Positions 1-64,000 of a stretch of DNA of 64,000 nt are shown here, piece by piece. The position numbers and the translations under genes were made by a program. This stretch comes from Pseudarthrobacter naphthalenicus (GTDB lineage: Bacteria; Actinomycetota; Actinomycetes; Actinomycetales; Micrococcaceae), in the NCBI RefSeq assembly GCF_029076445.1, contig NZ_JARESG010000007.1:62001-126000 (forward strand), given 5' to 3'. Below the pieces are notes generated by a model that worked only from the letters and a program-made list of their open reading frames with translations, was not told the origin of the DNA and did not search any database. Numbering within the stretch: the first letter of the stretch is position 1; each line of letters starts with the position of its first letter.

Positions 1-1200
1 CTCATCCGCGGCGGCGATGCCCTTGGGGAATGTGGTGGGATCCTGCAGGCCAAACCGGGTGCCATGACGGACGGTGTCGTGGTTGCTCAGCACCCAGGTG
101 GATGGCGCTCCGACGGACGCGGCCGCATGGAGGGAGTCCTGGATTGCTTCGGCCATGCGTTCCGCGTCCCACCCCGCGAGGAGGAAATCAAAGTTGAAAG
201 CCTGCTGCATTTCGTCCTTGCGAACGTACCTGGCCAAGCGCTCTGCCGGTTCCACCCATGCCTCGGCAACCATCATCCGGTCGCCGTCATAAGCGGCCAG
301 TAATCGGTTCCAGTCCCGGTATATGTCATGCACGCCGTCCTGGTCGAAGAACGGCGACGGCGGGTATTGCGGCGACACAGCGCGGTGAGGTTCCTGGGCT
401 TCCGTATGGCCACCCGGAGCATCTCCCGGCGGCAAATGTCCCTTGTCGGCAGCCTCCCCGGTGCCTTCCACCATGGCGGCCACGCCTTCCCAGTCCGGTA
501 ACCCGGCTTCCTTGACCAGCCCATGGGCAACATCGACGCGGAAACCGGCAACACCCCGGTCCAACCAGAAACGCATCACAGAACGCATCTCCTCTTTGAC
601 CTCAGCGTTGTCCCAGTTCAGATCGGGCTGTTTGGTATCAAAAAGATGCAGATACCATTCCCCGGCGCGGCCATTGGCTTCGGTCACCCTGCTCCAGGCG
701 GGTCCGCCAAAGATGGATTTCCAGTTGTTGGGGGCGAGGTTTCCGTCGCCGCTGCCCGCGGCTTCATCGCTACCTTTCCGGAACATGTACCGGTTCCGTT
801 CGTCGGATCCTGGAGCTGAGGCGAGAGCTTCCTGGAACCAGGTGTGTTCGTCCGACGTGTGGTTGGGCACCAGGTCCACAATGACTTTGATGTCCAGCGT
901 GGCCGCCGCCTCCAGCATCGCGTCGAAATCGGCCAGTGACCCGAAAAGTGGGTCAACCTGGCGGTAGTCCGCCACATCGTAACCGGCATCCGCCTGGGGA
1001 GACTTGTAGAACGGTGACAGCCAGATCGCGTCCACGCCAAGCCGGTGGAGATAGGGCAGCCGAGCCGTCACCCCGTTGAGGTCGCCCATGCCATCGCCGT
1101 TCGAGTCTGCAAAGGAGCGGGGGTAAATCTGGTAGATAACGGCGCTGGTCCACCATGCCTGGGTGGAGGAGCCTGCAGGGGAGAGGGAGCTGTTCGGCAA
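1..1200 (-). CDS. GH13 alpha-glucosidase / oligo-1,6-glucosidase (3' end outside window)
   Basis: Cytoplasmic hydrolase of alpha-glucosidic disaccharides or short oligosaccharides, likely working on sugars brought in by the divergent ABC transporter. The frame is open from 1221 to the left edge. It reads AVIYQIYPRSFADSNGDG near the N-terminus, VDLVPNHTSD, GFRVDVAHG with the expected nucleophile Asp, MVAEAWVE with the acid/base Glu, and LSNHDTVRHG, which are GH13 conserved regions in order. I chose the TTG at 1200 because GGAAAGGA sits just upstream; an in-frame ATG at 1221 is the alternative. The C-terminal part lies beyond the window. Family is certain; the exact substrate (maltose, sucrose, trehalulose type) is not. 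Confidence 0.93.
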   Translation of the reverse strand, partial: MPNSSLSPAGSSTQAWWTSAVIYQIYPRSFADSNGDGMGDLNGVTARLPYLHRLGVDAIWLSPFYKSPQADAGYDVADYRQVDPLFGSLADFDAMLEAAATLDIKVIVDLVPNHTSDEHTWFQEALASAPGSDERNRYMFRKGSDEAAGSGDGNLAPNNWKSIFGGPAWSRVTEANGRAGEWYLHLFDTKQPDLNWDNAEVKEEMRSVMRFWLDRGVAGFRVDVAHGLVKEAGLPDWEGVAAMVEGTGEAADKGHLPPGDAPGGHTEAQEPHRAVSPQYPPSPFFDQDGVHDIYRDWNRLLAAYDGDRMMVAEAWVEPAERLARYVRKDEMQQAFNFDFLLAGWDAERMAEAIQDSLHAAASVGAPSTWVLSNHDTVRHGTRFGLQDPTTFPKGIAAADE

Positions 1201-1225
1201 AGATATCCTTTCCGTAAACATTGAG

Positions 1226-1239
1226 TGTAAACGCTTGCA
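1226..1239. promoter_or_regulatory. LacI-type operator in the divergent alpha-glucoside promoter region
   Basis: TGTAAACGCTTGCA is a full match to the LacI-family pattern TGNAANCGNTTNCA with the central CG. Its right half runs into TTGCAT (1235-1240), a possible -35 hexamer for the transporter operon, with TAGTGT (1259-1264) as -10 after 18 bp. Binding would therefore block transporter transcription and perhaps the divergent glucosidase. The LacI gene at 4915-5967 is the natural candidate regulator; that assignment is inferred. Confidence 0.75.
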
Positions 1240-1324
1240 TTTCCGGCAGTAACCTTACTAGTGTGATCCTCACCACTTCAACTGCACCGCCGATTTGCTC
1301 GAAACTCAGCGAGGAGTCTCCTAC

Positions 1325-2611
1325 ATGAAATCCCCTAAGTTCCTACTGCCCGCCGCCGCGGCCGGCATCCTGGCCATTACCCTCTCCGCCTGCGGCGGGG
1401 GCGGCGGCACCACCGGCGGCGGGGGCGGCGGTGACGCCGAACAGGGCCTCGACGGCCGCGGTCCCATCACCTACGTACAGGGCAAGGACAACAGCAACGT
1501 GGTCCGTCCCCTGGTCGACAAGTGGAACGCCGCGCACCCGAATGAGAAGGTCACGTTCAAGGAACAGACAGACCAGGCCGACCAGCAGCATGACGACCTT
1601 GTCCAGCACTTCCAGGCGAAAGACGCCGGCTACGACGTCGTGGACGTGGACGTTGTCTGGACAGCCGAGTTCGCCGCCAAGGGATGGCTGCAGCCGCTCA
1701 AGGACAAGATGGCGATCGACACCAGTGCCATGCTCAAGCCGACCGTCGAAAGCGGTACCTACAAGGGGACGCTGTACGCCGCCCCGCAGACCTCCGACGG
1801 CGCCATTCTCTACTACCGCAAGGATCTGGTTCCCAACGCGCCCAAGACGTGGGACGAAATGATGGGCATGTGCTCCATCGCCAAAGCCAACAACATTGGC
1901 TGCTTCGCGGGCCAATACAGCAAGTACGAAGGCCTGACAGTCAACGCGTCGGAGGCCATCAACTCCTCGGGTGGCTCCGTGCTGGACAAGAACGGTAAAC
2001 CCAGCCTGAACACGAGTGAAGCCAAGGCAGGGCTGGAAAACCTTGCGAAGGCATATGCCGACGGCAACATTCCGAAGGAAGCCATCACCTACAAGGAAGA
2101 AGAAAGCCGGCAGGCCTTCCAGGACGGCAAGCTCCTGTTCCTGCGCAACTGGCCTTACGTCTACAACCTGGCCGTCACGGAAGGATCCTCCAAGGTGAAG
2201 GACGTCCTGGGTCTGGCTGCCCTTCCGGGCAAGGACGGTCCGGGTGCCTCGTCACTGGGTGGCCACAACCTGGCCGTCAGCGTCTACTCGAAGAACAAGG
2301 CCACCGCCCTGGACTTCCTGAAGTTCATGACGTCCGCAGAAACTGAGAAGTTCTACGCCACCCAGGGTTCGCTGGCCCCGGTCCTGGGTTCGCTGTACGA
2401 AGACAAGGACCTCGTCGCCAAGCTTCCGTACCTGCCGGTCTTGAAGACGTCGATCGAGAATGCCGTGCCGCGTCCGGTGACGCCGTTCTACCCGGCGGTC
2501 ACCAAGGCCATCCAGGAAAATGCCTACTCTGCCATCAAGGGGGAGAAATCCGTGGAAACTGCTTTGTCAGACATGCAAAAGTCCATCGAGTCCGCGAGCG
2601 CGGGACAGTAG
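1325..2611 (+). CDS. Sugar ABC transporter substrate-binding lipoprotein (family 1, alpha-glucoside type)
   Basis: Extracellular solute-binding lipoprotein that delivers a sugar to the two permeases downstream. The 428-residue product starts with a lipoprotein signal (MKSPK, hydrophobic stretch, lipobox LSAC with Cys23) followed by a Gly-rich tether. The mature part looks like the MalE/ThuE class of carbohydrate-binding proteins. The ATG at 1325 is preferred over an in-frame TTG at 1295 because GAGGAG lies just upstream and the signal peptide begins there. It leads an operon with the permeases at 2618 and 3652. A divergent alpha-glucosidase suggests an alpha-glucoside ligand such as maltose, trehalose or sucrose; the ligand is inferred. 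No ATPase gene is in the cluster, so a shared MsmK-type ATPase is likely. Confidence 0.92.
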   Translation: MKSPKFLLPAAAAGILAITLSACGGGGGTTGGGGGGDAEQGLDGRGPITYVQGKDNSNVVRPLVDKWNAAHPNEKVTFKEQTDQADQQHDDLVQHFQAKDAGYDVVDVDVVWTAEFAAKGWLQPLKDKMAIDTSAMLKPTVESGTYKGTLYAAPQTSDGAILYYRKDLVPNAPKTWDEMMGMCSIAKANNIGCFAGQYSKYEGLTVNASEAINSSGGSVLDKNGKPSLNTSEAKAGLENLAKAYADGNIPKEAITYKEEESRQAFQDGKLLFLRNWPYVYNLAVTEGSSKVKDVLGLAALPGKDGPGASSLGGHNLAVSVYSKNKATALDFLKFMTSAETEKFYATQGSLAPVLGSLYEDKDLVAKLPYLPVLKTSIENAVPRPVTPFYPAVTKAIQENAYSAIKGEKSVETALSDMQKSIESASAGQ

Positions 2612-2617
2612 CCAGTC

Positions 2618-3655
2618 ATGGCAACCGAATTGGGCCCGACGCCGGTAAAGTCGCCGGCGTCGGGCGGTACCCCCGTCCATCACGCACCTAAAGGGGTTGG
2701 TGAGGACAACAAGATCCTGAGCCAGGGCAAATGGGCTACCTGGCTTCTTGCTCCCACCATCATCGCCCTGGCGGTTGTGATTGTTTATCCGATCATCAGC
2801 GCAATTGTGATGTCCTTCCAAAAGGACGCCGGGCTCGATCCGGTGACCGGACTCTTCACCGCCGGAGGCCCGGCAGGTTTCCAAAACTACGTCAACTGGC
2901 TTGCCCAGCAGTGCGCCGCTCCCGGCGGCGGAACTGTTGCGTGCCCGCCTGGTACCCTCGGTGGCCAGTTCTGGTCGGCCACGGCCACAACGTTCTTCTT
3001 CACCATTGTCACCGTAACGCTGGAGACGGTCCTGGGTTTCTGGATGGCACTCATCATGGCGCGGACATTCCGTGGCCGCAGCCTGGTCCGGGCCGCAGTC
3101 CTGGTTCCCTGGGCGATACCCACTGCAGTCACCGCCAAGCTGTGGCTGTTCATCTTCGCTTTCGAGGGGATCGCCAACAAGCTGTTCAACACCACCATTT
3201 TGTGGACGGGCAGCGAATGGCCCGCCAAATGGGCTGTCATCATCGCAGACGTTTGGAAAACCACGCCTTTCATGGCGCTGCTTATCCTCGCCGGCCTGCA
3301 AATGATTCCGGCGGATGTCTATGAAGCCGCCAAAGTTGACGGTGCCAGCACCTGGCAGCGGTTCCGGATGATCACCCTTCCGCTGGTCAAGCCGGCGCTT
3401 ATGGTGGCTGTCCTCTTCCGCACCCTCGATGCTTTGCGGATGTTCGACCTCCCGTACATCCTCACCGGCGGTGCCAACAACACCACCACGCTGTCCATCC
3501 TGGTCATCAACCAGATCAGGCAAGGGTTCAACGCGGCGGCAGCTTTGTCCACGATCACGTTCATCATCATCTTCCTGGTGGCGTTCATCTTTGTGCGCTT
3601 CCTGGGTGCAAATGTCGTGGAACAAAGCGGAGCTACCGGTAAGGGGAAGAAATGA
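2618..3655 (+). CDS. Sugar ABC transporter permease (MalF/ThuF-like)
   Basis: Inner-membrane permease of a CUT1 carbohydrate importer, 345 residues. It has a long polar N-terminal tail of about 45 residues before the first membrane span (WLLAPTIIALAVVIVYPI). The EAA coupling loop that docks the ATPase is visible as YEAAKVDGASTWQRFRMITLPLVKPA. The ATG lies 6 bp after the stop of the binding-protein gene, and the 3' end overlaps the next permease by 4 bp, so all three are translationally linked. It pairs with the 3652-4548 product to form the heterodimeric channel. Confidence 0.93.
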   Translation: MATELGPTPVKSPASGGTPVHHAPKGVGEDNKILSQGKWATWLLAPTIIALAVVIVYPIISAIVMSFQKDAGLDPVTGLFTAGGPAGFQNYVNWLAQQCAAPGGGTVACPPGTLGGQFWSATATTFFFTIVTVTLETVLGFWMALIMARTFRGRSLVRAAVLVPWAIPTAVTAKLWLFIFAFEGIANKLFNTTILWTGSEWPAKWAVIIADVWKTTPFMALLILAGLQMIPADVYEAAKVDGASTWQRFRMITLPLVKPALMVAVLFRTLDALRMFDLPYILTGGANNTTTLSILVINQIRQGFNAAAALSTITFIIIFLVAFIFVRFLGANVVEQSGATGKGKK

Positions 3656-4548
3656 GCGCCGCGACAGCCACCACAGACCTCCGGGCGCAGCAGGACAGAG
3701 GAAGGAAGGCTGCCCAGAACAAGGAAAAGTGGGCGCAGGGCCGGACGTATATCAGCGCCGTCGTCATCCTGATCTGGTGCCTGGCGCCGGCTTACTGGAT
3801 GGTGGTGACGGCGTTCCGCGAAGTCGGCTTCACTTACGACACCTCAATCCTGCCCACCCACGTCACGCTGGATAACTTCAATACCGCGTTCGACACGTCC
3901 TTCGGCAACCACTTTGGGCAGGCGCTGCTGAACAGCGTGTTCATCGGCGGCGTGGTCACGGTGGTCTCCCTGCTGATCGGCGTGTTCGCCGCCTACGCAT
4001 TGGCCCGACTGAACTTCAGGTTCAAGTTCCTGGTACTGGGCTTCATCCTGGGCGCTTCCATGTTCCCGGGCGTTGCCCTCATCACCCCGTTGTTCCAGCT
4101 CTTCACCAATATCGGCTGGATGGGCACCTACCAGGCGCTGATCATCCCGAACATTTCCTTCGTGCTTCCCCTGACCGTCTACACCATGACCTCCTTCTTC
4201 CGCGAAATGCCGTGGGAACTTGAGGAGTCAGCACGCGTGGACGGCTGCACGCAGGGCCAGGCATTCCGGAAGGTCATCCTGCCCCTGGCCGCTCCGGCCA
4301 TTTTCACCACGGCAATCCTGGCGTTCATTTCCTCGTGGAATGAATTCCTGATCGCCAGCCAGTTGTCCAGTGACGCCACCCAGCCGGTAACTGTTGCCAT
4401 CGCAAGCTTTGCGGGCGCGCAGCCGAACCAGATCCCTTACACGGCCATCATGGCCGCGGGAACGATCGTTACTATTCCGCTGGTGATCCTGGTGCTGGTC
4501 TTCCAGCGCAAGATCGTTGCCGGACTTACCGCGGGCGCCGTCAAGTGA
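3652..4548 (+). CDS. Sugar ABC transporter permease (MalG/ThuG-like)
   Basis: Second membrane subunit of the CUT1 importer, 298 residues. The EAA loop reads LEESARVDGCTQGQAFRKVILPLAAPA. The ATG overlaps the stop of the preceding permease as ATGA, and its own stop overlaps the following small gene in the same way. A short polar N-terminal region with several Lys and Gln precedes the first membrane span. The MalG-type C-terminus ends QRKIVAGLTAGAVK. Confidence 0.94.
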   Translation: MSAATATTDLRAQQDRGRKAAQNKEKWAQGRTYISAVVILIWCLAPAYWMVVTAFREVGFTYDTSILPTHVTLDNFNTAFDTSFGNHFGQALLNSVFIGGVVTVVSLLIGVFAAYALARLNFRFKFLVLGFILGASMFPGVALITPLFQLFTNIGWMGTYQALIIPNISFVLPLTVYTMTSFFREMPWELEESARVDGCTQGQAFRKVILPLAAPAIFTTAILAFISSWNEFLIASQLSSDATQPVTVAIASFAGAQPNQIPYTAIMAAGTIVTIPLVILVLVFQRKIVAGLTAGAVK

Positions 4549-4814
4549 AAGGTGCTGCTGCGGACGGCGAGCGGAACCAGGGGCTGGTCCGCAGCGAGCA
4601 CCGGCGGGCCCGTTCCGGGGAGGACTTCGACATTATCATCGGATTCCTCGGCTTCTGGGCCCTCGTCCTGCTGGCGGTTACCGTCTGGATGGAGGTCACC
4701 GCCCAGCCGGCACTCGGCTGGGCGCTGGGTCTGCTGGCTTTGCTGGCGGCTATCTACGGAATGGTCCGGCTTCGCCGCCGGCTGCCGGCAAGAACCGCCA
4801 CGCGTAAGAACTAG
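4545..4814 (+). CDS. Small two-span membrane protein in the alpha-glucoside operon
   Basis: An 89-residue product of unknown function. A charged N-terminal third (about 28 residues) is followed by two hydrophobic spans, roughly residues 29-52 (IIIGFLGFWALVLLAVTVW) and 57-77 (ALGWALGLLALLAAIYGMV), and a basic Arg-rich tail. The GTG start overlaps the upstream permease stop as GTGA, the same coupling seen between the permeases, which argues that it is a real gene and not a chance ORF. It could be an accessory transporter subunit or an unrelated passenger. I do not recognise a family. Confidence 0.7.
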   Translation: MKGAAADGERNQGLVRSEHRRARSGEDFDIIIGFLGFWALVLLAVTVWMEVTAQPALGWALGLLALLAAIYGMVRLRRRLPARTATRKN

Positions 4815-4914
4815 GGGCTGACCCGGGAGCCAACGGCCGGGCAGAATAGACTGGCTTGCTGCGGCCGGGGCAGCGGGCAGCAAGGATCTGTCAAAGCTGC
4901 AAAGGGGGTAGTCT

Positions 4915-5967
4915 GTGGCACGCATTACGGAAAGGTCGCAACGTGGCGGCCACAGCGGCGTCAGTATTGAGGACGTGGCCGCGGCGGCCGGAGTGTCCAC
5001 TGCCACCGTGTCGAGGGCAGTGCGCGGGCTGCCCCGGGTTTCGCCCGCCACCCGGGAGAAGATCCTGGAGGTGGCGGGGGCCCTGGGCTATGTGGCGTCT
5101 TCGTCCGCTTCGGGTCTGGCCACCGGCCGGACCAAGACGATCGGTGTGCTGGCCCCTTTTGTGAGCCGGTGGTTCTTTTCCAAGGCCATCGAGGGAGCCG
5201 ACCGCGAGCTTCATGCCAGGCAGTACAACCTGTCGCTCTTTAACCTCGGCGGGCACGGCAGTCACAGGGAGCGCCTCTTCAGCAAGACCATGGTCTACAA
5301 GCAGATCGACGCCCTGCTGGTCCTGTGTATGGCGCTCACCCCCGATGAGTTGGACCACCTGCAGAAGATCGATATCCCGCTGATTGTGGTCGGCGGGCAC
5401 GTGGAGGAGTGCGCGTATATCGGGATCGACGATTATGCGGCCTCCTCCACGGCCGTGCGGCACCTGATCGACCTCGGGCACCGCGATATTGCCCTGCTGC
5501 ACGGTGACGACGAGACCGATCTCAACTTCGACGTTCCCCGCGTGCGGATCCTCGCCTTCAAGGAAGTGATGGCCGAGGCGGGTCTGCCCATCCGCCCTGA
5601 GTGGGACGAATGGGGTGACTTCACGGTCCGCAGCGGCCAGGAGGCTTTCAGGCGCCTGTGGGAGCGGCCCGGCGCCAAACCCACCGCCATCTTCTGCGCC
5701 TCCGACGAAATGGCCATGGGCGTTATCTTTGAAGCCGCCCGGGCCGGGGTCTGCGTGCCGCAGGACCTGTCCGTGGTAGGCATTGACGATCACGATTTCG
5801 CTGACGCCATGGGCCTCACCACGGTGCGGCAACGGCCGGATGAACAGGCCGAACTGGCCACCAAGATGCTCCTCGACGAACTGAACGGTGTGGCAGGAGC
5901 CGTTCGTTCCGCCGTCGCTCCCCACCAGCTCATCGTCAGGCGCACGACGGCGGCGCCTCCGTCCTAG
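4915..5967 (+). CDS. LacI-family transcriptional regulator (alpha-glucoside operon)
   Basis: DNA-binding repressor, 350 residues. The N-terminal helix-turn-helix reads VSIEDVAAAAGVSTATVSRA at about residues 17-36, followed by the hinge (YVASSSASGLATGRT) and a periplasmic-binding-protein-like effector domain ending in PPS. The GTG start at 4915 is preceded by AAAGGGGG. It is co-directional with the transporter about 100 bp upstream and probably controls it through the operator at 1226-1239. The effector would be a sugar from the imported glucoside. The effector domain carries the usual CASDEMAMG and SVVGIDDHDFAD motifs. Confidence 0.93.
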   Translation: MARITERSQRGGHSGVSIEDVAAAAGVSTATVSRAVRGLPRVSPATREKILEVAGALGYVASSSASGLATGRTKTIGVLAPFVSRWFFSKAIEGADRELHARQYNLSLFNLGGHGSHRERLFSKTMVYKQIDALLVLCMALTPDELDHLQKIDIPLIVVGGHVEECAYIGIDDYAASSTAVRHLIDLGHRDIALLHGDDETDLNFDVPRVRILAFKEVMAEAGLPIRPEWDEWGDFTVRSGQEAFRRLWERPGAKPTAIFCASDEMAMGVIFEAARAGVCVPQDLSVVGIDDHDFADAMGLTTVRQRPDEQAELATKMLLDELNGVAGAVRSAVAPHQLIVRRTTAAPPS

Positions 5968-6003
5968 GGCAGCGCACCCGCCAGGGGGCGGGGGGAGTTC
6001 CGG

Positions 6004-6951
6004 TCAGGAGGCGCGCGCCAGCTGCCGGATGGGGATCCACCGCGACGCGAGCCGGCGGTAGGCCGCCGCGGCGCCCGTCATGTCCCCCTCGGCAAGGCAC
6101 TCGATCCCCAGCCGGATGTCCATCGGCGACTCATCCGGATACACCTTGTCCGCGACGGCGCCGTAGTCCAGCTCCACCATGGAGTTCACGTGGAACAGCT
6201 CGAGCCACTCGGTCAGCTGGGCGAGATCATCCAGCATGTCCAGGTCCGGGGCAGCCAGCGCCAGGTTTGCCACCGCGTACCGTGCCCGCTCCATGGCCTC
6301 CGTGATGGGTGCCCACACCCTGACCGTGAGGATGCGCCCGCCGGATTCCACCACATCTTTATGGTCGCCCTCGGCAAACAATGAGAACCAACTGAACGGT
6401 ATGCCCCAGGTGGAAGCGCGGGTGTGCACACGGATACTGCCGTCGCGGGCCTTGACCTGGTCGATCCGTTCCTGGTGCTTGTCCCGCTGTTCCTCGGGTA
6501 TCAGCATCTCGGCCAGCGGGCCGTGGATTCCCTCCATCAGGGCGTTCGCGGCGAGGCCCGCGCGCAGGACCAGTTGACTCGGGCAGTACAGCAAAACACG
6601 CTCGGCACCGCCCTTACGGGACTCATCACCCGCGGCGGCAGCACCGGCGTCGGAAGTTCCCGCCTCCGGAGCCTCAGCGCGCGCAGCGGCGTGACGCCCC
6701 GCTCCGGGCGCGCTGGTCACCCTGACCAGGTCCGTTCGCCCGGTCGGGAACGGGTCCCCGCCGGCACGGGTGATCCGGCCCAGCGAAGCCAGGAGCTCGG
6801 CGTTTTCGACGGCGGCCCGGGAGGCAGCGCGTGCGCCGGCGGCCCGGATGGCTTCGCGCTGGCCTGCGGGGAAGGCTTCCAGCGGTTCGTAGACCCGGAG
6901 CGTGGAGGAAAACGGCAGGCCGGCCTGGCCCCGGTACAGGTTTCCCGTCAC
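6004..6951 (-). CDS. Conserved actinobacterial protein of unknown function
   Basis: A 315-residue product that I do not recognise. An N-terminal segment (YRGQAGLPFSSTLRVYEPL) leads into an Ala-rich helical region, then a low-complexity Ala/Gly/Glu linker at about residues 85-115, then a C-terminal domain beginning RVLLYCPSQLVLRAGLAANAL. There is no signal peptide or membrane span. The GTG at 6951 lies 34 bp downstream of the exonuclease III gene, so the two are probably co-transcribed. Third-position GC bias matches neighbouring genes, supporting real coding. Confidence 0.8.
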   Translation of the reverse strand: MTGNLYRGQAGLPFSSTLRVYEPLEAFPAGQREAIRAAGARAASRAAVENAELLASLGRITRAGGDPFPTGRTDLVRVTSAPGAGRHAAARAEAPEAGTSDAGAAAAGDESRKGGAERVLLYCPSQLVLRAGLAANALMEGIHGPLAEMLIPEEQRDKHQERIDQVKARDGSIRVHTRASTWGIPFSWFSLFAEGDHKDVVESGGRILTVRVWAPITEAMERARYAVANLALAAPDLDMLDDLAQLTEWLELFHVNSMVELDYGAVADKVYPDESPMDIRLGIECLAEGDMTGAAAAYRRLASRWIPIRQLARAS

Positions 6952-6985
6952 GGCGTTTCCCCTTCCCGGCTCCCGGCAGCGGCCA

Positions 6986-7792
6986 TCAGTCAGTCAGTTC
7001 CACAATGACGGGGGCATGGTCCGAGGCGCCCTTGCCCTTGCGTTCCTCGCGGTCGATGGACGCGCCCGTGACCCGGGCGGCCAGGGCGGGGGAGCCCAGC
7101 ACGAAGTCGATGCGCATGCCTTCCTTCTTCGGGAACCGCAGCTGGGTGTAGTCCCAGTAGGTGTAGACGCCGGGCCCCGGGGTGTACTCGCGGGCGAGGT
7201 CCTTGAAGCCGGCCTCCTCGAACGCGTGGAACGCAGCACGTTCGGGCGGACTGACGTGGGTCAGCCTGTTGTTCACGAAAAGGTCAATGTCCCAGACGTC
7301 TTCATCGAACGGCGCAATGTTCCAGTCACCCATCAGCGCAACCTGAGCGGCGGGGTCGGCGGTGACCAGGCTCTGGGCATGGGTCTTCAGGGACTCAAGC
7401 CACTTGATCTTGTAGGGCATGTGTTCATCGTCCAGCGACCGGCCGTTGGGAACATAGAGGCTCCAGACCCGGATGCCGGCACAGGTGGCGGCCATGGCGC
7501 GGGCCTCCTGCACGGGATCCTTGCCTTCCTTGCCGAACGCGGGCTGGTCCAGGAACGTGCGCTCCACGTCTTCCAGGCCCACCCGGGACGCGATGGCCAC
7601 ACCGTTCCACTGGTTGACGCCGAAGTGGGCCACCTCGTAACCCATGCGTTCGAACAGCTCCCAGGGGAAGTTCTCGTCCTTGCACTTGGTTTCCTGGATG
7701 GCCAGGACATCGCAGTCACTGCGCTGCAGCCAGGCCTCCACACGGTCGGCGCGGGCACGGAGGGAGTTCACATTCCAGGTAGCAATCTTCAC
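6986..7792 (-). CDS. xthA: Exodeoxyribonuclease III (AP endonuclease)
   Basis: Base-excision-repair enzyme that cuts at abasic sites and degrades 3' ends of duplex DNA. The 268-residue product has the EEP-fold signatures in order: KIATWNVNSLRAR at the N-terminus, AIQETKCKDENFP with the metal-binding Glu, MGDWNIAPF with catalytic Asp and Asn, RIDFVLGS, and the closing KGASDHAPVIVEL with catalytic Asp-His. The start is GTG at 7792. It sits between the acyl-CoA synthetase and the unknown gene at 6004, all on the minus strand. Confidence 0.96.
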   Translation of the reverse strand: MKIATWNVNSLRARADRVEAWLQRSDCDVLAIQETKCKDENFPWELFERMGYEVAHFGVNQWNGVAIASRVGLEDVERTFLDQPAFGKEGKDPVQEARAMAATCAGIRVWSLYVPNGRSLDDEHMPYKIKWLESLKTHAQSLVTADPAAQVALMGDWNIAPFDEDVWDIDLFVNNRLTHVSPPERAAFHAFEEAGFKDLAREYTPGPGVYTYWDYTQLRFPKKEGMRIDFVLGSPALAARVTGASIDREERKGKGASDHAPVIVELTD

Positions 7793-7885
7793 AGTCCCTA
7801 ACTTACCTTGGCCGTGCAGGTGCGGGTAAAGCCCTGCCCCGGCATCCCGCCCCGCACCGGTTCGCGGGCCTCACAGCCCGGCGTG

Positions 7886-9682
7886 TCAGCCCTTCAGCCC
7901 CGGGAAATCCGCGTCAGAGTACTCGACTCCATAGCCGGCAGCCGCGGTTGCGGTGCCCCCGGCCTTGCCCGCCGGCTCCCCGCCGCCGGTGCCCGTGCCG
8001 GTTCCCGTGCCGTGCCTGGCTTCCTCGCGATGCCGCAGCTCCACGCGGCGGATCTTGCCGGAGATGGTTTTGGGCAGCTCCGCGAATTCGAGCCGCCGGA
8101 TGCGCTTGAACGGTGCCAGGTGCTCCCGGCAGTACCGCAGGATGTCCTCCGCCAGTTCCGGTCCCGGCTCCAGCCCGGCCACCAGAACCACGTAGGCCTT
8201 GGGCAGGGAAAGCTTCAGGGCATCAGGCGATGGCACCACCGCCGCCTCGGCTACCGCCGGGTGTTCGAGGAGCACGCTCTCCAGTTCGAACGGCGAGAGC
8301 CGGTAGTCCGAGGACTTGAAGACGTCATCGTCCCGGCCCACGTAGGTGATGGTTCCCCGTTTGTCCCTGCTGGCCATGTCGCCCGTGTGGTAATAGCCGC
8401 CGCGGAACGCGTCCGCGGTCTTCGCGGCGTCGCCGTAGTAGGACTTCATCAGGCCGACGGGCCGCTGATCAAGCCGAAGGCACAGCTCGCCGTCGTCCCC
8501 TTCCTCCCCGGTGTTGGGGTCCACCAGCACCACGTCGTAGCCCGGCAGAGGCAGCCCCATGGCACCGATGGTTACCGGCTGGCCCGGCGTGTTGGCCACC
8601 TGGACCGTGCTTTCGGTCTGCCCGAAGCCGTCGCGGATGGTCTGGCCCCAGGCGCGCTGCACCTGGTCGATCACCTCGGCGTTCAGCGGCTCACCGGCCG
8701 ACACCACCTTCAAAGGGGGAGTCTTCAGCAGCTTCAGGTCCGCCTGGATCAGCATGCGCCATACCGTGGGCGGGGCACAGAAGCTGGTGACGCCTTCACG
8801 GTCCATCTGCTCCATCAGGGCGCGGGCATCGAACCGCTCGTAGTTGTAGACGAAAACACATGCCTCCGCGATCCACGGTGCGAAGAAGTTGGACCACGCG
8901 TGTTTGCCCCATCCCGGGGAGGCGACATTCAGGTGGACGTCCCCCGGTTCCAGGCCGATCCAGTACATCGTGGACAGATGCCCCACGGGATAGGACGTGT
9001 GCGTGTGCTCCACCAGTTTGGCCTTGGACGTGGTCCCGGACGTGAAGTAGAGCAGGAGCGTCTCATCTGCCCTCGTGGGGGCGCCGGGTTCGAAGGTGGC
9101 GGGCGCCGTCGTCGAGTCCGCGTAGTGGAGCGCCGGAGCGGATTCCGGTGCCGGTGTCTGTTCGGATGCGCCGGGGCCGCCGATCTCAATCAGGCGGTAG
9201 TTGCCGGGAACGCCGGCGAACTTGCCAATGTTGGCATGCCCGACGGCGGCCCACCGCGCCTCGCCGCGCTCCACCCGTTCGGCCAGGTCGGCGGGACCCA
9301 TCAGCGTTGTGGTGGGGATCAGGACAATGCCGAGCTTGATCCCGGCAAGCATCAGCTCCCACAGCTCCACCTGGTTGCCCAGCATCACAATCATCCGGTC
9401 GCCCCGGCGCACGCCCTGGCTCCGCAACCAGTTGGCCACCTGGTTTGACCGGGCCGCCAGGTCGGCAAAACTCCGGCGCGTCGCCGAGCCGTCCTGCTCC
9501 ACGATCACCAGGGCGGGATTGTTGGCCTTCGCCGGATCAGCAGCGATCTGATCGAACCAGTCGAGGGCGAAATTGAACTCCGCGAACTGTGGCCAGCGGA
9601 ACTCCCGCCTGGCGCGGTGGTAATCGGAACGGAGGGCCAGCAGGTGGTCCCGTGCTTCCCGGAAATCATCGGTCACTGACAA
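7886..9682 (-). CDS. Acyl-CoA synthetase (AMP-forming, medium/short-chain type)
   Basis: Activates a carboxylic acid to its acyl-CoA through an acyl-adenylate, about 598 residues. The ATP-binding loop YFTSGTTSKAKL lies at about 212-223, followed by PGWGKHAWSNFFAPW, a DGFGQTES signature, GGYYHTGDMASRD, and KTISGKIRRVELR with the C-terminal catalytic Lys. The TTG at 9682 is preferred (GAAAGG 7 nt upstream, product MSVTDDFREARD); an in-frame ATG at 9712 is also possible. A Gly/Thr-rich repetitive stretch (TGTGTGTGGG) lies near the C-terminus. It is divergent from an acyl-CoA dehydrogenase and shares its promoter region with the MarR-type operator, so the two probably form one acid-degradation unit. 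Substrate unknown. Confidence 0.93.
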   Translation of the reverse strand: MSVTDDFREARDHLLALRSDYHRARREFRWPQFAEFNFALDWFDQIAADPAKANNPALVIVEQDGSATRRSFADLAARSNQVANWLRSQGVRRGDRMIVMLGNQVELWELMLAGIKLGIVLIPTTTLMGPADLAERVERGEARWAAVGHANIGKFAGVPGNYRLIEIGGPGASEQTPAPESAPALHYADSTTAPATFEPGAPTRADETLLLYFTSGTTSKAKLVEHTHTSYPVGHLSTMYWIGLEPGDVHLNVASPGWGKHAWSNFFAPWIAEACVFVYNYERFDARALMEQMDREGVTSFCAPPTVWRMLIQADLKLLKTPPLKVVSAGEPLNAEVIDQVQRAWGQTIRDGFGQTESTVQVANTPGQPVTIGAMGLPLPGYDVVLVDPNTGEEGDDGELCLRLDQRPVGLMKSYYGDAAKTADAFRGGYYHTGDMASRDKRGTITYVGRDDDVFKSSDYRLSPFELESVLLEHPAVAEAAVVPSPDALKLSLPKAYVVLVAGLEPGPELAEDILRYCREHLAPFKRIRRLEFAELPKTISGKIRRVELRHREEARHGTGTGTGTGGGEPAGKAGGTATAAAGYGVEYSDADFPGLKG

Positions 9683-9730
9683 GGAGAGACCTTTCGCCCA
9701 CGTGATTGCCATCACTAATATCCAACCCCT

Positions 9731-9762
9731 GCAATATACTAGGACATCCAAGAGTTTGGAAG
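9731..9762. promoter_or_regulatory. MarR-type operator with bidirectional -10 (acyl-CoA synthetase / dehydrogenase)
   Basis: This 32-bp block is 29/32 identical to 20125-20156 in front of the marR gene. It contains TATACTA, readable as a -10 on both strands (TATACT plus, TAGTAT minus), followed by the interrupted palindrome ATCCAAGAGTTTGGAA (9746-9761). Its position just past the -10 toward the dehydrogenase is typical of repressor binding. That the MarR at 19569-20090 binds here is inferred from the shared sequence. Confidence 0.8.
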
Positions 9763-9780
9763 ACCGAAGGGACGAGGACC

Positions 9781-10977
9781 GTGGAGTCACCAGGACGTGG
9801 GCGTGATGTGACAGACCTTCCGCCGTTTGCCGATGCCGATCTGATGTACATCGCAGACCTGCTGCCGGCCGCCGAGCGGGAGCGGTACGCGGACATGCGT
9901 GAGTTTCTCCAATCCGCCGTGCGGCCCGCGTCCATCGACTACTGGAACCGGGAGGAATTCCCCTTCGGCCTGGTGGCTGAACTGGGCAAGCGCGGGCTGG
10001 GACAACTGCAGACGGACGGCACCTCGAAGCTGTTCAAGGGCCTGATGTACGTGGAGGTTGCGCGGGCGGACGTTTCCCTCTCCGCTCTGGTGGGAATCCA
10101 CAACGAGCTGATCGTGGGCATGATCGACGCCCTGGGCTCCGAGGAGCAGAAGCAGCGCTGGCTGCCGGGGCTGGCAACGTTCACACAGCTGGGCGCGTTT
10201 GCCCTGACGGAACCGGAGCACGGCTCAGACATCGCCGGCGGGCTTGAAACGTCCGCGCGGCTGGACGGCGGGGAGTGGGTGATCAGCGGCGCGAAACGCT
10301 GGATCGGCTCCGGCACCATCGCGGACTTCGCCCTGGTCTGGGCCAGGGACCAGGCGGACGGCCAGATCAAGGGCTTCATTGTGGAGACCGACCGCCCCGG
10401 CTACCGGGCCACCAGGATTGCCAACAAGATCGGCCTGCGGATCATGCAGAACGCCGACATTGTGCTGGACAACGTCAGGATTCCCGCGTCCAACCTGCTG
10501 CCGGGCGCCACCGACTTCGCCAAAGCCAACGACCTCCTGCGGGATTCCCGGGCCTGGGTCGGGTGGCAGGCTGCCGGCATCCAGCTGGCCGCATTCGACA
10601 TCGCCCGGGCGTATGCGCTGGAACGCCGGCAGTTTGGCAAGGAGCTGGCCCGCTTCCAGCTGGTCCAGCAGCAGTTGGCGGAGATCCTGGGCAACGCGTC
10701 CGCCTCGCTGGCGCTGATGGCCCAGCTCGCCCGGATCCAGGCGGACGGGAAACTGGAGATGGCCCAGGCCGCCATGGCGAAATCAACCTGCACCCGGCTG
10801 GCGCGCTCTTCCGTTGCCATGGGACGGTCGCTGCTGGGCGGCAACGGTATTAGTGCCGACTACGAAATGGGCAAGCTTTTTGGTGACGCCGAAATCCTTT
10901 ATACCTATGAGGGCAGCTACGAAATCAATTCGCTGATCGTAGGGCGGGCCGTCACGGGTAAATCCGCCTTCGTTTAG
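9781..10977 (+). CDS. Acyl-CoA dehydrogenase (glutaryl-CoA-dehydrogenase-like subfamily)
   Basis: FAD enzyme that introduces an alpha,beta double bond into an acyl-CoA and passes electrons to ETF; 398 residues. Motifs in order are FALTEPEHGSDIAGG (substrate/FAD binding), AKRWIGSGTIADFALVWAR, IGLRIMQNADIVLDNVRIP, LLGGNGISADYEMGKLFGDAE and YEGSYEINSLIVGRAVTG, where the Glu is the expected catalytic base. These resemble the glutaryl-CoA dehydrogenase branch more than the isobutyryl/isovaleryl branch. GTG at 9781 is taken as start with GAGG nearby; GTG at 9808 is an alternative. It is divergent from the synthetase and shares its operator. Confidence 0.92.
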   Translation: MESPGRGRDVTDLPPFADADLMYIADLLPAAERERYADMREFLQSAVRPASIDYWNREEFPFGLVAELGKRGLGQLQTDGTSKLFKGLMYVEVARADVSLSALVGIHNELIVGMIDALGSEEQKQRWLPGLATFTQLGAFALTEPEHGSDIAGGLETSARLDGGEWVISGAKRWIGSGTIADFALVWARDQADGQIKGFIVETDRPGYRATRIANKIGLRIMQNADIVLDNVRIPASNLLPGATDFAKANDLLRDSRAWVGWQAAGIQLAAFDIARAYALERRQFGKELARFQLVQQQLAEILGNASASLALMAQLARIQADGKLEMAQAAMAKSTCTRLARSSVAMGRSLLGGNGISADYEMGKLFGDAEILYTYEGSYEINSLIVGRAVTGKSAFV

Positions 10978-11020
10978 TTCGGAAGGCGCAAAGCATTGCT
11001 TCAGTAAGCACTATTCGCTT

Positions 11021-11067
11021 AACAAAAAACTGCCCTGGCCATGCTTCGCAGCACGGCCAGGGCAGTT
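11021..11067 (-). terminator. Intrinsic terminator of the cold-shock gene
   Basis: A perfect 13-bp stem (11028-11040 with 11055-11067, AACTGCCCTGGCC and its complement) with a 14-nt loop. On the minus strand it is followed by a run of six T (complement of 11024-11029). It lies directly downstream of the cold-shock stop codon. Confidence 0.92.
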
Positions 11068-11077
11068 GATCAGAACC

Positions 11078-11281
11078 TTACAGCGGGCGAATGTTCTCTG
11101 CCTGCGGGCCCTTGGGACCTTGGGTCACATCGAATTCGACTTTCTGGTTCTCGTCCAGTGAGCGGTAGCCGCTGCTGGCGATTGCGGAGTAGTGCGCGAA
11201 AACATCGGCGGATCCGTCGTCCGGAGCGATGAAGCCAAAGCCCTTTTCAGCGTTGAACCATTTAACTGTGCCTGTTGCCAT
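11078..11281 (-). CDS. Cold-shock protein (CspA family)
   Basis: Single-stranded nucleic-acid chaperone, 67 residues, one OB-fold. RNP1 reads KGFGFI and RNP2 reads VFAHYSAI; it begins [18 protein letters not shown] and ends QAENIRPL, full length for the family. The ATG at 11281 is preceded by AAGGAAG. The single-gene unit has its own promoter (11359-11387) and terminator, with an untranslated leader of roughly 70 nt. Confidence 0.97.
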
Positions 11282-11358
11282 TGCTAACTTCCTTTGTAAC
11301 CCTTTTCTGGTCCTGCTCGGACGGCAGGCAGACGCGGAAACTGTGGTCCGCACTCTCA

Positions 11359-11387
11359 AACCTAGGGGCTGTTCGGTGGCCGTGCAA
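11359..11387 (-). promoter_or_regulatory. Sigma-70-type promoter of the cold-shock gene
   Basis: On the minus strand, -35 TTGCAC (11387-11382), a 17-bp spacer, and -10 TAGGTT (11364-11359). The 11282-11532 gap holds this promoter and leader; in the remainder (about 11390-11532) I see nothing. Confidence 0.65.
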
Positions 11388-11532
11388 TAGCTACGGTCAT
11401 CATCCAGTCACTCATGTTATTAAATGGTGTCCGTGTTCCCGGGGCGGATAGGACCGTAACAGTGCAACGCGGAGTCACATCCGGCCCGATAATCCGACCT
11501 GGAAGGGCATTATCTGACCCCGTGTTGCTTTG

Positions 11533-12729
11533 TTAGACGGCCTCGAGGACGCTGACGTAGTTGGCGATGCCCACGCCGCCCATATTCTGGACTGCTGCGC
11601 GGCGGGCGCGGCCCAGCTGCATGTCACCGGCCGTGCCGGTGAGCTGCATGGCGGCGATGACGTGCTGGGACACGCCGGTGGCGCCCACGGGGTGGCCCTT
11701 GGCCTTGAGGCCACCGGAGACGTTGACGGGCAGCCTGCCGTCCTTGAACACCCAGCCCTCGGTCACGGCGCGGGCGCCCTCGCCCGGTTCCGTCAGGCCC
11801 ATTGCCTCGTACATCAGCAGCTCGGCGATGGTGAAGCAGTCGTGCAGCTCGGCAAAGTCCAGGTCATCAAGTCCGACGCCGGCCATCGCCAGGGCGCGCT
11901 GCCAGGACATGCACGTGGCCGCGAAAGCCGTGGGATCCCGGCGTTCCGCCGGGAAAAAGTCATTCGCATGACCGAATCCCGCCAGCCGAACCGGCGCAGT
12001 TGCCCCGCCGGTGGGCGAGGTGGAGAGCACGACGGCGGCGGCGCCGTCGGACACGGGGGAACAGTCGGTGCGGCGGAGCGGGTCCGCCACCATGGGGTTC
12101 TTGTCCGAAACGGTGCGGCAGAATTCCTCGCCGAGGTCCTTGCGGAGCTGGGCATAGGGGTTGTCCACTCCGTTGCGGTGGTTCTTGGCCGCGATGGTGC
12201 CCAGGACGTCGGAGAGGTTCCCTGCGCTGGCGCCATACCGCTTCCCGTAGTGTTTCGCGACCTCGGCGAACAGGCCGGTGAAGCCCGTGGTGGAAGCTTT
12301 CCCGGCCATGTCGTAGTCCGCGCCCAGCAGCGCGGCCCCCACCACGTCGGCCCCTGCCTGGGTCATCTTCTCCGCACCGATGACCAGGACGGTTTTGGCC
12401 GTGCCGGCGAGCAGCGACTTGGTGCCCTGCTGGAACGCGGCCGAACCCGACGCGCACGCATTTTCCACCCTGGTGGCGGCCACGTTGACCAGGTCCGGGG
12501 AGACCTGCAGGGCCAGGGAGGACGGGAAAGCCAGCGGCATCATGCCGGAGTTGAACTGTCCCAGGTAGATCTCATCGATCTGGCCGGCTTCGATGCCGGC
12601 GTTCGTGATGGCGTCGGTGGCCACCTGGACAATCAGGGACTCCAGGGTTTCGTCGGTCAGTTTGCCGAAGCGGCTGTGGCCCCAGCCCGTGAGGAGGACA
12701 TCCTTGCCGAACTGTTCCTTCAGGCTCAT
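11533..12729 (-). CDS. Thiolase (SCP-x-like acetyl-CoA acyltransferase)
   Basis: Claisen-type C-C cleavage of a 3-oxoacyl-CoA with CoA; 398 residues. The nucleophilic Cys is in [11 protein letters not shown], the His of [10 protein letters not shown] and the [13 protein letters not shown] motif are present, and the C-terminus has [13 protein letters not shown]. The HDCF motif and lack of the classical C-terminal Cys loop place it in the SCP-x/lipid-transfer-like branch. The ATG overlaps the stop of the CoA-transferase beta gene by 4 bp (ATGA), so the three genes 14166 to 11533 form a coupled operon. Together they would activate a 3-oxoacid with succinyl-CoA and cleave it, as in acetoacetate or beta-ketoadipate use. 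Confidence 0.92.
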
Positions 12730-13421
12730 GCCGTGGCTCCTTCGAGGGCGGATTCGTCCAGGTCAGAGTCCAGCGCGACGACGAACGCGGCCTCGGTCTT
12801 CTCGCGGATTTCGTCCACGCTGACGCCCGGCGCGAGGCGGGTCAGTGTGAGCTGCCGCCCGCCGCCGTCGTCCGTCTTATGCAAATCAAAGACCGCGAGG
12901 TCGCTGATGATCCGGTCCACACAGCTCAGCCCGGTGAGCGGCAGGGTGCATTCTGCGACGATCTTGGCGGTGCCGTCCTTGGCGTTGTGCTCGGTCAGGA
13001 CCACCACCCGCGGGGTTCCGGCCACGAGGTCCATGGCGCCGCCCATGCCCTTGACCATCTTGCCGGGGATGGTCCAGTTGGCGAGGTCGCCGTTGCCGGA
13101 GACCTGCATGGCGCCGAGGATGGCCACCTTGACGTGGCCGCCGCGGATCATGCCGAAGGAGGTGGCGGAGTCGAAGATGCTGCCGCCGTCGAGCACGGTG
13201 ACGGTCTGTTTGCCGGCGTTGATGAGGTCGGCGTCCTCCTCGCCCTCGTACGGGAAGGGGCCCATGCCGAGCAGGCCGTTTTCGCTCTGCAGGACCACGC
13301 GGACACCCTCGGGCAGGTTGTTGGCCACCAGCGTGGGGATGCCGATGCCCAGGTTTACATAGTCGCCGTCGTTCAGTTCCTCGGCCGCGATGGCGGCCAT
13401 TTCATCCCTGGTCCAGGCCAT
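12726..13421 (-). CDS. 3-oxoacid CoA-transferase subunit B
   Basis: Beta subunit of a succinyl-CoA:3-ketoacid CoA-transferase, 231 residues. It carries the catalytic Glu in [14 protein letters not shown], the opening [18 protein letters not shown], and [15 protein letters not shown]. The ATG at 13421 has a strong AAGGAGAA. It lies 28 bp downstream of subunit A and overlaps the thiolase start. Family membership is clear; whether the substrate is acetoacetate or 3-oxoadipate cannot be read from sequence. Confidence 0.95.
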
Positions 13422-13449
13422 GGGGTTCTCCTTAGGTAGATTCGGGCGG

Positions 13450-14166
13450 TTAGGCGGACGCGAGCACGGTGCGGGGCCGGACGGTGCGCTGCTCGATGTC
13501 CTTGACCCGGCCGCTTGCCTGGACCAGGTGCTGGACGTACACGCCGGGGGTGATGATGTGGTTGGGATCCAGGGCCCCCGGAGGCAGGATGACTTCGGCC
13601 TCGGCGACGGTGACCGCCCCGGCGGTGGCAACCACGGGGTTGAAGTTCCGGGCCGTGTAGCGGTAGATCAGGTTCCCGTCCGTGTCCGCGGTGTGCGCGT
13701 GGACGAGGGCGACGTCGGCCCTGATGGCGCGCTCCTGGACGAAAGTTTCGCCGTCGAACTCCGCCAGCGGCTTGCCTTCGGAAACCAGGGTTCCCACCCC
13801 GGTCCTGGTGTAAAACGCGGGGATGCCGGCGCCCCCGGCGCGGAGGCGCTCGGCCAGGGTCCCCTGCGGGGTGAACTCCACGTCGAGTTTTCCGGCGAGG
13901 TACTGCTCGGCGAAGAGCTTGTTCTCGCCAACATAGGAGGCGATGACCTTCCGGACCTGGCCAGCCTCGATCAGGATGCCCAGGCCCTTGCCGTCCACGC
14001 CCATGTTGTTGGACACCACGGTCAGTTCCCGGACCCCGGAATCGCGGACGGCTTCGATCAGGTCCGCCGGGATGCCGCTCAGGCCGAAACCCCCCACAGC
14101 CAGTGTCATGCCGTCCTGGAGCAGTTCCTGCAGGACAGCGCCGGCGTTGGATTTAAGTTTGGACAT
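13450..14166 (-). CDS. 3-oxoacid CoA-transferase subunit A
   Basis: Alpha subunit partner of the downstream gene, 238 residues, full length. The glycine-rich [17 protein letters not shown] motif is near the N-terminus, followed by [16 protein letters not shown] and [27 protein letters not shown] precedes the ATG. It is the first gene of the CoA-transferase/thiolase operon and faces the IclR gene across a 199-bp regulatory region with three palindromes. Confidence 0.95.
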
Positions 14167-14207
14167 TCCGTCTCCTCGTCGTTGAGTTGGTCAGCGCCTG
14201 CCCGGTA

Positions 14208-14339
14208 TCCACTTTGTGGACAAGGGGCCTGATCTAGGAGCCTAGGGATGACGCCAGGGCAGGTCAATGAGGTGAAAGCCTGCGTAAAGCGGATATTTCA
14301 CGTCGTGGACGTTAGGCTGGGCGGTGTCCACATTGTGGA
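14208..14339. promoter_or_regulatory. Three IclR-type palindromes between CoA-transferase operon and iclR
   Basis: Three copies of TYCACNNNGTGGA: TCCACTTTGTGGA at 14208-14220 near the CoA-transferase start, TTCACGTCGTGGA at 14297-14309, and TCCACATTGTGGA at 14327-14339 near iclR. The last two are spaced exactly 30 bp. The layout suits an IclR tetramer contacting several sites for control and autoregulation. The binding partner is inferred from adjacency. Confidence 0.75.
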
Positions 14340-14365
14340 GCAATTCTTTCCAGCGGGAGGCTTGA

Positions 14366-15154
14366 ATGACCAGTCCGGTCCAGGGAACGCAGGTGGTGGG
14401 GCGGGTGGCGGCACTGCTGCGCCTGGTGGGCCGGAAGCCGGGCGGCAGCTCCCTCGCCGGCCTGGTCCGGGAATCGGGCCTGACCCGGCCCACCGTCCAC
14501 CGGCTCCTCACGTCCCTGGCCGCCGAAGGGCTCCTGGACCACGACGCCGGCAACGGCAACTGGATCCTGGGCCCGGAAATGTTCCTGCTGGGATCGGTCG
14601 CAGCGGCCCGGTTCCCGTTTGAGGACATCGCCCGCCCCAGCCTGCGCCGGCTGGCCGAGGAGACGGGCGAAAGTGCCTTTTACTCCATCCGCCGGGGCCA
14701 GGAGGCGGTGTGCGTCCTGCGTGAGGAGGGCAGCTTCCCGGTGCGCTCCTTCGTCCTGCATGAAGGGGTCCGGTTTCCGCTGGGCGTGGCCTCAGCCGGG
14801 ACCGCCATGATGGCGTTCCTGCCGGACGGGGAACAGGCGGCCATCCTGTCGGACTGGGACCAGCACGCCGGCGCCTTCGCCACGGGCCACCGCCGGGATG
14901 TGGTCACCGGAAACCTCGAGCAGACCCGGTTGCACGGCTATGCCGTGAATCCCGGCCTGATCCTTGAGGGCAGCTGGGGGATGGGCGCCGCCGTGTTCGA
15001 CCAGCAGGGCCGTCCCGTCGGCGCGCTGTCGCTGACCGGGATCGAGCCCCGGTTCCGGCCGGCGCGGCAGGAGTTCCTGGGCAAACTCCTGATGGAGGAA
15101 GCCCACCGGATGACCGCCAGGCTTCCGACCGGCAGGCCTGCACCGGCCGTCTAA
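14366..15154 (+). CDS. IclR-family transcriptional regulator
   Basis: Winged-helix regulator with an effector-binding GAF-like domain, 262 residues. The helix-turn-helix is SSLAGLVRESGLTRPTVHRL at about residues 28-47, and the effector domain begins near FEDIARPSLRRLAEETGES. The family-typical VNPGLILEGSWGMGAAVFD and ALSLTGIEPRF are present. GGGAGG precedes the ATG. It is divergent from and presumably controls the CoA-transferase/thiolase operon; the ligand may be an aromatic-acid or ketoacid intermediate. Confidence 0.93.
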   Translation: MTSPVQGTQVVGRVAALLRLVGRKPGGSSLAGLVRESGLTRPTVHRLLTSLAAEGLLDHDAGNGNWILGPEMFLLGSVAAARFPFEDIARPSLRRLAEETGESAFYSIRRGQEAVCVLREEGSFPVRSFVLHEGVRFPLGVASAGTAMMAFLPDGEQAAILSDWDQHAGAFATGHRRDVVTGNLEQTRLHGYAVNPGLILEGSWGMGAAVFDQQGRPVGALSLTGIEPRFRPARQEFLGKLLMEEAHRMTARLPTGRPAPAV

Positions 15155-15247
15155 GGCCCGGCGCGCCCACCAGGAAGCCCCCTAGAAATTAGTAGGAAGT
15201 CCGAGTAGATTCGGGTTCAAAGATGACCGCATGCAAAGGAGCATTCG

Positions 15248-16747
15248 ATGGTGCACGAGCTTTCACACTACGTCGGCGGCCAGCGGGTCGACGGCACTTC
15301 CGGGCGTTTCAGCGATGTCTACGACCCCTGCACGGGCCAGGTCCAGGCGAGGCTCCCGCTGGCAAACAAGGAGGAAGTGGCCAACGCGGTCGCCAATGCT
15401 GAGAAGGGCCAGCTTGAGTGGGCGGCCATGAATCCGCAGCGCCGCGGCCGGATCCTGCTCAAGTTTGTTGACCTGGTCAACGAGAACATGGACGAGCTGG
15501 CCACTCTGCTCTCCTCCGAGCACGGCAAGACCTTCCCGGATGCCAAGGGCGATATCCAGCGCGGCATCGAGGTGGTGGAGTTTTCCGCCAATGCCCCGCA
15601 CCTGCTCAAGGGCGAGTTCTCGGACAACGCCGGCACGGGCATCGATGTCCACTCCCTGCGGCAGCCCCTGGGTGTGGTCGCCGGGATCACCCCCTTCAAC
15701 TTCCCGGCCATGATCCCGCTGTGGAAGTCCGGCCCCGCGCTCGCCGCCGGCAACGCCTTTATTCTCAAACCGTCGGAGCGCGACCCCTCGGTGCCGCTGC
15801 GGCTCGCCGAACTGTACAGCGAAGCCGGCGTCCCGGACGGTGTGTTCAACGTGGTCAACGGGGACAAGGAAGCGGTGGACGCGCTCCTGGCGGACCCGCG
15901 GGTGAAGGCCATCGGCTTTGTGGGCTCCACCCCGATCGCCCAGTACATTTACGCCACGGCGGCGGCCCACGGCAAGCGCGCCCAGTGCTTCGGCGGCGCG
16001 AAGAACCACATGGTGATCATGCCCGACGCCGATCTTGAGATGGCTGCCGATGCGCTGATCGGTGCCGGGTATGGTTCCGCCGGTGAACGCTGCATGGCTA
16101 TCTCCGTCGCGGTCCCGGTAGGCAAGGAAACAGCCGATGCACTGGTGGCCAACCTGACCGAGCGGGTCAAGGCCCTGAAGGTGGGCCCCAGCCTGGACAA
16201 GGACTCGGACTTCGGCCCCGTGGTGGCCCAGTCCGCCAAGGACAGGATCGAAGGCTACATCCAGTCCGGCGTGGACGAGGGCGCAACGCTGGTGGCTGAC
16301 GGCCGCGGCCTCACCGTGGATGGCTACGAGGACGGGTTCTGGGTAGGCCCCACGCTCTTCGACAACGTCACCAAGGACATGAAGATCTACAAGGAAGAGA
16401 TCTTCGGCCCGGTACTCAGCGTCCTGCGCGCAGCCGACTACGACGAGGCGCTCAGGCTCTGCTCCGAGCATGAGTTCGGAAACGGCGTCGCGATTTTCAC
16501 CCGGGACGGGGACGCCGCCCGCGACTTCGCCAGCCGCGTGGAGGTGGGCATGGTGGGCATCAACGTCCCCATCCCGGTCCCCATCGCGTACTACACCTTT
16601 GGCGGCTGGAAGGCCTCCGGCTTCGGGGACCTCAACCAGCACGGCGCCGACGCGTTCCGCTTCTACACCAAGACCAAGACGGTCACCACCCGTTGGCCGT
16701 CCGGCATCCGCCAGGGCGCCAGCTTCGTGATGCCGGCCGGCAGCTGA
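15248..16747 (+). CDS. mmsA: CoA-acylating methylmalonate-semialdehyde dehydrogenase
   Basis: Converts methylmalonate semialdehyde plus CoA and NAD to propionyl-CoA and CO2, the last valine-specific step. The 499-residue ALDH-fold protein has GITPFNFPAMIPLWK, the GFVGSTPIAQYIY nucleotide motif, the catalytic Cys in AGERCMAISVAVPVG and EEIFGPVLSVLR. A good AAAGGAG precedes the ATG. It leads the operon mmsA, 3-hydroxyisobutyryl-CoA hydrolase, mmsB, enoyl-CoA hydratase with short or overlapping junctions. Upstream (15183-15211) is a weak promoter with a possible diverged copy of the MarR operator. Confidence 0.95.
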   Translation: MVHELSHYVGGQRVDGTSGRFSDVYDPCTGQVQARLPLANKEEVANAVANAEKGQLEWAAMNPQRRGRILLKFVDLVNENMDELATLLSSEHGKTFPDAKGDIQRGIEVVEFSANAPHLLKGEFSDNAGTGIDVHSLRQPLGVVAGITPFNFPAMIPLWKSGPALAAGNAFILKPSERDPSVPLRLAELYSEAGVPDGVFNVVNGDKEAVDALLADPRVKAIGFVGSTPIAQYIYATAAAHGKRAQCFGGAKNHMVIMPDADLEMAADALIGAGYGSAGERCMAISVAVPVGKETADALVANLTERVKALKVGPSLDKDSDFGPVVAQSAKDRIEGYIQSGVDEGATLVADGRGLTVDGYEDGFWVGPTLFDNVTKDMKIYKEEIFGPVLSVLRAADYDEALRLCSEHEFGNGVAIFTRDGDAARDFASRVEVGMVGINVPIPVPIAYYTFGGWKASGFGDLNQHGADAFRFYTKTKTVTTRWPSGIRQGASFVMPAGS

Positions 16748-17823
16748 TGGGCGGTTTCCCCGAAGCGAAGCCGCAAACAGCCGACGTCCTGTTTGAACGC
16801 CGCGGCCACCTGGGCATCGTCACCCTCAACCGGCCCAAAGCCGTCAACGCCCTCACCCTCGGCATGGTCACGGCCATCCTGGAGCAGCTCACCGCCTGGG
16901 CGGACGACGACGCCGTGGCCACCGTCCTGGTCCAGGGCGCCGGCGACCGCGGCCTGTGTGCGGGCGGGGACATTGTGGCCATCTACCGCGACATGGTGGA
17001 GGGAACCGGCCAGGCCCCGGAGTTCTGGACCATTGAATACCGGCTCAACGCGCTCATTTCCCGCTATCCCAAGCCGTACGTTGCCTTCATGGACGGCCTG
17101 GTGCTCGGCGGCGGCGTGGGGATCTCGGCGCACGGCTCGGTCCGCATTGTCACCGAGCGCACCCGCACCGGGATGCCCGAAACCACTATCGGTTTTGTCC
17201 CTGACGTCGGCGGCACGCTCCTGCTGTCCCGCTCGCCGGGGGAGTCCGGCACGCATGCCGCGCTCACTGGCGCCCACCTGAGCGGGGCGGACGCTTTGTT
17301 CCTCGGGCTCGCTGACCACTTTGTGCCCTCCGGCAGCCTCCCTGCGCTCGCGGAAGCGCTGGAAAGCGCGACGCCGGATGCCGCCGTCGGGCGCTTTGTC
17401 CAGGAATCGCCGGCCTCGGCGCTGGCGGAGCAGCGGGAGTGGATTGATGCCGCCTATGCCGCCGATGACGCCGAGGAGATTGTGCGCCGGCTGCGCGCCG
17501 CCGGCGGTGCGGCGGCCGAAGCTGCCGCCAGCATCGAAGCGAAGTCGCCCACTGCCGTGAAGCTCACCCTCGCATCGCTCCGGCGCGTGCGCGGGCTCTC
17601 GCTCCCGGAAGCTCTGGCGCAGGAGTACCGGGTGGGGCTCCGCTGCCTTGAGGGGCCGGACTTCCGTGAAGGCATCCGGGCGCAGGTGGTGGACAAAGAC
17701 CGCAATCCGCACTGGAAGCCGGCGTCCCTCGCCGAGGTGACCGCGGCCGACGTCGAGCGCTACTTCGCGCCCCTGGGTGAGCGTGAGCTCAAACTTCAGT
17801 TAAAGGAGTCCGACCATGTCTGA
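16747..17823 (+). CDS. 3-hydroxyisobutyryl-CoA hydrolase
   Basis: Releases free 3-hydroxyisobutyrate from its CoA ester in valine breakdown; 358 residues of the crotonase fold. The CoA-binding and oxyanion loops are visible: GDRGLCAGGDIVAIYRDMVEG, FMDGLVLGGGVGISAHGSVR and ETTIGFVPDVGGTLLLSR, the last with the catalytic acid. The ATG overlaps the mmsA stop by one base (TGATG) and the 3' end overlaps mmsB by 8 bp. An upstream in-frame extension to 16693 would lie inside mmsA and is rejected. Confidence 0.94.
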   Translation: MGGFPEAKPQTADVLFERRGHLGIVTLNRPKAVNALTLGMVTAILEQLTAWADDDAVATVLVQGAGDRGLCAGGDIVAIYRDMVEGTGQAPEFWTIEYRLNALISRYPKPYVAFMDGLVLGGGVGISAHGSVRIVTERTRTGMPETTIGFVPDVGGTLLLSRSPGESGTHAALTGAHLSGADALFLGLADHFVPSGSLPALAEALESATPDAAVGRFVQESPASALAEQREWIDAAYAADDAEEIVRRLRAAGGAAAEAAASIEAKSPTAVKLTLASLRRVRGLSLPEALAQEYRVGLRCLEGPDFREGIRAQVVDKDRNPHWKPASLAEVTAADVERYFAPLGERELKLQLKESDHV

Positions 17824-18739
17824 CAGCGCAGCATCCGGCACCATCGCCTTCCTGGGCCTCGGCCACATGGGCGGTCCCATGGCGGCCAACCTGATCAAGG
17901 CCGGCCACAGCGTGCTGGGCTATGATCCCGTGCCGGCCGCCGTTGAAGCGGCCAAGGCACACGGCATCCCCATGGCTGCTTCCGCGGCGGAGGCCGTGGC
18001 GGGTGCCGCGGTGGTGCTCACCATGCTGCCCAGCGGACAGCACGTCCTGGACGCCTACCGCGGGGGCAACGGGGCACCCGGCCTGCTCTCAGTGGCCGGG
18101 CCGGACACCATGTTCCTGGACTGCTCCACCATCAACGTGGACGAGGCCCGCGAGGCTGCAGCGATTGCCGTGGAGGCCGGGCACCGCTCCGTGGACGCGC
18201 CCGTGTCCGGCGGAGTGGTGGGGGCGGAGGCAGGCACTTTGACGTTTATGGTGGGCGCCCTCCCCGAAGACTTCGAAACCGTCAAGCCGATCCTGGAGCG
18301 GATGGGCAAACGCATCGTGCACTGCGGGGACCACGGCGCAGGGCAGGCCGCGAAGGTCTGCAACAACATGATCCTGGGCGTGTCCATGATTGCCGTCAGC
18401 GAGGCGTTTGTGCTCGGCGAGAAGCTTGGCCTGACGCACCAGGCGCTGTTCGACGTCGCTGCCAACGCCTCGGGCCAGTGCTGGGCGCTGACCACTAACT
18501 GCCCCGTCCCGGGACCCGTCCCCACCAGCCCGGCCAACCGGGATTACCAGCCGGGTTTCGCGGGCGCGCTGATGGCCAAGGACCTGCGGCTTGCCCTCAA
18601 CGCCTTGGAAAGCACTGGCGTGGCGGCGCAGATGGGGCCGCTGGCCTCAAGGATTTACGACGAATTCGCCGCGGGGGACGGCGCCGGCCGTGACTTCTCC
18701 GGCATCATTACGGACATCCGGGACAAGTCAGCCACGTAG
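17816..18739 (+). CDS. mmsB: 3-hydroxyisobutyrate dehydrogenase
   Basis: NAD-dependent oxidation of 3-hydroxyisobutyrate to methylmalonate semialdehyde, the substrate of mmsA. The 307-residue beta-hydroxyacid dehydrogenase has the Rossmann motif [15 protein letters not shown], the substrate-binding [17 protein letters not shown], the catalytic Lys in [16 protein letters not shown] and the late MAKDLRLAL helix. An AAAGGAG precedes the ATG and lies inside the previous gene. Confidence 0.95.
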
Positions 18740-18786
18740 CGTTGGCAGGGACACATTTTTCATTGACGGAACCAAAGGGGCACAGG

Positions 18787-19566
18787 TTGGCGCAGCAGTT
18801 CGAGAACATTCTGGTGGAACACCGCGGCCGGGTGGGTCTGGTGACCCTGAACCGTCCGCAGGCGCTTAACGCGCTGAACAAGGCCACGATGGAGGAGGTT
18901 GTGGCCGCCGTCACCGCCATGGACGCCGATCCCGCCGTGGGGGCGGTGGTGATTACGGGCTCGGAGAAGGCCTTCGCCGCAGGGGCGGACATCAAGGAAA
19001 TGTCCTCGAAGGGCTACGTGGACATGTATGCCGAAGACTGGTTCCGGGAATGGGAAAGCCTGACCCGGCTGCGCATTCCGGTCGTGGCGGCGGTGTCCGG
19101 CTTCGCCCTGGGCGGCGGCTGCGAACTGGCGATGATGTGCGACATCATCATCGCCGGCGACAACGCGAAATTCGGCCAGCCCGAGATCAACCTTGGCGTC
19201 ATCCCCGGGATGGGCGGTTCGCAGCGGCTGACCCATGCGGTGGGCAAGGCCAAGGCCATGGACATGGTCCTCACCGGACGGATGATGGACGCCGCCGAGG
19301 CAGAGCGTGCCGGACTGGTTTCACGCGTGGTGCCGGCAGCATCGGTGGTGGAGGAAGCGGTAAAAGCCGCCGAGGTGATTGCGTCCAAGTCCAAGCCGGC
19401 AGCAATGCTGGCAAAGGAAGCCGTGAATGCCGCCTTTGAGCTGGGCCTCACGCAGGGTGTGCTGTTTGAGCGCCGGATGTTCCACTCGCTGTTCGCCACG
19501 GAGGACCAGAAGGAAGGCATGGCGGCGTTCAGCGAAAAGCGCCAGCCGGAGTTCAAACACCGCTGA
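18787..19566 (+). CDS. Enoyl-CoA hydratase (methacrylyl-CoA/crotonyl-CoA type)
   Basis: Hydrates enoyl-CoA; in this operon probably methacrylyl-CoA to 3-hydroxyisobutyryl-CoA. The product is 259 residues with [30 protein letters not shown] (oxyanion), [13 protein letters not shown] with a catalytic Glu and [22 protein letters not shown] with the second Glu. The TTG at 18787, after AAAGGGGCACAGG, gives the usual short N-terminus ([13 protein letters not shown]); a TTG at 18742 would add an unsupported tail. Last gene of the operon, followed convergently by marR. Confidence 0.93.
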
Positions 19567-19568
19567 AA

Positions 19569-20090
19569 TCAGTCCGTGAAGTCGCCGGCGGCTTTGCGGA
19601 AGTTGCCCAGCACGCGGAGCAGGTGGTCCACGTCGTCGTCCGCGAACCCGGACTTGCCGAAAACTTCGGCGTTGAGCGCCGCCGTCGCCCGTTTGGCCAG
19701 GGTGCGGCCTGCCGCGGTGAGCTCGATCAGCGTGGTCCGTCCGTCCGTGGGATGCGGGGACCGCGCCACCAGGCCGGCCTGCTCCAAACGGTCGACGGCG
19801 TTGGTCACCGAGGTGGGATGTACCTGCAGCAGGGCGCTGGCTTTGTTCATGGGCAGCGCGCCGCTGCGGGCGAAGCTCAGGAGCGCGAGCAGTTCATAGC
19901 GTGCGAACGTCAGTCCGAACGGCTTGAGTACCGTCTCGATCCGGCCCAGGAGGATCTGCTGGGTCCGCATAATGGCGGTGATGGCTGCCATGGGTGCGGC
20001 CACATCGCCCCAGCCGTGGCGTTCCCAGTTCTGCCGGGCCTCGGCGATGGGATCGCGGGGGAGCGGGCTGCCCACGGTACCTCCTGACAT
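19569..20090 (-). CDS. MarR-family transcriptional regulator
   Basis: Winged-helix repressor, 173 residues. Dimerisation helix near IMRTQQILLGRIETVLKPFG, recognition region LPMNKASALLQVHPTSVTNA, wing with RSPHPTDGRTTLIELT. It lies convergent to the valine operon (2 bp apart), while its own promoter carries a near-copy of the operator at the acyl-CoA synthetase/dehydrogenase divergon 10 kb away. Autoregulation plus control of that divergon is the simplest reading. The ligand is probably an acyl-CoA or the free acid; inferred. Confidence 0.92.
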   Translation of the reverse strand: MSGGTVGSPLPRDPIAEARQNWERHGWGDVAAPMAAITAIMRTQQILLGRIETVLKPFGLTFARYELLALLSFARSGALPMNKASALLQVHPTSVTNAVDRLEQAGLVARSPHPTDGRTTLIELTAAGRTLAKRATAALNAEVFGKSGFADDDVDHLLRVLGNFRKAAGDFTD

Positions 20091-20124
20091 TGCTGGGCCT
20101 ACGGCCGCGTCATGTGTCTCACCA

Positions 20125-20156
20125 GCAATATACTAGGACTTCCAAGGGTATGGAAG
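20125..20156. promoter_or_regulatory. MarR operator/promoter upstream of marR
   Basis: A 32-bp block differing at only three positions from 9731-9762, with palindrome TTCCAAGGGTATGGAA (20140-20155) and TAGTAT (-10 on the minus strand, 20135-20130) about 40 nt before the marR ATG. The three differences all fall in or beside the palindrome and one of them keeps an arm symmetric. Confidence 0.8.
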
Positions 20157-20167
20157 GTGCCGCGGGG

Positions 20168-20989
20168 CTACTTCCACCAGGTGTCGAAGATGGTGACCGG
20201 GACGGTGCGCTTGTGCCGGGTCCGCAGGTACTTCTGTTCAATCAGTTCGGCCGCGGCTTCCGGGATCTCCCGGCCCTCAAGGTAATCGTCAATCTGGTCG
20301 TAGGAGATACCCAGTTCGTCCTCGTCGGTGCGGCCCGGCTTGTCGTCGAGAAGGTCCGCCGTCGGCACCTTCTCCCAGACCCGGGCGGGGGCGCCCAGCT
20401 CAGCCAGGAGTTCGCGGTTCTGGCGTTTGTTCAGGCCGAACAGGGGCAGGATGTCCGCGCCGCCGTCGCCGTACTTGGTGAAGAACCCCGTGACGGACTC
20501 GGCGCCGTGATCCGTGCCGATCACCAAGTAATTGTGTTCGCCGGCGAGGGCGTACTGGGCGATCATGCGGGTCCGCGCCTTGGTGTTTCCTTTGTGGAAG
20601 TCCGATATCTCGGAGCCCACGGTCTTCTCGAATTCGTCCTCGAAGCCATCCACCGCGGCGGAGATGTTAAAGGTCCACTCTGTTTTGGGCTGGATGAAGT
20701 CCAGGGCCGCCTGCGCATCGTCTTCATCGTGCTGGACGCCGTACGGCAGACGGACCGCGACGAAGTTCGCCTCCACACCCTCAGCCTCAAGCTCCTCCAC
20801 GGCCAGCTGGGCCAGCCGCCCGGCGAGGGACGAATCCAGCCCGCCCGAGATGCCCAGCACAAAGCCCTTTGTCTGGGTTGCCCGGAGGTACTCCTTCAGG
20901 AAATCCACCCGCTTGCGCACCTCCCCGGCAGGATCGATCCGGGGCTGCACGCCCATTTCTTCAATGATGGTGGCCTGGAGTTCGCGCAT
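20168..20989 (-). CDS. nadE: Ammonia-dependent NAD synthetase
   Basis: Last step of NAD synthesis, amidating nicotinate adenine dinucleotide with ammonia. The 273-residue protein has the PP-loop [21 protein letters not shown]-like [28 protein letters not shown], and [21 protein letters not shown]. There is no N-terminal glutaminase domain, so it is the ammonia-using short form. ATG at 20989 ([13 protein letters not shown]) matches the usual family N-terminus; the frame extends further upstream without support. Confidence 0.95.
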
Positions 20990-21081
20990 GTCATCCAGCC
21001 TAGTCAGCGGTGTCAACAACGCTCAACTGTGTCCCTGCGTCGGTGGCGTGTCGCAAGGCCGGCCTTCCCGGGATCACGGGG

Positions 21082-22104
21082 TTACACAGGCTGCGGCGCC
21101 GGTCCGGTGGAGCCGCGCACCGTGAGGTGGGTGGGCATCAGGGAACGGCTGCGGCTGCCGCCGCCGGCCAAAGGGTTCAGCTGGGCCAGCAGCATGGACA
21201 CGGAGACGCGGCCTGCCTGCTCGATCGGGGAGGCCATGGTGGTCAGCGGCGGATTGCAGAAGTCTGCCCCGAAGATGTCATCACAGCCCACCACGCTCAT
21301 GTCTTCGGGCACGCGGATGCCGCGTTCACGCAGCCGCTGGAGCATGCCGATGGCAATGAGGTCGTTGAAGGCGATGCACGCCGTGACCCCCGAGTGCACC
21401 GCGGCGTCGGCAGCTGCAGCACCCGATTGGGTCTTGGGGGCAAAGGGACCGAGCCGGCGCACTTCAACCCCGCGGTCCTCGGCCGCAGTGGCGAGCGCAT
21501 TCCAGCGCAAAGTACTCGACTGTGACGTGAGGGGGCCGGCCATGTAGGCAATGCGGGTGTGGCCGAGCGAGATCAGGTGGTCCAGGGCCTGGCTGGTGGC
21601 CGAGGGCGTGTCAATGACCACCGCCGGCACCCCCGCCACATCCCGGTTGATGGTAACGATGGGAATCTTCGCGGCGGCCGCCAGCAGCGCCTCGTCACTG
21701 AGCCTTGATGCCGTCACAATGATGCCGTCGGCACTCTTGCGCAGCTGCTCCATGCTGCTGGCTTCAACCTCGTCGGACTCCTCGGTATCCACCAGCAGCT
21801 GGGTGTAGCCCGCCGCTTTGAGTTGAAGCTGGGTGCCCCTGATCAGGTCGAAGTAGAACGGATTGGTGATGTCCGGTACCAGGACGCCCACGGCGCCCGT
21901 CCGTCCCGAGCTCAGGGCTTTCGCCTGGCTGTTGGGAGTGTAGTTCAGCTCCGCGGCCGCCGCTTCGATGCGTGCGCGGGTACGGATGTTGACCCGGTCC
22001 GGGGTGGAAAGTGCGCGTGAAACAGTGGACGCGGCCACTCCGCACATGGCGGCGATGTCATGAATGGTGGCAGGACGCTCTGTTCCGGCTGTTTGCATCG
22101 CCAT
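21082..22104 (-). CDS. LacI-family regulator of the carbohydrate island
   Basis: Repressor, 340 residues, with HTH TIHDIAAMCGVAASTVSRAL, hinge NSQAKALSSGRTG, and a sugar-binding domain (AFNDLIAIGM, VVGCDDIFGADFCNPPLTTM). The ATG at 22104 follows AGAGGAAC. It is divergent from the isomerase/oxidoreductase genes, with the operator 22192-22207 between them. It and the LacI at 31973 share FGADF...PPLTT near the C-terminus and are likely paralogues. Which of the two reads the TGNCAAYCGNTTGNCA operators is not decidable from sequence. Confidence 0.92.
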   Translation of the reverse strand: MAMQTAGTERPATIHDIAAMCGVAASTVSRALSTPDRVNIRTRARIEAAAAELNYTPNSQAKALSSGRTGAVGVLVPDITNPFYFDLIRGTQLQLKAAGYTQLLVDTEESDEVEASSMEQLRKSADGIIVTASRLSDEALLAAAAKIPIVTINRDVAGVPAVVIDTPSATSQALDHLISLGHTRIAYMAGPLTSQSSTLRWNALATAAEDRGVEVRRLGPFAPKTQSGAAAADAAVHSGVTACIAFNDLIAIGMLQRLRERGIRVPEDMSVVGCDDIFGADFCNPPLTTMASPIEQAGRVSVSMLLAQLNPLAGGGSRSRSLMPTHLTVRGSTGPAPQPV

Positions 22105-22191
22105 GGCGTTCCTCTCTGAACGGGACAATACGGGCACTGTGACCATAGCCACAGCCCTGATGCTCCTAGATTGCCACAGGATGTCAACATT

Positions 22192-22230
22192 TGGCAATCG
22201 GTTGTCATCGAATGTGCCGGTGTCTAGACT
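22192..22230 (+). promoter_or_regulatory. Promoter with LacI operator over -35 (isomerase/oxidoreductase module 1)
   Basis: Operator TGGCAATCGGTTGTCA at 22192-22207. Its right half TTGTCA (22202-22207) is also the -35 hexamer, with a 17-bp spacer and -10 TAGACT (22225-22230). Extra half-sites (TTGCCA and TGTCAACA) lie just upstream at about 22170-22190. The following gene starts at 22314. Confidence 0.85.
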
Positions 22231-22313
22231 TAGTGCAGAAACTTTGTGAACCAAGTCACCCGCGCCGGCGCGGCTCCAAGCCGTCCGGCCGTGGCAAACC
22301 TAAGGAGATCCCC

Positions 22314-23174
22314 GTGTCCGCACCATCCAGCGCAGCATCACCCACCGCCTGGCAGCTCTCCGGCTTCGGCGACGAAGTGGATCCCGATCCGGCGGTCCAG
22401 GCCGCAGTCATGCTGGCCCTGGGCGCCAGCCATATTGAGGTCCGCAGCGCCTGGGGCGTGAACGTCTCCGAACTCACGCCGGAGCAGGTGACCGAGCTCA
22501 AGGGAATCCTCGACGCCAAGGGACTGAAGGTGTCCGCGGTGGCCAGCCCCATCGGCAAGGTGGACATCAGCCTGCCCGTGGAGCACGAGGTGGAGCGCCT
22601 GCGCCGGATCATCTCCGTGGCCAGGGGCCTGGACACCAAATACATCCGCATCTTCTCCTTCTACCGGGGTGAAACCCAGACGCCGGAAGAGATCCGCGAC
22701 GACGTCATCACCCGCATGCGGGCCCTCGCCGCCGAAGCCGAAAGTGCCGGCGTCGTCCTCCTGCACGAGAACGAAAAGGACATCTACGGCGACACGCCGG
22801 AGCGCGTCCTGGACATCATGGAATCGGTGGGTTCCCCGGCCCTGCGTGTTGCCTGGGACAACGCCAACTTCGTCCAGGTGGGCGTCCGCCCGTACACCGA
22901 CGGTTACGCCATGCTCCGCCCCTACCTTGAGTACCTGCAGGTCAAGGACGCCATTATGGCCACGGGCGAGGTTGTGCCCTCCGGCGAAGGCGACGGCGAA
23001 CTGGACGCCACCATCGCAGCCCTCAAGGCAGACGGCTATGCTGGCTTCGCCTCGCTGGAGCCGCACCTGGCCATCCAGCATGAGCTGGGCGGCTTCTCCG
23101 GACCGGTTGCCTTCGGCGTCGCCGCACGCGCCTTCGCCACCCTCGCGGCCAAGAACGGAATCGAACTTTCGTGA
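22314..23174 (+). CDS. Sugar phosphate isomerase/epimerase-like TIM-barrel protein (module 1)
   Basis: 286-residue TIM-barrel metal enzyme of the xylose-isomerase-like/IolE class. Metal-binding positions are visible in VVLLHENEKDIYGD, LRVAWDNANF, LEYLQVKDAIM and FASLEPHLA. Such proteins isomerise, epimerise or dehydrate sugars, and partners of Gfo/Idh enzymes can cleave 3-keto-glycosides; the exact reaction here is unknown. The GTG at 22314 has a strong AAGGAG. The stop overlaps the GTG of the oxidoreductase that follows, so the pair is coupled. Confidence 0.88.
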   Translation: MSAPSSAASPTAWQLSGFGDEVDPDPAVQAAVMLALGASHIEVRSAWGVNVSELTPEQVTELKGILDAKGLKVSAVASPIGKVDISLPVEHEVERLRRIISVARGLDTKYIRIFSFYRGETQTPEEIRDDVITRMRALAAEAESAGVVLLHENEKDIYGDTPERVLDIMESVGSPALRVAWDNANFVQVGVRPYTDGYAMLRPYLEYLQVKDAIMATGEVVPSGEGDGELDATIAALKADGYAGFASLEPHLAIQHELGGFSGPVAFGVAARAFATLAAKNGIELS

Positions 23175-24184
23175 CGGCACTCAAGGCTGCGGTCATCGGC
23201 TGCGGGGACGTTTCCGCGGTTCACTTCGAAGCCATCGCAAAGCTCGACGGCGCCCGGCTGGCCGCGGTGTGCGACACCGACCCCGGCCGTCTCGCCGCCG
23301 CCGTGGCCGCCCACGGCGTGCCGGGATTCTCCGACCACGCCAGCCTCATTGATGCCGTGGGGCCGGACGTTGTGCACATCACCACCCCGCACAACACGCA
23401 TGCCGCGATTGCAGCGGACTGCCTCGGCCGGGGCGTCAACGTCATTGTGGAGAAGCCGCTGGCACACACCCTTGAAGAGGGGCGCCGGCTGGTGGCGGCT
23501 GCCAAGGCAAGCGACGCCAAGATTGCCGTCTGCTTCCAGAACCGCTACAACGCCACCGCCCAGGCCATGCACGCCCTGCTCTCCTCCGGTGAGCTTGGCG
23601 CGGTAGTGGGCGCTTCGGCCACCGTGATGTGGCACCGCGACGCCGACTACTACCGCAGCCGGCCCTGGCGTGGCACCTGGGCGGGCGGCGGCGGCGGCCT
23701 CATGATGAACCAGGCCATCCACACGGTGGACCTGCTGCAGTGGCTGGTGGGCGATGTCGTCTCCCTGTCCGGCCATGCGGCCACGAGGTTCCTGGCCGAC
23801 ACCATTGAAGTGGAGGACACGGCGGAATTCGTGGCAGAGCATGCCAACGGCGTCCGCAGTGCCTTCTATGCCACGCTGGCCAACGCCGTGAACGCGCCCG
23901 TCACGCTGGATATCGTCACGGAAAAAGCCACACTCAGCCTGCGCGGGGACCTGACCGTCTCCCACGCGGACGGCCGCGTTGACGTGGTGCCCGAGCGTGT
24001 GGTGGAGTCCGGCGGACGTGCCTATTGGGGCGTTTCACACGAGCTGCTCATCGCCGACTTCTACAGCAGGCTCGGTGAAGCGGGGCACTTCTGGATAGAC
24101 CCGGAAGAGGCAGAAAAGTCCCTGCGGATCGTCAAGGAAATCTACCGGCAGAGCTATCCGGACGCCCTGGATAAGGTCTCCTAA
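23171..24184 (+). CDS. Gfo/Idh/MocA-family oxidoreductase (module 1)
   Basis: NAD(P)-dependent sugar oxidoreductase, 337 residues. The Rossmann motif is AAVIGCGDVSAVHFEAI, the conserved EKP triad with catalytic Lys is in NVIVEKPLAHTLEEG, and the C-terminal domain carries WAGGGGGLMMNQAIHTVDLLQW with the catalytic His. There is no signal peptide, so it is cytoplasmic. It overlaps the preceding isomerase gene by 4 bp. Family members oxidise inositols or sugars, or act at C3 of glycosides; substrate unassigned. Confidence 0.92.
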   Translation: MTALKAAVIGCGDVSAVHFEAIAKLDGARLAAVCDTDPGRLAAAVAAHGVPGFSDHASLIDAVGPDVVHITTPHNTHAAIAADCLGRGVNVIVEKPLAHTLEEGRRLVAAAKASDAKIAVCFQNRYNATAQAMHALLSSGELGAVVGASATVMWHRDADYYRSRPWRGTWAGGGGGLMMNQAIHTVDLLQWLVGDVVSLSGHAATRFLADTIEVEDTAEFVAEHANGVRSAFYATLANAVNAPVTLDIVTEKATLSLRGDLTVSHADGRVDVVPERVVESGGRAYWGVSHELLIADFYSRLGEAGHFWIDPEEAEKSLRIVKEIYRQSYPDALDKVS

Positions 24185-24214
24185 CGGGCGGTCCCGGCAG
24201 CTGCACCGTAGTCA

Positions 24215-24230
24215 GGGCAACCGATTGTAG
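24215..24230. promoter_or_regulatory. Auxiliary LacI half-operator upstream of the ABC transporter
   Basis: Contains CAACCGATTG (24218-24227), the reverse complement of the CAATCGGTTG core found at 24286-24295 and 22195-22204, but with poor outer flanks. It is centred 68 bp from the main operator, compatible with looping. The 24185-24401 gap holds this site, the promoter below and the leader. Confidence 0.5.
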
Positions 24231-24282
24231 GTTGCCTTTACGTGCATCCTGACTCCTTAAATTTCCAATCGTGCAACATTAG

Positions 24283-24321
24283 TGACAATCGGTTGCCAAA
24301 CGTGGCAATCATGCGTACTCT
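24283..24321 (+). promoter_or_regulatory. Promoter with LacI operator over -35 (ABC transporter)
   Basis: Operator TGACAATCGGTTGCCA (24283-24298); right half TTGCCA is the -35, then a 17-bp spacer and -10 TACTCT (24316-24321). A further half-site TGGCAATC follows at 24303-24310 inside the spacer. Leader to the ATG is about 75 nt. Confidence 0.85.
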
Positions 24322-24401
24322 GAATCTCGCAAGGTCGGTGTGGTCCAGGCCACACCGATCGGATTCGTCTCTCTCACGTTCCACAGATTCAGGAGCCAAC
24401 A

Positions 24402-25928
24402 ATGAAGTTAGGTCCCAAGGCGGCAGCAGCCGCTCTTATCGTCAGTGCAGCACTGGCGCTGACCGCCTGCGGAGGCGGCGCCACGGGCGCCAACCCGGCC
24501 GCAGCCAAGACGACCACCCTGACGCTGGGCACCGTCCAGGAAATCCGTTCCTGGGACCCGGCGCAGGCTCACGTGGGCCACATTCTCCAGCCTTACCAGG
24601 CAGCGTATGACTCCCTGCTCCTGAGGCAGCCGGACGGCAAGCTGAGCCCCATGCTGGCCACCGCGTGGAAGTACAACGACACCAACACCAAGCTCACCCT
24701 GGACCTCCGCACGGACGTGACGTTCAGCGATGGAGCCAAGTTCGACGCCGAAGCCGCCAAAGCCAACCTGGACCACTTCAAGACGGCCAACGGCCCGCAG
24801 ATGGCCCAGCTGACCGCTGTCACCGGCGTCACGGTGGTTGATGCCGACACGATCGAGCTCAACCTCACCACCCCGGACCCCTCGCTGGAGTTCTACCTGA
24901 GCCAGGCTGCCGGCCTGATGGGCAGCCCCAAGGCCCTCGGCACCGAAGCCATTAAGACCGAACCAGTGGGCTCCGGCCCCTACGTCATGGACAAGGCCGC
25001 CACGGTCAAGGACTCCCAGTCCGTGTTCACCGCACGCAAGGATTACTGGAACAAGGACCTCCAGAAGTTCCAGAAAGTCACCTTCAAGACCCTGACCGAC
25101 CTGACTGCCCGCACCAACGCCCTCGTCTCGGGCCAGGTGGATGCCACACTGCTGGACCCCAAGACGGGCAAGCAGGCCGAGGGCGCCAAGATGACCCTCG
25201 CCGCGAACCAGGTCGACTGGCAGGGACTGCTGCTGATGGACCGCGACGGTGCCAAAAACGCCCCGCTCGGCAACGTGAAGGTCCGCCAGGCCATCAACTA
25301 CGCGTTCGACCGCAAGACCATCCTTGAGCAGGTCCTGCTGGGCCAGGGCACACCAACCTCGCAGCCTTTCGGCAAGGAAAGCGGAGCCTGGACCGAGGAA
25401 CTTGAAAACTACTACTCCTACGATCCGGCCAAGGCCAAGCAGCTCCTGAAGGAAGCGGGCTACGAAACCGGAGTGACGCTCGAAGTCCCCTCGGTTCCGG
25501 GCTTCGAAACCCAGCTCGCGGTCGTCAAGCAGCAGTTGGCTGACGTTGGGATCACGCTGAACGTAGGCTCTGCCCTTACCAACACCTTCACCTCGGACAT
25601 CGCAGCACAGAAGTTCACCACCATGTACTTCTCGCTCTTCCAGGGCGAGCCGTGGGTGGCCATCAACCAGATCGTCTCCACCAAGGCGCTGTACAACGCG
25701 TTCAAGAACACCACCCCTGAACTGCAGGCCAAGATCGATGCCGTCCAGACCGGCGGCAAGGACGCGGGCAAGCTGGCCCAGGAAGTCAACAAGTACGTGG
25801 TGGAGCAGGCCTGGTTCGCACCCATGTTCCGCGTGAATCAGATGTATTACCACAACTCCAAGGTCACGGTGACGCCTCAGATTCAGCAGGCCGTTCCCTC
25901 GATCTACAACTACGCTCCCGCCTCCTAG
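24402..25928 (+). CDS. Oligopeptide-type ABC transporter substrate-binding lipoprotein (SBP family 5)
   Basis: Extracellular binding protein, 508 residues. Signal MKLGPKAAAAALIVSAALAL with lipobox LTAC (Cys23), then the SBP_bac_5 core: LTLGTVQEIRSWDPAQAHVG, LDLRTDVTFSDGAKFDAEA, GSGPYVMDKA and VKVRQAINYAFDRKTILEQVL. The family binds peptides, nickel or oligosaccharides; the sugar-enzyme context favours an oligosaccharide or glycoside. First gene of the operon running to 31865, with a GC-rich hairpin (25958-25993) separating it from the permeases, which would let the binding protein be made in excess. Confidence 0.93.
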   Translation: MKLGPKAAAAALIVSAALALTACGGGATGANPAAAKTTTLTLGTVQEIRSWDPAQAHVGHILQPYQAAYDSLLLRQPDGKLSPMLATAWKYNDTNTKLTLDLRTDVTFSDGAKFDAEAAKANLDHFKTANGPQMAQLTAVTGVTVVDADTIELNLTTPDPSLEFYLSQAAGLMGSPKALGTEAIKTEPVGSGPYVMDKAATVKDSQSVFTARKDYWNKDLQKFQKVTFKTLTDLTARTNALVSGQVDATLLDPKTGKQAEGAKMTLAANQVDWQGLLLMDRDGAKNAPLGNVKVRQAINYAFDRKTILEQVLLGQGTPTSQPFGKESGAWTEELENYYSYDPAKAKQLLKEAGYETGVTLEVPSVPGFETQLAVVKQQLADVGITLNVGSALTNTFTSDIAAQKFTTMYFSLFQGEPWVAINQIVSTKALYNAFKNTTPELQAKIDAVQTGGKDAGKLAQEVNKYVVEQAWFAPMFRVNQMYYHNSKVTVTPQIQQAVPSIYNYAPAS

Positions 25929-25957
25929 CAGCGGGCCAGCAGCCTCAAACCGGCGCG

Positions 25958-25993
25958 GGTCCGGCGGTCCGCTTCACGGCGGGCCGCCGGACC
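25958..25993 (+). terminator. GC-rich hairpin between binding-protein and permease genes
   Basis: GGTCCGGCGGTCCGC pairs with GCGGGCCGCCGGACC (15 bp, including G-U pairs) around a 6-nt loop, without a U-tract. Probably an mRNA-stabilising or partial-termination structure giving high binding-protein expression. Confidence 0.6.
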
Positions 25994-26030
25994 GGGCACT
26001 CAATACCATGCCTGTTCAATGGAGCCAGCA

Positions 26031-26972
26031 ATGATCCCCTTCATCCTCAAACGCCTCGGCAGCGGAGTCGTAGTGCTGCTTGCCGTCTCGATCCTCACCT
26101 TTTCCCTGCTCTACGTATCGAGCGGCAGCATCGCACGGAACATCCTGGGCGACCAGGCCACACCCGAGCAGCTGGCCGTCAAGGAAGCCGAGTTGGGGCT
26201 TGACCAGCCCATCATCACGCGTTACATCAGCTGGCTGACGGACGCCCTGGGCGGCAACCTGGGTGCCTCCTGGTTCACTTCCGAACCTGTTGCCAATGCC
26301 CTGGCCACCCGCATTCCCGTGACCATGACCATGGTGGTGGTGGCCATGATCCTCATCTCCATCATCGCTACCCTCATTGGCGTGGCCGCGGCCGTCAAGC
26401 GGGGATGGGTGGACCGTGTGGTCCAGATCGGTGCCATCATCGGCGACTCGATCCCCGGGTTCGTCATCGGCATCATCCTGGTGACCATCCTGGCCATCCA
26501 GATGGGCCTGTTCCCCGCCACCAGCACCATTGCACCCGGCGTGGACGCATCCACCTGGGTGTTGTCGCTGACCCTTCCGGTGATCGCCCTGCTCATCAAC
26601 GGCGTTACCGGCGGTGCGCAGCAGATCCGCAGCGCCGTCATTAAGCAGCTCGAACGGGACTACGTCCGCACCCTGCGCAGCCGCGGCATCGGCGAGCGGG
26701 AGGTCCTGTTCAAGCACGTGCTCCGCAGCGCCGCTCCTGCCGGGCTGACCGTGCTGAGCCTCCAACTGATCGGCATGCTCGGTGGCGTCGTCATCCTCGA
26801 ATCGATCTTTGCCCTGCCCGGCATGGGCCCCATGGCTGTCACCGCTACTATCCAGAGCGACCAGCCGGTGGTCATGGGCGTCGTTATGTACACCGTCGCC
26901 GTGGTGATTGTGGTCAACCTGATTGTTGACCTGCTCAACGGCTGGCTCAACCCGAAGGTGCGTGTCTCGTGA
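26031..26972 (+). CDS. ABC transporter permease (DppB/OppB-like)
   Basis: Inner-membrane permease, 313 residues. It begins MIPFILKRLGSGVVVLLAVS, the standard DppB N-terminus, has ELGLDQPIITRYISWL before the core and the EAA loop DYVRTLRSRGIGEREVLFKHVLRSAAPA. The ATG at 26031 follows GGAGCC; an in-frame ATG at 26019 would add four residues. The stop overlaps the start of the permease-ATPase fusion gene by 4 bp. Confidence 0.94.
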   Translation: MIPFILKRLGSGVVVLLAVSILTFSLLYVSSGSIARNILGDQATPEQLAVKEAELGLDQPIITRYISWLTDALGGNLGASWFTSEPVANALATRIPVTMTMVVVAMILISIIATLIGVAAAVKRGWVDRVVQIGAIIGDSIPGFVIGIILVTILAIQMGLFPATSTIAPGVDASTWVLSLTLPVIALLINGVTGGAQQIRSAVIKQLERDYVRTLRSRGIGEREVLFKHVLRSAAPAGLTVLSLQLIGMLGGVVILESIFALPGMGPMAVTATIQSDQPVVMGVVMYTVAVVIVVNLIVDLLNGWLNPKVRVS

Positions 26973-28834
26973 CCGAGTCCGTCGAAACCTCAGCCCTCAC
27001 GCCGCCCCCAGGCAGTCCCGTACCAGGAACGTCCGGTCAGACCGGCACCGTGGTCCGGTCCTCAGCCTTCAAACGCATCCTGAAGAACCCCTTGGGTGTG
27101 GTTGCCCTGGTCATCCTGCTGGGCGTGATCCTGCTCGCAGCGTTCGCAAATGTGCTCGCGCCGTTCGACCAGAACTTCGCCAACATCTCCAAAACACTGG
27201 CCGCCCCCGACGGGGTCAACATCCTCGGTACGGACAGCTCCGGCCGCGACGTCTGGAGCCGGCTCCTTTACGGAGCCCAGCTAACGCTCCTTTCGGCGCT
27301 TCTGTGCGCCGCCGTCGCCATCCTGATCGGCCTGCCCGCCGGCCTCGTGGCCGGCTACTATGCCGGAAAGTTCGAAGCGGTGGCCAACTGGATCGTGGGC
27401 ATCCTGATGAGCCTTCCCGGCTTGATCGTGCTGATGACCATCCGTTCCGCCTTTGGCCCGTCGGTTTGGATTGCCATGATCGCTTTCGGCGTCCTGATCA
27501 GCCCGTCGTACTTCCGCCTGGTGCGCTCCGCCGTGCAGTCGGTACGCAACGAGCTTTATGTTGACGCAGCCCGCGTCTCCGGCCTTTCCGACGTCCGGAT
27601 CATCAGCCGCCACATCTTCTCCGTGGTCCGTGCTCCGATCATCATCCAGACCGCAGCCATCACCGGCGTTGCCATTGCCATCCAGTCCGCGCTGGAATTC
27701 CTGGGGCTGGGCGACCCGGCCAAGGCCACCTGGGGAGTGATGCTGAGCGAAGGCTTCAAAAACGTCTACCTCACCCCGTCCCTGCTCTTCTGGCCAGCTT
27801 TCGCCATGGCCCTGACCATCGGAGCCCTGGTCCTGCTCGGCAACGCAGTCCGCGATGCCCTTGAAGACGGCGAGAAGATCAGGCACCGCAGGAAGAAAAC
27901 GTACGCGGCCCGGGACGCGGCTGCCGCCAGCGCCGCCAAGGCAGCACGCAAGACCATTGCCGCCGTAGAGGCCGGCACGGAACACCACCTGGTCAAGGTG
28001 ACCAACCTGGGCGTCGGCTATCCGCAGGCCGACGGTTCCATCAAGAAGGTGGTGGACGACGTTTCGTTCCACGTTGACCGCGGTGAAATCCTCGGCATCG
28101 TGGGCGAGTCCGGTTCGGGCAAGTCCCAGACCGCCTTCTCGATCCTGGGCCTGCTGCCGGACACTGCACGGATCGTGGCCGGTGCCATCCAGTTCGATGG
28201 CCAGTACACGGTGGCGCCGGGGGAGGACAAAGTCAACCAGAGCCGGCTGTCCAAGCTGCGCGGCAAGCGGATTTCGTACATTCCGCAGGAACCGATGAGC
28301 AACCTGGATCCGGCCTTCACCATCGGCTACCAACTGGTCACCCCCATGGTGCGGGTCCTCGGAATTTCCAAGGCGGAAGCCACCACCCGTGCCATGAAGC
28401 TGCTCTCGGACGTTGGCATCGTCAACCCCGAGCGGACATTCAAGGCCTACCCCCACGAGGTCTCCGGCGGCATGGCCCAGCGCGTGCTGATCGCCGGTGC
28501 CATCAGCTGCGAACCGGACCTCATCATCGCGGACGAGCCCACCACTGCCCTGGACGTGACGGTGCAGGCCGATGTGCTGGACCTCATCCGCGACCTCCAG
28601 CGCCGCCTTGGCGTCGGCGTCATCCTGGTGACCCACAACTTCGGTGTGGTGGCTGACCTGTGCGACCGCGTGGTGGTCATGCAGAACGGACGCCTGGTGG
28701 AGGAAGGCCCCGTCCGGGAGATCCTGCACGAACCGAAGGAACGCTACACCCAGACGCTGCTGGCTTCCATGCTCGAAGGCAAGGAACCGATGACCATGCT
28801 GGTGCCCTCAATGGCAAAGGAGAACGTGCTGTGA
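26969..28834 (+). CDS. Fused ABC permease-ATPase (DppC-DppD in one chain)
   Basis: A 621-residue protein joining a DppC-type permease (about residues 1-300; NILGTDSSGRDVWSRLLYGAQ, coupling loop YVDAARVSGLSDVRIISRHI) to a DppD-type ATPase (about 340-621; Walker A GESGSGKSQT, signature EVSGGMAQRV, Walker B LIIADEPTTALD, H-loop THNFG). They are linked by an Ala/Lys-rich helical segment (AARDAAAASAAKAARK). GTG start, 4-bp overlap with dppB; its own stop overlaps the next ATPase. The fusion keeps permease and ATPase stoichiometry fixed. Confidence 0.93.
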   Translation: MTESVETSALTPPPGSPVPGTSGQTGTVVRSSAFKRILKNPLGVVALVILLGVILLAAFANVLAPFDQNFANISKTLAAPDGVNILGTDSSGRDVWSRLLYGAQLTLLSALLCAAVAILIGLPAGLVAGYYAGKFEAVANWIVGILMSLPGLIVLMTIRSAFGPSVWIAMIAFGVLISPSYFRLVRSAVQSVRNELYVDAARVSGLSDVRIISRHIFSVVRAPIIIQTAAITGVAIAIQSALEFLGLGDPAKATWGVMLSEGFKNVYLTPSLLFWPAFAMALTIGALVLLGNAVRDALEDGEKIRHRRKKTYAARDAAAASAAKAARKTIAAVEAGTEHHLVKVTNLGVGYPQADGSIKKVVDDVSFHVDRGEILGIVGESGSGKSQTAFSILGLLPDTARIVAGAIQFDGQYTVAPGEDKVNQSRLSKLRGKRISYIPQEPMSNLDPAFTIGYQLVTPMVRVLGISKAEATTRAMKLLSDVGIVNPERTFKAYPHEVSGGMAQRVLIAGAISCEPDLIIADEPTTALDVTVQADVLDLIRDLQRRLGVGVILVTHNFGVVADLCDRVVVMQNGRLVEEGPVREILHEPKERYTQTLLASMLEGKEPMTMLVPSMAKENVL

Positions 28835-29736
28835 CCGAAACTGTAGCCCTCAATGCCGCGGAGTCCGTCCCGGCACGCGACGGACTCCTGCGCGTGGAAA
28901 ACCTGGTGGTGGATTATGCGGGCAAGGGCTTCCGGGCCCGGAAGTTCCGCGCCCTGACGGACATCGACATTCATATCGGCCAGGGTGAGACCCTGGGCCT
29001 GGTGGGGGAGTCCGGTTCGGGCAAAACCACCCTCGGCCGCGCGGTCCTGGGCCTGGCCCCGGTCAGCGGCGGCAGGATCACCTTCGAGGGCAAGGACATC
29101 AGCCATGCCAGCCGGAAGGAGCGCCGCGTCCTGAGCCGGGACATGCAGGTGGTCTTCCAGGACCCCTACACCTCGCTGAACCCGGCCCTGGAGATCGGCG
29201 AGATCCTCGCCGAGCCCCTGGGCGTGCAGGGCATGGAAGGCACAGCGGCCAGGAAGCGTGTGCAGGAACTGCTGGACCAGGTTGGCCTGCCCTCGGACGC
29301 CATCCACCGCCTGCCGCGTGAATTCAGCGGCGGCCAGCGCCAGCGCGTAGCGATTGCCCGTGCACTGGCGCTGTCTCCCAAGCTCATCGTCTGCGACGAA
29401 CCGGTCAGTGCACTGGACCTTTCCACGCAGGCCCGCGTCCTGGATCTCTTCCTGCAGATCCAGAAGGACACCGGCGTTTCCTACCTGTTTGTCTCCCACG
29501 ACCTTGACGTGGTCCGCCACATCAGCCACCGTGTGGCCGTGATGTACCGTGGAGAGATCGTGGAGCAGGGGCCGGCAGAGGTTGTCACACGCAGCCCCGA
29601 GCACCCCTACACGCAGCGACTGCTCCTCGCCTCCCCGGTGCCGGATCCGGACCGCCAGGAGAAGCGCCGCGCTGACCGCCACCGCCTGCTCGAAGAACAG
29701 CGGCAGCAGGCCGAACAGGCCGGCGTCCCCGCCTAG
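28831..29736 (+). CDS. ABC transporter ATPase (DppF/OppF-like)
   Basis: Second ATPase of the importer, 301 residues: Walker A GESGSGKTTLGRAVLG, Q-loop VVFQDPYTSLNP, signature REFSGGQRQRVAIARAL, Walker B LIVCDEPVSALD, H-loop FVSHDLDVVRHI, and a C-terminal SPEHPYTQRLLLASP typical of the OppF class. The GTG at 28831 overlaps the fusion gene stop as GTGA; the longer in-frame ORF from 28660 is inside that gene and rejected. With the fused ATPase it makes a heterodimer. Confidence 0.95.
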   Translation: MTETVALNAAESVPARDGLLRVENLVVDYAGKGFRARKFRALTDIDIHIGQGETLGLVGESGSGKTTLGRAVLGLAPVSGGRITFEGKDISHASRKERRVLSRDMQVVFQDPYTSLNPALEIGEILAEPLGVQGMEGTAARKRVQELLDQVGLPSDAIHRLPREFSGGQRQRVAIARALALSPKLIVCDEPVSALDLSTQARVLDLFLQIQKDTGVSYLFVSHDLDVVRHISHRVAVMYRGEIVEQGPAEVVTRSPEHPYTQRLLLASPVPDPDRQEKRRADRHRLLEEQRQQAEQAGVPA

Positions 29737-29785
29737 GCCGTCCCGCAACCAACTCAACAGCAGCAAACAACAATGGAGGGCTAAC

Positions 29786-30655
29786 ATGGCCACATCAGCC
29801 AAAATTGGCGTACAGGCAATGATGCTGAAGGACAGCTTCGCCGAAGCCGGGGCATTCGAAACGCTCCGCAAGGTCAGCGAAATCGGCTACAACGCCGTCG
29901 AGATCTCCCAGATCCCGATGACGCCGGAGAACGTGGCTGAGCTGGACCGGTCCCGCACCGAACTGGGCATGGACATCGCGGCACTGTCCGTGGCCATGGA
30001 GACCCCCAAGGGACGCCCGGGCGACTCGCTGGCGGAGCACTTCGACAAGATCGTTGAGGACGCCAAGCGGCTGGACTCCAAACTGCTGCGGATCGGCATG
30101 CTGCCGTTCTCGGCCATGACCTCAATCGGGGCGGTGGTTGACTTCGCCAAACAGGCCAACGACTACGCCGAACGCCTTCAGGAGCAGGGCCTGGGCCTGT
30201 ATTACCACAACCACCACATCGAGTTCGCGAAGTTCGACGGCAAGTACATGCTGGACATCATCGCCGAGAACTCCCCGGCCATGGGCATGGAAATTGACGT
30301 GCACTGGGTCCAGCGCGGCGGCCTGGACCCGGTCCGCACCCTGGAAAAGTACGCCGGCCGCACGGCGATGGTGCACCTTAAGGACTACCGGATCGGGGTC
30401 ATGCCGGAGTCCGCACTGGGGCTCCTGGATGCCGGGGATTTCGCCGGCTTTATGACCGAGTTCAAGAACGTTGTCCAGTTCGCCGAAGTAGGCGAGGGCA
30501 ACCTTGACTTTGCCGCCATCATCCCGGCCGCGCAGGCCGCCGGCGCCGAGTACCTCCTGGTGGAACAGGACGAGCTCTACGGCCGCACCGTCTGGGAAGC
30601 GCTGCAGACCTCCTACGACAACCTCGTTGCGCTGGGCCAGTCCGAACTCTTCTAA
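29786..30655 (+). CDS. Sugar phosphate isomerase/epimerase-like TIM-barrel protein (module 2)
   Basis: 289-residue TIM-barrel metal enzyme. Motifs include GYNAVEISQIPM, YYHNHHIEFAKFDGKYMLD, MEIDVHWVQRGG, TAMVHLKDYRIG and EYLLVEQDE, supplying the Glu/Asp/His metal ligands. It is more like the inosose-dehydratase/3-keto-glycoside-lyase-type subgroup than module 1 and is not a close copy of it. GGAGGG precedes the ATG. It lies 49 bp after the transporter ATPase and 43 bp before the second Gfo/Idh gene, within the same operon. Confidence 0.9.
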   Translation: MATSAKIGVQAMMLKDSFAEAGAFETLRKVSEIGYNAVEISQIPMTPENVAELDRSRTELGMDIAALSVAMETPKGRPGDSLAEHFDKIVEDAKRLDSKLLRIGMLPFSAMTSIGAVVDFAKQANDYAERLQEQGLGLYYHNHHIEFAKFDGKYMLDIIAENSPAMGMEIDVHWVQRGGLDPVRTLEKYAGRTAMVHLKDYRIGVMPESALGLLDAGDFAGFMTEFKNVVQFAEVGEGNLDFAAIIPAAQAAGAEYLLVEQDELYGRTVWEALQTSYDNLVALGQSELF

Positions 30656-30698
30656 CCCCGTCCCCGACGACGCACCACAGAAAAAGGAGATTCAATTC

Positions 30699-31865
30699 AT
30701 GAGCAAGAAAGTACGCCTCGGCATCATCGGCCTGGGCCAGCAGGGCGGCGCCTACGCCAAGTTCATCACGGACGGACTGGTCCCCAACATGGAGATCGGC
30801 GCCATCTGCGACATCGACCCGGCCAAGAAGGAGCTTGCAGCTTCCACCTACCCGGACGTGCCCTTCTACGAGGACTACATCACCATGCTGGAAAGTGGTG
30901 ACGTGGACGCCGTCGTCACCTGCGTTCCGCACTTCCTGCACCCTGAGATGGGCATCGAGACGCTCAAGCGCAACATCCACGCCCTGGTGGAGAAGCCGGC
31001 CGGCGTGTACACCAAGCAGGTCAAGGAACTCAACGAGTTCGCTGCCACCAAGCCGGAGCTGACGTTCGGCATCATGTTCAACCAGCGCAACAACCCGCTG
31101 TACCAGAAGCTCAAGGAGATTGTGGCGAACGGCGAGATCGGCAAGATCCGCCGCACCAACTGGATCATCACCACCTGGTGGCGGCCGCAGGGCTACTACA
31201 ACTCCAGTGCGTGGCGTGCAACGTGGGGCGGCGAGGGCGGCGGCGTCCTGGTCAACCAGGCACCGCACCAGCTGGACCTGTGGCAGTGGATCTGCGGCGT
31301 GCCCAAGTCGGTGTACGCGAAGGTGGCGTTCGGCTTCCGGCGCGACATCGCCGTCGAGGATGAAGTGACGGCAGTGGTGGACTACGGCGACGGCGCAACC
31401 GGCGTTTTCGTCACGGCCACACACGATCTGACCGGCACGGACCGCTTCGAAATCCTGGGCGACCAGGGCAAGATCGTGGTCGAAAACAGCAAGACGGCCA
31501 CCGTCACCCGGCTGCACAAGCCCGAGCGCGAGCTCAGCGAAGGCATGGACATGGACGATGTCCGCAAGCTCTTTATGGGCGAGCTGAACCCGGAGCAGTA
31601 CTACACCACCGAGGTCATCGAGTTTGAGTCCGCCTGGGGTGCCCAGCACTCCGGCGTGCTGGAGAACTTCGCCGCCAACATCCTGGACGGAACCCCCCTG
31701 CTGGCCCCGGGCTCGGACGGCATCAACGGTGTGCGGCTGGCCAACGCCATCCACCTCTCCGCCTGGACCGGCAAGGAAGTGGGACTGGACTTCGACGAAA
31801 ACGAGTTCCTCGCGGAGCTCAACAAGCGCATCGCCGAAGAGGGCAAATTCCCGCAGCGCGCCTGA
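30699..31865 (+). CDS. Gfo/Idh/MocA-family oxidoreductase (module 2)
   Basis: NAD(P)-linked sugar oxidoreductase, 388 residues: Rossmann motif LGIIGLGQQGGAYAKFI, HALVEKPAGVYTKQ with the catalytic Lys, then WWRPQGYYNSSAWRATWGGE and GGVLVNQAPHQLDLWQWICG with the catalytic His. The WWRPQ.YY.S..WR.TW segment marks a subgroup distinct from inositol dehydrogenase and resembles enzymes that oxidise glycosides at C3; that comparison is from memory. AAGGAG precedes the ATG. Last gene of the transporter operon, with a terminator at 31892-31937. Confidence 0.92.
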   Translation: MSKKVRLGIIGLGQQGGAYAKFITDGLVPNMEIGAICDIDPAKKELAASTYPDVPFYEDYITMLESGDVDAVVTCVPHFLHPEMGIETLKRNIHALVEKPAGVYTKQVKELNEFAATKPELTFGIMFNQRNNPLYQKLKEIVANGEIGKIRRTNWIITTWWRPQGYYNSSAWRATWGGEGGGVLVNQAPHQLDLWQWICGVPKSVYAKVAFGFRRDIAVEDEVTAVVDYGDGATGVFVTATHDLTGTDRFEILGDQGKIVVENSKTATVTRLHKPERELSEGMDMDDVRKLFMGELNPEQYYTTEVIEFESAWGAQHSGVLENFAANILDGTPLLAPGSDGINGVRLANAIHLSAWTGKEVGLDFDENEFLAELNKRIAEEGKFPQRA

Positions 31866-31891
31866 CGCCGGGCTGAACAGCGGCACTTCGC

Positions 31892-31937
31892 GGCGGCTGC
31901 GTCCCGTTTTGGAACCTCAAAACGGGCCGCAGCCGCC
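31892..31937 (+). terminator. Terminator of the transporter/module-2 operon
   Basis: GGCGGCTGCGTCCCGTTTT pairs over about 19 bp with its complement (31919-31937) around an 8-nt loop. The left arm ends in TTTT, so the structure can act on either strand. Confidence 0.75.
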
Positions 31938-31945
31938 GTCGCGTT

Positions 31946-31966
31946 AAGCGCTTTCATCGCTAAGAT
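31946..31966 (+). promoter_or_regulatory. Leaderless promoter of the second lacI with palindrome
   Basis: AAGCGCTTTCA (31946-31956) holds the perfect core AAGCGCTT, a LacI-type operator different from the other four here. It precedes -10 TAAGAT (31961-31966), which ends 6 nt before the GTG, so transcription should begin at the start codon. Autorepression is likely. Confidence 0.6.
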
Positions 31967-31972
31967 GGGCCG

Positions 31973-33031
31973 GTGACTGAACCCAAGACCCCGGATGCCG
32001 GCACCGCTGCCGGCGCGGCCAAAAAACACGGCCGGGACGGAAAATCCAACGCAACGATTTACGACATCGCGAGGATTGCCGGCGTCAACGCCTCCACGGT
32101 TTCACGGGCACTCAGCAAGCCCGGCCGGGTGAGTCCCAAAACTCAGAAGCTGATCGAGGATGCGGCCGCCGAGCTGAACTACCACGTGAACCCGTTTGCC
32201 CGCGCCCTTCCCACCGGGAAGACAAACACCTTCGGCCTGATCGTCGCGGACATCACCAACCCCACCTTCTTCGACATTATCCGCGGCGCGGAAACCACCG
32301 CGACGGACCGTGACTACACCCTGGTGCTTGCCGAATCGGCCGAGTCCCCGGCAACGGAACTGACCGCCGCCCGCCGCCTGATGGCCACCGTGGACGGCCT
32401 CATCCTGGCGAGCCCCCGCATGGACGACGACAATATCCGCGCCCTGGCCCGGGACAAGCCGGTAGTGGTCATCAACCGCGAAGTGGAGGGTGTGCCGTGC
32501 GTAGTGCCGGACGTGCACAAGGGGCTCAGCGAGGCAGTCCGCAGCCTGGCCGGGAACGGCCACCACAAGATCGCCTACGTTGCGGGGCCGCCGGAGTCCT
32601 GGATGTCCGAGCGGCGCTGGGAAGGCGTGCAGGCGGCCAGCGAATGGTCCCGGCTCGAGGCAGTCCGGCTGGAATCCACCAAACCAACGGTCGACGGCGG
32701 CCGGCAGACGGCGCGTGATGTCCGCGCCAGCGGTGCCACGGCAGTGCTGACATACAACGATCTTCTGGCGATTGGCCTCATGCAGGAACTCCAGGCCGCC
32801 GGGATATCGGTGCCGGACCAGATCAGCATCGTTGGCTTCGATGACATCTTCGGTGCGGACTTCACGACGCCGCCACTGACCACCGTGCGTTCGCCGCTGG
32901 GGGAGTGCGGCGCCGGCGCCGCCACCCGCCTCCTGGATCTGCTGCACGGAACCGGCGAACCGGCCGGCACCCTGAGTGTGGAGACGGAGCTTGTCCTCCG
33001 CGGTTCGAGCGGACGGATGCTGTCCGCCTGA
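31973..33031 (+). CDS. LacI-family regulator (hexuronate region)
   Basis: 352-residue repressor. HTH ATIYDIARIAGVNASTVSRA, hinge HVNPFARALPTGKT, effector domain with FGLIVADITNPTFFDIIRGAE, TYNDLLAIGLMQ and IVGFDDIFGADFTTPPLTTV. A 24-residue disordered Ala/Lys N-terminal tail precedes the HTH. No Shine-Dalgarno sequence precedes the GTG; a -10 lies 6 nt away, so it is probably leaderless. It sits between the transporter operon and uxaC and may control both, or only itself. Confidence 0.92.
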   Translation: MTEPKTPDAGTAAGAAKKHGRDGKSNATIYDIARIAGVNASTVSRALSKPGRVSPKTQKLIEDAAAELNYHVNPFARALPTGKTNTFGLIVADITNPTFFDIIRGAETTATDRDYTLVLAESAESPATELTAARRLMATVDGLILASPRMDDDNIRALARDKPVVVINREVEGVPCVVPDVHKGLSEAVRSLAGNGHHKIAYVAGPPESWMSERRWEGVQAASEWSRLEAVRLESTKPTVDGGRQTARDVRASGATAVLTYNDLLAIGLMQELQAAGISVPDQISIVGFDDIFGADFTTPPLTTVRSPLGECGAGAATRLLDLLHGTGEPAGTLSVETELVLRGSSGRMLSA

Positions 33032-33059
33032 CCACCCGAGGGCGGCCGCAAGCTTCACT

Positions 33060-33109
33060 TGGCAATTTTTGGCAACCGGTTGACAAAAGCGGGGACCAGG
33101 CCGGATTAT
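33060..33109 (+). promoter_or_regulatory. Promoter with LacI operator over -35 (uxaC), leaderless
   Basis: Half-site TGGCAA at 33060-33065, then the full operator TGGCAACCGGTTGACA (33070-33085) exactly 10 bp further. Its right half TTGACA is a consensus -35; -10 GATTAT lies at 33104-33109 (18-bp spacer). The uxaC ATG begins 6 nt after the -10 and has no Shine-Dalgarno sequence. Confidence 0.85.
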
Positions 33110-33115
33110 TGACCT

Positions 33116-34522
33116 ATGTCACAGTCGATTGCTGCCAACCCAGACAGGCTCCTGCCCGCGGATCCAGGAACGCGCAGCATCGCGCGCGACCTTCTTCAGC
33201 GCGTCCAGGACCTCCCCATCATCTCCCCGCACGGCCACGTTGACGCTGCTGTCATCGAAAACAACACCTCCTTTCCTGATCCGGCGGCGCTGCTGGTCAG
33301 CCCGGACCACTACGTCACCCGGCTGATCCACGCCAGCGGCGTCCCCCTGGACAAGCTCCGCGCGGGCGGAACCAGCACGCCCGAATCAAGGGATATCTGG
33401 CGCACCTTCGTTGCAGCGTGGCCGCTTTTCGAGGGCACGGCGTCCGGCTACTGGCTGCGCACCCAGTTCGACAGCGTCTTCGAGCTGGGCGCAGACCTCG
33501 GCGAGATGTCCGCTGACGCAAGCTACGACGCCATTGCCGCCAAGCTGGTTGAGCCCGGGTTCCGTCCGCGCCAGCTTTTCAAGGACTTCAACATCGAGGT
33601 CCTGGCCACCACCGACGATCCACTGGACAACCTGGCCAGCCATAAGGCGATCGCCGAGGACCCGACCTTCGCCGGCCGGGTCCTGCCGACGTTCCGCCCG
33701 GACCAGTACCTGAACATCGCGCACCCCGCCTGGGGCGCCAACGTGGACCGGCTGATCGACGCCGCCGGCGACGGCGCCACCGGCTACAGCGCCTATATCA
33801 CGGCCCTGGAGAACCGCCGCCGGTACTTCGTGGAGCACGGCGCCGTCTCCGCCGACCACGGCGTGGCCACCCCCGCCACGCTGAAGCTGGAGCGTGCCGA
33901 GGCTGAGCGGATCTTCGAACTCGCCCGGGCCGGGAAGGCCACTGCTGAGGACCGCAACACCTTCGAAGCCCACATGATGTACGAGATGGGCCGCATGTCG
34001 GTGGAGGACGGGCTGGTCATGACCATCCACCCGGGCTCCTTCCGCAACCACCACACGCCCACGTTCGAGGCATTCGGCGCCGACACCGGCCATGACATCC
34101 CATACGCCGTGAACTACACCGAGGCCATCCGCCCGCTGCTGCAGGACTTCGGCACGGCGAAGGACTTCCACCTGGTGCTGTTCACGCTGGACGAGACCGT
34201 GTTCTCCCGCGAACTCGCGCCCCTGGCGGGTTTCTACCCGTCCGTCTACCTTGGTGCACCGTGGTGGTTCCTGGACGCTCCCGATGCGATGCTGCGCTTC
34301 CGCTCCGCCGTCACGGAGACCACCGGGTTCTCCCGCTCCTCCGGCTTCATCGATGACACCCGCGCCTTCTGCTCCATCCCCGCCCGCCACGACGCATCCC
34401 GCCGGATCGAAGCCGCTTTCCTGGCCCGGCTCGTGGCCGAGCACCGTGTCAGTGAGGACCGTGCCCACGAAATTATCGTGGACATCGTCGATTCGTCCCC
34501 GCGAAGGGTATTCAAACTGTGA
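33116..34522 (+). CDS. uxaC: Glucuronate isomerase
   Basis: Isomerises D-glucuronate to D-fructuronate (or galacturonate to tagaturonate), the entry to hexuronate catabolism. The 468-residue amidohydrolase-fold protein has ISPHGHVDAAVIENNTSF with the paired His, FNIEVLATTDDPLDNLA, MTIHPGSFRNHH and APWWFLDAPDAMLRFR, ending in DSSPRRVFKL. Length is typical. It is coupled by a 4-bp overlap to the dehydrogenase downstream and driven by the LacI-controlled promoter at 33060-33109. Confidence 0.95.
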   Translation: MSQSIAANPDRLLPADPGTRSIARDLLQRVQDLPIISPHGHVDAAVIENNTSFPDPAALLVSPDHYVTRLIHASGVPLDKLRAGGTSTPESRDIWRTFVAAWPLFEGTASGYWLRTQFDSVFELGADLGEMSADASYDAIAAKLVEPGFRPRQLFKDFNIEVLATTDDPLDNLASHKAIAEDPTFAGRVLPTFRPDQYLNIAHPAWGANVDRLIDAAGDGATGYSAYITALENRRRYFVEHGAVSADHGVATPATLKLERAEAERIFELARAGKATAEDRNTFEAHMMYEMGRMSVEDGLVMTIHPGSFRNHHTPTFEAFGADTGHDIPYAVNYTEAIRPLLQDFGTAKDFHLVLFTLDETVFSRELAPLAGFYPSVYLGAPWWFLDAPDAMLRFRSAVTETTGFSRSSGFIDDTRAFCSIPARHDASRRIEAAFLARLVAEHRVSEDRAHEIIVDIVDSSPRRVFKL

Positions 34523-36003
34523 CTACCGAACAGACCAGTCCCGACCAGACCAGTCCCGACCAGACCAGCACCGACCATGTCAGCCCCGACCAGGTCAGTT
34601 CAGCCGCCGGATCGAAAGACCTTCCGCAGCTGAACCGGACCCTCCACGCGGCCCCCAAGCCGCCGGTCCGGATCGTCCACCTCGGGCTCGGCGCCTTCCA
34701 CCGCTCGCACCAGGCCTGGTTCACCAGCCAGGCCGGCGACGCCGCGGAGTGGGGCATCGCGGCCTTCACGGGACGCCGCCCGGACGCCGCCCTGGCACTT
34801 GCCGAGCAGGACGGACTCTTCACGCTGGTGGAGCGCGCTGACAGCGGCGACTCGTTCGCCGTCGTCGGAAGCATTGCCGAAGCGGTGGACGGCGCGGACG
34901 TGCCGCGGCTCGCCGAACTGGTTGCAGCACCCGCTACCGCCATGGTCACGCTGACCGTCACCGAAGCCGCGTACCGGCTCGGTGCCGACGGGCAGCTTGA
35001 TGTCAACGCGTCCGACGTCGCGGCGGACCTTGAGCTGCTGAAGTCAGGCACCGGAAACCCGTCGACGCCGCTGGGCCGGTTGGTCTTTGCCCTCGCCGCC
35101 CGCCGGGCTGCCGGAACCGGACCCATGGCGGTGGTCTGCTGTGACAACCTCGCCAACAACGGCACCGTTGCCCACAACGCCGTGACCGGCCTCGCCGCTG
35201 CCTGGGACGCGGACCTCGCCGCCTGGATTGAGGCGAACGTCAGCTTTGTCAGCACGTCGGTGGACCGCATCACGCCGCGCACCACCGAAGCCGACATCGC
35301 CGCCGTCGAGGCCGCATGCGGGTACCACGACAACTCGCCGGTTGTTGCCGAACCTTTCACCAACTGGGTGCTCAGCGGGGACTTCCCGGCCGGGCGGCCG
35401 CGCTGGGAAGATGCCGGCGCGGTGTTCGTGGACCACATCGAGCCTTTCGAGAACCGCAAGCTGTGGCTCCTGAACGGCGCCCATTCCCTGCTGGCGTACG
35501 CCGGTCAGCTCCGCGGCCACACCACCGTGGCCGAAGCCCTGGCCGACGCGGAGTGCCGAAAGGCCGTGGAATCGTTCTGGGACGAGGCGGAGAGCAACCT
35601 GTCCGGCGCGGCAGCCGCCGGCGCCGACCTGCAGATTCCGGCCTACCGCGACGCCCTGCTGGCCCGGTTCAGCAATGCACGGATCGCCCACCACCTGGCC
35701 CAGATCGCGATGGACGGCAGTACCAAACTCCGGATGCGGGCGGTGCCGGTGCTGCTGGCCGAGCGCGCCCAAGGACGGTCCGGAGCTGCTGCCGCACTGA
35801 TGATTGCCGCCTGGATGGACTTCACCGCAGCAGCCGAGGCGTTCCATGATCCGCTCGCGGCCGAGGTCTCGGCGGCCAACACGCTCGAAGGCGCCGAACG
35901 GGTTGGGGCCCTGCTGGCGCTCATTGATCCGGCCCTGGCTGCCGATGAGGCCGTGGTGGAGTTCGTTGCCGGCCTGCTCGGAACTTTCACCGCAGGCTCC
36001 TAG
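34519..36003 (+). CDS. uxuB: Mannitol-dehydrogenase-family oxidoreductase, probable D-fructuronate reductase
   Basis: NAD-dependent reduction of fructuronate to mannonate, linking uxaC to mannonate dehydratase. The 494-residue long-chain dehydrogenase has IVHLGLGAFHRSHQAWF (dinucleotide binding), VVCCDNLANNG, FVSTSVDRITP and FENRKLWLLNGAHSLLAY with the catalytic Lys and His. Its first 29 residues are a tandem TSPDQ-like repeat absent from the family core and probably disordered. GTG start overlapping uxaC by 4 bp. The uronate context favours UxuB over mannitol or arabitol dehydrogenase. Confidence 0.9.
   Translation: MTTEQTSPDQTSPDQTSTDHVSPDQVSSAAGSKDLPQLNRTLHAAPKPPVRIVHLGLGAFHRSHQAWFTSQAGDAAEWGIAAFTGRRPDAALALAEQDGLFTLVERADSGDSFAVVGSIAEAVDGADVPRLAELVAAPATAMVTLTVTEAAYRLGADGQLDVNASDVAADLELLKSGTGNPSTPLGRLVFALAARRAAGTGPMAVVCCDNLANNGTVAHNAVTGLAAAWDADLAAWIEANVSFVSTSVDRITPRTTEADIAAVEAACGYHDNSPVVAEPFTNWVLSGDFPAGRPRWEDAGAVFVDHIEPFENRKLWLLNGAHSLLAYAGQLRGHTTVAEALADAECRKAVESFWDEAESNLSGAAAAGADLQIPAYRDALLARFSNARIAHHLAQIAMDGSTKLRMRAVPVLLAERAQGRSGAAAALMIAAWMDFTAAAEAFHDPLAAEVSAANTLEGAERVGALLALIDPALAADEAVVEFVAGLLGTFTAGS
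34531..34605 (+). repeat. Tandem 15-bp repeat encoding TSPDQ units
   Basis: Five consecutive 15-bp units: 34531-34545 and 34546-34560 are identical (CAGACCAGTCCCGAC), 34561-34575 differs at two bases, the next two are progressively decayed. In frame they encode QTSPD, QTSPD, QTSTD, HVSPD, QVSSA, so copy-number change would keep frame. Confidence 0.9.
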
Positions 36004-36022
36004 CCAGGAGTCCAACAGAATG

Positions 36023-36063
36023 GCTCTGCCCGGTCCGGAGTTACGGACCGGGCAGAGCTGTTT
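36023..36063 (+). terminator. Terminator after uxaC-uxuB
   Basis: Perfect 14-bp stem GCTCTGCCCGGTCC (36023-36036) with 36045-36058, 8-nt loop, followed by TGTTTCTG. Twenty bases after the uxuB stop. Confidence 0.9.
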
Positions 36064-36103
36064 CTGCTGACTTGCAGTTTCATGAACTTTCAACAGAAAT
36101 TTA

Positions 36104-36142
36104 TGGCAACCGCTTGCCATTTGATTGCCAAGTGATTAGGAT
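36104..36142 (+). promoter_or_regulatory. Promoter with LacI operator over -35 (symporter/manD/gntK-GH3)
   Basis: Operator TGGCAACCGCTTGCCA (36104-36119), nearly perfectly symmetric. Right half TTGCCA is the -35, then a 17-bp spacer and -10 TAGGAT (36137-36142). A further TTGCCA half-site lies at 36125-36130, 11 bp on. About 135 nt of leader precede the symporter ATG at 36278; in it I see only the Shine-Dalgarno AAAGGAG. Confidence 0.85.
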
Positions 36143-36277
36143 TACAACAACGAGTTACAGGCGGCGGCACTGCCGTCCCCCGTGGATTTCCGGTTGAGGC
36201 ATGGCCGAGGGTTCACCGCTGCATAGCATTTCAAAATTCGCCGGCCCCCAAGGCGGCAAGGGTAAAGGAGCCCAATC

Positions 36278-37696
36278 ATGAAAAAGCTAAACAAGCTCAG
36301 CATTGTCGGCTATGGCGCCGGTGATGCCGCAAACAACCTCGCCTTCACTACGGCCACCATGTTCCTGCTCGTGTATTACACGGATGTCGCCGGTATCTCC
36401 GCAGCGGCCGCCGGAACCCTGCTGCTTGTGGTCCGTTTGTTTGACGCCTTCGCTGACGTTTTCGCCGGCCGGATCGTGGACCGGACCTACAGCAAGCGCT
36501 TCGGCAAGTTCCGCCCCTTCATCATGTTCGGCTCCATTCCGCTGCTCCTGCTGAGCATGGCAGTCTTTTCCGTCCCGCAGATCGGTGAATCCGGCGCCCT
36601 GCTGTACGCGTATGTCACCTACGCCGCCCTTGGCCTGGCCTACAGCCTCGTAAACATTCCCTATGGTTCGCTGGCGGGCGCCATGACCCAGGATCCGGGT
36701 GAGCGCGCCAAACTCGGCTCGGCCCGCATGGTGGGTGCCCTGCTGGTCAGTTCCGGCCTGGGCATCTTCGTGGCACCGCTGATCAAGCCCGGCGCCGACC
36801 TCCAGACCACGTTCACCACCATCACCCTGGTCTTTGTCGTGATCGGTACGGCGCTTTACTTCTTCACGGCACTGACCGCCAAGGAACGCGTCCACCGCGA
36901 GGTCCCCAACGTGACCCTCAAGCAGAGCCTGGACACGCTCAAGACCAACAAGCCCCTGCTGATGCTGTGCCTGAGCTCCTTCTTCTTCCTCACCGGCTAC
37001 CTGGCCCTCACGTCCGTGCAGCTGTACTACCTGCGCGACGTCCTGGGCCGGCTGGACCTTTACCCCGTCCTGTCCATCATTCAGCTGGCCCTGACCTTCG
37101 TGCTCGCCGCGTTCATGCCCAAACTGGTCCGCAATGTCGGCAAAAAGCGCGTCTACATCTACTCCTCGCTCATCAGCGTGGCAGGCGGCGCGATCATCTT
37201 CTTCACCCCGGCCAGCCAGGTCTGGCTCGGCTTCAGCGGCCTGGTCATCAGCGTGGTGGGCGTCCTGGCGGTCAACATCGTGGTCTGGGCCCTGGAAGCG
37301 GACACCGTGGAATACGGCGAATGGAAGACCGGCGTCCGCACCGAGGGCATCACCTACGCACTGTTCTCCTTCACCCGTAAGTCCGGCCAGGCCGTGGGAG
37401 GCGCCCTCGCCGCCTACGCCCTCGCCCTGGGCGGCTACAAGTCCGGCGGCGCGACGCAGACTGCCGATGCCGTGTTCGGCATCCAGATTGCTGCCGGTGC
37501 GCTCCCGGCCGTATTGACTATCCTTGCGGTACTGGTCATGACCAAGTACACCCTCACTGACGCCAAGCACGCGGAAATCCTCCAGGAAATCCAGTCCCGC
37601 CGCACCAAAACGGCATCTGCCGGCACTCCGGCCGACGCCGGCCAGCCGGCCGATGCTGCCACCCCAGCCCACGCCGGCACGCCCGCCGGCCGATAA
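36278..37696 (+). CDS. GPH-family sugar:cation symporter (glucuronide transporter-like)
   Basis: Twelve-span secondary transporter, 472 residues, of the MelB/UidB/XynP group. Diagnostic stretches are [61 protein letters not shown] and [20 protein letters not shown]. It takes up a glycoside or uronide with a cation. The C-terminal tail of about 30 residues is an Ala/Pro/Gly repeat ([13 protein letters not shown]) of no known role. It heads the operon with mannonate dehydratase and the gluconokinase-GH3 fusion, so a uronide is the likely cargo. Confidence 0.92.
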
Positions 37697-37740
37697 CTCC
37701 ACCCACGACCAACTACCTGTTGTCCCCGAAAGGATCTGCC

Positions 37741-38970
37741 GTGAAAATCATTGCCGCTGAGGTGTTCGTGACAAGCCCGTCGCGTAACTTCGTGACCCTG
37801 CGCATCACAACGGACGATGGAGTCACCGGCATCGGTGACGCCACGCTGAACGGCCGCGAACTGGCTGTCGCCGCCTACCTCAAGGAGCATGTTGCACAGC
37901 TGCTGATCGGCAAGGATCCGCACAAGATCGAGGACACCTGGCAGTTCCTGTACCGCAGCTCGTACTGGCGCCGCGGCCCGGTCACCATGGCGGCCATCGC
38001 CGCCGTGGACATGGCCCTGTGGGACATTAAGGGCAAGATGGCCAACATGCCCGTCTACCAGCTCCTCGGCGGTGCCTCACGCAACGGCCTGCGCGCCTAC
38101 GGCCACGCATCCGGCTCGGACATCGAGTCGCTGTTCGACTCCGTCCGCGAGCACCTGGAACTGGGCTACAAGTCCGTCCGCATCCAGACCGCCGTCCCCG
38201 GCATCAAGGCCGTCTACGGTGTTGCTGCGCAGGCACAAGCCTCAGGTGAACGCTACGACTACGAGCCCGCCGGCCGCGGTGCCTTCCCGGTGGAAGAGGA
38301 TTGGGACACCCGCGCCTACCTGCGCCACCTGCCCACCGTTTTCGAAGCCGTGCGCAACGAGTTCGGCGCGGAACTGCCGCTCCTGCACGACGGCCACCAC
38401 CGCATGACCCCCATCCAGGCCGCCAAGCTCGGCAAGGCCCTGGAACCGTACGACCTCTTCTGGCTCGAGGACTGCACCCCGGCCGAAAACCAGGAAGCCC
38501 TTCGCCTGGTCCGCCAGCACACCACCACCCCGCTGGCCATCGGTGAAATCTTCAACACCGTGTATGACTACCAGACCATCATCAAGGAACAGCTTATTGA
38601 CTACGTCCGCGCAGCCTCCACCCACTTCGGCGGCATCTCCCCGCTGAAGAAGGTCATGGACTTCGCGGCCCAGTACCAGATCAAGTCAGGCTTCCACGGC
38701 CCCACGGACATCTCCCCGGTGGGCTTCGCGGCCCAGCTCCACGTGGGCCTGGCCATCCACAACTACGGCATCCAGGAATACATGCAGCACTCGGACAAGA
38801 CCAACGAGGTCTTCGAACAGTCCATGACATTCGTTGACGGCTACCTGCACCCGGGCGACAAGCCCGGCATCGGCGTCGAATTCAACGAGGAAGCCGCAGC
38901 GGCCTACCCGTACCAGCAGGCCTACCTGCCATACAACCGCCTGGTTGACGGCACTGTGCATGACTGGTGA
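37741..38970 (+). CDS. manD: Mannonate dehydratase, enolase-superfamily type (ManD)
   Basis: Dehydrates D-mannonate to 2-keto-3-deoxygluconate; 409 residues, not homologous to UxuA. The N-terminal capping domain begins [22 protein letters not shown]; the barrel has [52 protein letters not shown] and [22 protein letters not shown] at 37741 after GAAAGG. It completes uxaC to uxuB to manD for glucuronate. High-activity ManD is the best match, but some family members are poor gluconate dehydratases. Confidence 0.93.
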
Positions 38971-41347
38971 GGCACCCGTGGTGATCAGCAACAACACCGC
39001 CCCTGCCCCCGAAGGCAGGCCGGGCCCGCGCGTCATCGTCATGGGCGTCTCCGGCTGCGGCAAGACCACCATCGGTGACCTTGTGGCCCGTGAACTGGGG
39101 GTGCCGTTCCTGGACGGCGACTCCCTGCACCCGGTGGAGAATGTCGCCAAGATGGCCGCCGGCACCCCGCTGACCGACGAGGACCGGTGGCCGTGGCTCG
39201 CCACGGTGGGTTCGGAACTGGCGGCCGCCGGCAGCGGCGGACTGGTCCTGGCCTGCTCGGCCCTGCGCCGCAGCTACCGGGACGCCATCCGCGCCGAGGC
39301 GCCGGACACGATCTTCCTCCACCTGCACGGCAGCAAAGAGGTCCTGAAAGCCCGCACCGAAGGCCGTTCCGGGCACTTCATGCCGCCTGCCCTGCTCGAA
39401 TCACAGCTCGCCACCCTCGAACCGCTGGAAGCGGACGAGGTGGGCGTTGTGGTGGACATCGCCGGGCCGGTGACCCAGGTGATGGCCGACGCGCTGGCGG
39501 GAATCGCCACCGCAGCGAAGGCAGCCAGCGGCAGCCCCGCCGTCGGGAGCCCGGCAGGTACCTCCGGGAGCGGCACCCCCGCTGCCGTCGGCACCCAGGC
39601 CCGCCAGTTCGACGTCGACCTTAAGGCCGCGCCGTTCAACCTCGATGACGCTGCGGTTGAGTGGGTGAACAGCACCCTGGAATCCATGACGCTTGAGGAG
39701 AAGATCGGCCAGCTCTTCATCAACCACAACAACGACTACTCCCCGGAGTACCTCGACGGTGTGCTGGAGAACTACCACGTGGGCGGCATGCGTTACCGGC
39801 CGGGGCCCTCGGGCGCTGTCCAGGAGCACATCCGTTACGCGCAGTCCAAGTCCAAAGTGCCGCTGCTGGTGGCGTCCAACCCGGAAATGGGTGGCGCCGG
39901 AAGCTGCGATGACGGCACGTTTGTGTCCACGCACCTGCAGGCCGGATCGCACCCGGACAAGTCCATCGCACGCAAGATGGGACAGGTGGCCGGGGTTGAG
40001 ACTGCCGCCCTGGGCTGCAACTGGGCTTTCGCGCCGATCGTGGACATCCACTACAACTGGCGCAACACGGTCATCTCCACCCGGTCGTTCGGCAACACCC
40101 CGGAAATCGTGGTGGAGCGCGCTAAGGAGTACTTCGACGGCATCACTGAGTCACCCACCGCCTGCGCCATGAAGCACTTCCCCGGCGACGGTGTGGACGA
40201 GCGCGATCAGCACGTGGTTACGTCCTACAACACCTTCGGCTATGAGGAGTGGAACAAAACCTACGGGCACGTGTACCGGGAGATGATCGGGCGCGGCGTG
40301 CAGTCGATCATGATCGGCCATATCGGCGCGCCCGGGCTGTCCCGGCACTTCCGTCCGGGCATGGCGGACAAGGACATCAAGCCCGCCACGCTGGCCCCGG
40401 AACTGCTGCAGGACCTGCTCCGCGGCGAGCTCGGCTTCAACGGGCTGATCCTGACGGATGCCTCGCAGATGATCGGGCTGACCCAGGCCATGAAGCGCAA
40501 GGACCTGGTCCCTGCCACCATCGCCGCGGGGTGCGACATGTTCCTGTTCTTCCGCAACCCGGCGGAGGATTTCCAGTACATGCTGGACGGCTACAAGTCC
40601 GGCATCATCACCGAGCAGCGCCTGCACGACGCCCTGCGCCGCATCCTGGCGCTGAAGGCCTCGCTGGGGCTGCACCGCAAGGAACGCAGCGAACTGGTTC
40701 CGCCGGTGGAGGCCCTGGCCAGGATCGGCAGCGCGGCACACCGTGCCGTTGCCGCCGAGGTGGCGGACAAGACCGTCACCCTCGTCAAGGACACCGCGAA
40801 CAACCTGCCCATCACGCCGGAAACGCACAAACGGATCCGCCTGTACGGCATCTCCGGTGACTCGGACTTCACCCGCGCTGACCCGTTGGCCTACCTGGAC
40901 AAGGTCAAGGTTGAGCTGGAGAAAGCCGGCTTCGAGGTGCACCTGTTCAAGACCGCAGCCCAGCGTGAAGCCGCGGGGGAGACCGGCATCAACTTCATGA
41001 CCGTCATCTCCGAGGAAGCCACAGGGGATTACGCGGACAAGTATGACGCCGCGTTCGTCTTCGCCAACGTCAAGGGCTTCGCCCAGGAAGCGGCTATCCG
41101 CATCAAGTGGTCCACCCCCATGGCGGCCGAGATCCCGTGGTACGTCACCGAGGTTCCCACTGTGCTGGTGTCGCTGAACCAGCCCAACCACCTCATCGAT
41201 GTGCCGATGGTCAAGACCGCCATCCACACGCACGCCGATTCCGTGGAGGCCATCCGGGCCACGATCGAAAAGATCATGGGCAGGTCCGAGTTCCAGGGGA
41301 CGTTCAATGAGAACGTCTTCTGCGATTCCTTCGACACCCGGCTCTGA
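38960..41347 (+). CDS. Gluconokinase-GH3 glycoside hydrolase fusion
   Basis: A single 795-residue chain with two enzymes. Residues about 20-190 are a complete GntK-type gluconokinase: P-loop GVSGCGKTT (29-37), [62 protein letters not shown]. An Ala/Gly/Ser/Pro linker ([20 protein letters not shown]) leads to a GH3 glycosidase (about 215-795) with [14 protein letters not shown], nucleophile Asp in [13 protein letters not shown], and a C-terminal alpha/beta domain ending FCDSFDTRL. No signal peptide, so cytoplasmic. ATG at 38960 overlaps manD; GTG at 38978 or 38981, with GGTGAGG upstream, may be the real start. The reading frame is uninterrupted across the junction. Substrate unknown; a beta-glycoside of gluconate would suit both halves. 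Confidence 0.9.
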
Positions 41348-41380
41348 CCCAACGGGCTTCCGTACTGGAGGAAACGCAAC

Positions 41381-41418
41381 TGGCCTGGCGCTGCGCGGAC
41401 ACGCGCAGGGCCAGGCCA
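41381..41418 (+). terminator. Hairpin after gluconokinase-GH3
   Basis: TGGCCTGGCGCTGCGCG pairs with CGCGCAGGGCCAGGCCA (17 bp, one mismatch) around a 4-nt loop, 33 bp after the stop codon, with a short ATTT tail. Confidence 0.8.
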
Positions 41419-41457
41419 TTTCCGCATCACCTGCCATTTTCCTCCCCGCAGACTACT

Positions 41458-41487
41458 GCACACATGTGCTGTAAATGCCTTTAGAAT
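41458..41487 (+). promoter_or_regulatory. Leaderless tetR promoter with palindrome
   Basis: Palindrome GCACACATGTGC (41458-41469) followed by -10 TAGAAT (41482-41487), which ends 6 nt before the ATG of the TetR gene. There is no Shine-Dalgarno sequence. The palindrome occupies the -35 zone and is a candidate TetR site. Confidence 0.6.
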
Positions 41488-41493
41488 GGGTTT

Positions 41494-42216
41494 ATGGCAC
41501 AGCATGGACGCAGTCACGCCCGCATGACCAGGAGGGGATCGACCGATCCCCGGGCCATCACATCGCAGCGCCGTCTAGTCGAAGCGCTGACGGCGGTCGT
41601 TAAGGCGGAAGGCTTCGGCGCCGCGTCCGTGACCCGGATCGCGCGCGACGCGGGACTCAGCCGGAGCGGGTTCTACGAGCAGTTCGCCAGCGTCGACGAG
41701 CTCGCACTGTTCATCCTTGACGACCTGATCCTCGAGATTGGTGCCCTCGACCTTGAGGCCCGGACCGTGCGCGGTGCCAAGGGACGAGCTGTCTCCGAGT
41801 TCGCCCTCGAACTCATTCTCCAGTCAGTCTTCGAGCACGGGGAGCTTTACGAGCACCTGCTGCTCTCCGAGGGCACCGGCGGCATAGTAGCGAGAGCCAT
41901 CAACGGGTTCGCCCGGGGCGCCCGTCCGATCATTGCGATCTCCCAACCACAGTGGCCGGAAGCGAGAATCGACCTCATGGCGAGCTCGATCGGCGGGCTA
42001 ATCGTGAGTGGAGTGATGCACGCCTTCAGCACCGGCCAGCCCTCCACCGCCCACGATCTGGCGCGCGAACTCGTGAGCTTCATGCCGCCCTGGCTCTTCT
42101 ACGCGGACGGCAGGGCCGCAACCACAGACAGCGAGCAGCCAACCTCTTCTTCGCTTCGGGCCAGCCATTCCGGTGACGCGGGCCCCGGCGAGGTCCATGC
42201 GGACCGGACCAACTAA
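41494..42216 (+). CDS. TetR-family transcriptional regulator
   Basis: 240-residue repressor. N-terminal HTH at about residues 27-70: RRLVEALTAVVKAEGFGAAS, VTRIARDAGLSRSGFYEQFA. The all-helical ligand domain follows and a disordered Ser/Thr-rich tail of about 35 residues ends the protein. It lies 64 bp upstream of the fatty-acid desaturase in the same direction and is probably its regulator, sensing acyl-CoA or lipid. Likely leaderless. Confidence 0.9.
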   Translation: MAQHGRSHARMTRRGSTDPRAITSQRRLVEALTAVVKAEGFGAASVTRIARDAGLSRSGFYEQFASVDELALFILDDLILEIGALDLEARTVRGAKGRAVSEFALELILQSVFEHGELYEHLLLSEGTGGIVARAINGFARGARPIIAISQPQWPEARIDLMASSIGGLIVSGVMHAFSTGQPSTAHDLARELVSFMPPWLFYADGRAATTDSEQPTSSSLRASHSGDAGPGEVHADRTN

Positions 42217-42280
42217 TCCAGACGCGCGTTTCGGCAACTGCCGGACCCCGTGAACCTCGACCTCTGAGGAGTACCAGTAC

Positions 42281-43486
42281 ATGACGATCATTACCAACAA
42301 GCCTGATGTTTCCGGGGACGGTGCAGTGCCGAACGATGCCCACACGAAGAAGGCGCCCGCTGCGGCGAAAATCCGGCCCGGCGCCCTCGCCAAGTCCGGC
42401 GGCCCCACGCGGAGGCCGCCGTCCGCGGCGCACCTCTCTGACGAGCAGGTCGCCGAGCTGGGCCGGGAACTCGACGCCATCCGCGACAACATCCTGGCCA
42501 AACGTGGCGCTGCGGATGCCGCCTACATCCGGCGCATGATCAAGATCCAGCGCGGACTGGAGATCTCGGGCCGCGCGGCACTGCTGGTCAGCAAGAACAA
42601 GGCAGCCTGGGTCACCGGCACCACCTTCCTGAGCCTGGCCAAGATCCTGGAAAACATGGAACTTGGCCACAACATCCTGCACGGGCAATGGGACTGGATG
42701 CGGGACCCGGACATCCACTCCACCACGTGGGAATGGGACTTCGTCACCCCCTCGCGCGCCTGGCAGAACACCCACAACGACTCGCACCACCGCTGGACCA
42801 ACGTCGTGGGCAAAGACAACGACGTCGGATTCAACCTCCTCCGCATGGACGAGAACCAGCCGTGGACGCCCTACAACCTGGGCAACCCGCTCTACAACGC
42901 ACTCCTGGCCCCCGTCTTCGAATGGGGCATCGCCATCTATGACCTTGAGCTGACCGAATTCAAGGAAGGCAGGAAGACCAAGGAAGCCCTCTTCAAGGAC
43001 CTTAAAGCACTGGGCCGCAAGGTGGTCACCCAGTCCACCAAGGATTACGCGGCCACGCCCGTCGTCGCCATGCTCACGGGCTCCGGCAAACAGGCCCTCT
43101 ACGGCACCCTGACGGCCAACGCCGTCCGTAACCTCTGGGCGCACGCCGTGATTTTCTGCGGCCACTTCCCCGAGGGCACGGACACCTTTACCGAAGACAT
43201 GGTGGAAGGCGAAACCCGCGGCGACTGGTACGTCCGCCAGATCATCGGCTCCGCCAACATCTCCGGATCCAAGTTCATGCACCTGATGACCGGCAACCTC
43301 TCGCACCAGATCGAACACCACCTCTTCCCGGACCTGCCCTCGAACAGGTACGCCGAGATCGCGCCACAGGTCCGCGAAATATGCCAGCGCTACGGCCTGA
43401 TTTACACCACCGGCCCCATCTGGAAGCAGGTCGGCTCTACCTGGGCGAAGGTCTGCAAGCTCGCACTGCCGCCGCGCAAAGCCTGA
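42281..43486 (+). CDS. Membrane fatty-acid desaturase (DesA3/linoleoyl-CoA desaturase type)
   Basis: Di-iron acyl desaturase, 401 residues. The three His boxes are in place: GHNILHGQWDWM, WQNTHNDSHHRWTNVVGKDND and LSHQIEHHLFPDLPSNRYAEIA, the last with the fused HxxHH pattern. About 85 N-terminal residues are disordered and Pro/Ala-rich. It would introduce a double bond into membrane acyl chains, typically for cold adaptation. The region between the second and third His boxes is less hydrophobic than in plant enzymes, as usual in actinobacteria. GAGGAG precedes the ATG. Confidence 0.93.
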   Translation: MTIITNKPDVSGDGAVPNDAHTKKAPAAAKIRPGALAKSGGPTRRPPSAAHLSDEQVAELGRELDAIRDNILAKRGAADAAYIRRMIKIQRGLEISGRAALLVSKNKAAWVTGTTFLSLAKILENMELGHNILHGQWDWMRDPDIHSTTWEWDFVTPSRAWQNTHNDSHHRWTNVVGKDNDVGFNLLRMDENQPWTPYNLGNPLYNALLAPVFEWGIAIYDLELTEFKEGRKTKEALFKDLKALGRKVVTQSTKDYAATPVVAMLTGSGKQALYGTLTANAVRNLWAHAVIFCGHFPEGTDTFTEDMVEGETRGDWYVRQIIGSANISGSKFMHLMTGNLSHQIEHHLFPDLPSNRYAEIAPQVREICQRYGLIYTTGPIWKQVGSTWAKVCKLALPPRKA

Positions 43487-43596
43487 CTGAGAAAGACTCT
43501 GCGGTGAGACTCAAGCCTGTCTGGACACGAATGCGTGCCAGGGCGACAGGTCGGGGAGTTGCCGCCCACACCTAAAGACGGCTCGACAAAACGGCA

Positions 43597-43636
43597 CCTG
43601 GGGCCCATACCCAGCGTGGGCTCCCAGGCGTAGCGT
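43597..43636 (+). promoter_or_regulatory. Palindrome plus -10, leaderless start of the flavoprotein gene
   Basis: CCTGGGGCCCA (43597-43607) faces TGGGCTCCCAGG (43617-43628), an interrupted palindrome. It is directly followed by -10 TAGCGT (43631-43636), 6 nt before the ATG. With no -35-like hexamer, the palindrome may be an activator or repressor site. Confidence 0.5.
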
Positions 43637-43642
43637 TAGGGC

Positions 43643-45502
43643 ATGGAGCGAACCGGGTGCGCTGTTGTGGGCGGAGGCCCGGCAGGCATGATGTTGGGAC
43701 TCCTGCTGGCCCGGGCCGGGGTGAACGTCACGGTCCTGGAAAAGCACGGCGACTTTCTCCGGGATTTCCGCGGCGACACCGTCCACGCCTCCACTATCCG
43801 GTTGATCGACGAACTGGGACTCGGCGACGGATTCCGTAAACTTCCGCAGAGCCGGCTGAACACTGTTGCCCTGCCTGTCCCGGGCGCCGGTCTTCTCATT
43901 TTCGGCGACTTCGCGTCCCTCGAGCCCCCGTATAACTACATCGCCATGATGCCGCAATGGGACTTCCTGAACTTCCTGGCCCGCGCGGCTGCGCGCGAAC
44001 CGACCTTCACCCTGCTGATGGAGCATGAGGCGGTATCACTGACCTTCGACGGCGGCCGCGTCACCGGTGTCCGCTACCGGACAGGTGATGGCGGTGAAGG
44101 GACACTGTCCGCGGATCTGGTGGTGGGCGCCGACGGCCGGCATTCGGTGGTCCGCCGCGATGCCGGGCTGCAGCCGAAGGAGTACCCGGTGCCGTTCGAT
44201 ACGTGGTGGTTCAGGCTTCCCCGCTTTGCCTCCGAGAAAGGCGAGGTGGCCGGCATCGTGCCCGCATTCCGGGACCGGGAGGCCATGATTGCCCTGTTCC
44301 GTGACGACTATTACCAGATGGGATACCTCGGTCCGAAAGGCATGGACGCGCAAATCCGGGCTGAGGGCGTGGAGCGGTTCAGGGAGCGGGTTGCCGCCCT
44401 GCGTCCCGACCTCGCCGACCGGGTCGATGCCATCCGTTCAGTGGAGGACCTGCACTGGCTGGATGTGCGCCTGGACCGGCTGAAGCGCTGGTACGTGGAC
44501 GGGCTGCTGTGCATCGGGGACGCCGCGCACGCCATGTCGCCGGCCGGGGGTGTGGGCATCAATCTTGCCATCCAGGATGCCGTCGCGGCGGCGGCCAGGC
44601 TGGCTCCGGCGCTGCTCCGGGGGCGTGTGCCGGTGAAGGACCTGGCTGCGGTGCAGCGGCGGCGGAGGATGCCCACCGTTGTTGTTCAGAGCGTCCAACG
44701 CCTCATGCACCGGACGGTGTTCGTTCCGCTGTTCGCCGGGAAACGCACCGGGGTGCCGCCGTTCGTGCTGTTTGTGGTCCGGCATGTTCCAGTGGCGCGG
44801 CGGCTCATGCCCCGGATGATCGCCTTCGGGCCCAGGCCCGAGCATGCGCCGGCTTTTGCCCGCCGCAGTCCGTTGCCGGCCGCACCCGGGCGCGCCGTCA
44901 CATACCCGGAAACCACTAAAGTGGACACCATGACTTCCCCTCTTGATGCCGCAGCCGCACATGCCCGCCTCCTGGAACTGATCAAGGAACTTGCCGTTGT
45001 CCGCGGCAAAGTGACCCTGTCCAGCGGCGCCGAGGCCGATTATTACATTGACCTGCGCCGCATCACCCTGCACCACGAAGCGTCCAAGCTGGTGGGTCAG
45101 GTCATGCTGGCATTGGCCGACGACGCCGGGATCGACTTTGAGTGCGCCGGCGGCCTGACCATGGGTGCTGACCCCGTGGGCACCGCGGTGATGCATGCAG
45201 CCGTTGACGCCGGCCGGCCGGTGGACGCTTTTGTGGTCCGCAAGGCCCAGAAGTCCTACGGTATGGGCCGCCAGGTTGAGGGGCCGTCCGTTGAGGGGCG
45301 CAAGGTGCTGGTGCTCGAGGATACGTCCACCACCGGCGGGTCGGCGCTGACCGCCGTCGAAGGCGTGCGCAAAGCAGGCGGCAATGTGGTCGCTGTGGCC
45401 GTCATTGTTGACCGGGACACAGGGGCCAAGGAGAAAATTGAGGCCGAGACCGGGGTGCCGTACCTGTTCGCGTTCGGCAAGGACGAGTTGGGACTTTCCT
45501 AA
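43643..45502 (+). CDS. FAD-dependent monooxygenase continuous in frame with PyrE
   Basis: A 619-codon reading frame with no stop between two enzymes. Residues 1 to about 410 are a group A flavoprotein hydroxylase: GxGxxG motif CAVVGGGPAGMMLGLLLARAG, DG motif LVVGADGRHSVVRRDAG, GD motif CIGDAAHAMSPAGGVGINLA. Residues 430-619 are orotate phosphoribosyltransferase. The joining stretch (ARRSPLPAAPGRAVTYPETTK) is translatable but contains a -10-like box just before the pyrE ATG. Either a true bifunctional protein is made, or the flavoprotein gene has lost its stop and PyrE is also made separately. Flavoprotein substrate unknown. Confidence 0.85.
   Translation: MERTGCAVVGGGPAGMMLGLLLARAGVNVTVLEKHGDFLRDFRGDTVHASTIRLIDELGLGDGFRKLPQSRLNTVALPVPGAGLLIFGDFASLEPPYNYIAMMPQWDFLNFLARAAAREPTFTLLMEHEAVSLTFDGGRVTGVRYRTGDGGEGTLSADLVVGADGRHSVVRRDAGLQPKEYPVPFDTWWFRLPRFASEKGEVAGIVPAFRDREAMIALFRDDYYQMGYLGPKGMDAQIRAEGVERFRERVAALRPDLADRVDAIRSVEDLHWLDVRLDRLKRWYVDGLLCIGDAAHAMSPAGGVGINLAIQDAVAAAARLAPALLRGRVPVKDLAAVQRRRRMPTVVVQSVQRLMHRTVFVPLFAGKRTGVPPFVLFVVRHVPVARRLMPRMIAFGPRPEHAPAFARRSPLPAAPGRAVTYPETTKVDTMTSPLDAAAAHARLLELIKELAVVRGKVTLSSGAEADYYIDLRRITLHHEASKLVGQVMLALADDAGIDFECAGGLTMGADPVGTAVMHAAVDAGRPVDAFVVRKAQKSYGMGRQVEGPSVEGRKVLVLEDTSTTGGSALTAVEGVRKAGGNVVAVAVIVDRDTGAKEKIEAETGVPYLFAFGKDELGLS
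44930..45502 (+). CDS. pyrE: Orotate phosphoribosyltransferase
   Basis: Transfers ribose-5-phosphate from PRPP to orotate in pyrimidine synthesis; 190 residues from the internal ATG, full length for the family. Conserved GKVTLSSGAEADYYIDLRR, GGLTMGADPVGTAVM, VRKAQKSYGMGRQVEG and the PRPP motif VLVLEDTSTTGGSALTAVE. TAAAGT (44917-44922) lies 7 nt before the ATG without a Shine-Dalgarno sequence, so a leaderless transcript is probable. The same frame also runs in from the flavoprotein upstream. Confidence 0.94.
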   Translation: MTSPLDAAAAHARLLELIKELAVVRGKVTLSSGAEADYYIDLRRITLHHEASKLVGQVMLALADDAGIDFECAGGLTMGADPVGTAVMHAAVDAGRPVDAFVVRKAQKSYGMGRQVEGPSVEGRKVLVLEDTSTTGGSALTAVEGVRKAGGNVVAVAVIVDRDTGAKEKIEAETGVPYLFAFGKDELGLS

Positions 45503-45598
45503 CAGCCGCAGCATCACGAGGGGGGAAGCAGGGCGGAGAAGCGCGAGGGGCCGGTATCATATTCTCAGGCCTTTTCGCACCATTTGGAGAAATGCACC

Positions 45599-46414
45599 AT
45601 GCTCTCACCCGACGCACCCTTGAACACCACCGAACAGATCCAGGGCCTCATCCTGGAAAGTGCTGATTTCGAGGAGTTCCTCAACGAGCTTGCCAGGCTT
45701 TCAGCCCACCAGATGGCAGGCGACGGCGATGACGCCCTGTGCGGAATCACGCTGCTCCGTGACCGCAAGGCCGCCACCATCGGCTGGAGCAGCGACGACG
45801 CCCGCGACGTGGACCAGATCCAGTACTCCCTGGCACAGGGTCCCTGCCTGACGGCGGCCGAGGAACAGCGGGAAGTGAACGTGCCGGACCTGTTGGAGGA
45901 GGACCGCTGGGGGCCGGCCTACGCCGATGCCGTGGCCTCCCACGGGCTGCGGTCAGTTCTTTCGGTGCCCTTCAACCTTCAGGGCGAGGCGCGGGCAGCC
46001 ATGAACCTATACTCGGACGTGCCGCACAAGTTCGATGAACATGCTGCAGCCAAAGCCCGCGGATTCACCCGGGAGATTTCCCAGGCCCTGCAGCTGGCTG
46101 TCAGGTTCGCCGTCCACAGCGACAACGCCACCAACCTCCGCGCCACGCTGGAATCCCGCACCGTCATCGACATCGCGATTGGCGTGGTGATGGCGCAGAA
46201 CCGCTGCAGCCAGGATGCAGCGGTCCAGATCCTGACCGACGCCTCAAGCAACAGCAATACCAAGCTGCGGGACATTGCCAAGGCCCTTGTGGATTCCGTG
46301 GGCGGAACCGGCACCCGCACCCATTACCAGCAGCCGGGCCAGGCGCCGGCCGGCTCCCGCGAGCCGACTGTGCTTGTGCAGGGTCAATCCGAAGGTTACG
46401 CTTACGGAGGTTGA
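45599..46414 (+). CDS. GAF-ANTAR domain protein (RNA-binding antiterminator)
   Basis: 271 residues. A GAF sensor domain at about 20-165 (IQYSLAQGPCLTAAEEQREVNV, LRSVLSVPFNLQGEARAAMNLYS) is followed by an ANTAR domain at about 172-228 (ATLESRTVIDIAIGVVMAQN), which binds paired hexaloop hairpins in mRNA leaders to prevent termination. A polar C-terminal tail follows. ATG at 45599 with GGAG 9 nt upstream; a TTG at 45584 overlaps that Shine-Dalgarno sequence and is rejected. Signal and RNA targets are unknown; I saw no clear target pair nearby. Confidence 0.92.
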   Translation: MLSPDAPLNTTEQIQGLILESADFEEFLNELARLSAHQMAGDGDDALCGITLLRDRKAATIGWSSDDARDVDQIQYSLAQGPCLTAAEEQREVNVPDLLEEDRWGPAYADAVASHGLRSVLSVPFNLQGEARAAMNLYSDVPHKFDEHAAAKARGFTREISQALQLAVRFAVHSDNATNLRATLESRTVIDIAIGVVMAQNRCSQDAAVQILTDASSNSNTKLRDIAKALVDSVGGTGTRTHYQQPGQAPAGSREPTVLVQGQSEGYAYGG

Positions 46415-46452
46415 GCCGTCGGCCATAGACACCCCCTTTATTTGGAGTACCT

Positions 46453-47094
46453 ATGGACCGCACCTCACAAGGCAGCGCCGGCCTTCAGGCCACCACCAAC
46501 CGTGACGAGCCGACAGACACCGTCCGGATCGACGTCCTGGGAAGCCTCGACCACGCAACCCGGCCGTCCCTCGTCACCATGATTCAAAGGCTCCGCAGCC
46601 GGGGAATCCAATCCCACATCCGAGTGGACCTGTCCGCTGCCGTCCGCGTGGAGTCAGCCGCGCTGGCGGGTCTTCGCAGCGATTTGAACGCCATGGAGGG
46701 CGCCCCGGGAACGCTCGGTGGCGGCGTCTCCCTGGTGTTGACCGGCGTTGACGCCGAACAGTCGGAAGACCACACCGTGGTGGCCCTGCGGGAAATCTCC
46801 GCGGAACTCGAGGCCGAATTTGCCACTGCCGTGGAAGCCGCGACAGCTGAAGCAAGTGGTAACGGGACCAGCGAACGGCCGCCTGTGCCGCTGTCCCTCC
46901 GCCCGCTTGAGGAATACACCGACGAGGAGCTCTTCCTCGCCAGCGACGAAGTCTTTTCGCTGCTTGACGATCCCGAGGCCGTGGGCGGCCCGGACCTCCT
47001 GGGCCGGTACAACGACATTGGGCAGGAAATTCTGCGCCGCACCCCGCTCAGTGAGCTCCTGAACCCCGCCGGCGAGCGGCAAGCCGCCAGCTGA
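46453..47094 (+). CDS. Unknown protein with STAS-like N-terminal region
   Basis: 213 residues. The N-terminal half (VRIDVLGSLDHATRPSLVTM, HIRVDLSAAVRVESAALAGL) has the strand-helix rhythm and placement of a STAS/anti-sigma-antagonist fold, but the usual phospho-Ser motif is not evident. The C-terminal part is acidic (EEYTDEELFLASDEVFSLL). It follows the GAF-ANTAR gene by 38 bp with GGAG before the ATG, so the two may form a stress-signalling pair. Function not assigned. Confidence 0.7.
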   Translation: MDRTSQGSAGLQATTNRDEPTDTVRIDVLGSLDHATRPSLVTMIQRLRSRGIQSHIRVDLSAAVRVESAALAGLRSDLNAMEGAPGTLGGGVSLVLTGVDAEQSEDHTVVALREISAELEAEFATAVEAATAEASGNGTSERPPVPLSLRPLEEYTDEELFLASDEVFSLLDDPEAVGGPDLLGRYNDIGQEILRRTPLSELLNPAGERQAAS

Positions 47095-47176
47095 CGGTGC
47101 CTCGCCCCCTGCCCGGAGATCAGCAAGATGGAAACCGGGTTGCGGGGGCGGCTTCTCCTGTGGCTACGGTAGAGAT

Positions 47177-48226
47177 GTGCCGTACAGGGAGGAAGCAGAA
47201 CCGCTGGAGGAGCGCAGGCGGCCGGGAGCTGAACAAGCCCGGCTGCTTGCCGATGCCGCTGCCCTCAAGCGGTTTTCCCGCCGCGGTTTCCTGACCGGGG
47301 CGGGCCTGTCAACCGTGCTCGCCGCGGACATGCTCTTCACCCGCCGGGTCCAGGCGGAGCGGCGGGTCAACAAGATCCTGCAGGTGCCGGACGACTTCGC
47401 CGACGCCTATTATCCGAACGCCAGCTGGTTCCTCTTTCCCGGTTTCAAGACCAGCTGGGAAGAAGCGCAGTGGATCCTGAACGCCCTGCGGGGGGCGCTG
47501 AACAAGCGGGGCCAGCTCGCCGCCGTCGGCTATTCCAACCAGGGCCTGGACATCGACCGGGTGGTGACCGCGGTCATCGAGTACGTGCGCGCCAGGAAGC
47601 TCACCAAGCTCTACTTCTACGGACACAGCTTCGGCGGCATGGTGGCCACCCAGGTGGCCGCGCGGCTGCGGGAGCTCTACGGGGTTGAGGTTGAGTTCAT
47701 CCTGCTGGACTCCACCCCGTACAGCCGGAGCGACGTGCTCGACGAGAGCTGGTTCGACGGCGTGGTGCTCCTCTACGAGAGCGGCTTCCGGTTTCCGTCC
47801 GTGCTCCGCGGCGGCTACGAGTTGGGCGAGCGCGTTATCCACAAGGACGAGCGGACCTGGCGCCAGATCATTGACCAGTCGTGGGAGCAGCTGTCTCCGA
47901 TCGCTCCCTCCAGCGTGCTGATCCAGTCTGAATCCGCGTACATCTACCACTTTGACGGCAGCCGCTTTGTGGACCGGCTGGGAGGCACCCGGATGGCGTA
48001 CATCGGCAACCCGAATGACCGTACCGTCCGGTACCCGGCGGCCAGGGGCGCGTGGTCCGTCGCGTTCGCAGGCAACATGGTGTCCACCGACCTGCAGACC
48101 GAAGGCGCCCTACCGGCACACGCGAGCCCGGGCTGGAGTCCGCTCGTTTACCGGCCCATCGTGGAAAAGCTGATGGACGAATTCTTCCCGCTGCCCCGCG
48201 GCGGCTCGAAAGTCAGCGTCTTCTAG
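47177..48226 (+). CDS. Tat-exported alpha/beta-hydrolase-like protein
   Basis: 349 residues. The twin-arginine motif FSRRGFLTGAGL at about residues 32-43 plus a following hydrophobic stretch suggests Tat export. The nucleophile elbow GHSFGGM and LLDSTPYSRSDVLDESWFDG indicate an alpha/beta hydrolase. GTG start, no Shine-Dalgarno sequence, -10 TACGGT 6 nt upstream: probably leaderless. The first 30 residues are unusually acidic for a signal n-region, so the start could be internal. The 3' end overlaps the convergent HAD gene by 4 bp. Confidence 0.8.
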   Translation: MPYREEAEPLEERRRPGAEQARLLADAAALKRFSRRGFLTGAGLSTVLAADMLFTRRVQAERRVNKILQVPDDFADAYYPNASWFLFPGFKTSWEEAQWILNALRGALNKRGQLAAVGYSNQGLDIDRVVTAVIEYVRARKLTKLYFYGHSFGGMVATQVAARLRELYGVEVEFILLDSTPYSRSDVLDESWFDGVVLLYESGFRFPSVLRGGYELGERVIHKDERTWRQIIDQSWEQLSPIAPSSVLIQSESAYIYHFDGSRFVDRLGGTRMAYIGNPNDRTVRYPAARGAWSVAFAGNMVSTDLQTEGALPAHASPGWSPLVYRPIVEKLMDEFFPLPRGGSKVSVF

Positions 48227-49053
48227 ATCTGGTTCTTCAGGTCAGCCACGGAGTTCAGCACCTGGTTGGGCCGGAACGGGAACGCCGCAATATCCTCCCG
48301 CTGCGTAATGCCGGTGAGGACCAGCACCGTGTGCAGCCCGGCCTCCATGCCGGCAACAATGTCCGTGTCCATGCGGTCGCCGACCATCGCGGTGGTTTCG
48401 GAATGGGCGTCGATCTGGTTCATGGCGGAACGGAACATCATGGGATTCGGCTTGCCCACAATGTAAGGTTCGCGCCCGGTGGCCTTGGTGATCAGCGCGG
48501 CGATGGCGCCTGTGGCGGGCATCGGCCCGTCCTTGGAGGGGCCGGTGGCGTCCGGGTTGGTGGCGATAAAGCGGGCCCCTGCAAGGATCAGCCGGATGGC
48601 CATGGTGATTGCCTCGAAGGAGTACGTCCTGGTTTCGCCGAGCACCACAAAGTCCGGGTCCTGATCGGTGAGGATGAAGCCGGCCTCATGCAGCGCCGTC
48701 GTAAGCCCTGCTTCGCCGATGGTGTAGGCGCGGTTCCCCGAACCTGAGCCCCGCACCTGGTCCTTGAGGAACTGCGCGGTGGCCAGCGCGGACGTCCAGA
48801 TGTTCTCCTCGGGAACTTCCAGGCCGGAGGCACGCAGCCGGGCCGCAAGGTCGCGCGGGGTAAAGATGGAGTTGTTGGTCAACACCAAAAAGCGCTTCGA
48901 CGTATCCACCCAGCGCTGGATCAGTTCCGCGGCGCCCGGCACAGCATGGTTTTCGTGAACGAGCACACCGTCCATGTCCGTCAGCCAGCATTCGATCTCC
49001 TGGCCACTGCGGTATACGGCCGGGTTTCCGGTTACCTCGTCTGCGTCTGCCAC
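48223..49053 (-). CDS. HAD-IIA family phosphatase (NagD-like)
   Basis: 276-residue hydrolase: motif I ECWLTDMDGVLVHEN with the nucleophile Asp, motif II FLVLTNNSIF, motif III Lys in IVGKPNPMMFRSAM, motif IV MVGDRMDTDIVAGMEAGLHTV. The C2 cap (about residues 95-190) is typical of NagD/AraL proteins acting on nucleotides or sugar phosphates. GTG at 49053 with GGAGG upstream. Substrate not predictable. Confidence 0.94.
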   Translation of the reverse strand: MADADEVTGNPAVYRSGQEIECWLTDMDGVLVHENHAVPGAAELIQRWVDTSKRFLVLTNNSIFTPRDLAARLRASGLEVPEENIWTSALATAQFLKDQVRGSGSGNRAYTIGEAGLTTALHEAGFILTDQDPDFVVLGETRTYSFEAITMAIRLILAGARFIATNPDATGPSKDGPMPATGAIAALITKATGREPYIVGKPNPMMFRSAMNQIDAHSETTAMVGDRMDTDIVAGMEAGLHTVLVLTGITQREDIAAFPFRPNQVLNSVADLKNQI

Positions 49054-49213
49054 GTTTTACCTCCACAAGATAGGCGCTGTTCGCTGGTCCAGTCTGTCAT
49101 TCTTTGGGCCCGGAGCACGCGTTGCCGGCAAACAAAACGGCCAGCGCCGGGCGCCGACTCCCGCCAGGCCAACCGCTGGATGCCGGGAGGCTGACCCCGG
49201 CTAGAGTTGAAGG

Positions 49214-49897
49214 GTGACTGACCACCCCCAAACCCATTCCCCAACGCCCCTGCCCGTGCCACCTCCTGAGGAGGAATACGCGCCGAAGCCGGAGATCGGC
49301 GTCGGCCCCTGGGAAGGTGAGCTGCCCGAAGGGGACCATTGGGACGAAGAGCTGCTGGCGGACGGGGACCGGCGCAACGTGGTGGACCAGTACCGGTACT
49401 GGAAGCATGACGCGATTGTGGCGGACCTCGACTCCAAGCGGCACAACTTCCACATCGCCATCGAGAACTGGCAGCACGACATGAACATCGGGACCGTGGT
49501 GCGGACCGCCAATGCGTTCCTCGCCAAGGAAGTCCACATCATCGGCCGACGCCGGTGGAACCGGCGCGGGGCCATGGTGACCGACCGCTACCAGCATGTC
49601 CGCCACCACCCCACGGTGGAGGACTTTGTGGCATGGGCGCAGGGCGAGGGGCTGGCGATTATCGGCATCGACATCTTTCCGGACTCCGTGCCGCTGGAGA
49701 CCTACGAACTCCCCAGGGACTGTGTCCTGGTGTTCGGGCAGGAGGGTCCGGGCCTGACCCCGGAGGTCCACGATGCCGCGCTGGCCACCCTGTCCATTGA
49801 GCAGTTTGGCTCCACCCGGTCCATCAACGCTGCTTCGGCAGCGGCCATCGCGATGCACGCCTGGATCCGCCGGCACGTGTTCAACCAGCATGTCTAA
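49214..49897 (+). CDS. SpoU/TrmH-family RNA 2'-O-methyltransferase
   Basis: SAM-dependent RNA ribose methyltransferase, 227 residues. SPOUT motifs: NIGTVVRTANAFLAKEVHII (motif 1, Asn and Arg), CVLVFGQEGPGLTPEVHDAA (motif 2), LSIEQFGSTRSINAASAAAI (motif 3). An extended N-terminal segment of about 55 residues, Pro/Glu-rich, precedes the fold. GTG start with -10 TAGAGT 6 nt upstream and no Shine-Dalgarno sequence, so leaderless. Target RNA not determinable. Confidence 0.93.
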   Translation: MTDHPQTHSPTPLPVPPPEEEYAPKPEIGVGPWEGELPEGDHWDEELLADGDRRNVVDQYRYWKHDAIVADLDSKRHNFHIAIENWQHDMNIGTVVRTANAFLAKEVHIIGRRRWNRRGAMVTDRYQHVRHHPTVEDFVAWAQGEGLAIIGIDIFPDSVPLETYELPRDCVLVFGQEGPGLTPEVHDAALATLSIEQFGSTRSINAASAAAIAMHAWIRRHVFNQHV

Positions 49898-49904
49898 CCT
49901 CGCC

Positions 49905-49960
49905 GAGAGTGCACTTCGCGCTAGTCGAGTTGCCCTGGACCAGCGCGAAGTGCGCTTTCG
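49905..49960. repeat. Palindromic REP-like element, copy 1
   Basis: Arms AGTGCACTTCGCGCT (49908-49922) and AGCGCGAAGTGCGCT (49942-49956 region) match as inverted repeats at 14 of 15 positions around a 19-nt centre. A related element lies at 50950-51005. It starts 8 bp after the SpoU stop and may also act as a terminator. Confidence 0.85.
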
Positions 49961-50029
49961 TTCCACCCGACGAGCCCAAGGCTGTGGATAACTCCTGCGA
50001 GGCAGTGCGCCAGGGCAACAATTGGAGGC

Positions 50030-50989
50030 ATGCGCAAAGCTGAGTTGCCAGACCATCTCAAGGGCGTGGCCTTTGCCCTGCGGACGTCGGACAAAGCAGG
50101 CGTGACACGCACCCGGACCAGGGCAAAGGATCTCGTGCCGGTGTCCCGCGGGATACGGGTTCCGCTGTCCGCACAGCCATCCGGTGCTGACGCGCTGCGG
50201 GCCTATACGGATGTGGATGACGCATCGATACTCGCCCTTTGCTCAGCCGCGCGGATGATAGGGATACCGGTGCCGGCTCCACAGGAAGGCGACTGGCGTA
50301 TCCATCTGGCAAGGCGCCGCGGTTTCGCCGCCCCACGCAGGACCAACGTAGCGGGGCACCGCCTGACGCTGACACCGGATGAGGTCATGGAGTACGACGG
50401 CGCCCGCCTCACCACACCGGCCAGGACGTGGCTCGACCTGGCCTCCATGCGAAACTCCGTGGACGATCTCGTAGTCGCGGGGGACTACCTGGTGAACAGT
50501 CACGGGGAGGATTTTCCGTTCCCGCGCGAGTCCATATGCAGAATTCAGGAGTTGCGAGACATGATTGATCGGCATCCTGGGTTGCGGGGGATCCGGAAGG
50601 CACGCGAGGCGCTGGAACTGATCCGTGTGGGTGCTGACTCCGTCCCCGAAAGCAGGATGCGTCTAGCCCTTATAACGGCAGGATTGCCCGAACCGGTTCT
50701 GAACTTCGTCGTCCGCGGTGATTCCGGGCTGCCGGTTCTCTGGCCCGATGCGGCTTACCCCGATCATCGGATCTCCCTGCAATATGACGGTGAACACCAT
50801 GCCCGCGAGGACCAGTATCAAAGGGACATAGTCCGGGCCGAGGTGGCCGCCCGCTATGGATGGCACGAGGTCCGGATTTCGAAGAACGATCTTCGGGGTG
50901 ACCGGCAAGGCGTCGTTGGCAAGGTCCGCAGTGCCCTTGCCTATCGCGCCCAGAGTGCACTTCGTGCTGGTCGCGGCGCCGGACACTAG
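50030..50989 (+). CDS. AbiEi/DUF559-like protein with nuclease-type C-terminus
   Basis: 319 residues. The N-terminal part (LVPVSRGIRVPLSAQPSG; LTTPARTWLDLASMRNSVDDLVVAGDYLV) resembles the actinobacterial AbiEi-antitoxin-like family. The C-terminal part LQYDGEHHAREDQYQRDIVR ... GWHEVRISKNDL resembles VSR/DUF559 PD-(D/E)XK-type folds. TTGGAGG precedes the ATG. No toxin partner lies beside it. The last dozen residues (AQSALRAGRGAGH) are encoded by the second palindromic repeat. Rare-codon content is higher than in neighbours, hinting at acquisition. Confidence 0.75.
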   Translation: MRKAELPDHLKGVAFALRTSDKAGVTRTRTRAKDLVPVSRGIRVPLSAQPSGADALRAYTDVDDASILALCSAARMIGIPVPAPQEGDWRIHLARRRGFAAPRRTNVAGHRLTLTPDEVMEYDGARLTTPARTWLDLASMRNSVDDLVVAGDYLVNSHGEDFPFPRESICRIQELRDMIDRHPGLRGIRKAREALELIRVGADSVPESRMRLALITAGLPEPVLNFVVRGDSGLPVLWPDAAYPDHRISLQYDGEHHAREDQYQRDIVRAEVAARYGWHEVRISKNDLRGDRQGVVGKVRSALAYRAQSALRAGRGAGH

Positions 50990-51005
50990 CGCGAAGTGCG
51001 CTCTC
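50950..51005. repeat. Palindromic REP-like element, copy 2
   Basis: AGAGTGCACTTCGTGCTGGT (50952-50971) faces ACTAGCGCGAAGTGCGCTCT (50985-51004); 17 of 20 positions complementary. It shares AGTGCACTTCGYGCT with copy 1 and supplies the C-terminus and stop codon of the preceding gene. Confidence 0.85.
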
Positions 51006-51148
51006 GGCGCAGGCGTGTACGCAAGTGTTACCCGCCCGCGTGACCGGAAACACTGCCGCTGCAGAGAAATGGCTAGGATGGTGGCTAGCCGTAAGAGGTC
51101 TACTCCAGGGTCACAACCCATAGACGAAAATTCACCATAGGAGTCAGC

Positions 51149-52168
<1,020 letters not shown>

Positions 52169-52169
52169 G

Positions 52170-52595
52170 ATGTCCGACGAGTTCCGCAGGAACCTGATGG
52201 GCCCGGAGCCGACGCTCCTGCCAGCCGAGACGGAGGTCTACCAGCAGCTGGATGCCGGCGCGGAAGCCCTGGACCTGGTGGAGAAGCACCCCACATCGTC
52301 CCTGCTGTGGGCCGTCCTGGCGGAGGAGGCGTGGGCCGAGGGCCGCACCATCGACTCCTACGCCTACTCCCGCGTGGGCTATCACCGGGGCCTGGACTCG
52401 CTGCGGCGCAACGGCTGGCGCGGCGTGGGGCCCATCCCGTGGGAGCACGAACCCAACCAGGGCTTCCTGCGGGCGCTCTACTCGCTGGGCCGGGCCTCTG
52501 CAGCCATCGGTGAGGCCGAGGAGCCCGAGCGGATCGAGAAATTCCTGAACGACTCGGACCCCACCGCGAAGGCAGCCATCGAAGCCGGCGCTTAG
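52170..52595 (+). CDS. DUF3151 family protein
   Basis: 141 residues of a conserved actinobacterial family, function unknown. Typical features are LMGPEPTLLPAETEV at the N-terminus, HPTSSLLWAVLAEEAW, YAYSRVGYHRGLDSLRRNGWRG and PWEHEPNQGFLRALYSLGRA, a helical repeat-like arrangement. It starts one base after the fba stop, so it is translated from the same mRNA; this pairing is common in Micrococcaceae. Confidence 0.9.
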   Translation: MSDEFRRNLMGPEPTLLPAETEVYQQLDAGAEALDLVEKHPTSSLLWAVLAEEAWAEGRTIDSYAYSRVGYHRGLDSLRRNGWRGVGPIPWEHEPNQGFLRALYSLGRASAAIGEAEEPERIEKFLNDSDPTAKAAIEAGA

Positions 52596-52606
52596 AACAA
52601 AGCAAG

Positions 52607-52661
52607 GCGGGGTCATTTTACGCCCGATAACCCATTGTTATTGGGCAGAAAGTGACCCCGC
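52607..52661 (+). terminator. Terminator of fba-DUF3151
   Basis: Stem GCGGGGTCA (52607-52615) with TGACCCCGC (52653-52661), enclosing an inner CCC...GGG stem with ATAAC/GTTAT pairing. Located 11 bp after the stop, just before the IS target site. Confidence 0.8.
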
Positions 52662-52676
52662 GTTGTTGGTTAAAGT

Positions 52677-54150
52677 GGCCCTTCGCAGATGAGCGTGGTT
52701 AGGGCGGTGTGAGACTCCGCCGCGATTTCGGTGCGGCGTGGTGCAGCGGGAAAGAGGTCAGGGCCTCTTTGAATTGGTAGCGACCAAGCAAACCAATACC
52801 AAAAGAGGCCCTGACATGAATAACTCTATGTCTTGTTCTGGCGGCCGCTGGTGCACGCGCGCGGATGCGCTGCTCGATGTCGAGGGCGTCCACGTCAGCT
52901 CCGTCACGGCAACCCCAGGCGGACTGATTCTGGGCGTCGAGACCGGCGAGGACGTTACTGGCTGCCCCGATTGCGGCGTCGTTGCGGTCGGCCACGGCCG
53001 CCGCCAGGTCCGGCTCCATGACATTCCGTGTTTCGGCCGGCCGGTGCGGCTGCTGTGGGCCAAGCGTGTCTGGCGCTGCCCGGATCCGGATTGCCCGAGG
53101 GCCACGTTCACCGAGGAGCACCCGCTGGCCGGGCCACGGGCGAAACTCACCGACCGTGCCGTGCACTGGGCAACCGACGCGCTGCAGCATTTCGACACCT
53201 CGGTATCGGCACTGGCCCATCAGCTCGGCGTCTCCTGGCACACCGTGTGGCACGGGATCCGGGCCGAGGCCGCACGGCGGATCGCTGACACGGGACGACT
53301 GAAGGGGGTGAATGCGCTCGGCGTCGACGAACATGTCTGGGCCCACACTGGTCCGCCCGGCACCGGGATGGTCACCGGGATCGTGGATCACACCCGCGAC
53401 GCGGACGGCACCGTTCATGCCCGGCTGCTTGACCTCGTGCCGGGACGATCCGGGAAGGCCTACGCCGACTGGCTCAACGACCGCGGGAACGGGTTCACCG
53501 CCGGCATCAAAACCGCCGCGCTGGATCCATTCCGCGGCTACGCCAACGCGATCCGTGACGAACTTCCCGAGGCCATCACGGTCCTGGATGCTTTCCACGT
53601 CGTGAAACTCGGGTCGGCCATGGTCGATGAGGTCCGCCGCCGGGTCCAGCAGGGCACTCTTGGCCACCGCGGACGCAAGGGCGATCCGCTCTACGGTATC
53701 CGCCGGACCCTGCAGATCGGAGCCGAACACCTAAGCGAGAAACAGTCTGCACGCCTCGACGCGAAACTCACTGCCGGAGACCCTGACCACGAAGTCACCC
53801 TCGCCTGGCAGTGCTACCAGAAGCTCCGGAACATCTACCACGCCCGGCCAGAACGCGGCAGGGAACTCGTCAACGACGTGATCTCATCATTCCCGACGTG
53901 CCCGATCCCCGAAGTCGCGCGACTGGGCAGGACACTCAAACAATGGAAGACCGCCATCCTGGCGTACTTCGAAACGAACGGCGCCTCGAATGGACCCACC
54001 GAAGCGATCAACGGCGTCATCGAAACAACACGCAGAATCGCCCGCGGCTTCCGCAACTTCCCCAACTACAGACTCAGATGCCTACTCGCCGCCGGAGGCC
54101 ATCGGCCCTACCGGATCAAAAAGACAAACCATGCCTAAATGCGAAGGGCC
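52677..54150 (+). mobile_element. ISL3-family insertion sequence, intact
   Basis: A 1474-bp element with terminal inverted repeats beginning GGCCCTTCGCA at the left (52677-52687) and its complement TGCGAAGGGCC at the right (54140-54150). It is flanked by an exact 8-bp target duplication GTTAAAGT at 52669-52676 and 54151-54158. It contains one uninterrupted transposase. The perfect duplication and open frame indicate a recent insertion, between the fba terminator and a downstream hairpin. Confidence 0.95.
52816..54138 (+). CDS. ISL3-family transposase
   Basis: 440-residue DDE transposase. N-terminal Zn-finger-like Cys pairs (CPDC, CPDPDCPR), an HTH region VSALAHQLGVSWHTVWHGIR, then catalytic residues in VNALGVDEHVWAHTG, VLDAFHVVKLGSAM and GPTEAINGVIETTRRIARGF. 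The ATG at 52816 is preferred over an upstream in-frame start at 52738. The stop lies 12 bp inside the right terminus. Confidence 0.95.
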   Translation: MNNSMSCSGGRWCTRADALLDVEGVHVSSVTATPGGLILGVETGEDVTGCPDCGVVAVGHGRRQVRLHDIPCFGRPVRLLWAKRVWRCPDPDCPRATFTEEHPLAGPRAKLTDRAVHWATDALQHFDTSVSALAHQLGVSWHTVWHGIRAEAARRIADTGRLKGVNALGVDEHVWAHTGPPGTGMVTGIVDHTRDADGTVHARLLDLVPGRSGKAYADWLNDRGNGFTAGIKTAALDPFRGYANAIRDELPEAITVLDAFHVVKLGSAMVDEVRRRVQQGTLGHRGRKGDPLYGIRRTLQIGAEHLSEKQSARLDAKLTAGDPDHEVTLAWQCYQKLRNIYHARPERGRELVNDVISSFPTCPIPEVARLGRTLKQWKTAILAYFETNGASNGPTEAINGVIETTRRIARGFRNFPNYRLRCLLAAGGHRPYRIKKTNHA

Positions 54151-54159
54151 GTTAAAGTC

Positions 54160-54206
54160 CGACGGCGGGCGGTTACCTTTCAGAAAAAGGCGACCGCCCG
54201 CCGTCG
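54160..54206. terminator. Bidirectional hairpin next to the IS
   Basis: Perfect 14-bp stem CGACGGCGGGCGGT (54160-54173) with 54193-54206 and a 19-nt loop; followed on the plus strand by TTTGTCTT. It would terminate the minus-strand gene at 54224-54859, and before the IS inserted it lay next to the fba terminator. Confidence 0.8.
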
Positions 54207-54223
54207 TTTGTCTTATGGCGCCT

Positions 54224-54859
54224 CTAGCTGGCGGCCTTTGCCAGGCCGGTGCGGGCCATGGCGTCAGCGTAAACGACGCGCATTTCCTCGAGGTACTGTT
54301 CCTGCCGGGCAGGGGTTCCGGCGAATGCACGGCCGCTGAGGGACCGGACCTTGTAGGTCTTCAGGCCGCGGCGCCAGATCATGGGCACCTCGGTCTTCAG
54401 CAGCAGGTTGGCGAGGCGGTTGGCTTCGGTGCCATGGGCCACGATCACCGAGGCGCGGGGGACCAGGGCCAGGAACTTGAGCAGCGGCTTGAGGCCCGAG
54501 GAGATCTGGTCCGGCGTGAACTTGCCGTTGACCTCGCCGGGGGTGTGCCACGGGTGGACGTTCCACGGCATCACGAACTCCGGGCGCAGGCCCAGCTTCC
54601 ACTGGATGCCGAGCATTCGGGTGGCGGCGTCGTCGTCGCCGGCGGTGATGAAGCCGGACGGGTCCGCTTCCCCGATGTTGGAGTACAGGCTGATGATGCG
54701 GCACTCATCGATGTCGTGCATGGGGTCGACATACGGAACTTCGGTGTGGGGCTTGACGCTCTGCAGGGAATCGCACAGCTCGTTGACGGCCGCGACATTG
54801 GGCTCGTAACGGCGGCTCATGAGTTGTTCACGGAGGGATTCGGGGGCCAGGGCTGTCAT
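54224..54859 (-). CDS. Uracil-DNA-glycosylase-superfamily protein
   Basis: 211 residues. The pattern PYVDPMHDIDECRIISLYSN, then PEFVMPWNVHPWH and SVIVAHGTEANRLANLLL matches the actinobacterial uracil-DNA-glycosylase-like group, in which an Asn-containing loop and a later His loop frame the base pocket. The catalytic Asp of canonical enzymes is not obvious, so activity is uncertain. ATG at 54859 with AGGAG upstream; the longer frame to 55024 runs through the hairpin region and is rejected. Confidence 0.65.
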   Translation of the reverse strand: MTALAPESLREQLMSRRYEPNVAAVNELCDSLQSVKPHTEVPYVDPMHDIDECRIISLYSNIGEADPSGFITAGDDDAATRMLGIQWKLGLRPEFVMPWNVHPWHTPGEVNGKFTPDQISSGLKPLLKFLALVPRASVIVAHGTEANRLANLLLKTEVPMIWRRGLKTYKVRSLSGRAFAGTPARQEQYLEEMRVVYADAMARTGLAKAAS

Positions 54860-54991
54860 ATAGTGCAAAATCTCCTGCGGGGCTCGGTGCTGCGCCAATC
54901 CGGAAAATGGGCGCAGGGGGACGCGACCATTCCGGGATGGTTTGAAATGTGGTGTGGACCGATTCCTAGTCGATCTACACCAGTCTATCAA

Positions 54992-55051
54992 GCCCGGCGA
55001 AACGAAACGCCGGGCGCCCTCCACTAACTTGCAAGTGGACGGCGCCCGGCG
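54992..55051 (-). terminator. Two overlapping, mutually exclusive hairpins after the MetE-like gene
   Basis: GCCCGGCG (54992-54999) pairs with 55008-55015. Alternatively CGCCGGGCGCC (55008-55018) pairs with GGCGCCCGGCG (55041-55051), with an inner CCACT/AGTGG stem. Both use 55008-55015. No U-tract follows on either strand. In the rest of the 54860-55071 gap I see only the Shine-Dalgarno sequence of the downstream gene. Confidence 0.7.
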
Positions 55052-55071
55052 GGTGGTGAGCGGTCAGGAAC

Positions 55072-56280
55072 CTACCAGAGCCGTTTGGTGGCGCGGCGGG
55101 CGCCCTCCCCAAGGGCTTCCAGCTTGGCCACGGCGATCTGCGGATGGACCCGGCCGCCCAGCCCGCAGTCGGTGGACGCGATGACGCTTTCCCGGCCGAC
55201 CAGTTCGGCGAAACGGACAATCCGGTCGGCCACGAGGTCAGGGTGCTCCACGACGTTGGTGGCGTGGGACACCACGCCGGGAATGATGGCCTTGCCTTCC
55301 GGGAGCTTGGTGTCCTCCCAGATGCGCCATTCGTGTTCGTGGCGGACATTGGCTGCTTCGAAAGAGTACGCTCCGGCGTTCACCTGCAGCACCGAGCCGA
55401 TGATGTCCGCAAAAGGAATGTCGGTAGTGTGCGGTCCGTGCCACGAACCCCAGCAGACGTGCAGCCGGATCTGTTCCTCGGGCAGGCCGCGGAGGGCCCA
55501 GTTGGTGGCCTCGACGCGCAGTTGGATGAATTTGAGGTAATCCTCCAGCGACGGTTCAGGGTTGATCTGGTCCCAGCTCTCGGCCAACGACGGGTCATCC
55601 AGCTGGACCGTGAGGCCCGCATCGATGATCGCCTTGTACTCTTCCCGCATCGCGTCCGCGCACGCGTAGACCAGTTCCTCGTCGGTCTTGTAGTACTCGT
55701 TGGACACCCGGGCGCAGGAGCCCGGAGAGAGCGACGCCACAAAACCGTCAGAAAGGCCTGCGGCAGCAAGCCCCGCCTTCAGGTTGGCGACGTCCGAGGC
55801 CACCAGGTCCTGGCCGGTGTACGTCAACGGAGCAACTATCTTGGGCTGTGCGACGCTCTTGCGGTGGGACAGGATGCCTGAGGAGGGGTCGTTGTAGGCA
55901 TCGTTGAACTTCTTCCGGTCGCGCCGGTCCGGGAAGGACGTGAGCACAATATTGCCGGGCGAGGACCGGTGAACCTCGGCGTCAGCCCAGCGGTCCACGT
56001 TGGTCGGCTCCAGGCCCCCCAAGCGGGAGAACGAGTAATTCCACCAGGCGCCGTAGTCCACCGTGCTGGACATGGCATGCCCGTATTCCCCGTCGTTCGG
56101 GATATCAATGCCGAGGCCCTTCTGCCGCTGGACCACGTCCACGACCGAGGATTTCAGGAGCTCCAGGAATTCCGGCGTGACCCCGCTGGATTCCTTGGCC
56201 TCATTTGCCGCAATCAGCTCAGGGGTGCGGGGCAAAGAACCTGCATGGGTCACGCGGACGTGGTCAGTGTTCAGGGGCAT
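55072..56280 (-). CDS. MetE-core-like cobalamin-independent methyltransferase
   Basis: 402-residue UROD/MetE-like barrel equivalent to the C-terminal catalytic half of methionine synthase; the N-terminal half is absent. VRVTHAGSLPRTPELI, NDGEYGHAMSS, LDDPSLAESW, HVCWGSWHGPHTTD (Zn ligands His and Cys) and ASTDCGLGGRVHPQIA (distal Cys) are present. It should transfer a methyl group to homocysteine or another thiol; the methyl donor is unknown. A SAM-I-type riboswitch fills its leader, supporting a methionine-cycle role. Confidence 0.9.
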   Translation of the reverse strand: MPLNTDHVRVTHAGSLPRTPELIAANEAKESSGVTPEFLELLKSSVVDVVQRQKGLGIDIPNDGEYGHAMSSTVDYGAWWNYSFSRLGGLEPTNVDRWADAEVHRSSPGNIVLTSFPDRRDRKKFNDAYNDPSSGILSHRKSVAQPKIVAPLTYTGQDLVASDVANLKAGLAAAGLSDGFVASLSPGSCARVSNEYYKTDEELVYACADAMREEYKAIIDAGLTVQLDDPSLAESWDQINPEPSLEDYLKFIQLRVEATNWALRGLPEEQIRLHVCWGSWHGPHTTDIPFADIIGSVLQVNAGAYSFEAANVRHEHEWRIWEDTKLPEGKAIIPGVVSHATNVVEHPDLVADRIVRFAELVGRESVIASTDCGLGGRVHPQIAVAKLEALGEGARRATKRLW

Positions 56281-56293
56281 GGAAGCTTCCTTT

Positions 56294-56390
56294 CCATCGG
56301 TTTTGGCAGTAGCACCTCCGCGGACAGCAACGCTGCCCCCGAGGTTGCTGCGGTGTCAACGAGCCAGGTCTCTCGGCCGCTCCGGATGGG
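56294..56390 (-). ncRNA. SAM-I-type (S-box) riboswitch
   Basis: Minus-strand leader of the MetE-like gene. P1 is CCATCCGG (56389-56382) with CCGATGG (56300-56294). Inside are GCGG/CCGC (P2) enclosing GAGAGACCTGGCTC, the conserved ACCGCAGCAACC, a P3 hairpin GGGCAGC/GCTGTCC, and the hallmark AGGTGCTACTGCC (56317-56305). The ribosome site GGAAAGGA (56295-56288) overlaps the P1 3' strand, so SAM binding should block translation. Structure inferred by eye. Confidence 0.88.
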
Positions 56391-56397
56391 TTCTCCC

Positions 56398-56426
56398 ACT
56401 TAATTCGATCTGACGGCCCTCGGCAA
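56398..56426 (-). promoter_or_regulatory. Promoter of the riboswitch/MetE-like transcript
   Basis: Minus strand -35 TTGCCG (56426-56421), 17-bp spacer, -10 TTAAGT (56403-56398). Predicted transcription start falls at about 56391, right at the first base pair of the riboswitch P1 stem. In the remaining 56427-56650 I see only a possible TAAACT -10 (56505-56510) for purA. Confidence 0.7.
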
Positions 56427-56650
56427 GTCGTCCCGGCTATATGTCGATTGTGTCTCCCTGCCGGTCCCGCCGGGCCGGACGGGGGGACAAAGTCCGTCAT
56501 CGGCTAAACTTGGGTGGTAAGGGCCCCGGAACTCTTGCGTTTGCGTCGCCTCCCGGCGGACAGCACCTGATACTTCGGGGCATTCTCATGTACGGCGCTG
56601 AGCCCTGGTAATCCCTCCGGGACCGGCCCGAAAGAATGGGGGAGGATCCC

Positions 56651-57940
56651 ATGCCAGCAATCGTGATCGTAGGAGCCCAGTGGGGCGACGAAGGAAAAGG
56701 CAAAGCAACCGACCTTCTGGGCGGGCGTGTTGACTACGTCGTGAAGCCGAACGGCGGCAACAACGCCGGGCACACCGTCGTCGTAGGCGGTGAGAAGTAC
56801 GAGCTCAAGCTCCTTCCGGCCGGTATCCTGAGCCCCAACGCGGTTCCGATCATCGGCAACGGCTGCGTGGTGAACCTTGAGGCCCTCTTCCAGGAAATCG
56901 ACGGCCTGGAGGCCCGGGGTGCGGACACCTCCAAGCTCCGGGTTTCCGCCAACGCCCACCTGGTCGCGCCCTATCACCAGGTGCTGGACAAGGTGACCGA
57001 GCGTTTCCTGGGCAGCCGCGCCATCGGCACCACCGGCCGCGGCATCGGCCCGGCCTACATGGACAAGGTGGCCCGCCTGGGCATCCGGGTCCAGGACGTC
57101 TTTGACGAGTCGATCCTCCGCCAGAAGGTGGAAGGCTCACTGCGCCAGAAGAATGAACTCCTGGTCAAGGTCTACAACCGCCGCGACATCGAGGTGGAAG
57201 AGATCGTCAGCTACTTCCTCTCCTTTGCCGAGCGCCTGCGTCCCCTGGTCATCGACAGCACCCTGGTCCTCAACAACGCCCTGGACGAGGGCAAGGTGGT
57301 TCTGATGGAAGGCGGCCAGGCAACCTTCCTGGACGTGGACCACGGCACCTACCCCTTTGTCACCTCCTCCAACCCGACTGCCGGCGGCGCGTCCGTTGGC
57401 TCGGGCATCGGCCCCACCCGCATTTCGCGGTCCATCGGCATCATCAAGGCCTACACCACCCGCGTCGGTGCCGGTCCGTTCCCCACGGAGCTCTTCGACG
57501 AGATGGGGATGTACCTGCAGAAAACCGGCGGTGAGTTCGGCGTGAACACCGGACGGCCGCGCCGCTGCGGCTGGTACGACGCCGTGCTGGCCCGCCACGC
57601 ATCCCGCGTCAACGGCTTCACGGACTACTTCGTCACCAAGCTGGACGTCCTCACCGGCATTGAGCAAATCCCGGTCTGCGTGGCGTATGACGTTGACGGC
57701 ATCCGCCACGACGAAATGCCCATGACCCAGACCGAGTTCCACCATGCTGTGCCGATCTTCGAGTACTTCGACGGCTGGACCGAGGACATCACCGGCGCCC
57801 GGACCCTGGAGGACCTCCCGGAGAACGCCCGCAACTACGTGCTGGCCCTGGAAAAGCTCTCCGGCACCCGCTTCTCCGCAATCGGCGTTGGCCCGGACCG
57901 TGACCAGACCATCGTGGTCCACGACCTCATCAACGACTGA
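56651..57940 (+). CDS. purA: Adenylosuccinate synthetase
   Basis: GTP-dependent conversion of IMP and aspartate to adenylosuccinate; 429 residues, full length. [20 protein letters not shown] and [22 protein letters not shown] hold the catalytic Asp and His; [38 protein letters not shown] and [15 protein letters not shown] follow. GGGGGAGG precedes the ATG at 56651. Single-gene unit with strong terminators. Confidence 0.97.
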
Positions 57941-57953
57941 CACGTGGGCCCAC

Positions 57954-58053
57954 GCTACCGAGGGGGCCCCAATCGAGCTTGCGGGATTGGGGAGGTAGCG
58001 GGGAGAACGTTCGACGGCGGCGGGTCACCCTGAGGGGTGGTCCGCCGCCGTCG
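57954..58053 (+). terminator. Tandem terminator hairpins after purA
   Basis: First hairpin: GCTACC (57954-57959) with GGTAGC (57994-57999) outside CCCCAATC (57967-57974) with GATTGGGG (57985-57992). Second: perfect 12-bp CGACGGCGGCGG (58012-58023) with 58042-58053, inner CACCC/GGGTG, then TTGTGTGTG. Confidence 0.85.
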
Positions 58054-58176
58054 TTGTGTGTGGATGGATGCAATTTACACAGGGTTAACGGTGCCGGTCT
58101 TGTGAGGGTGCAGCCGCGGCCAGCAGACTTTTTAACACGGAATGACCCAATCAGCACGAACCGGAAGGATGTTGTC

Positions 58177-58548
58177 ATGGCCGGCATGTTTGAGGTTTTT
58201 CTCGATGCGGACTCACAATTCCGGTTCAGGCTCAAGGCTCCGGACGGTACGGTGATGGCCGTGTCCGGAGCTTTCCAGGACCGGCCTGCGGTGGCGGCCG
58301 GCATTGCCGCCGTCCGGGAATGCGCAGGAACGGGGCTCGTCACCGACCTCTCCGCCGCGCCCGGGCAGACGCCGGTCCACGCCCCGGTTCCGGTGCTGCA
58401 CGTCACCGCACCGGCCGCCATGACTCAGGACGCTGCCCAGCAGGCCTGCGACGAGCAGTTTGTGCCGGTCAGCCGGGTCCGCGCCTTCGCCCACTTCAAC
58501 GCGGTGCGGGGACGGATTTCCGGGGCCCGCTGGACGGGCGCCGTCTAG
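58177..58548 (+). CDS. DUF1508 (YegP-like) protein
   Basis: 123 residues. The YegP/DUF1508 signature is near the start: FEVFLDADSQFRFRLKAPDGTVMAVSGAF, split here only by the usual Asp-Gly turn. The family is small, possibly stress-related, and of unknown function. ATG at 58177 follows GGAAGG; ATG at 58186 is an alternative. It has its own terminator at 58658-58705. Confidence 0.85.
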   Translation: MAGMFEVFLDADSQFRFRLKAPDGTVMAVSGAFQDRPAVAAGIAAVRECAGTGLVTDLSAAPGQTPVHAPVPVLHVTAPAAMTQDAAQQACDEQFVPVSRVRAFAHFNAVRGRISGARWTGAV

Positions 58549-58657
58549 ATAGGCACGGCTCCGGGTCCCCGGGCCGGGGCAGCTCCGAAAGTTTCCAAAT
58601 CTTTTTCCGAGAGCGCGTAACCCCCGGCAGGTCCGGAACGATTACCCCTATGAAGCG

Positions 58658-58705
58658 CCGGTCTGAAACTTGTCCCCCATCAGGTTTCAGACTGGCTCTT
58701 TTGTT
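58658..58705 (+). terminator. Intrinsic terminator after the DUF1508 gene
   Basis: CCGGTCTGAAAC pairs with GTTTCAGACTGG (12 bp, one G-T) around a 14-nt loop, followed by CTCTTTTGTT. In the rest of 58549-58797 I see only a possible TAAAGT -10 at 58753-58758. Confidence 0.85.
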
Positions 58706-58797
58706 CCTCGCGGGTACACACGTTGTTCCGGGGCCATGCGGTTACCGGAGGGTAAAGTTAGCGGGAACACCGTCCCCCCAACGAAGGCCCTACGTCC

Positions 58798-59349
58798 GTG
58801 ATCGATGCGCTGACAGACGCTGCCTTGCGTGCGCGTGCCCGGGATCCGGAACTTTTCAACGTTGTGTACCGAACCTACGCAGGGCAGGTCCTGGGCTACC
58901 TCACAGCCCGCGGGGTAGAAGATCCGGAGGCTGTTATGCAGGAAGTGTTCCTCGCCGTCCTGCCGCGGCTGGAAACGGTCACCGGTGGCGTGGCCGGGCT
59001 GCGGACCTTCGTCTTCTCGGTGGCCCACGCCCGGATGGTGGACGACCACCGGCGCCGGCGGCGGGCGCCCCTTGAGCTTCCGTTCGAACCCGACCTGGAC
59101 GGGCGGGAAGAGACATCAGCCGAAGACACGGTGATGGAGCGCATCGCCCCGCAGGAGGTACAGGACCTCCTCAGCGTCCTCCCGGATGAGCAACGGGAGG
59201 TCCTGACCCTCCGCCTGGTGGCGGGCCTGACTGTCGAACAGTCAGCGGAAGTGATGGGAAAAAGCAACGGCGCCGTCAAACAGCTGCAGCGCCGCGCACT
59301 GATCCGGCTGCGCGAGCAGGCCGCAGTGAAGGAGTACGTAACGCCATGA
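58798..59349 (+). CDS. ECF-type RNA polymerase sigma factor
   Basis: 183 residues. Region 2 (LFNVVYRTYAGQVLGYLTAR, PEAVMQEVFLAVLPRLE, LRTFVFSVAHARMVDDHRR) and region 4 (LLSVLPDEQREVLTLRLVAG, LTVEQSAEVMGKSNGAVKQL) are joined by an acidic linker. GTG at 58798, no clear Shine-Dalgarno sequence. Its stop overlaps the ATG of the membrane protein downstream by 4 bp, the usual sigma/anti-sigma arrangement. Target promoters unknown. Confidence 0.92.
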   Translation: MIDALTDAALRARARDPELFNVVYRTYAGQVLGYLTARGVEDPEAVMQEVFLAVLPRLETVTGGVAGLRTFVFSVAHARMVDDHRRRRRAPLELPFEPDLDGREETSAEDTVMERIAPQEVQDLLSVLPDEQREVLTLRLVAGLTVEQSAEVMGKSNGAVKQLQRRALIRLREQAAVKEYVTP

Positions 59350-60218
59350 TGGCCAACACCAGCAGCCTGCTCGATACCGTGGACGAAATGCTGCACGACG
59401 CCGGCGAAACCGACCCGGCGCTCCGTGCCGCCCTGGTCTCGTTCGGAGCCCTCGGGTCCCTGCCGGTCCCTGAGCCGCGCCCTGACCTGGCTGCGCTCCT
59501 CTCGGCACAGACCACCCTGCTGGTCCGCCACCGGCTGCGCCGCAGGCACCGTACGGCTGCCGTGGGCCTTGCCGTGATCGCCGGTATGGGGTTGGGTGTC
59601 AGCGGAGTGGCAGCGACGGTGTCCACGCCGAAAGTGCATGCCAGCGCCTCCATCCAGCAGATGTTGCAGGACTGGGCCCCTGAATGGACCATTGCGGGAA
59701 CTCTGGCCGCCGGCGGTCCCGCAGATAGTCAGACCGGGACGGCCGCGCAGGAGTCCGGCGCCGGGGATGCGGCGCCTGCCGGCCCCGGACAATCGGATTC
59801 GGAACCTGCCGAACGTAGCGTTGCCGGGCAGGAGCAGTCGGGGTCTGATGCCGAAACATCCGCAGAGGCGGAAACGGCCAACTCCGGACGGGGCGACAAG
59901 CACGATGCCGCGGACCGGGGCACGGATAACCCGGCGGCGGATGCCGAGGCAGTCCGCACCCCGGCTGGCGACAGCGCGTCACCGAAGGCGCCCCGCACAA
60001 ACGGTGCCGGCCCGGCACAGAACCAGACTCGCCCGGCAGAAGCGCCCGGCGTTCCCGGCGGCACTCCTGCTGACGGGCTCGCAGGAACCGGGAAGCTCAT
60101 GACCAACGCACCCTCGGACACCGCGAAGGCGGCCGTCCGCGCCCCGGGAGGGAAGGAAAAAACCGGAGCCGGCGATGCCGGCCCCGGTTCGATCTGGCTG
60201 AAGAAGTTCAACCACTAA
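59346..60218 (+). CDS. Single-span membrane protein, putative anti-sigma factor
   Basis: 290 residues. A cytoplasmic N-terminal domain of about 68 residues (LLDTVDEMLHDAGETDPALRA) leads to basic RHRLRRRHR and one membrane span (AAVGLAVIAGMGLGVSGVAA, about 71-90). The outside part is a disordered Ala/Pro/Glu-rich tail of about 190 residues. There is no Zn-binding HxxxCxxC motif. Coupling to the ECF sigma gene suggests it sequesters that sigma factor; the family is not recognised, so the role is inferred. Confidence 0.75.
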   Translation: MMANTSSLLDTVDEMLHDAGETDPALRAALVSFGALGSLPVPEPRPDLAALLSAQTTLLVRHRLRRRHRTAAVGLAVIAGMGLGVSGVAATVSTPKVHASASIQQMLQDWAPEWTIAGTLAAGGPADSQTGTAAQESGAGDAAPAGPGQSDSEPAERSVAGQEQSGSDAETSAEAETANSGRGDKHDAADRGTDNPAADAEAVRTPAGDSASPKAPRTNGAGPAQNQTRPAEAPGVPGGTPADGLAGTGKLMTNAPSDTAKAAVRAPGGKEKTGAGDAGPGSIWLKKFNH

Positions 60219-60228
60219 CCGCCTGCGG

Positions 60229-60723
60229 TCAGGACAGAAGCTGCCGGCGGGAGGAGATGACGCCGGTATCGAAGCCGGCCAGGTGCAGGCCGCCGTGGAA
60301 CCGGGCGTGCTCGATCTTCACGCAACGGTCCATCACCACGTTGAGGCCGGCTGCCTCGGCGTCAGCGGCCACGGCCTCGTGCCAGGAACCCAGCTGCAGC
60401 CAGAGCGTCTTGGCGCCGGCGGCGATGGCTTCATCCAACACGCCGGGGAGGTCATCGTGCTTACGGAAGACATCCACAATGTCCGGGCTTTCGGGCAGAT
60501 CGGCAAGCGAGGCGTAGGTGGGCTGGCCCAGGATCTCCTTGACCACGGGATTTACAAAGTAGACCTTGTACCGCGTGGACGACTGCAGGTAGGTGGCAAC
60601 AAAGTAGCTGGCACGTGAGGGCTTGTCGGAGGCACCCACAATGGCGATCGACTTGGCCGAGCGAAGGAGGTTCAGCCGTTCCGGGGCGGAAGGGCCCTCC
60701 CAGGTGCGGGTTTCGATGCTCAT
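60229..60723 (-). CDS. CoA-binding domain protein (YccU-like)
   Basis: 164-residue single-domain Rossmann protein: SIAIVGASDKPSRASYFVATYL, VYFVNPVVKEILGQPTYASL, DIVDVFRKHDDLPGVLDEAI, LWLQLGSWHEAVAADAEAAG and VVMDRCVKIEHARFHGGLH. This matches the YccU/CoA-binding family, which often accompanies metY. Its ATG overlaps the metY stop by 4 bp, so it is the last gene of the sulfur operon. Ligand and role unproven. Confidence 0.92.
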   Translation of the reverse strand: MSIETRTWEGPSAPERLNLLRSAKSIAIVGASDKPSRASYFVATYLQSSTRYKVYFVNPVVKEILGQPTYASLADLPESPDIVDVFRKHDDLPGVLDEAIAAGAKTLWLQLGSWHEAVAADAEAAGLNVVMDRCVKIEHARFHGGLHLAGFDTGVISSRRQLLS

Positions 60724-62081
60724 GCGCGTGCTCCGATCGTGCAGGACTCGGCTTCGGGGGCGAAGCCTTCAGCGGTTGAGCCAGTCGAGGCGGCGGCTGC
60801 GGAGGCCTCAGCCAATGCCTGGTCCAGGTCCCACAGGATATCGTCAATGTCCTCCAGGCCCACGGAGATGCGCACCAGGTCCTCGGGAACGCCCGCGGAC
60901 TGGAGCTGTTCCGGGCTCAGCTGCTGGTGGGTGGTGGAACCCGGGTGGATGACCAGGGTGCGCGAGTCGCCCACGTTGGCCAGGTGGGAGGCCAGCTGCA
61001 GGGCTTCGATGAACTTCTGCCCGGCGGCGCGGCCGCCCTTCACACCGAAGGAGAACACCGAGCCGGGGCCCAGCGGCAGGTACTTTTTGGCCCGCTCGAA
61101 ATGCGGGTGTGAGGGCAGGCCGGAGAAGTTGACGTAGGCCACGCGGGGATCGGCTTCGAGCCATTCCGCCACGGCCTGGGCGTTCTTCAGGTGCTCGTCC
61201 AGCCGCTGCGGGAGGGTTTCCACGCCCTGCAGCAGCTGGAAGGCCGAGAGCGGCGAAAGTGCCGGCCCGATGTCGCGCAGCTGTTCGCAGCGCAGTTTCG
61301 TGAGGAAGCCGTATTCGCCGAAGTTTCCCCACCAGGAGACGTTGCCGTAGGAGGCCACGGGCTCGGTCATGGTGGGGAACTTGCCGTTGCCCCAGTTGAA
61401 CCGGCCGCTTTCGACGATCACGCCGCCCAGGGTGGTGCCGTGACCGCCGAGGAACTTGGTGGCGGAGTGGATCACGATGTCGGCGCCGTGCTCGATCGGG
61501 CGCACAAGGTACGGCGTGCTCAAGGTGGCGTCGACCACGAGGGGGATGCCGGCGTCGTGCGCTATCTTTGCCAGCCCCGCAAGGTCCTGGACTTCCGACG
61601 ACGGGTTGGCCACCACCTCGACGAAGATGGCCTTGGTGTTTTCCCGGATCGCCGCGGCATAGTCCGCGGGGTCCGTGCCGGGTACGAAGGTGGTGTCCAC
61701 GCCGAAGCGGCGAAGGGTGACATCGAGCTGGGTGACCGTTCCCCCGTACAGCTGGGAGGCGGCCACGATGTGGTCCCCGGCCTGGGTCAGCGCGGCGAAG
61801 GTGATGAACTCCGCCGCCATGCCGGAGGACGTGGCCACCGCGCCGATGCCGCCCTCCAGCGAGGCGATGCGCTCTTCGAACGCGGCGACGGTGGGGTTGC
61901 CGATGCGGGAGTAGATGTTGCCGTACTTCTGCAGCGCGAAGAGGTTGGCCGCATCCTGGGTGTCCTTGAACACGAAGGACGTGGTCTGGTAGATGGGCAC
62001 CGCGCGGGCGCCGTGCTCGGCGTCGGGGGTTCCGCCGGCGTGAAGGGCGCGGGTGCGGAAACCAAATTTGCGGTCAGACAT
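60720..62081 (-). CDS. metY: O-acetylhomoserine sulfhydrylase
   Basis: PLP enzyme making homocysteine from O-acetylhomoserine and sulfide (or methionine from methanethiol); 453 residues. FRTRALHAGGTPDAEHGARAVPIYQTTS, YSRIGNPTVAAFEERIASLEGG, and the PLP Lys in DIVIHSATKFLGGHGTTLGG are diagnostic. The large C-terminal insertion typical of MetY over MetB is present. An Ala/Glu tail of about 25 residues ends the protein. The ATG overlaps the sfnG stop by one base. Confidence 0.95.
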   Translation of the reverse strand: MSDRKFGFRTRALHAGGTPDAEHGARAVPIYQTTSFVFKDTQDAANLFALQKYGNIYSRIGNPTVAAFEERIASLEGGIGAVATSSGMAAEFITFAALTQAGDHIVAASQLYGGTVTQLDVTLRRFGVDTTFVPGTDPADYAAAIRENTKAIFVEVVANPSSEVQDLAGLAKIAHDAGIPLVVDATLSTPYLVRPIEHGADIVIHSATKFLGGHGTTLGGVIVESGRFNWGNGKFPTMTEPVASYGNVSWWGNFGEYGFLTKLRCEQLRDIGPALSPLSAFQLLQGVETLPQRLDEHLKNAQAVAEWLEADPRVAYVNFSGLPSHPHFERAKKYLPLGPGSVFSFGVKGGRAAGQKFIEALQLASHLANVGDSRTLVIHPGSTTHQQLSPEQLQSAGVPEDLVRISVGLEDIDDILWDLDQALAEASAAAASTGSTAEGFAPEAESCTIGARA

Positions 62082-63265
62082 TAGACGGCCACCTTTTCAG
62101 GAGTAGCGGAGAGGTCCAGTTCGGTGCCGTTCCTGCGGGCGAGGTCGGCTTCGAGTTCGCGGACGATCGGAAGGATGTCCTGGCCGAATGCGGCCACTTC
62201 CTCCTGGAAGTGCAGGTAGCAGGTCAGCATCAGGTTCACGCCGATCTTCTTGTATTCGACGATCCGTTCGGCGATCTGCTCCGGGGTGCCGATCAGCTGG
62301 GTTTTGAAGCCGTCGTTGTACTGGACCAGGTCCTCGAAGCTGGAGTCGGCCCACATGCCCTTGCCGTCCTTGGTGGACGCGCCGGCTTCCTGCACGGCGT
62401 CGCGGAAGCCCTGGACTGCGGGTTTGTGTGCCTTCGCCACGATCTCGCGGAGGGTGTCGCGGGCTTCCTTCTCCGAGTCACGGGAGATGACGAACCCGTT
62501 GAGTCCGAAGCGGGGTGCGGGCAGGGCGCCGTCGGTGCCGCGCTTCGTTTCACCGGCAGCAGCAACAACGCCGGCAATGTTCTCCTTGAAGCCTTCCAGG
62601 TCCTTGCCGTTGGAAAAGTACCAGTCCGCCACACGGCCGGCGGTGGCCTGGGCCGCGGTGGAGTTGCCGCCGAAGAAGATCTCCGGGTGCGCACGGCCGG
62701 GGACATCCACCGGGGCCGGGTTCAGCGTGAAATCGGTGATGTTGTAGTACTTGCCGGACTGGCTGTACTCCTGCTCGGTCCACAGGCCCCGCAGGACCCG
62801 GATGAACTCCTCGGTGCGGACGTAGCGTTCGTCGTGTTCGAGCCACTCGAGGCCAAAGTTGGTGAACTCGTTCTTGAGCCAGCCGGAGACGATGTTGACG
62901 GCGGCGCGGCCGTTGGAGATGTGGTCCGCGGTGATGATGTACTTGGCCAGCACGCCGGGGTGCCACATGCCCGGGTGAACCGCGGAGATGACCTTGAGCC
63001 GCTCGGTGGCTGCCAGCAGGGCGAGGCTGAAGGACGTGGCCTCGTGCTGCTTGTCCGCACCGTAGGACGCGGCGTACCGGGTCTGGGTGAGGGCGTACTC
63101 GAAGCCGGAGTTCTCGGCGATCTGTGCCAGCTTCTTGTTGTAGTTGAAGTCCCAGCCGGTCCGCTGTTCGATGGTGGAGACCACCAGGCCGCCGGAAACA
63201 TTCGGCACCCAGTAGGCGAACTTCAGCGGCTCGGAAAGACGGGCAACGTTGCTGATGTCATTCAT
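62081..63265 (-). CDS. sfnG: LLM-class flavin monooxygenase, SfnG-like (dimethylsulfone monooxygenase)
   Basis: FMNH2-dependent monooxygenase, 394 residues. LKFAYWVPNVSGGLVVSTIEQRTGWD, FEYALTQTRYAASYGADKQHE, AAVNIVSGWLKNEFTNFGLEWLEHDERYVRTEEF and PEIFFGGNSTAAQATAGRVADWYFSNG match SfnG closely, as recalled. SfnG oxidises dimethyl sulfone to methanesulfinate for sulfur scavenging. Coupled by overlaps to the synthetase upstream and metY downstream, so sulfur recovery into homocysteine is the likely theme. A reductase partner is not in the window. Confidence 0.9.
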   Translation of the reverse strand: MNDISNVARLSEPLKFAYWVPNVSGGLVVSTIEQRTGWDFNYNKKLAQIAENSGFEYALTQTRYAASYGADKQHEATSFSLALLAATERLKVISAVHPGMWHPGVLAKYIITADHISNGRAAVNIVSGWLKNEFTNFGLEWLEHDERYVRTEEFIRVLRGLWTEQEYSQSGKYYNITDFTLNPAPVDVPGRAHPEIFFGGNSTAAQATAGRVADWYFSNGKDLEGFKENIAGVVAAAGETKRGTDGALPAPRFGLNGFVISRDSEKEARDTLREIVAKAHKPAVQGFRDAVQEAGASTKDGKGMWADSSFEDLVQYNDGFKTQLIGTPEQIAERIVEYKKIGVNLMLTCYLHFQEEVAAFGQDILPIVRELEADLARRNGTELDLSATPEKVAV

Positions 63266-64000
63266 GAATTTTCCTTTGCTAGGGTCCGCTCGCGCAGGAC
63301 GTCCTGGATTCCGGCTATCGCCGGCTCGTTCTGGAGTGAGGTGGTGTCGCCCAGGGCGGTCCCCTCAAAAAGTTGGGTCAGCAGCCGGCGCATGATCTTG
63401 CCGCTGCGGGTTTTGGGAACATCGGGAACCACGACGACGTCGCGCGGCTTGGCGATGGGGCCGATTGCCTTCGCGACGTGGTTGCGGAGGTCGTTGGCGC
63501 AGTCCTGCGGAGCGTCGCCCCGCAGGACAACAAACGCGACAATCGCGTGCCCGGTCTTGGCGTCAGCCACCGGACAGACGCCGGCCTCCACCACGTCCGG
63601 GTGGGACACCAGGGCCGACTCGATCTCGATGGTGGACAGCAGGTGGCCCGACACGTTAAGGGTGTCGTCCACGCGGCCCAGGATCCAGATATCGCCATCC
63701 TTGTCATATTTGGCGCCGTCGCCGGCCAGGAACCAGCCCTGGTCGGCGTACTGCCGCCAGTAGGAGTCGAGGTAGCGCTGGGGGTTGCCCCAGACGGTCC
63801 GCGCAATGGACGGCCCGAAAGCGTCAACCACAATGAAGCCCTGGACGCCCGGCGGAACGGTATTGCCGGCGTCGTCCACGATCCTGGTACTGACCCCGGG
63901 CAGCGGGCGGGCCGCGCAGCCGGGTTTGAACTCGGTGTCCGTGGGGGCGGGGGAGAGGATGGTGGCCCCGGTTTCGGACTGCCACCACGTGTCCACCACC
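63262..64000 (-). CDS. acsA: Acetyl-CoA synthetase, C-terminal part (5' end outside window)
   Basis: About 246 residues of the C-terminal end. VDTWWQSETGATILSPAP begins inside the AMP-binding core; FLAGDGAKYDKDGDIWILGRVDDTLNVSGH and the acetylatable Lys motif PKTRSGKIMRRLL follow. These are hallmarks of acetyl/propionyl-CoA synthetase. The start codon lies to the right of 64000. The stop overlaps sfnG as ATGA, an unusual placement for a central-carbon enzyme. Confidence 0.92.
   Translation of the reverse strand, partial: VVDTWWQSETGATILSPAPTDTEFKPGCAARPLPGVSTRIVDDAGNTVPPGVQGFIVVDAFGPSIARTVWGNPQRYLDSYWRQYADQGWFLAGDGAKYDKDGDIWILGRVDDTLNVSGHLLSTIEIESALVSHPDVVEAGVCPVADAKTGHAIVAFVVLRGDAPQDCANDLRNHVAKAIGPIAKPRDVVVVPDVPKTRSGKIMRRLLTQLFEGTALGDTTSLQNEPAIAGIQDVLRERTLAKENS

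Follow-up and report, generated by a model that had tools for sequence, protein, structure and literature searches.

We found that the last gene of an operon in the window (the whole stretch of 64,000 nucleotides analyzed) encodes a GntK/IdnK-type kinase and a GH3 domain on one unbroken chain, and that this fusion is conserved among relatives. The product probably joins two enzymes encoded by a beta-glucuronide/glucuronate operon, its GH3 half serving the first step and its kinase half a late one. The pair of families is known, and no prior account of their arrangement in one protein was found in the open-licence literature, in line with the earlier note, which knew of no described enzyme of this kind. 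With respect to function, we infer that the GH3 half, a member of the BglP class, would cleave imported beta-glucuronides by means of water or phosphate, presumably in the cytoplasm since its partner kinase needs ATP. The kinase half would then phosphorylate a six-carbon sugar acid formed later from the released glucuronate, i.e., mannonate, gluconate made from mannonate, or 2-keto-3-deoxygluconate (KDG). Being fused would fix the ratio of the first and the late enzyme, while no shared intermediate would be handed over; if this pathway holds, at least two enzymes (UxaC, UxuB, and then maybe ManD or an epimerase) would work between the halves, and direct channelling is not expected.

Gene, operon, and domain structure

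The features of the window are listed with their positions and strand.

22278-31865, +, upstream cluster of TIM-barrel and Gfo/Idh genes with a peptide-type ABC importer
31973-33031, +, LacI-type regulator at the operon head (PF00356, PF13377), in the same place in most family operons read
33116-34522, +, glucuronate isomerase UxaC (NF002794, 558.8 bits, cut-off 387)
34519-36003, +, UxuB-like fructuronate reductase (PF01232/PF08125; best NCBIfam model NF011611, below its cut-off)
36278-37696, +, GPH-family glucuronide transporter (NF007353, 642.9 bits, cut-off 528)
37744-38970, +, D-mannonate dehydratase ManD (NF043051, 689.2 bits, cut-off 550; putative start codon)
38960-41347, +, fusion gene of kinase, linker, and GH3 (795 aa; ATG 38960, TGA 41347; one open frame)
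39029-39526, +, GntK/IdnK-type kinase domain (residues ~24-189; TIGR01313, 181.9 bits)
39044-39070, +, P-loop GVSGCGKTT (residues 29-37; G34, K35, and T37 identical in 114/114 kinases compared)
39527-39607, +, flexible linker rich in Ala, Gly, Ser, Thr, and Pro (from the AlphaFold model and the linker comparison)
39608-41344, +, GH3 domain of the BglP type (residues ~217-795; 5vqd by phmmer, E 3e-120; Z 54.8 to 5vqe)
40172-40213, +, K405-H406 pair and D416/H418 acid-base residues (405-418), kept in all aligned GH3 rows and in BglX
40457-40459, +, nucleophile Asp500, present in every aligned row

The operon runs in the order LacI, UxaC, UxuB, glucuronide transporter, and ManD, with the fusion gene in last place, its start overlapping the end of the ManD gene (stop codon 38968-38970) by 11 bases. 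A promoter-like site was noted at 33080-33109 directly before UxaC in a promoter/terminator scan, which reports consensus matches only. UidA (GH2 beta-glucuronidase) was not found in the window.

Translation of the window DNA gave no frame break within 38960-41347. The TIGR01313 gluconokinase profile matches residues 26-180 (181.9 bits, curated cut-off 113.75), and the GH3 barrel PF00933 matches residues 244-564 (E 7e-56, 190.4 vs. 27 bits). The AlphaFold model of the 795-residue chain has a mean pLDDT of 85.8, with values below 50 at residues 1-15, in the linker (192-214), and in the GH3 loops 366-373, 413-416, and 707-712; since residues 413-416 lie inside the GH3 catalytic loop, the shape of this loop in the model is unreliable. 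The single frame, the domain profiles, and the disordered linker bear out the earlier claim of a kinase and a GH3 enzyme in one chain, joined flexibly and without interruption, and the P-loop (29-37), the catalytic stretch (405-418), and the nucleophile motif LTDASQM (D500) lie where they had been placed. By one measure the linker comprises 44 residues in the window protein and 15-53 across the fused loci, where a conserved core was not seen, a variability that would fit a tether.

Setting and reaction of the GH3 half

The single solved protein aligned with residues 221-795 is BglX/BglP, a beta-glucoside phosphorylase (5vqd, phmmer E 3e-120). The best structural match of the AlphaFold model is 5vqe (VIA-align Z 54.8, rmsd 2.4 over 545 residues), followed after this pair of entries by Bacillus YbbD (NagZ) at Z 45; this comparison effectively covered residues 228-792, the kinase fold being checked by sequence only. 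The catalytic residues are retained in 54/54 close GH3 relatives, and the role of Asp500 as nucleophile is one we assume from homology to GH3 enzymes. The position of Q503 is more variable, with Q in 41, L in 12, and A in 1 of the 54 close relatives, H in 82/82 members of a distant group, and Q in BglX. A Gln-to-Ser change in BglP reportedly swaps its specificity, and we take the Gln concerned to be the residue aligned with Q503.

The link between this enzyme and glucuronides was analyzed in 40 tabulated family operons, chosen by kinase or GH3 matches; their rows are related, and p values are only a guide. All 22 operons bearing the transporter contain GH3 and/or UidA (GH3 in 15, UidA in 5, both in 2), compared with 8 of the 18 operons devoid of it, all eight with GH3, the other 10 having neither (Fisher 5e-5 for GH3 and/or UidA, with non-independent rows). 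Within the 33 operons free of UidA, GH3 accompanies the transporter in 15/15 and occurs in 8/18 of the remainder (Fisher 5e-4, again on non-independent rows). The eight of 40 operons with GH3 but neither transporter nor UidA speak against the proposed role. The fusion gene is frame-broken in 4 of the 23 GH3-bearing family operons (L103, L104, L105, and L112), which are part of the 40 and stand outside the counts of intact fusions. A GH3 enzyme next to a glucuronide transporter and a glucuronate isomerase calls for glucuronate and not gluconate; an aside of the earlier note on a uronide relative as substrate pointed in the right direction.

In bacteria with such operons, UidA-type enzymes are generally held responsible for glucuronide cleavage, and the UidA of one relative (L119) scores 882.8 bits against a beta-glucuronidase cut-off of 544. 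GH3 is no plain substitute for UidA, since the two coexist in two operons (L100 and L132) as well as in 31 of the best 80 of 548 distant loci. A second, possibly phosphorolytic, enzyme in such operons would change their reading. The distant set, i.e., the best 80 of 548 loci, holds GH3 relatives 53-84% identical to an Actinomycetaceae-type member, and their neighbors comprise HAD (58), GPH transporter (41), UxaC (37), UxuA (37), UidA (31), Eda (31), and KdgK (30), matched in the flanks by tblastn at E<=1e-10, some weakly at 21-35% identity. Altogether, this GH3 subfamily often accompanies glucuronide genes in Actinomycetota, Bacillota, and Pasteurellaceae, with genomes of Streptococcus and Clostridium included. 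Streptococcus has a conserved cluster of genes, described in PMC3102119, for beta-glucuronide and glucuronate; the accessible part of that account credits glucuronide cleavage to a UidA-type enzyme and contains no mention of GH3. Judged by species and genes, the Streptococcus GH3 loci would be this cluster.

In the alignment, N255 and F531 are signature positions of the GH3 groups linked to glucuronate genes or to a HAD neighbor: both are found in 54/54, 82/82, and 1/1 members of these groups, 137 rows that include near-duplicates and in part have one kind of neighbor only, compared with 0/8 members of a family associated with beta-phosphoglucomutase (beta-PGM) or an ABC importer, and they are absent from BglX. 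In our view, this GH3 subfamily, which is tied to glucuronate genes and has catalytic residues of the phosphorylase type, is the more interesting lead.

The catalytic residues bear on the choice between water and phosphate. GH3 phosphorylases are characterized, in the accessible text of PMC8950772, by a His/Asp dyad and by beta-sugar phosphate products, and the window GH3 as well as all aligned rows have His/Asp acid-base residues (D416/H418) in place of Glu/Asp. Four loci (L086, L087, L097, and L113) of another family within the order carry GH3s of this subfamily with a HAD domain fused at the N-terminal side; in L086 this domain scores 216.8 bits against a beta-PGM cut-off of 189.4, and in L085 and L114 a similar HAD gene lies alongside GH3, unfused. 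Beta-PGM fused to GH3 is what a product such as beta-glucose 1-phosphate would call for; the uronate probes gave no match in these fusion loci. Other GH3 relatives have a different HAD protein nearby. Its model is weak (pLDDT 63.3, 5 rows), with HAD phosphatases and beta-phosphoglucomutases as best fold matches at low TM scores; a PDB profile search gave nothing convincing, and Pfam assigned HAD_2 in 5/5, plus one stray weak match. Given the dyad, the likeness to BglP, and the HAD-type partners, phosphorolysis has to be considered alongside hydrolysis. Two points count against it in the window: UxaC needs free glucuronate, and the search of the window and of loci from its family found no relatives of the HAD neighbor or of beta-PGM. 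On the sequence evidence, the two reactions appear about equally probable.

We put forward tentatively, and with some doubt, that the GH3 half represents a widespread and so far undescribed class of beta-glucuronide phosphorylases. In these enzymes phosphate would replace water, giving beta-glucuronate 1-phosphate, which the HAD protein present in 58 of the best 80 of 548 loci would dephosphorylate or isomerize; the window lineage, in whose operon this HAD was not seen, would have had a sugar-acid kinase fused on in its stead. A search of the open-licence literature found no account of "glucuronate-1-phosphate" together with a glycoside phosphorylase.

An unlikely alternative in respect to the substrate is that the GH3 half removes glucose or another neutral sugar from a glucuronate aglycone, i.e., from an aldobiuronic disaccharide, with phosphorolysis giving beta-glucose 1-phosphate and the free glucuronate entering at UxaC. 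It would account for the coexistence of GH3 and UidA, and it agrees with BglP being a glucoside phosphorylase, with Q503 being the BglX residue, and with the fusion of GH3s in another family to a domain that acts on beta-glucose 1-phosphate. However, the residues at 255 and 531 differ between the beta-PGM-linked GH3s and those linked to glucuronate or HAD genes, Q503 is not kept among the relatives, the transporter exceeds the cut-off of a glucuronide transporter model, and no beta-PGM relative turned up in the window or in those family loci that were searched. Still less probable is a drift of the GH3 half to unrelated scavenging, its place in the operon serving shared regulation only. The absence or breakage of the fusion in part of the genus and the unconserved linker would be in keeping with such a drift, but the catalytic residues are kept in all 54 close relatives and similar gene neighbors recur in other phyla. 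A beta-glucuronide-cleaving GH3 half is the preferred reading.

Fused and separate forms among relatives

Relatives with separate genes provide natural controls for the relation of the two halves. The kinase is a gene of its own right after ManD, with no GH3, in 14 operons of 13 genomes (L115-L128), two of these genomes holding the fusion elsewhere, while in one (L089) GH3 stands with no kinase. The arrangements seen beyond the genus, but within the family, include the following: GH3 directly follows ManD with the kinase absent from the locus (G272), ManD, kinase, and GH3 are neighboring separate genes (G289), or the kinase lies in the uronate operon and GH3 elsewhere (G308). In G951, from another family, a cluster like that at 22278-31865 (Gfo/Idh, TIM-barrel, and ABC genes) sits between an unfused GH3 and the uronate genes UxaC-UxuB-GPH-ManD-kinase, GH3 and kinase thereby occupying opposite ends. 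That the kinase follows ManD in 14 operons that have no GH3 suggests that it belongs to the hexuronate route itself, independent of GH3.

The tempting reading that fusion means channelling is corrected by these controls. According to the earlier note, the GH3 half would hydrolyze cellobionate or another glycosyl-gluconate, whereupon the kinase would trap the gluconate as 6-phosphogluconate by channelling. Both domains do share one chain, the kinase falls within the gluconokinase family (TIGR01313), and the GH3 relative BglP acts on glucosides, as given in the accessible text of PMC8950772. Nevertheless, we consider this very unlikely, since the kinase occurs apart from GH3 in the 14 operons, GH3 apart from the kinase in L089, and both apart from each other in G951; since the operon encodes glucuronide import and glucuronate breakdown; since the genome has two further GntK genes, each adjoining a GntP-family permease; and since UxaC lies near GH3 relatives in 37 of the best 80 of 548 loci.

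Of 198 genomes sampled in the genus, at least 112 have an unbroken fusion. This count comprises 106 genomes with a single match across both halves, less three with a stop or truncation (G071, G132, and G054), i.e., 103, and nine further fused loci with a more diverged kinase part (G179, G118, G019, G083, G034, G048, G175, G173, and G033). Five more (G151, G170, G196, G023, and G060) have a frame of sufficient length and stand outside the count, and in six (G093, G194, G051, G147, G160, and G053) the fusion is broken or at a contig edge. In the family beyond the genus, the fusion was found in G333 and G224, and G291 carries broken pieces only. A search for conserved fusions, as had been suggested, was thus positive, and relatives do not always carry two genes: separate genes exist, and the fused form is the most frequent one within the genus. 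Fused and single forms both occur in both clades of the kinase tree, and single GH3s are interspersed among fused ones in the comparison of GH3 halves. An assembly or frame artefact can practically be dismissed, considering that a good part of the at least 112 genomes with an unbroken fusion are single-contig assemblies.

Kinase substrate and comparison with known systems

The kinase half keeps the gluconokinase motifs, an observation that stands against the proposed late role. In the kinase tree, a branch with SH-aLRT 100 separates the operon kinases, fused and single alike, from both GntP-adjacent gluconokinases of the own genome; the L105 row labelled single is a frame-broken fusion, and the gene context was read for a minority of the gluconokinase rows. 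Clade-specific positions include G39, D52, S55, and A98. A substrate assignment from these positions was dropped, as the Asp of D52 is shared by E. coli GntK.

Mannonate, gluconate, and KDG are candidate substrates that fit the route. For mannonate, an activity has been described in L. suebicus (PMC6978723), and GntE, a mannonate/gluconate 2-epimerase in the accessible part of PMC7583248, offers a route to gluconate. The position of ManD immediately before the kinase argues for KDG, whereas the patchy occurrence of Eda and KdgK genes argues against KDG as a universal substrate. The own genome has an Eda and PfkB pair elsewhere (PfkB below the KDG-kinase cut-offs), so the fusion kinase is not required as KDG kinase in this genome. 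PfkB of this type was found in 62/198 genomes of the genus (E<=1e-70) and its Eda in 73/198 (E<=1e-40); with 45 of the 126 genomes that have a high-identity GH3 half (broken ones included) containing this PfkB, its presence does not track the fusion. Among the 80 GH3-half genomes devoid of the own-genome Eda/KdgK type, 67 have some PF01081 aldolase, scoring above 200 bits in 6 of the 80, and 13 have none, which speaks against KDPG in these 13 unless another aldolase family serves. A role as KDG kinase only was kept as a candidate and not adopted, given that PfkB shows no link to the fusion and that 13/80 genomes are devoid of PF01081. With the fusion, a kinase of the GntK family whose substrate may be mannonate or KDG becomes open to experimental study.

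Compared with known systems, the kinase half resembles the GntK/IdnK gluconokinases across the whole domain and in its core motifs, 3t61, 4eun, and 1knq being its relatives in the PDB by sequence only, but it differs from them by its separate tree branch, its glucuronate-operon setting, and its mostly fused state. The L. suebicus/GntE system shares a gluconate-kinase-like activity late in a hexuronate route; unlike the fused window kinase, it comes with no mention of GH3 in the accessible text (PMC7583248), and an epimerase like GntE was not noticed in the window operon. UidA, which shares the operon in some relatives, between UxuB and the transporter, belongs to another GH family than GH3. 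The beta-PGM-GH3 fusions (L086, L087, L097, and L113) have the same GH3 subfamily (39-42% identity) behind an N-terminal phosphosugar enzyme, but, unlike in the window, their partner is a HAD protein resembling beta-phosphoglucomutase and ABC importer genes adjoin. SN243 (7qe1, 7qea), reportedly a GH3 beta-glucuronidase, has a fold like that of the window GH3 at 19% identity and Z 34, and its structure with fluorescein di-beta-glucuronide, according to the entry title, shows that a GH3-type fold can take glucuronides. BglP/BglX (5vqd, 5vqe), finally, is like the window GH3 half over its full length at 37% identity, sharing its His/Asp residues, its nucleophile, and Q503, but has no kinase, and at position 255 it carries Glu where the window protein has Asn.

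Joined chains and intervening genes around the fusion gene

Upstream of the fusion gene, a single 621-residue chain (window 26969-28834) comprises an ABC permease of the OppC type and an ATP-binding subunit of the OppD type, and among the loci compared it found matches of 571-606 residues in L079 (G951, a genome of another family), L114, and the beta-PGM-GH3 fusion loci L097 and L113. Downstream, one frame of 619 residues (window 43643-45502) joins an FAD-dependent oxidoreductase and an orotate phosphoribosyltransferase (PyrE), both parts scoring above the cut-off. Unlike in the window, these are two distinct frames in L119 and L123, operons carrying the kinase without GH3; in locus L094, the PyrE part occurs on its own, without the oxidoreductase part.

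The oxidoreductase comes directly next in L108, L119, and L123, whereas in the window it is separated from the fusion gene by a regulator of the TetR type and a fatty-acid desaturase (41494-43486; names assigned by eye from the sequence).

Duplicate copies

Two genomes of the family harbor an extra copy of the operon kinase 3' of GH3 (L090:8510-9376 and L091:6988-7602). Genome G063 contains the fusion gene twice, on different contigs (C25:49711-52098 and C29:13611-15998), with identical scores.

A HAD protein near distant GH3 relatives

Within the best 80 of 548 loci with GH3 relatives, a HAD protein (L082:10867-11784 and homologues) was located near GH3 in 58, and its DxD and GDxxxD motifs are present.
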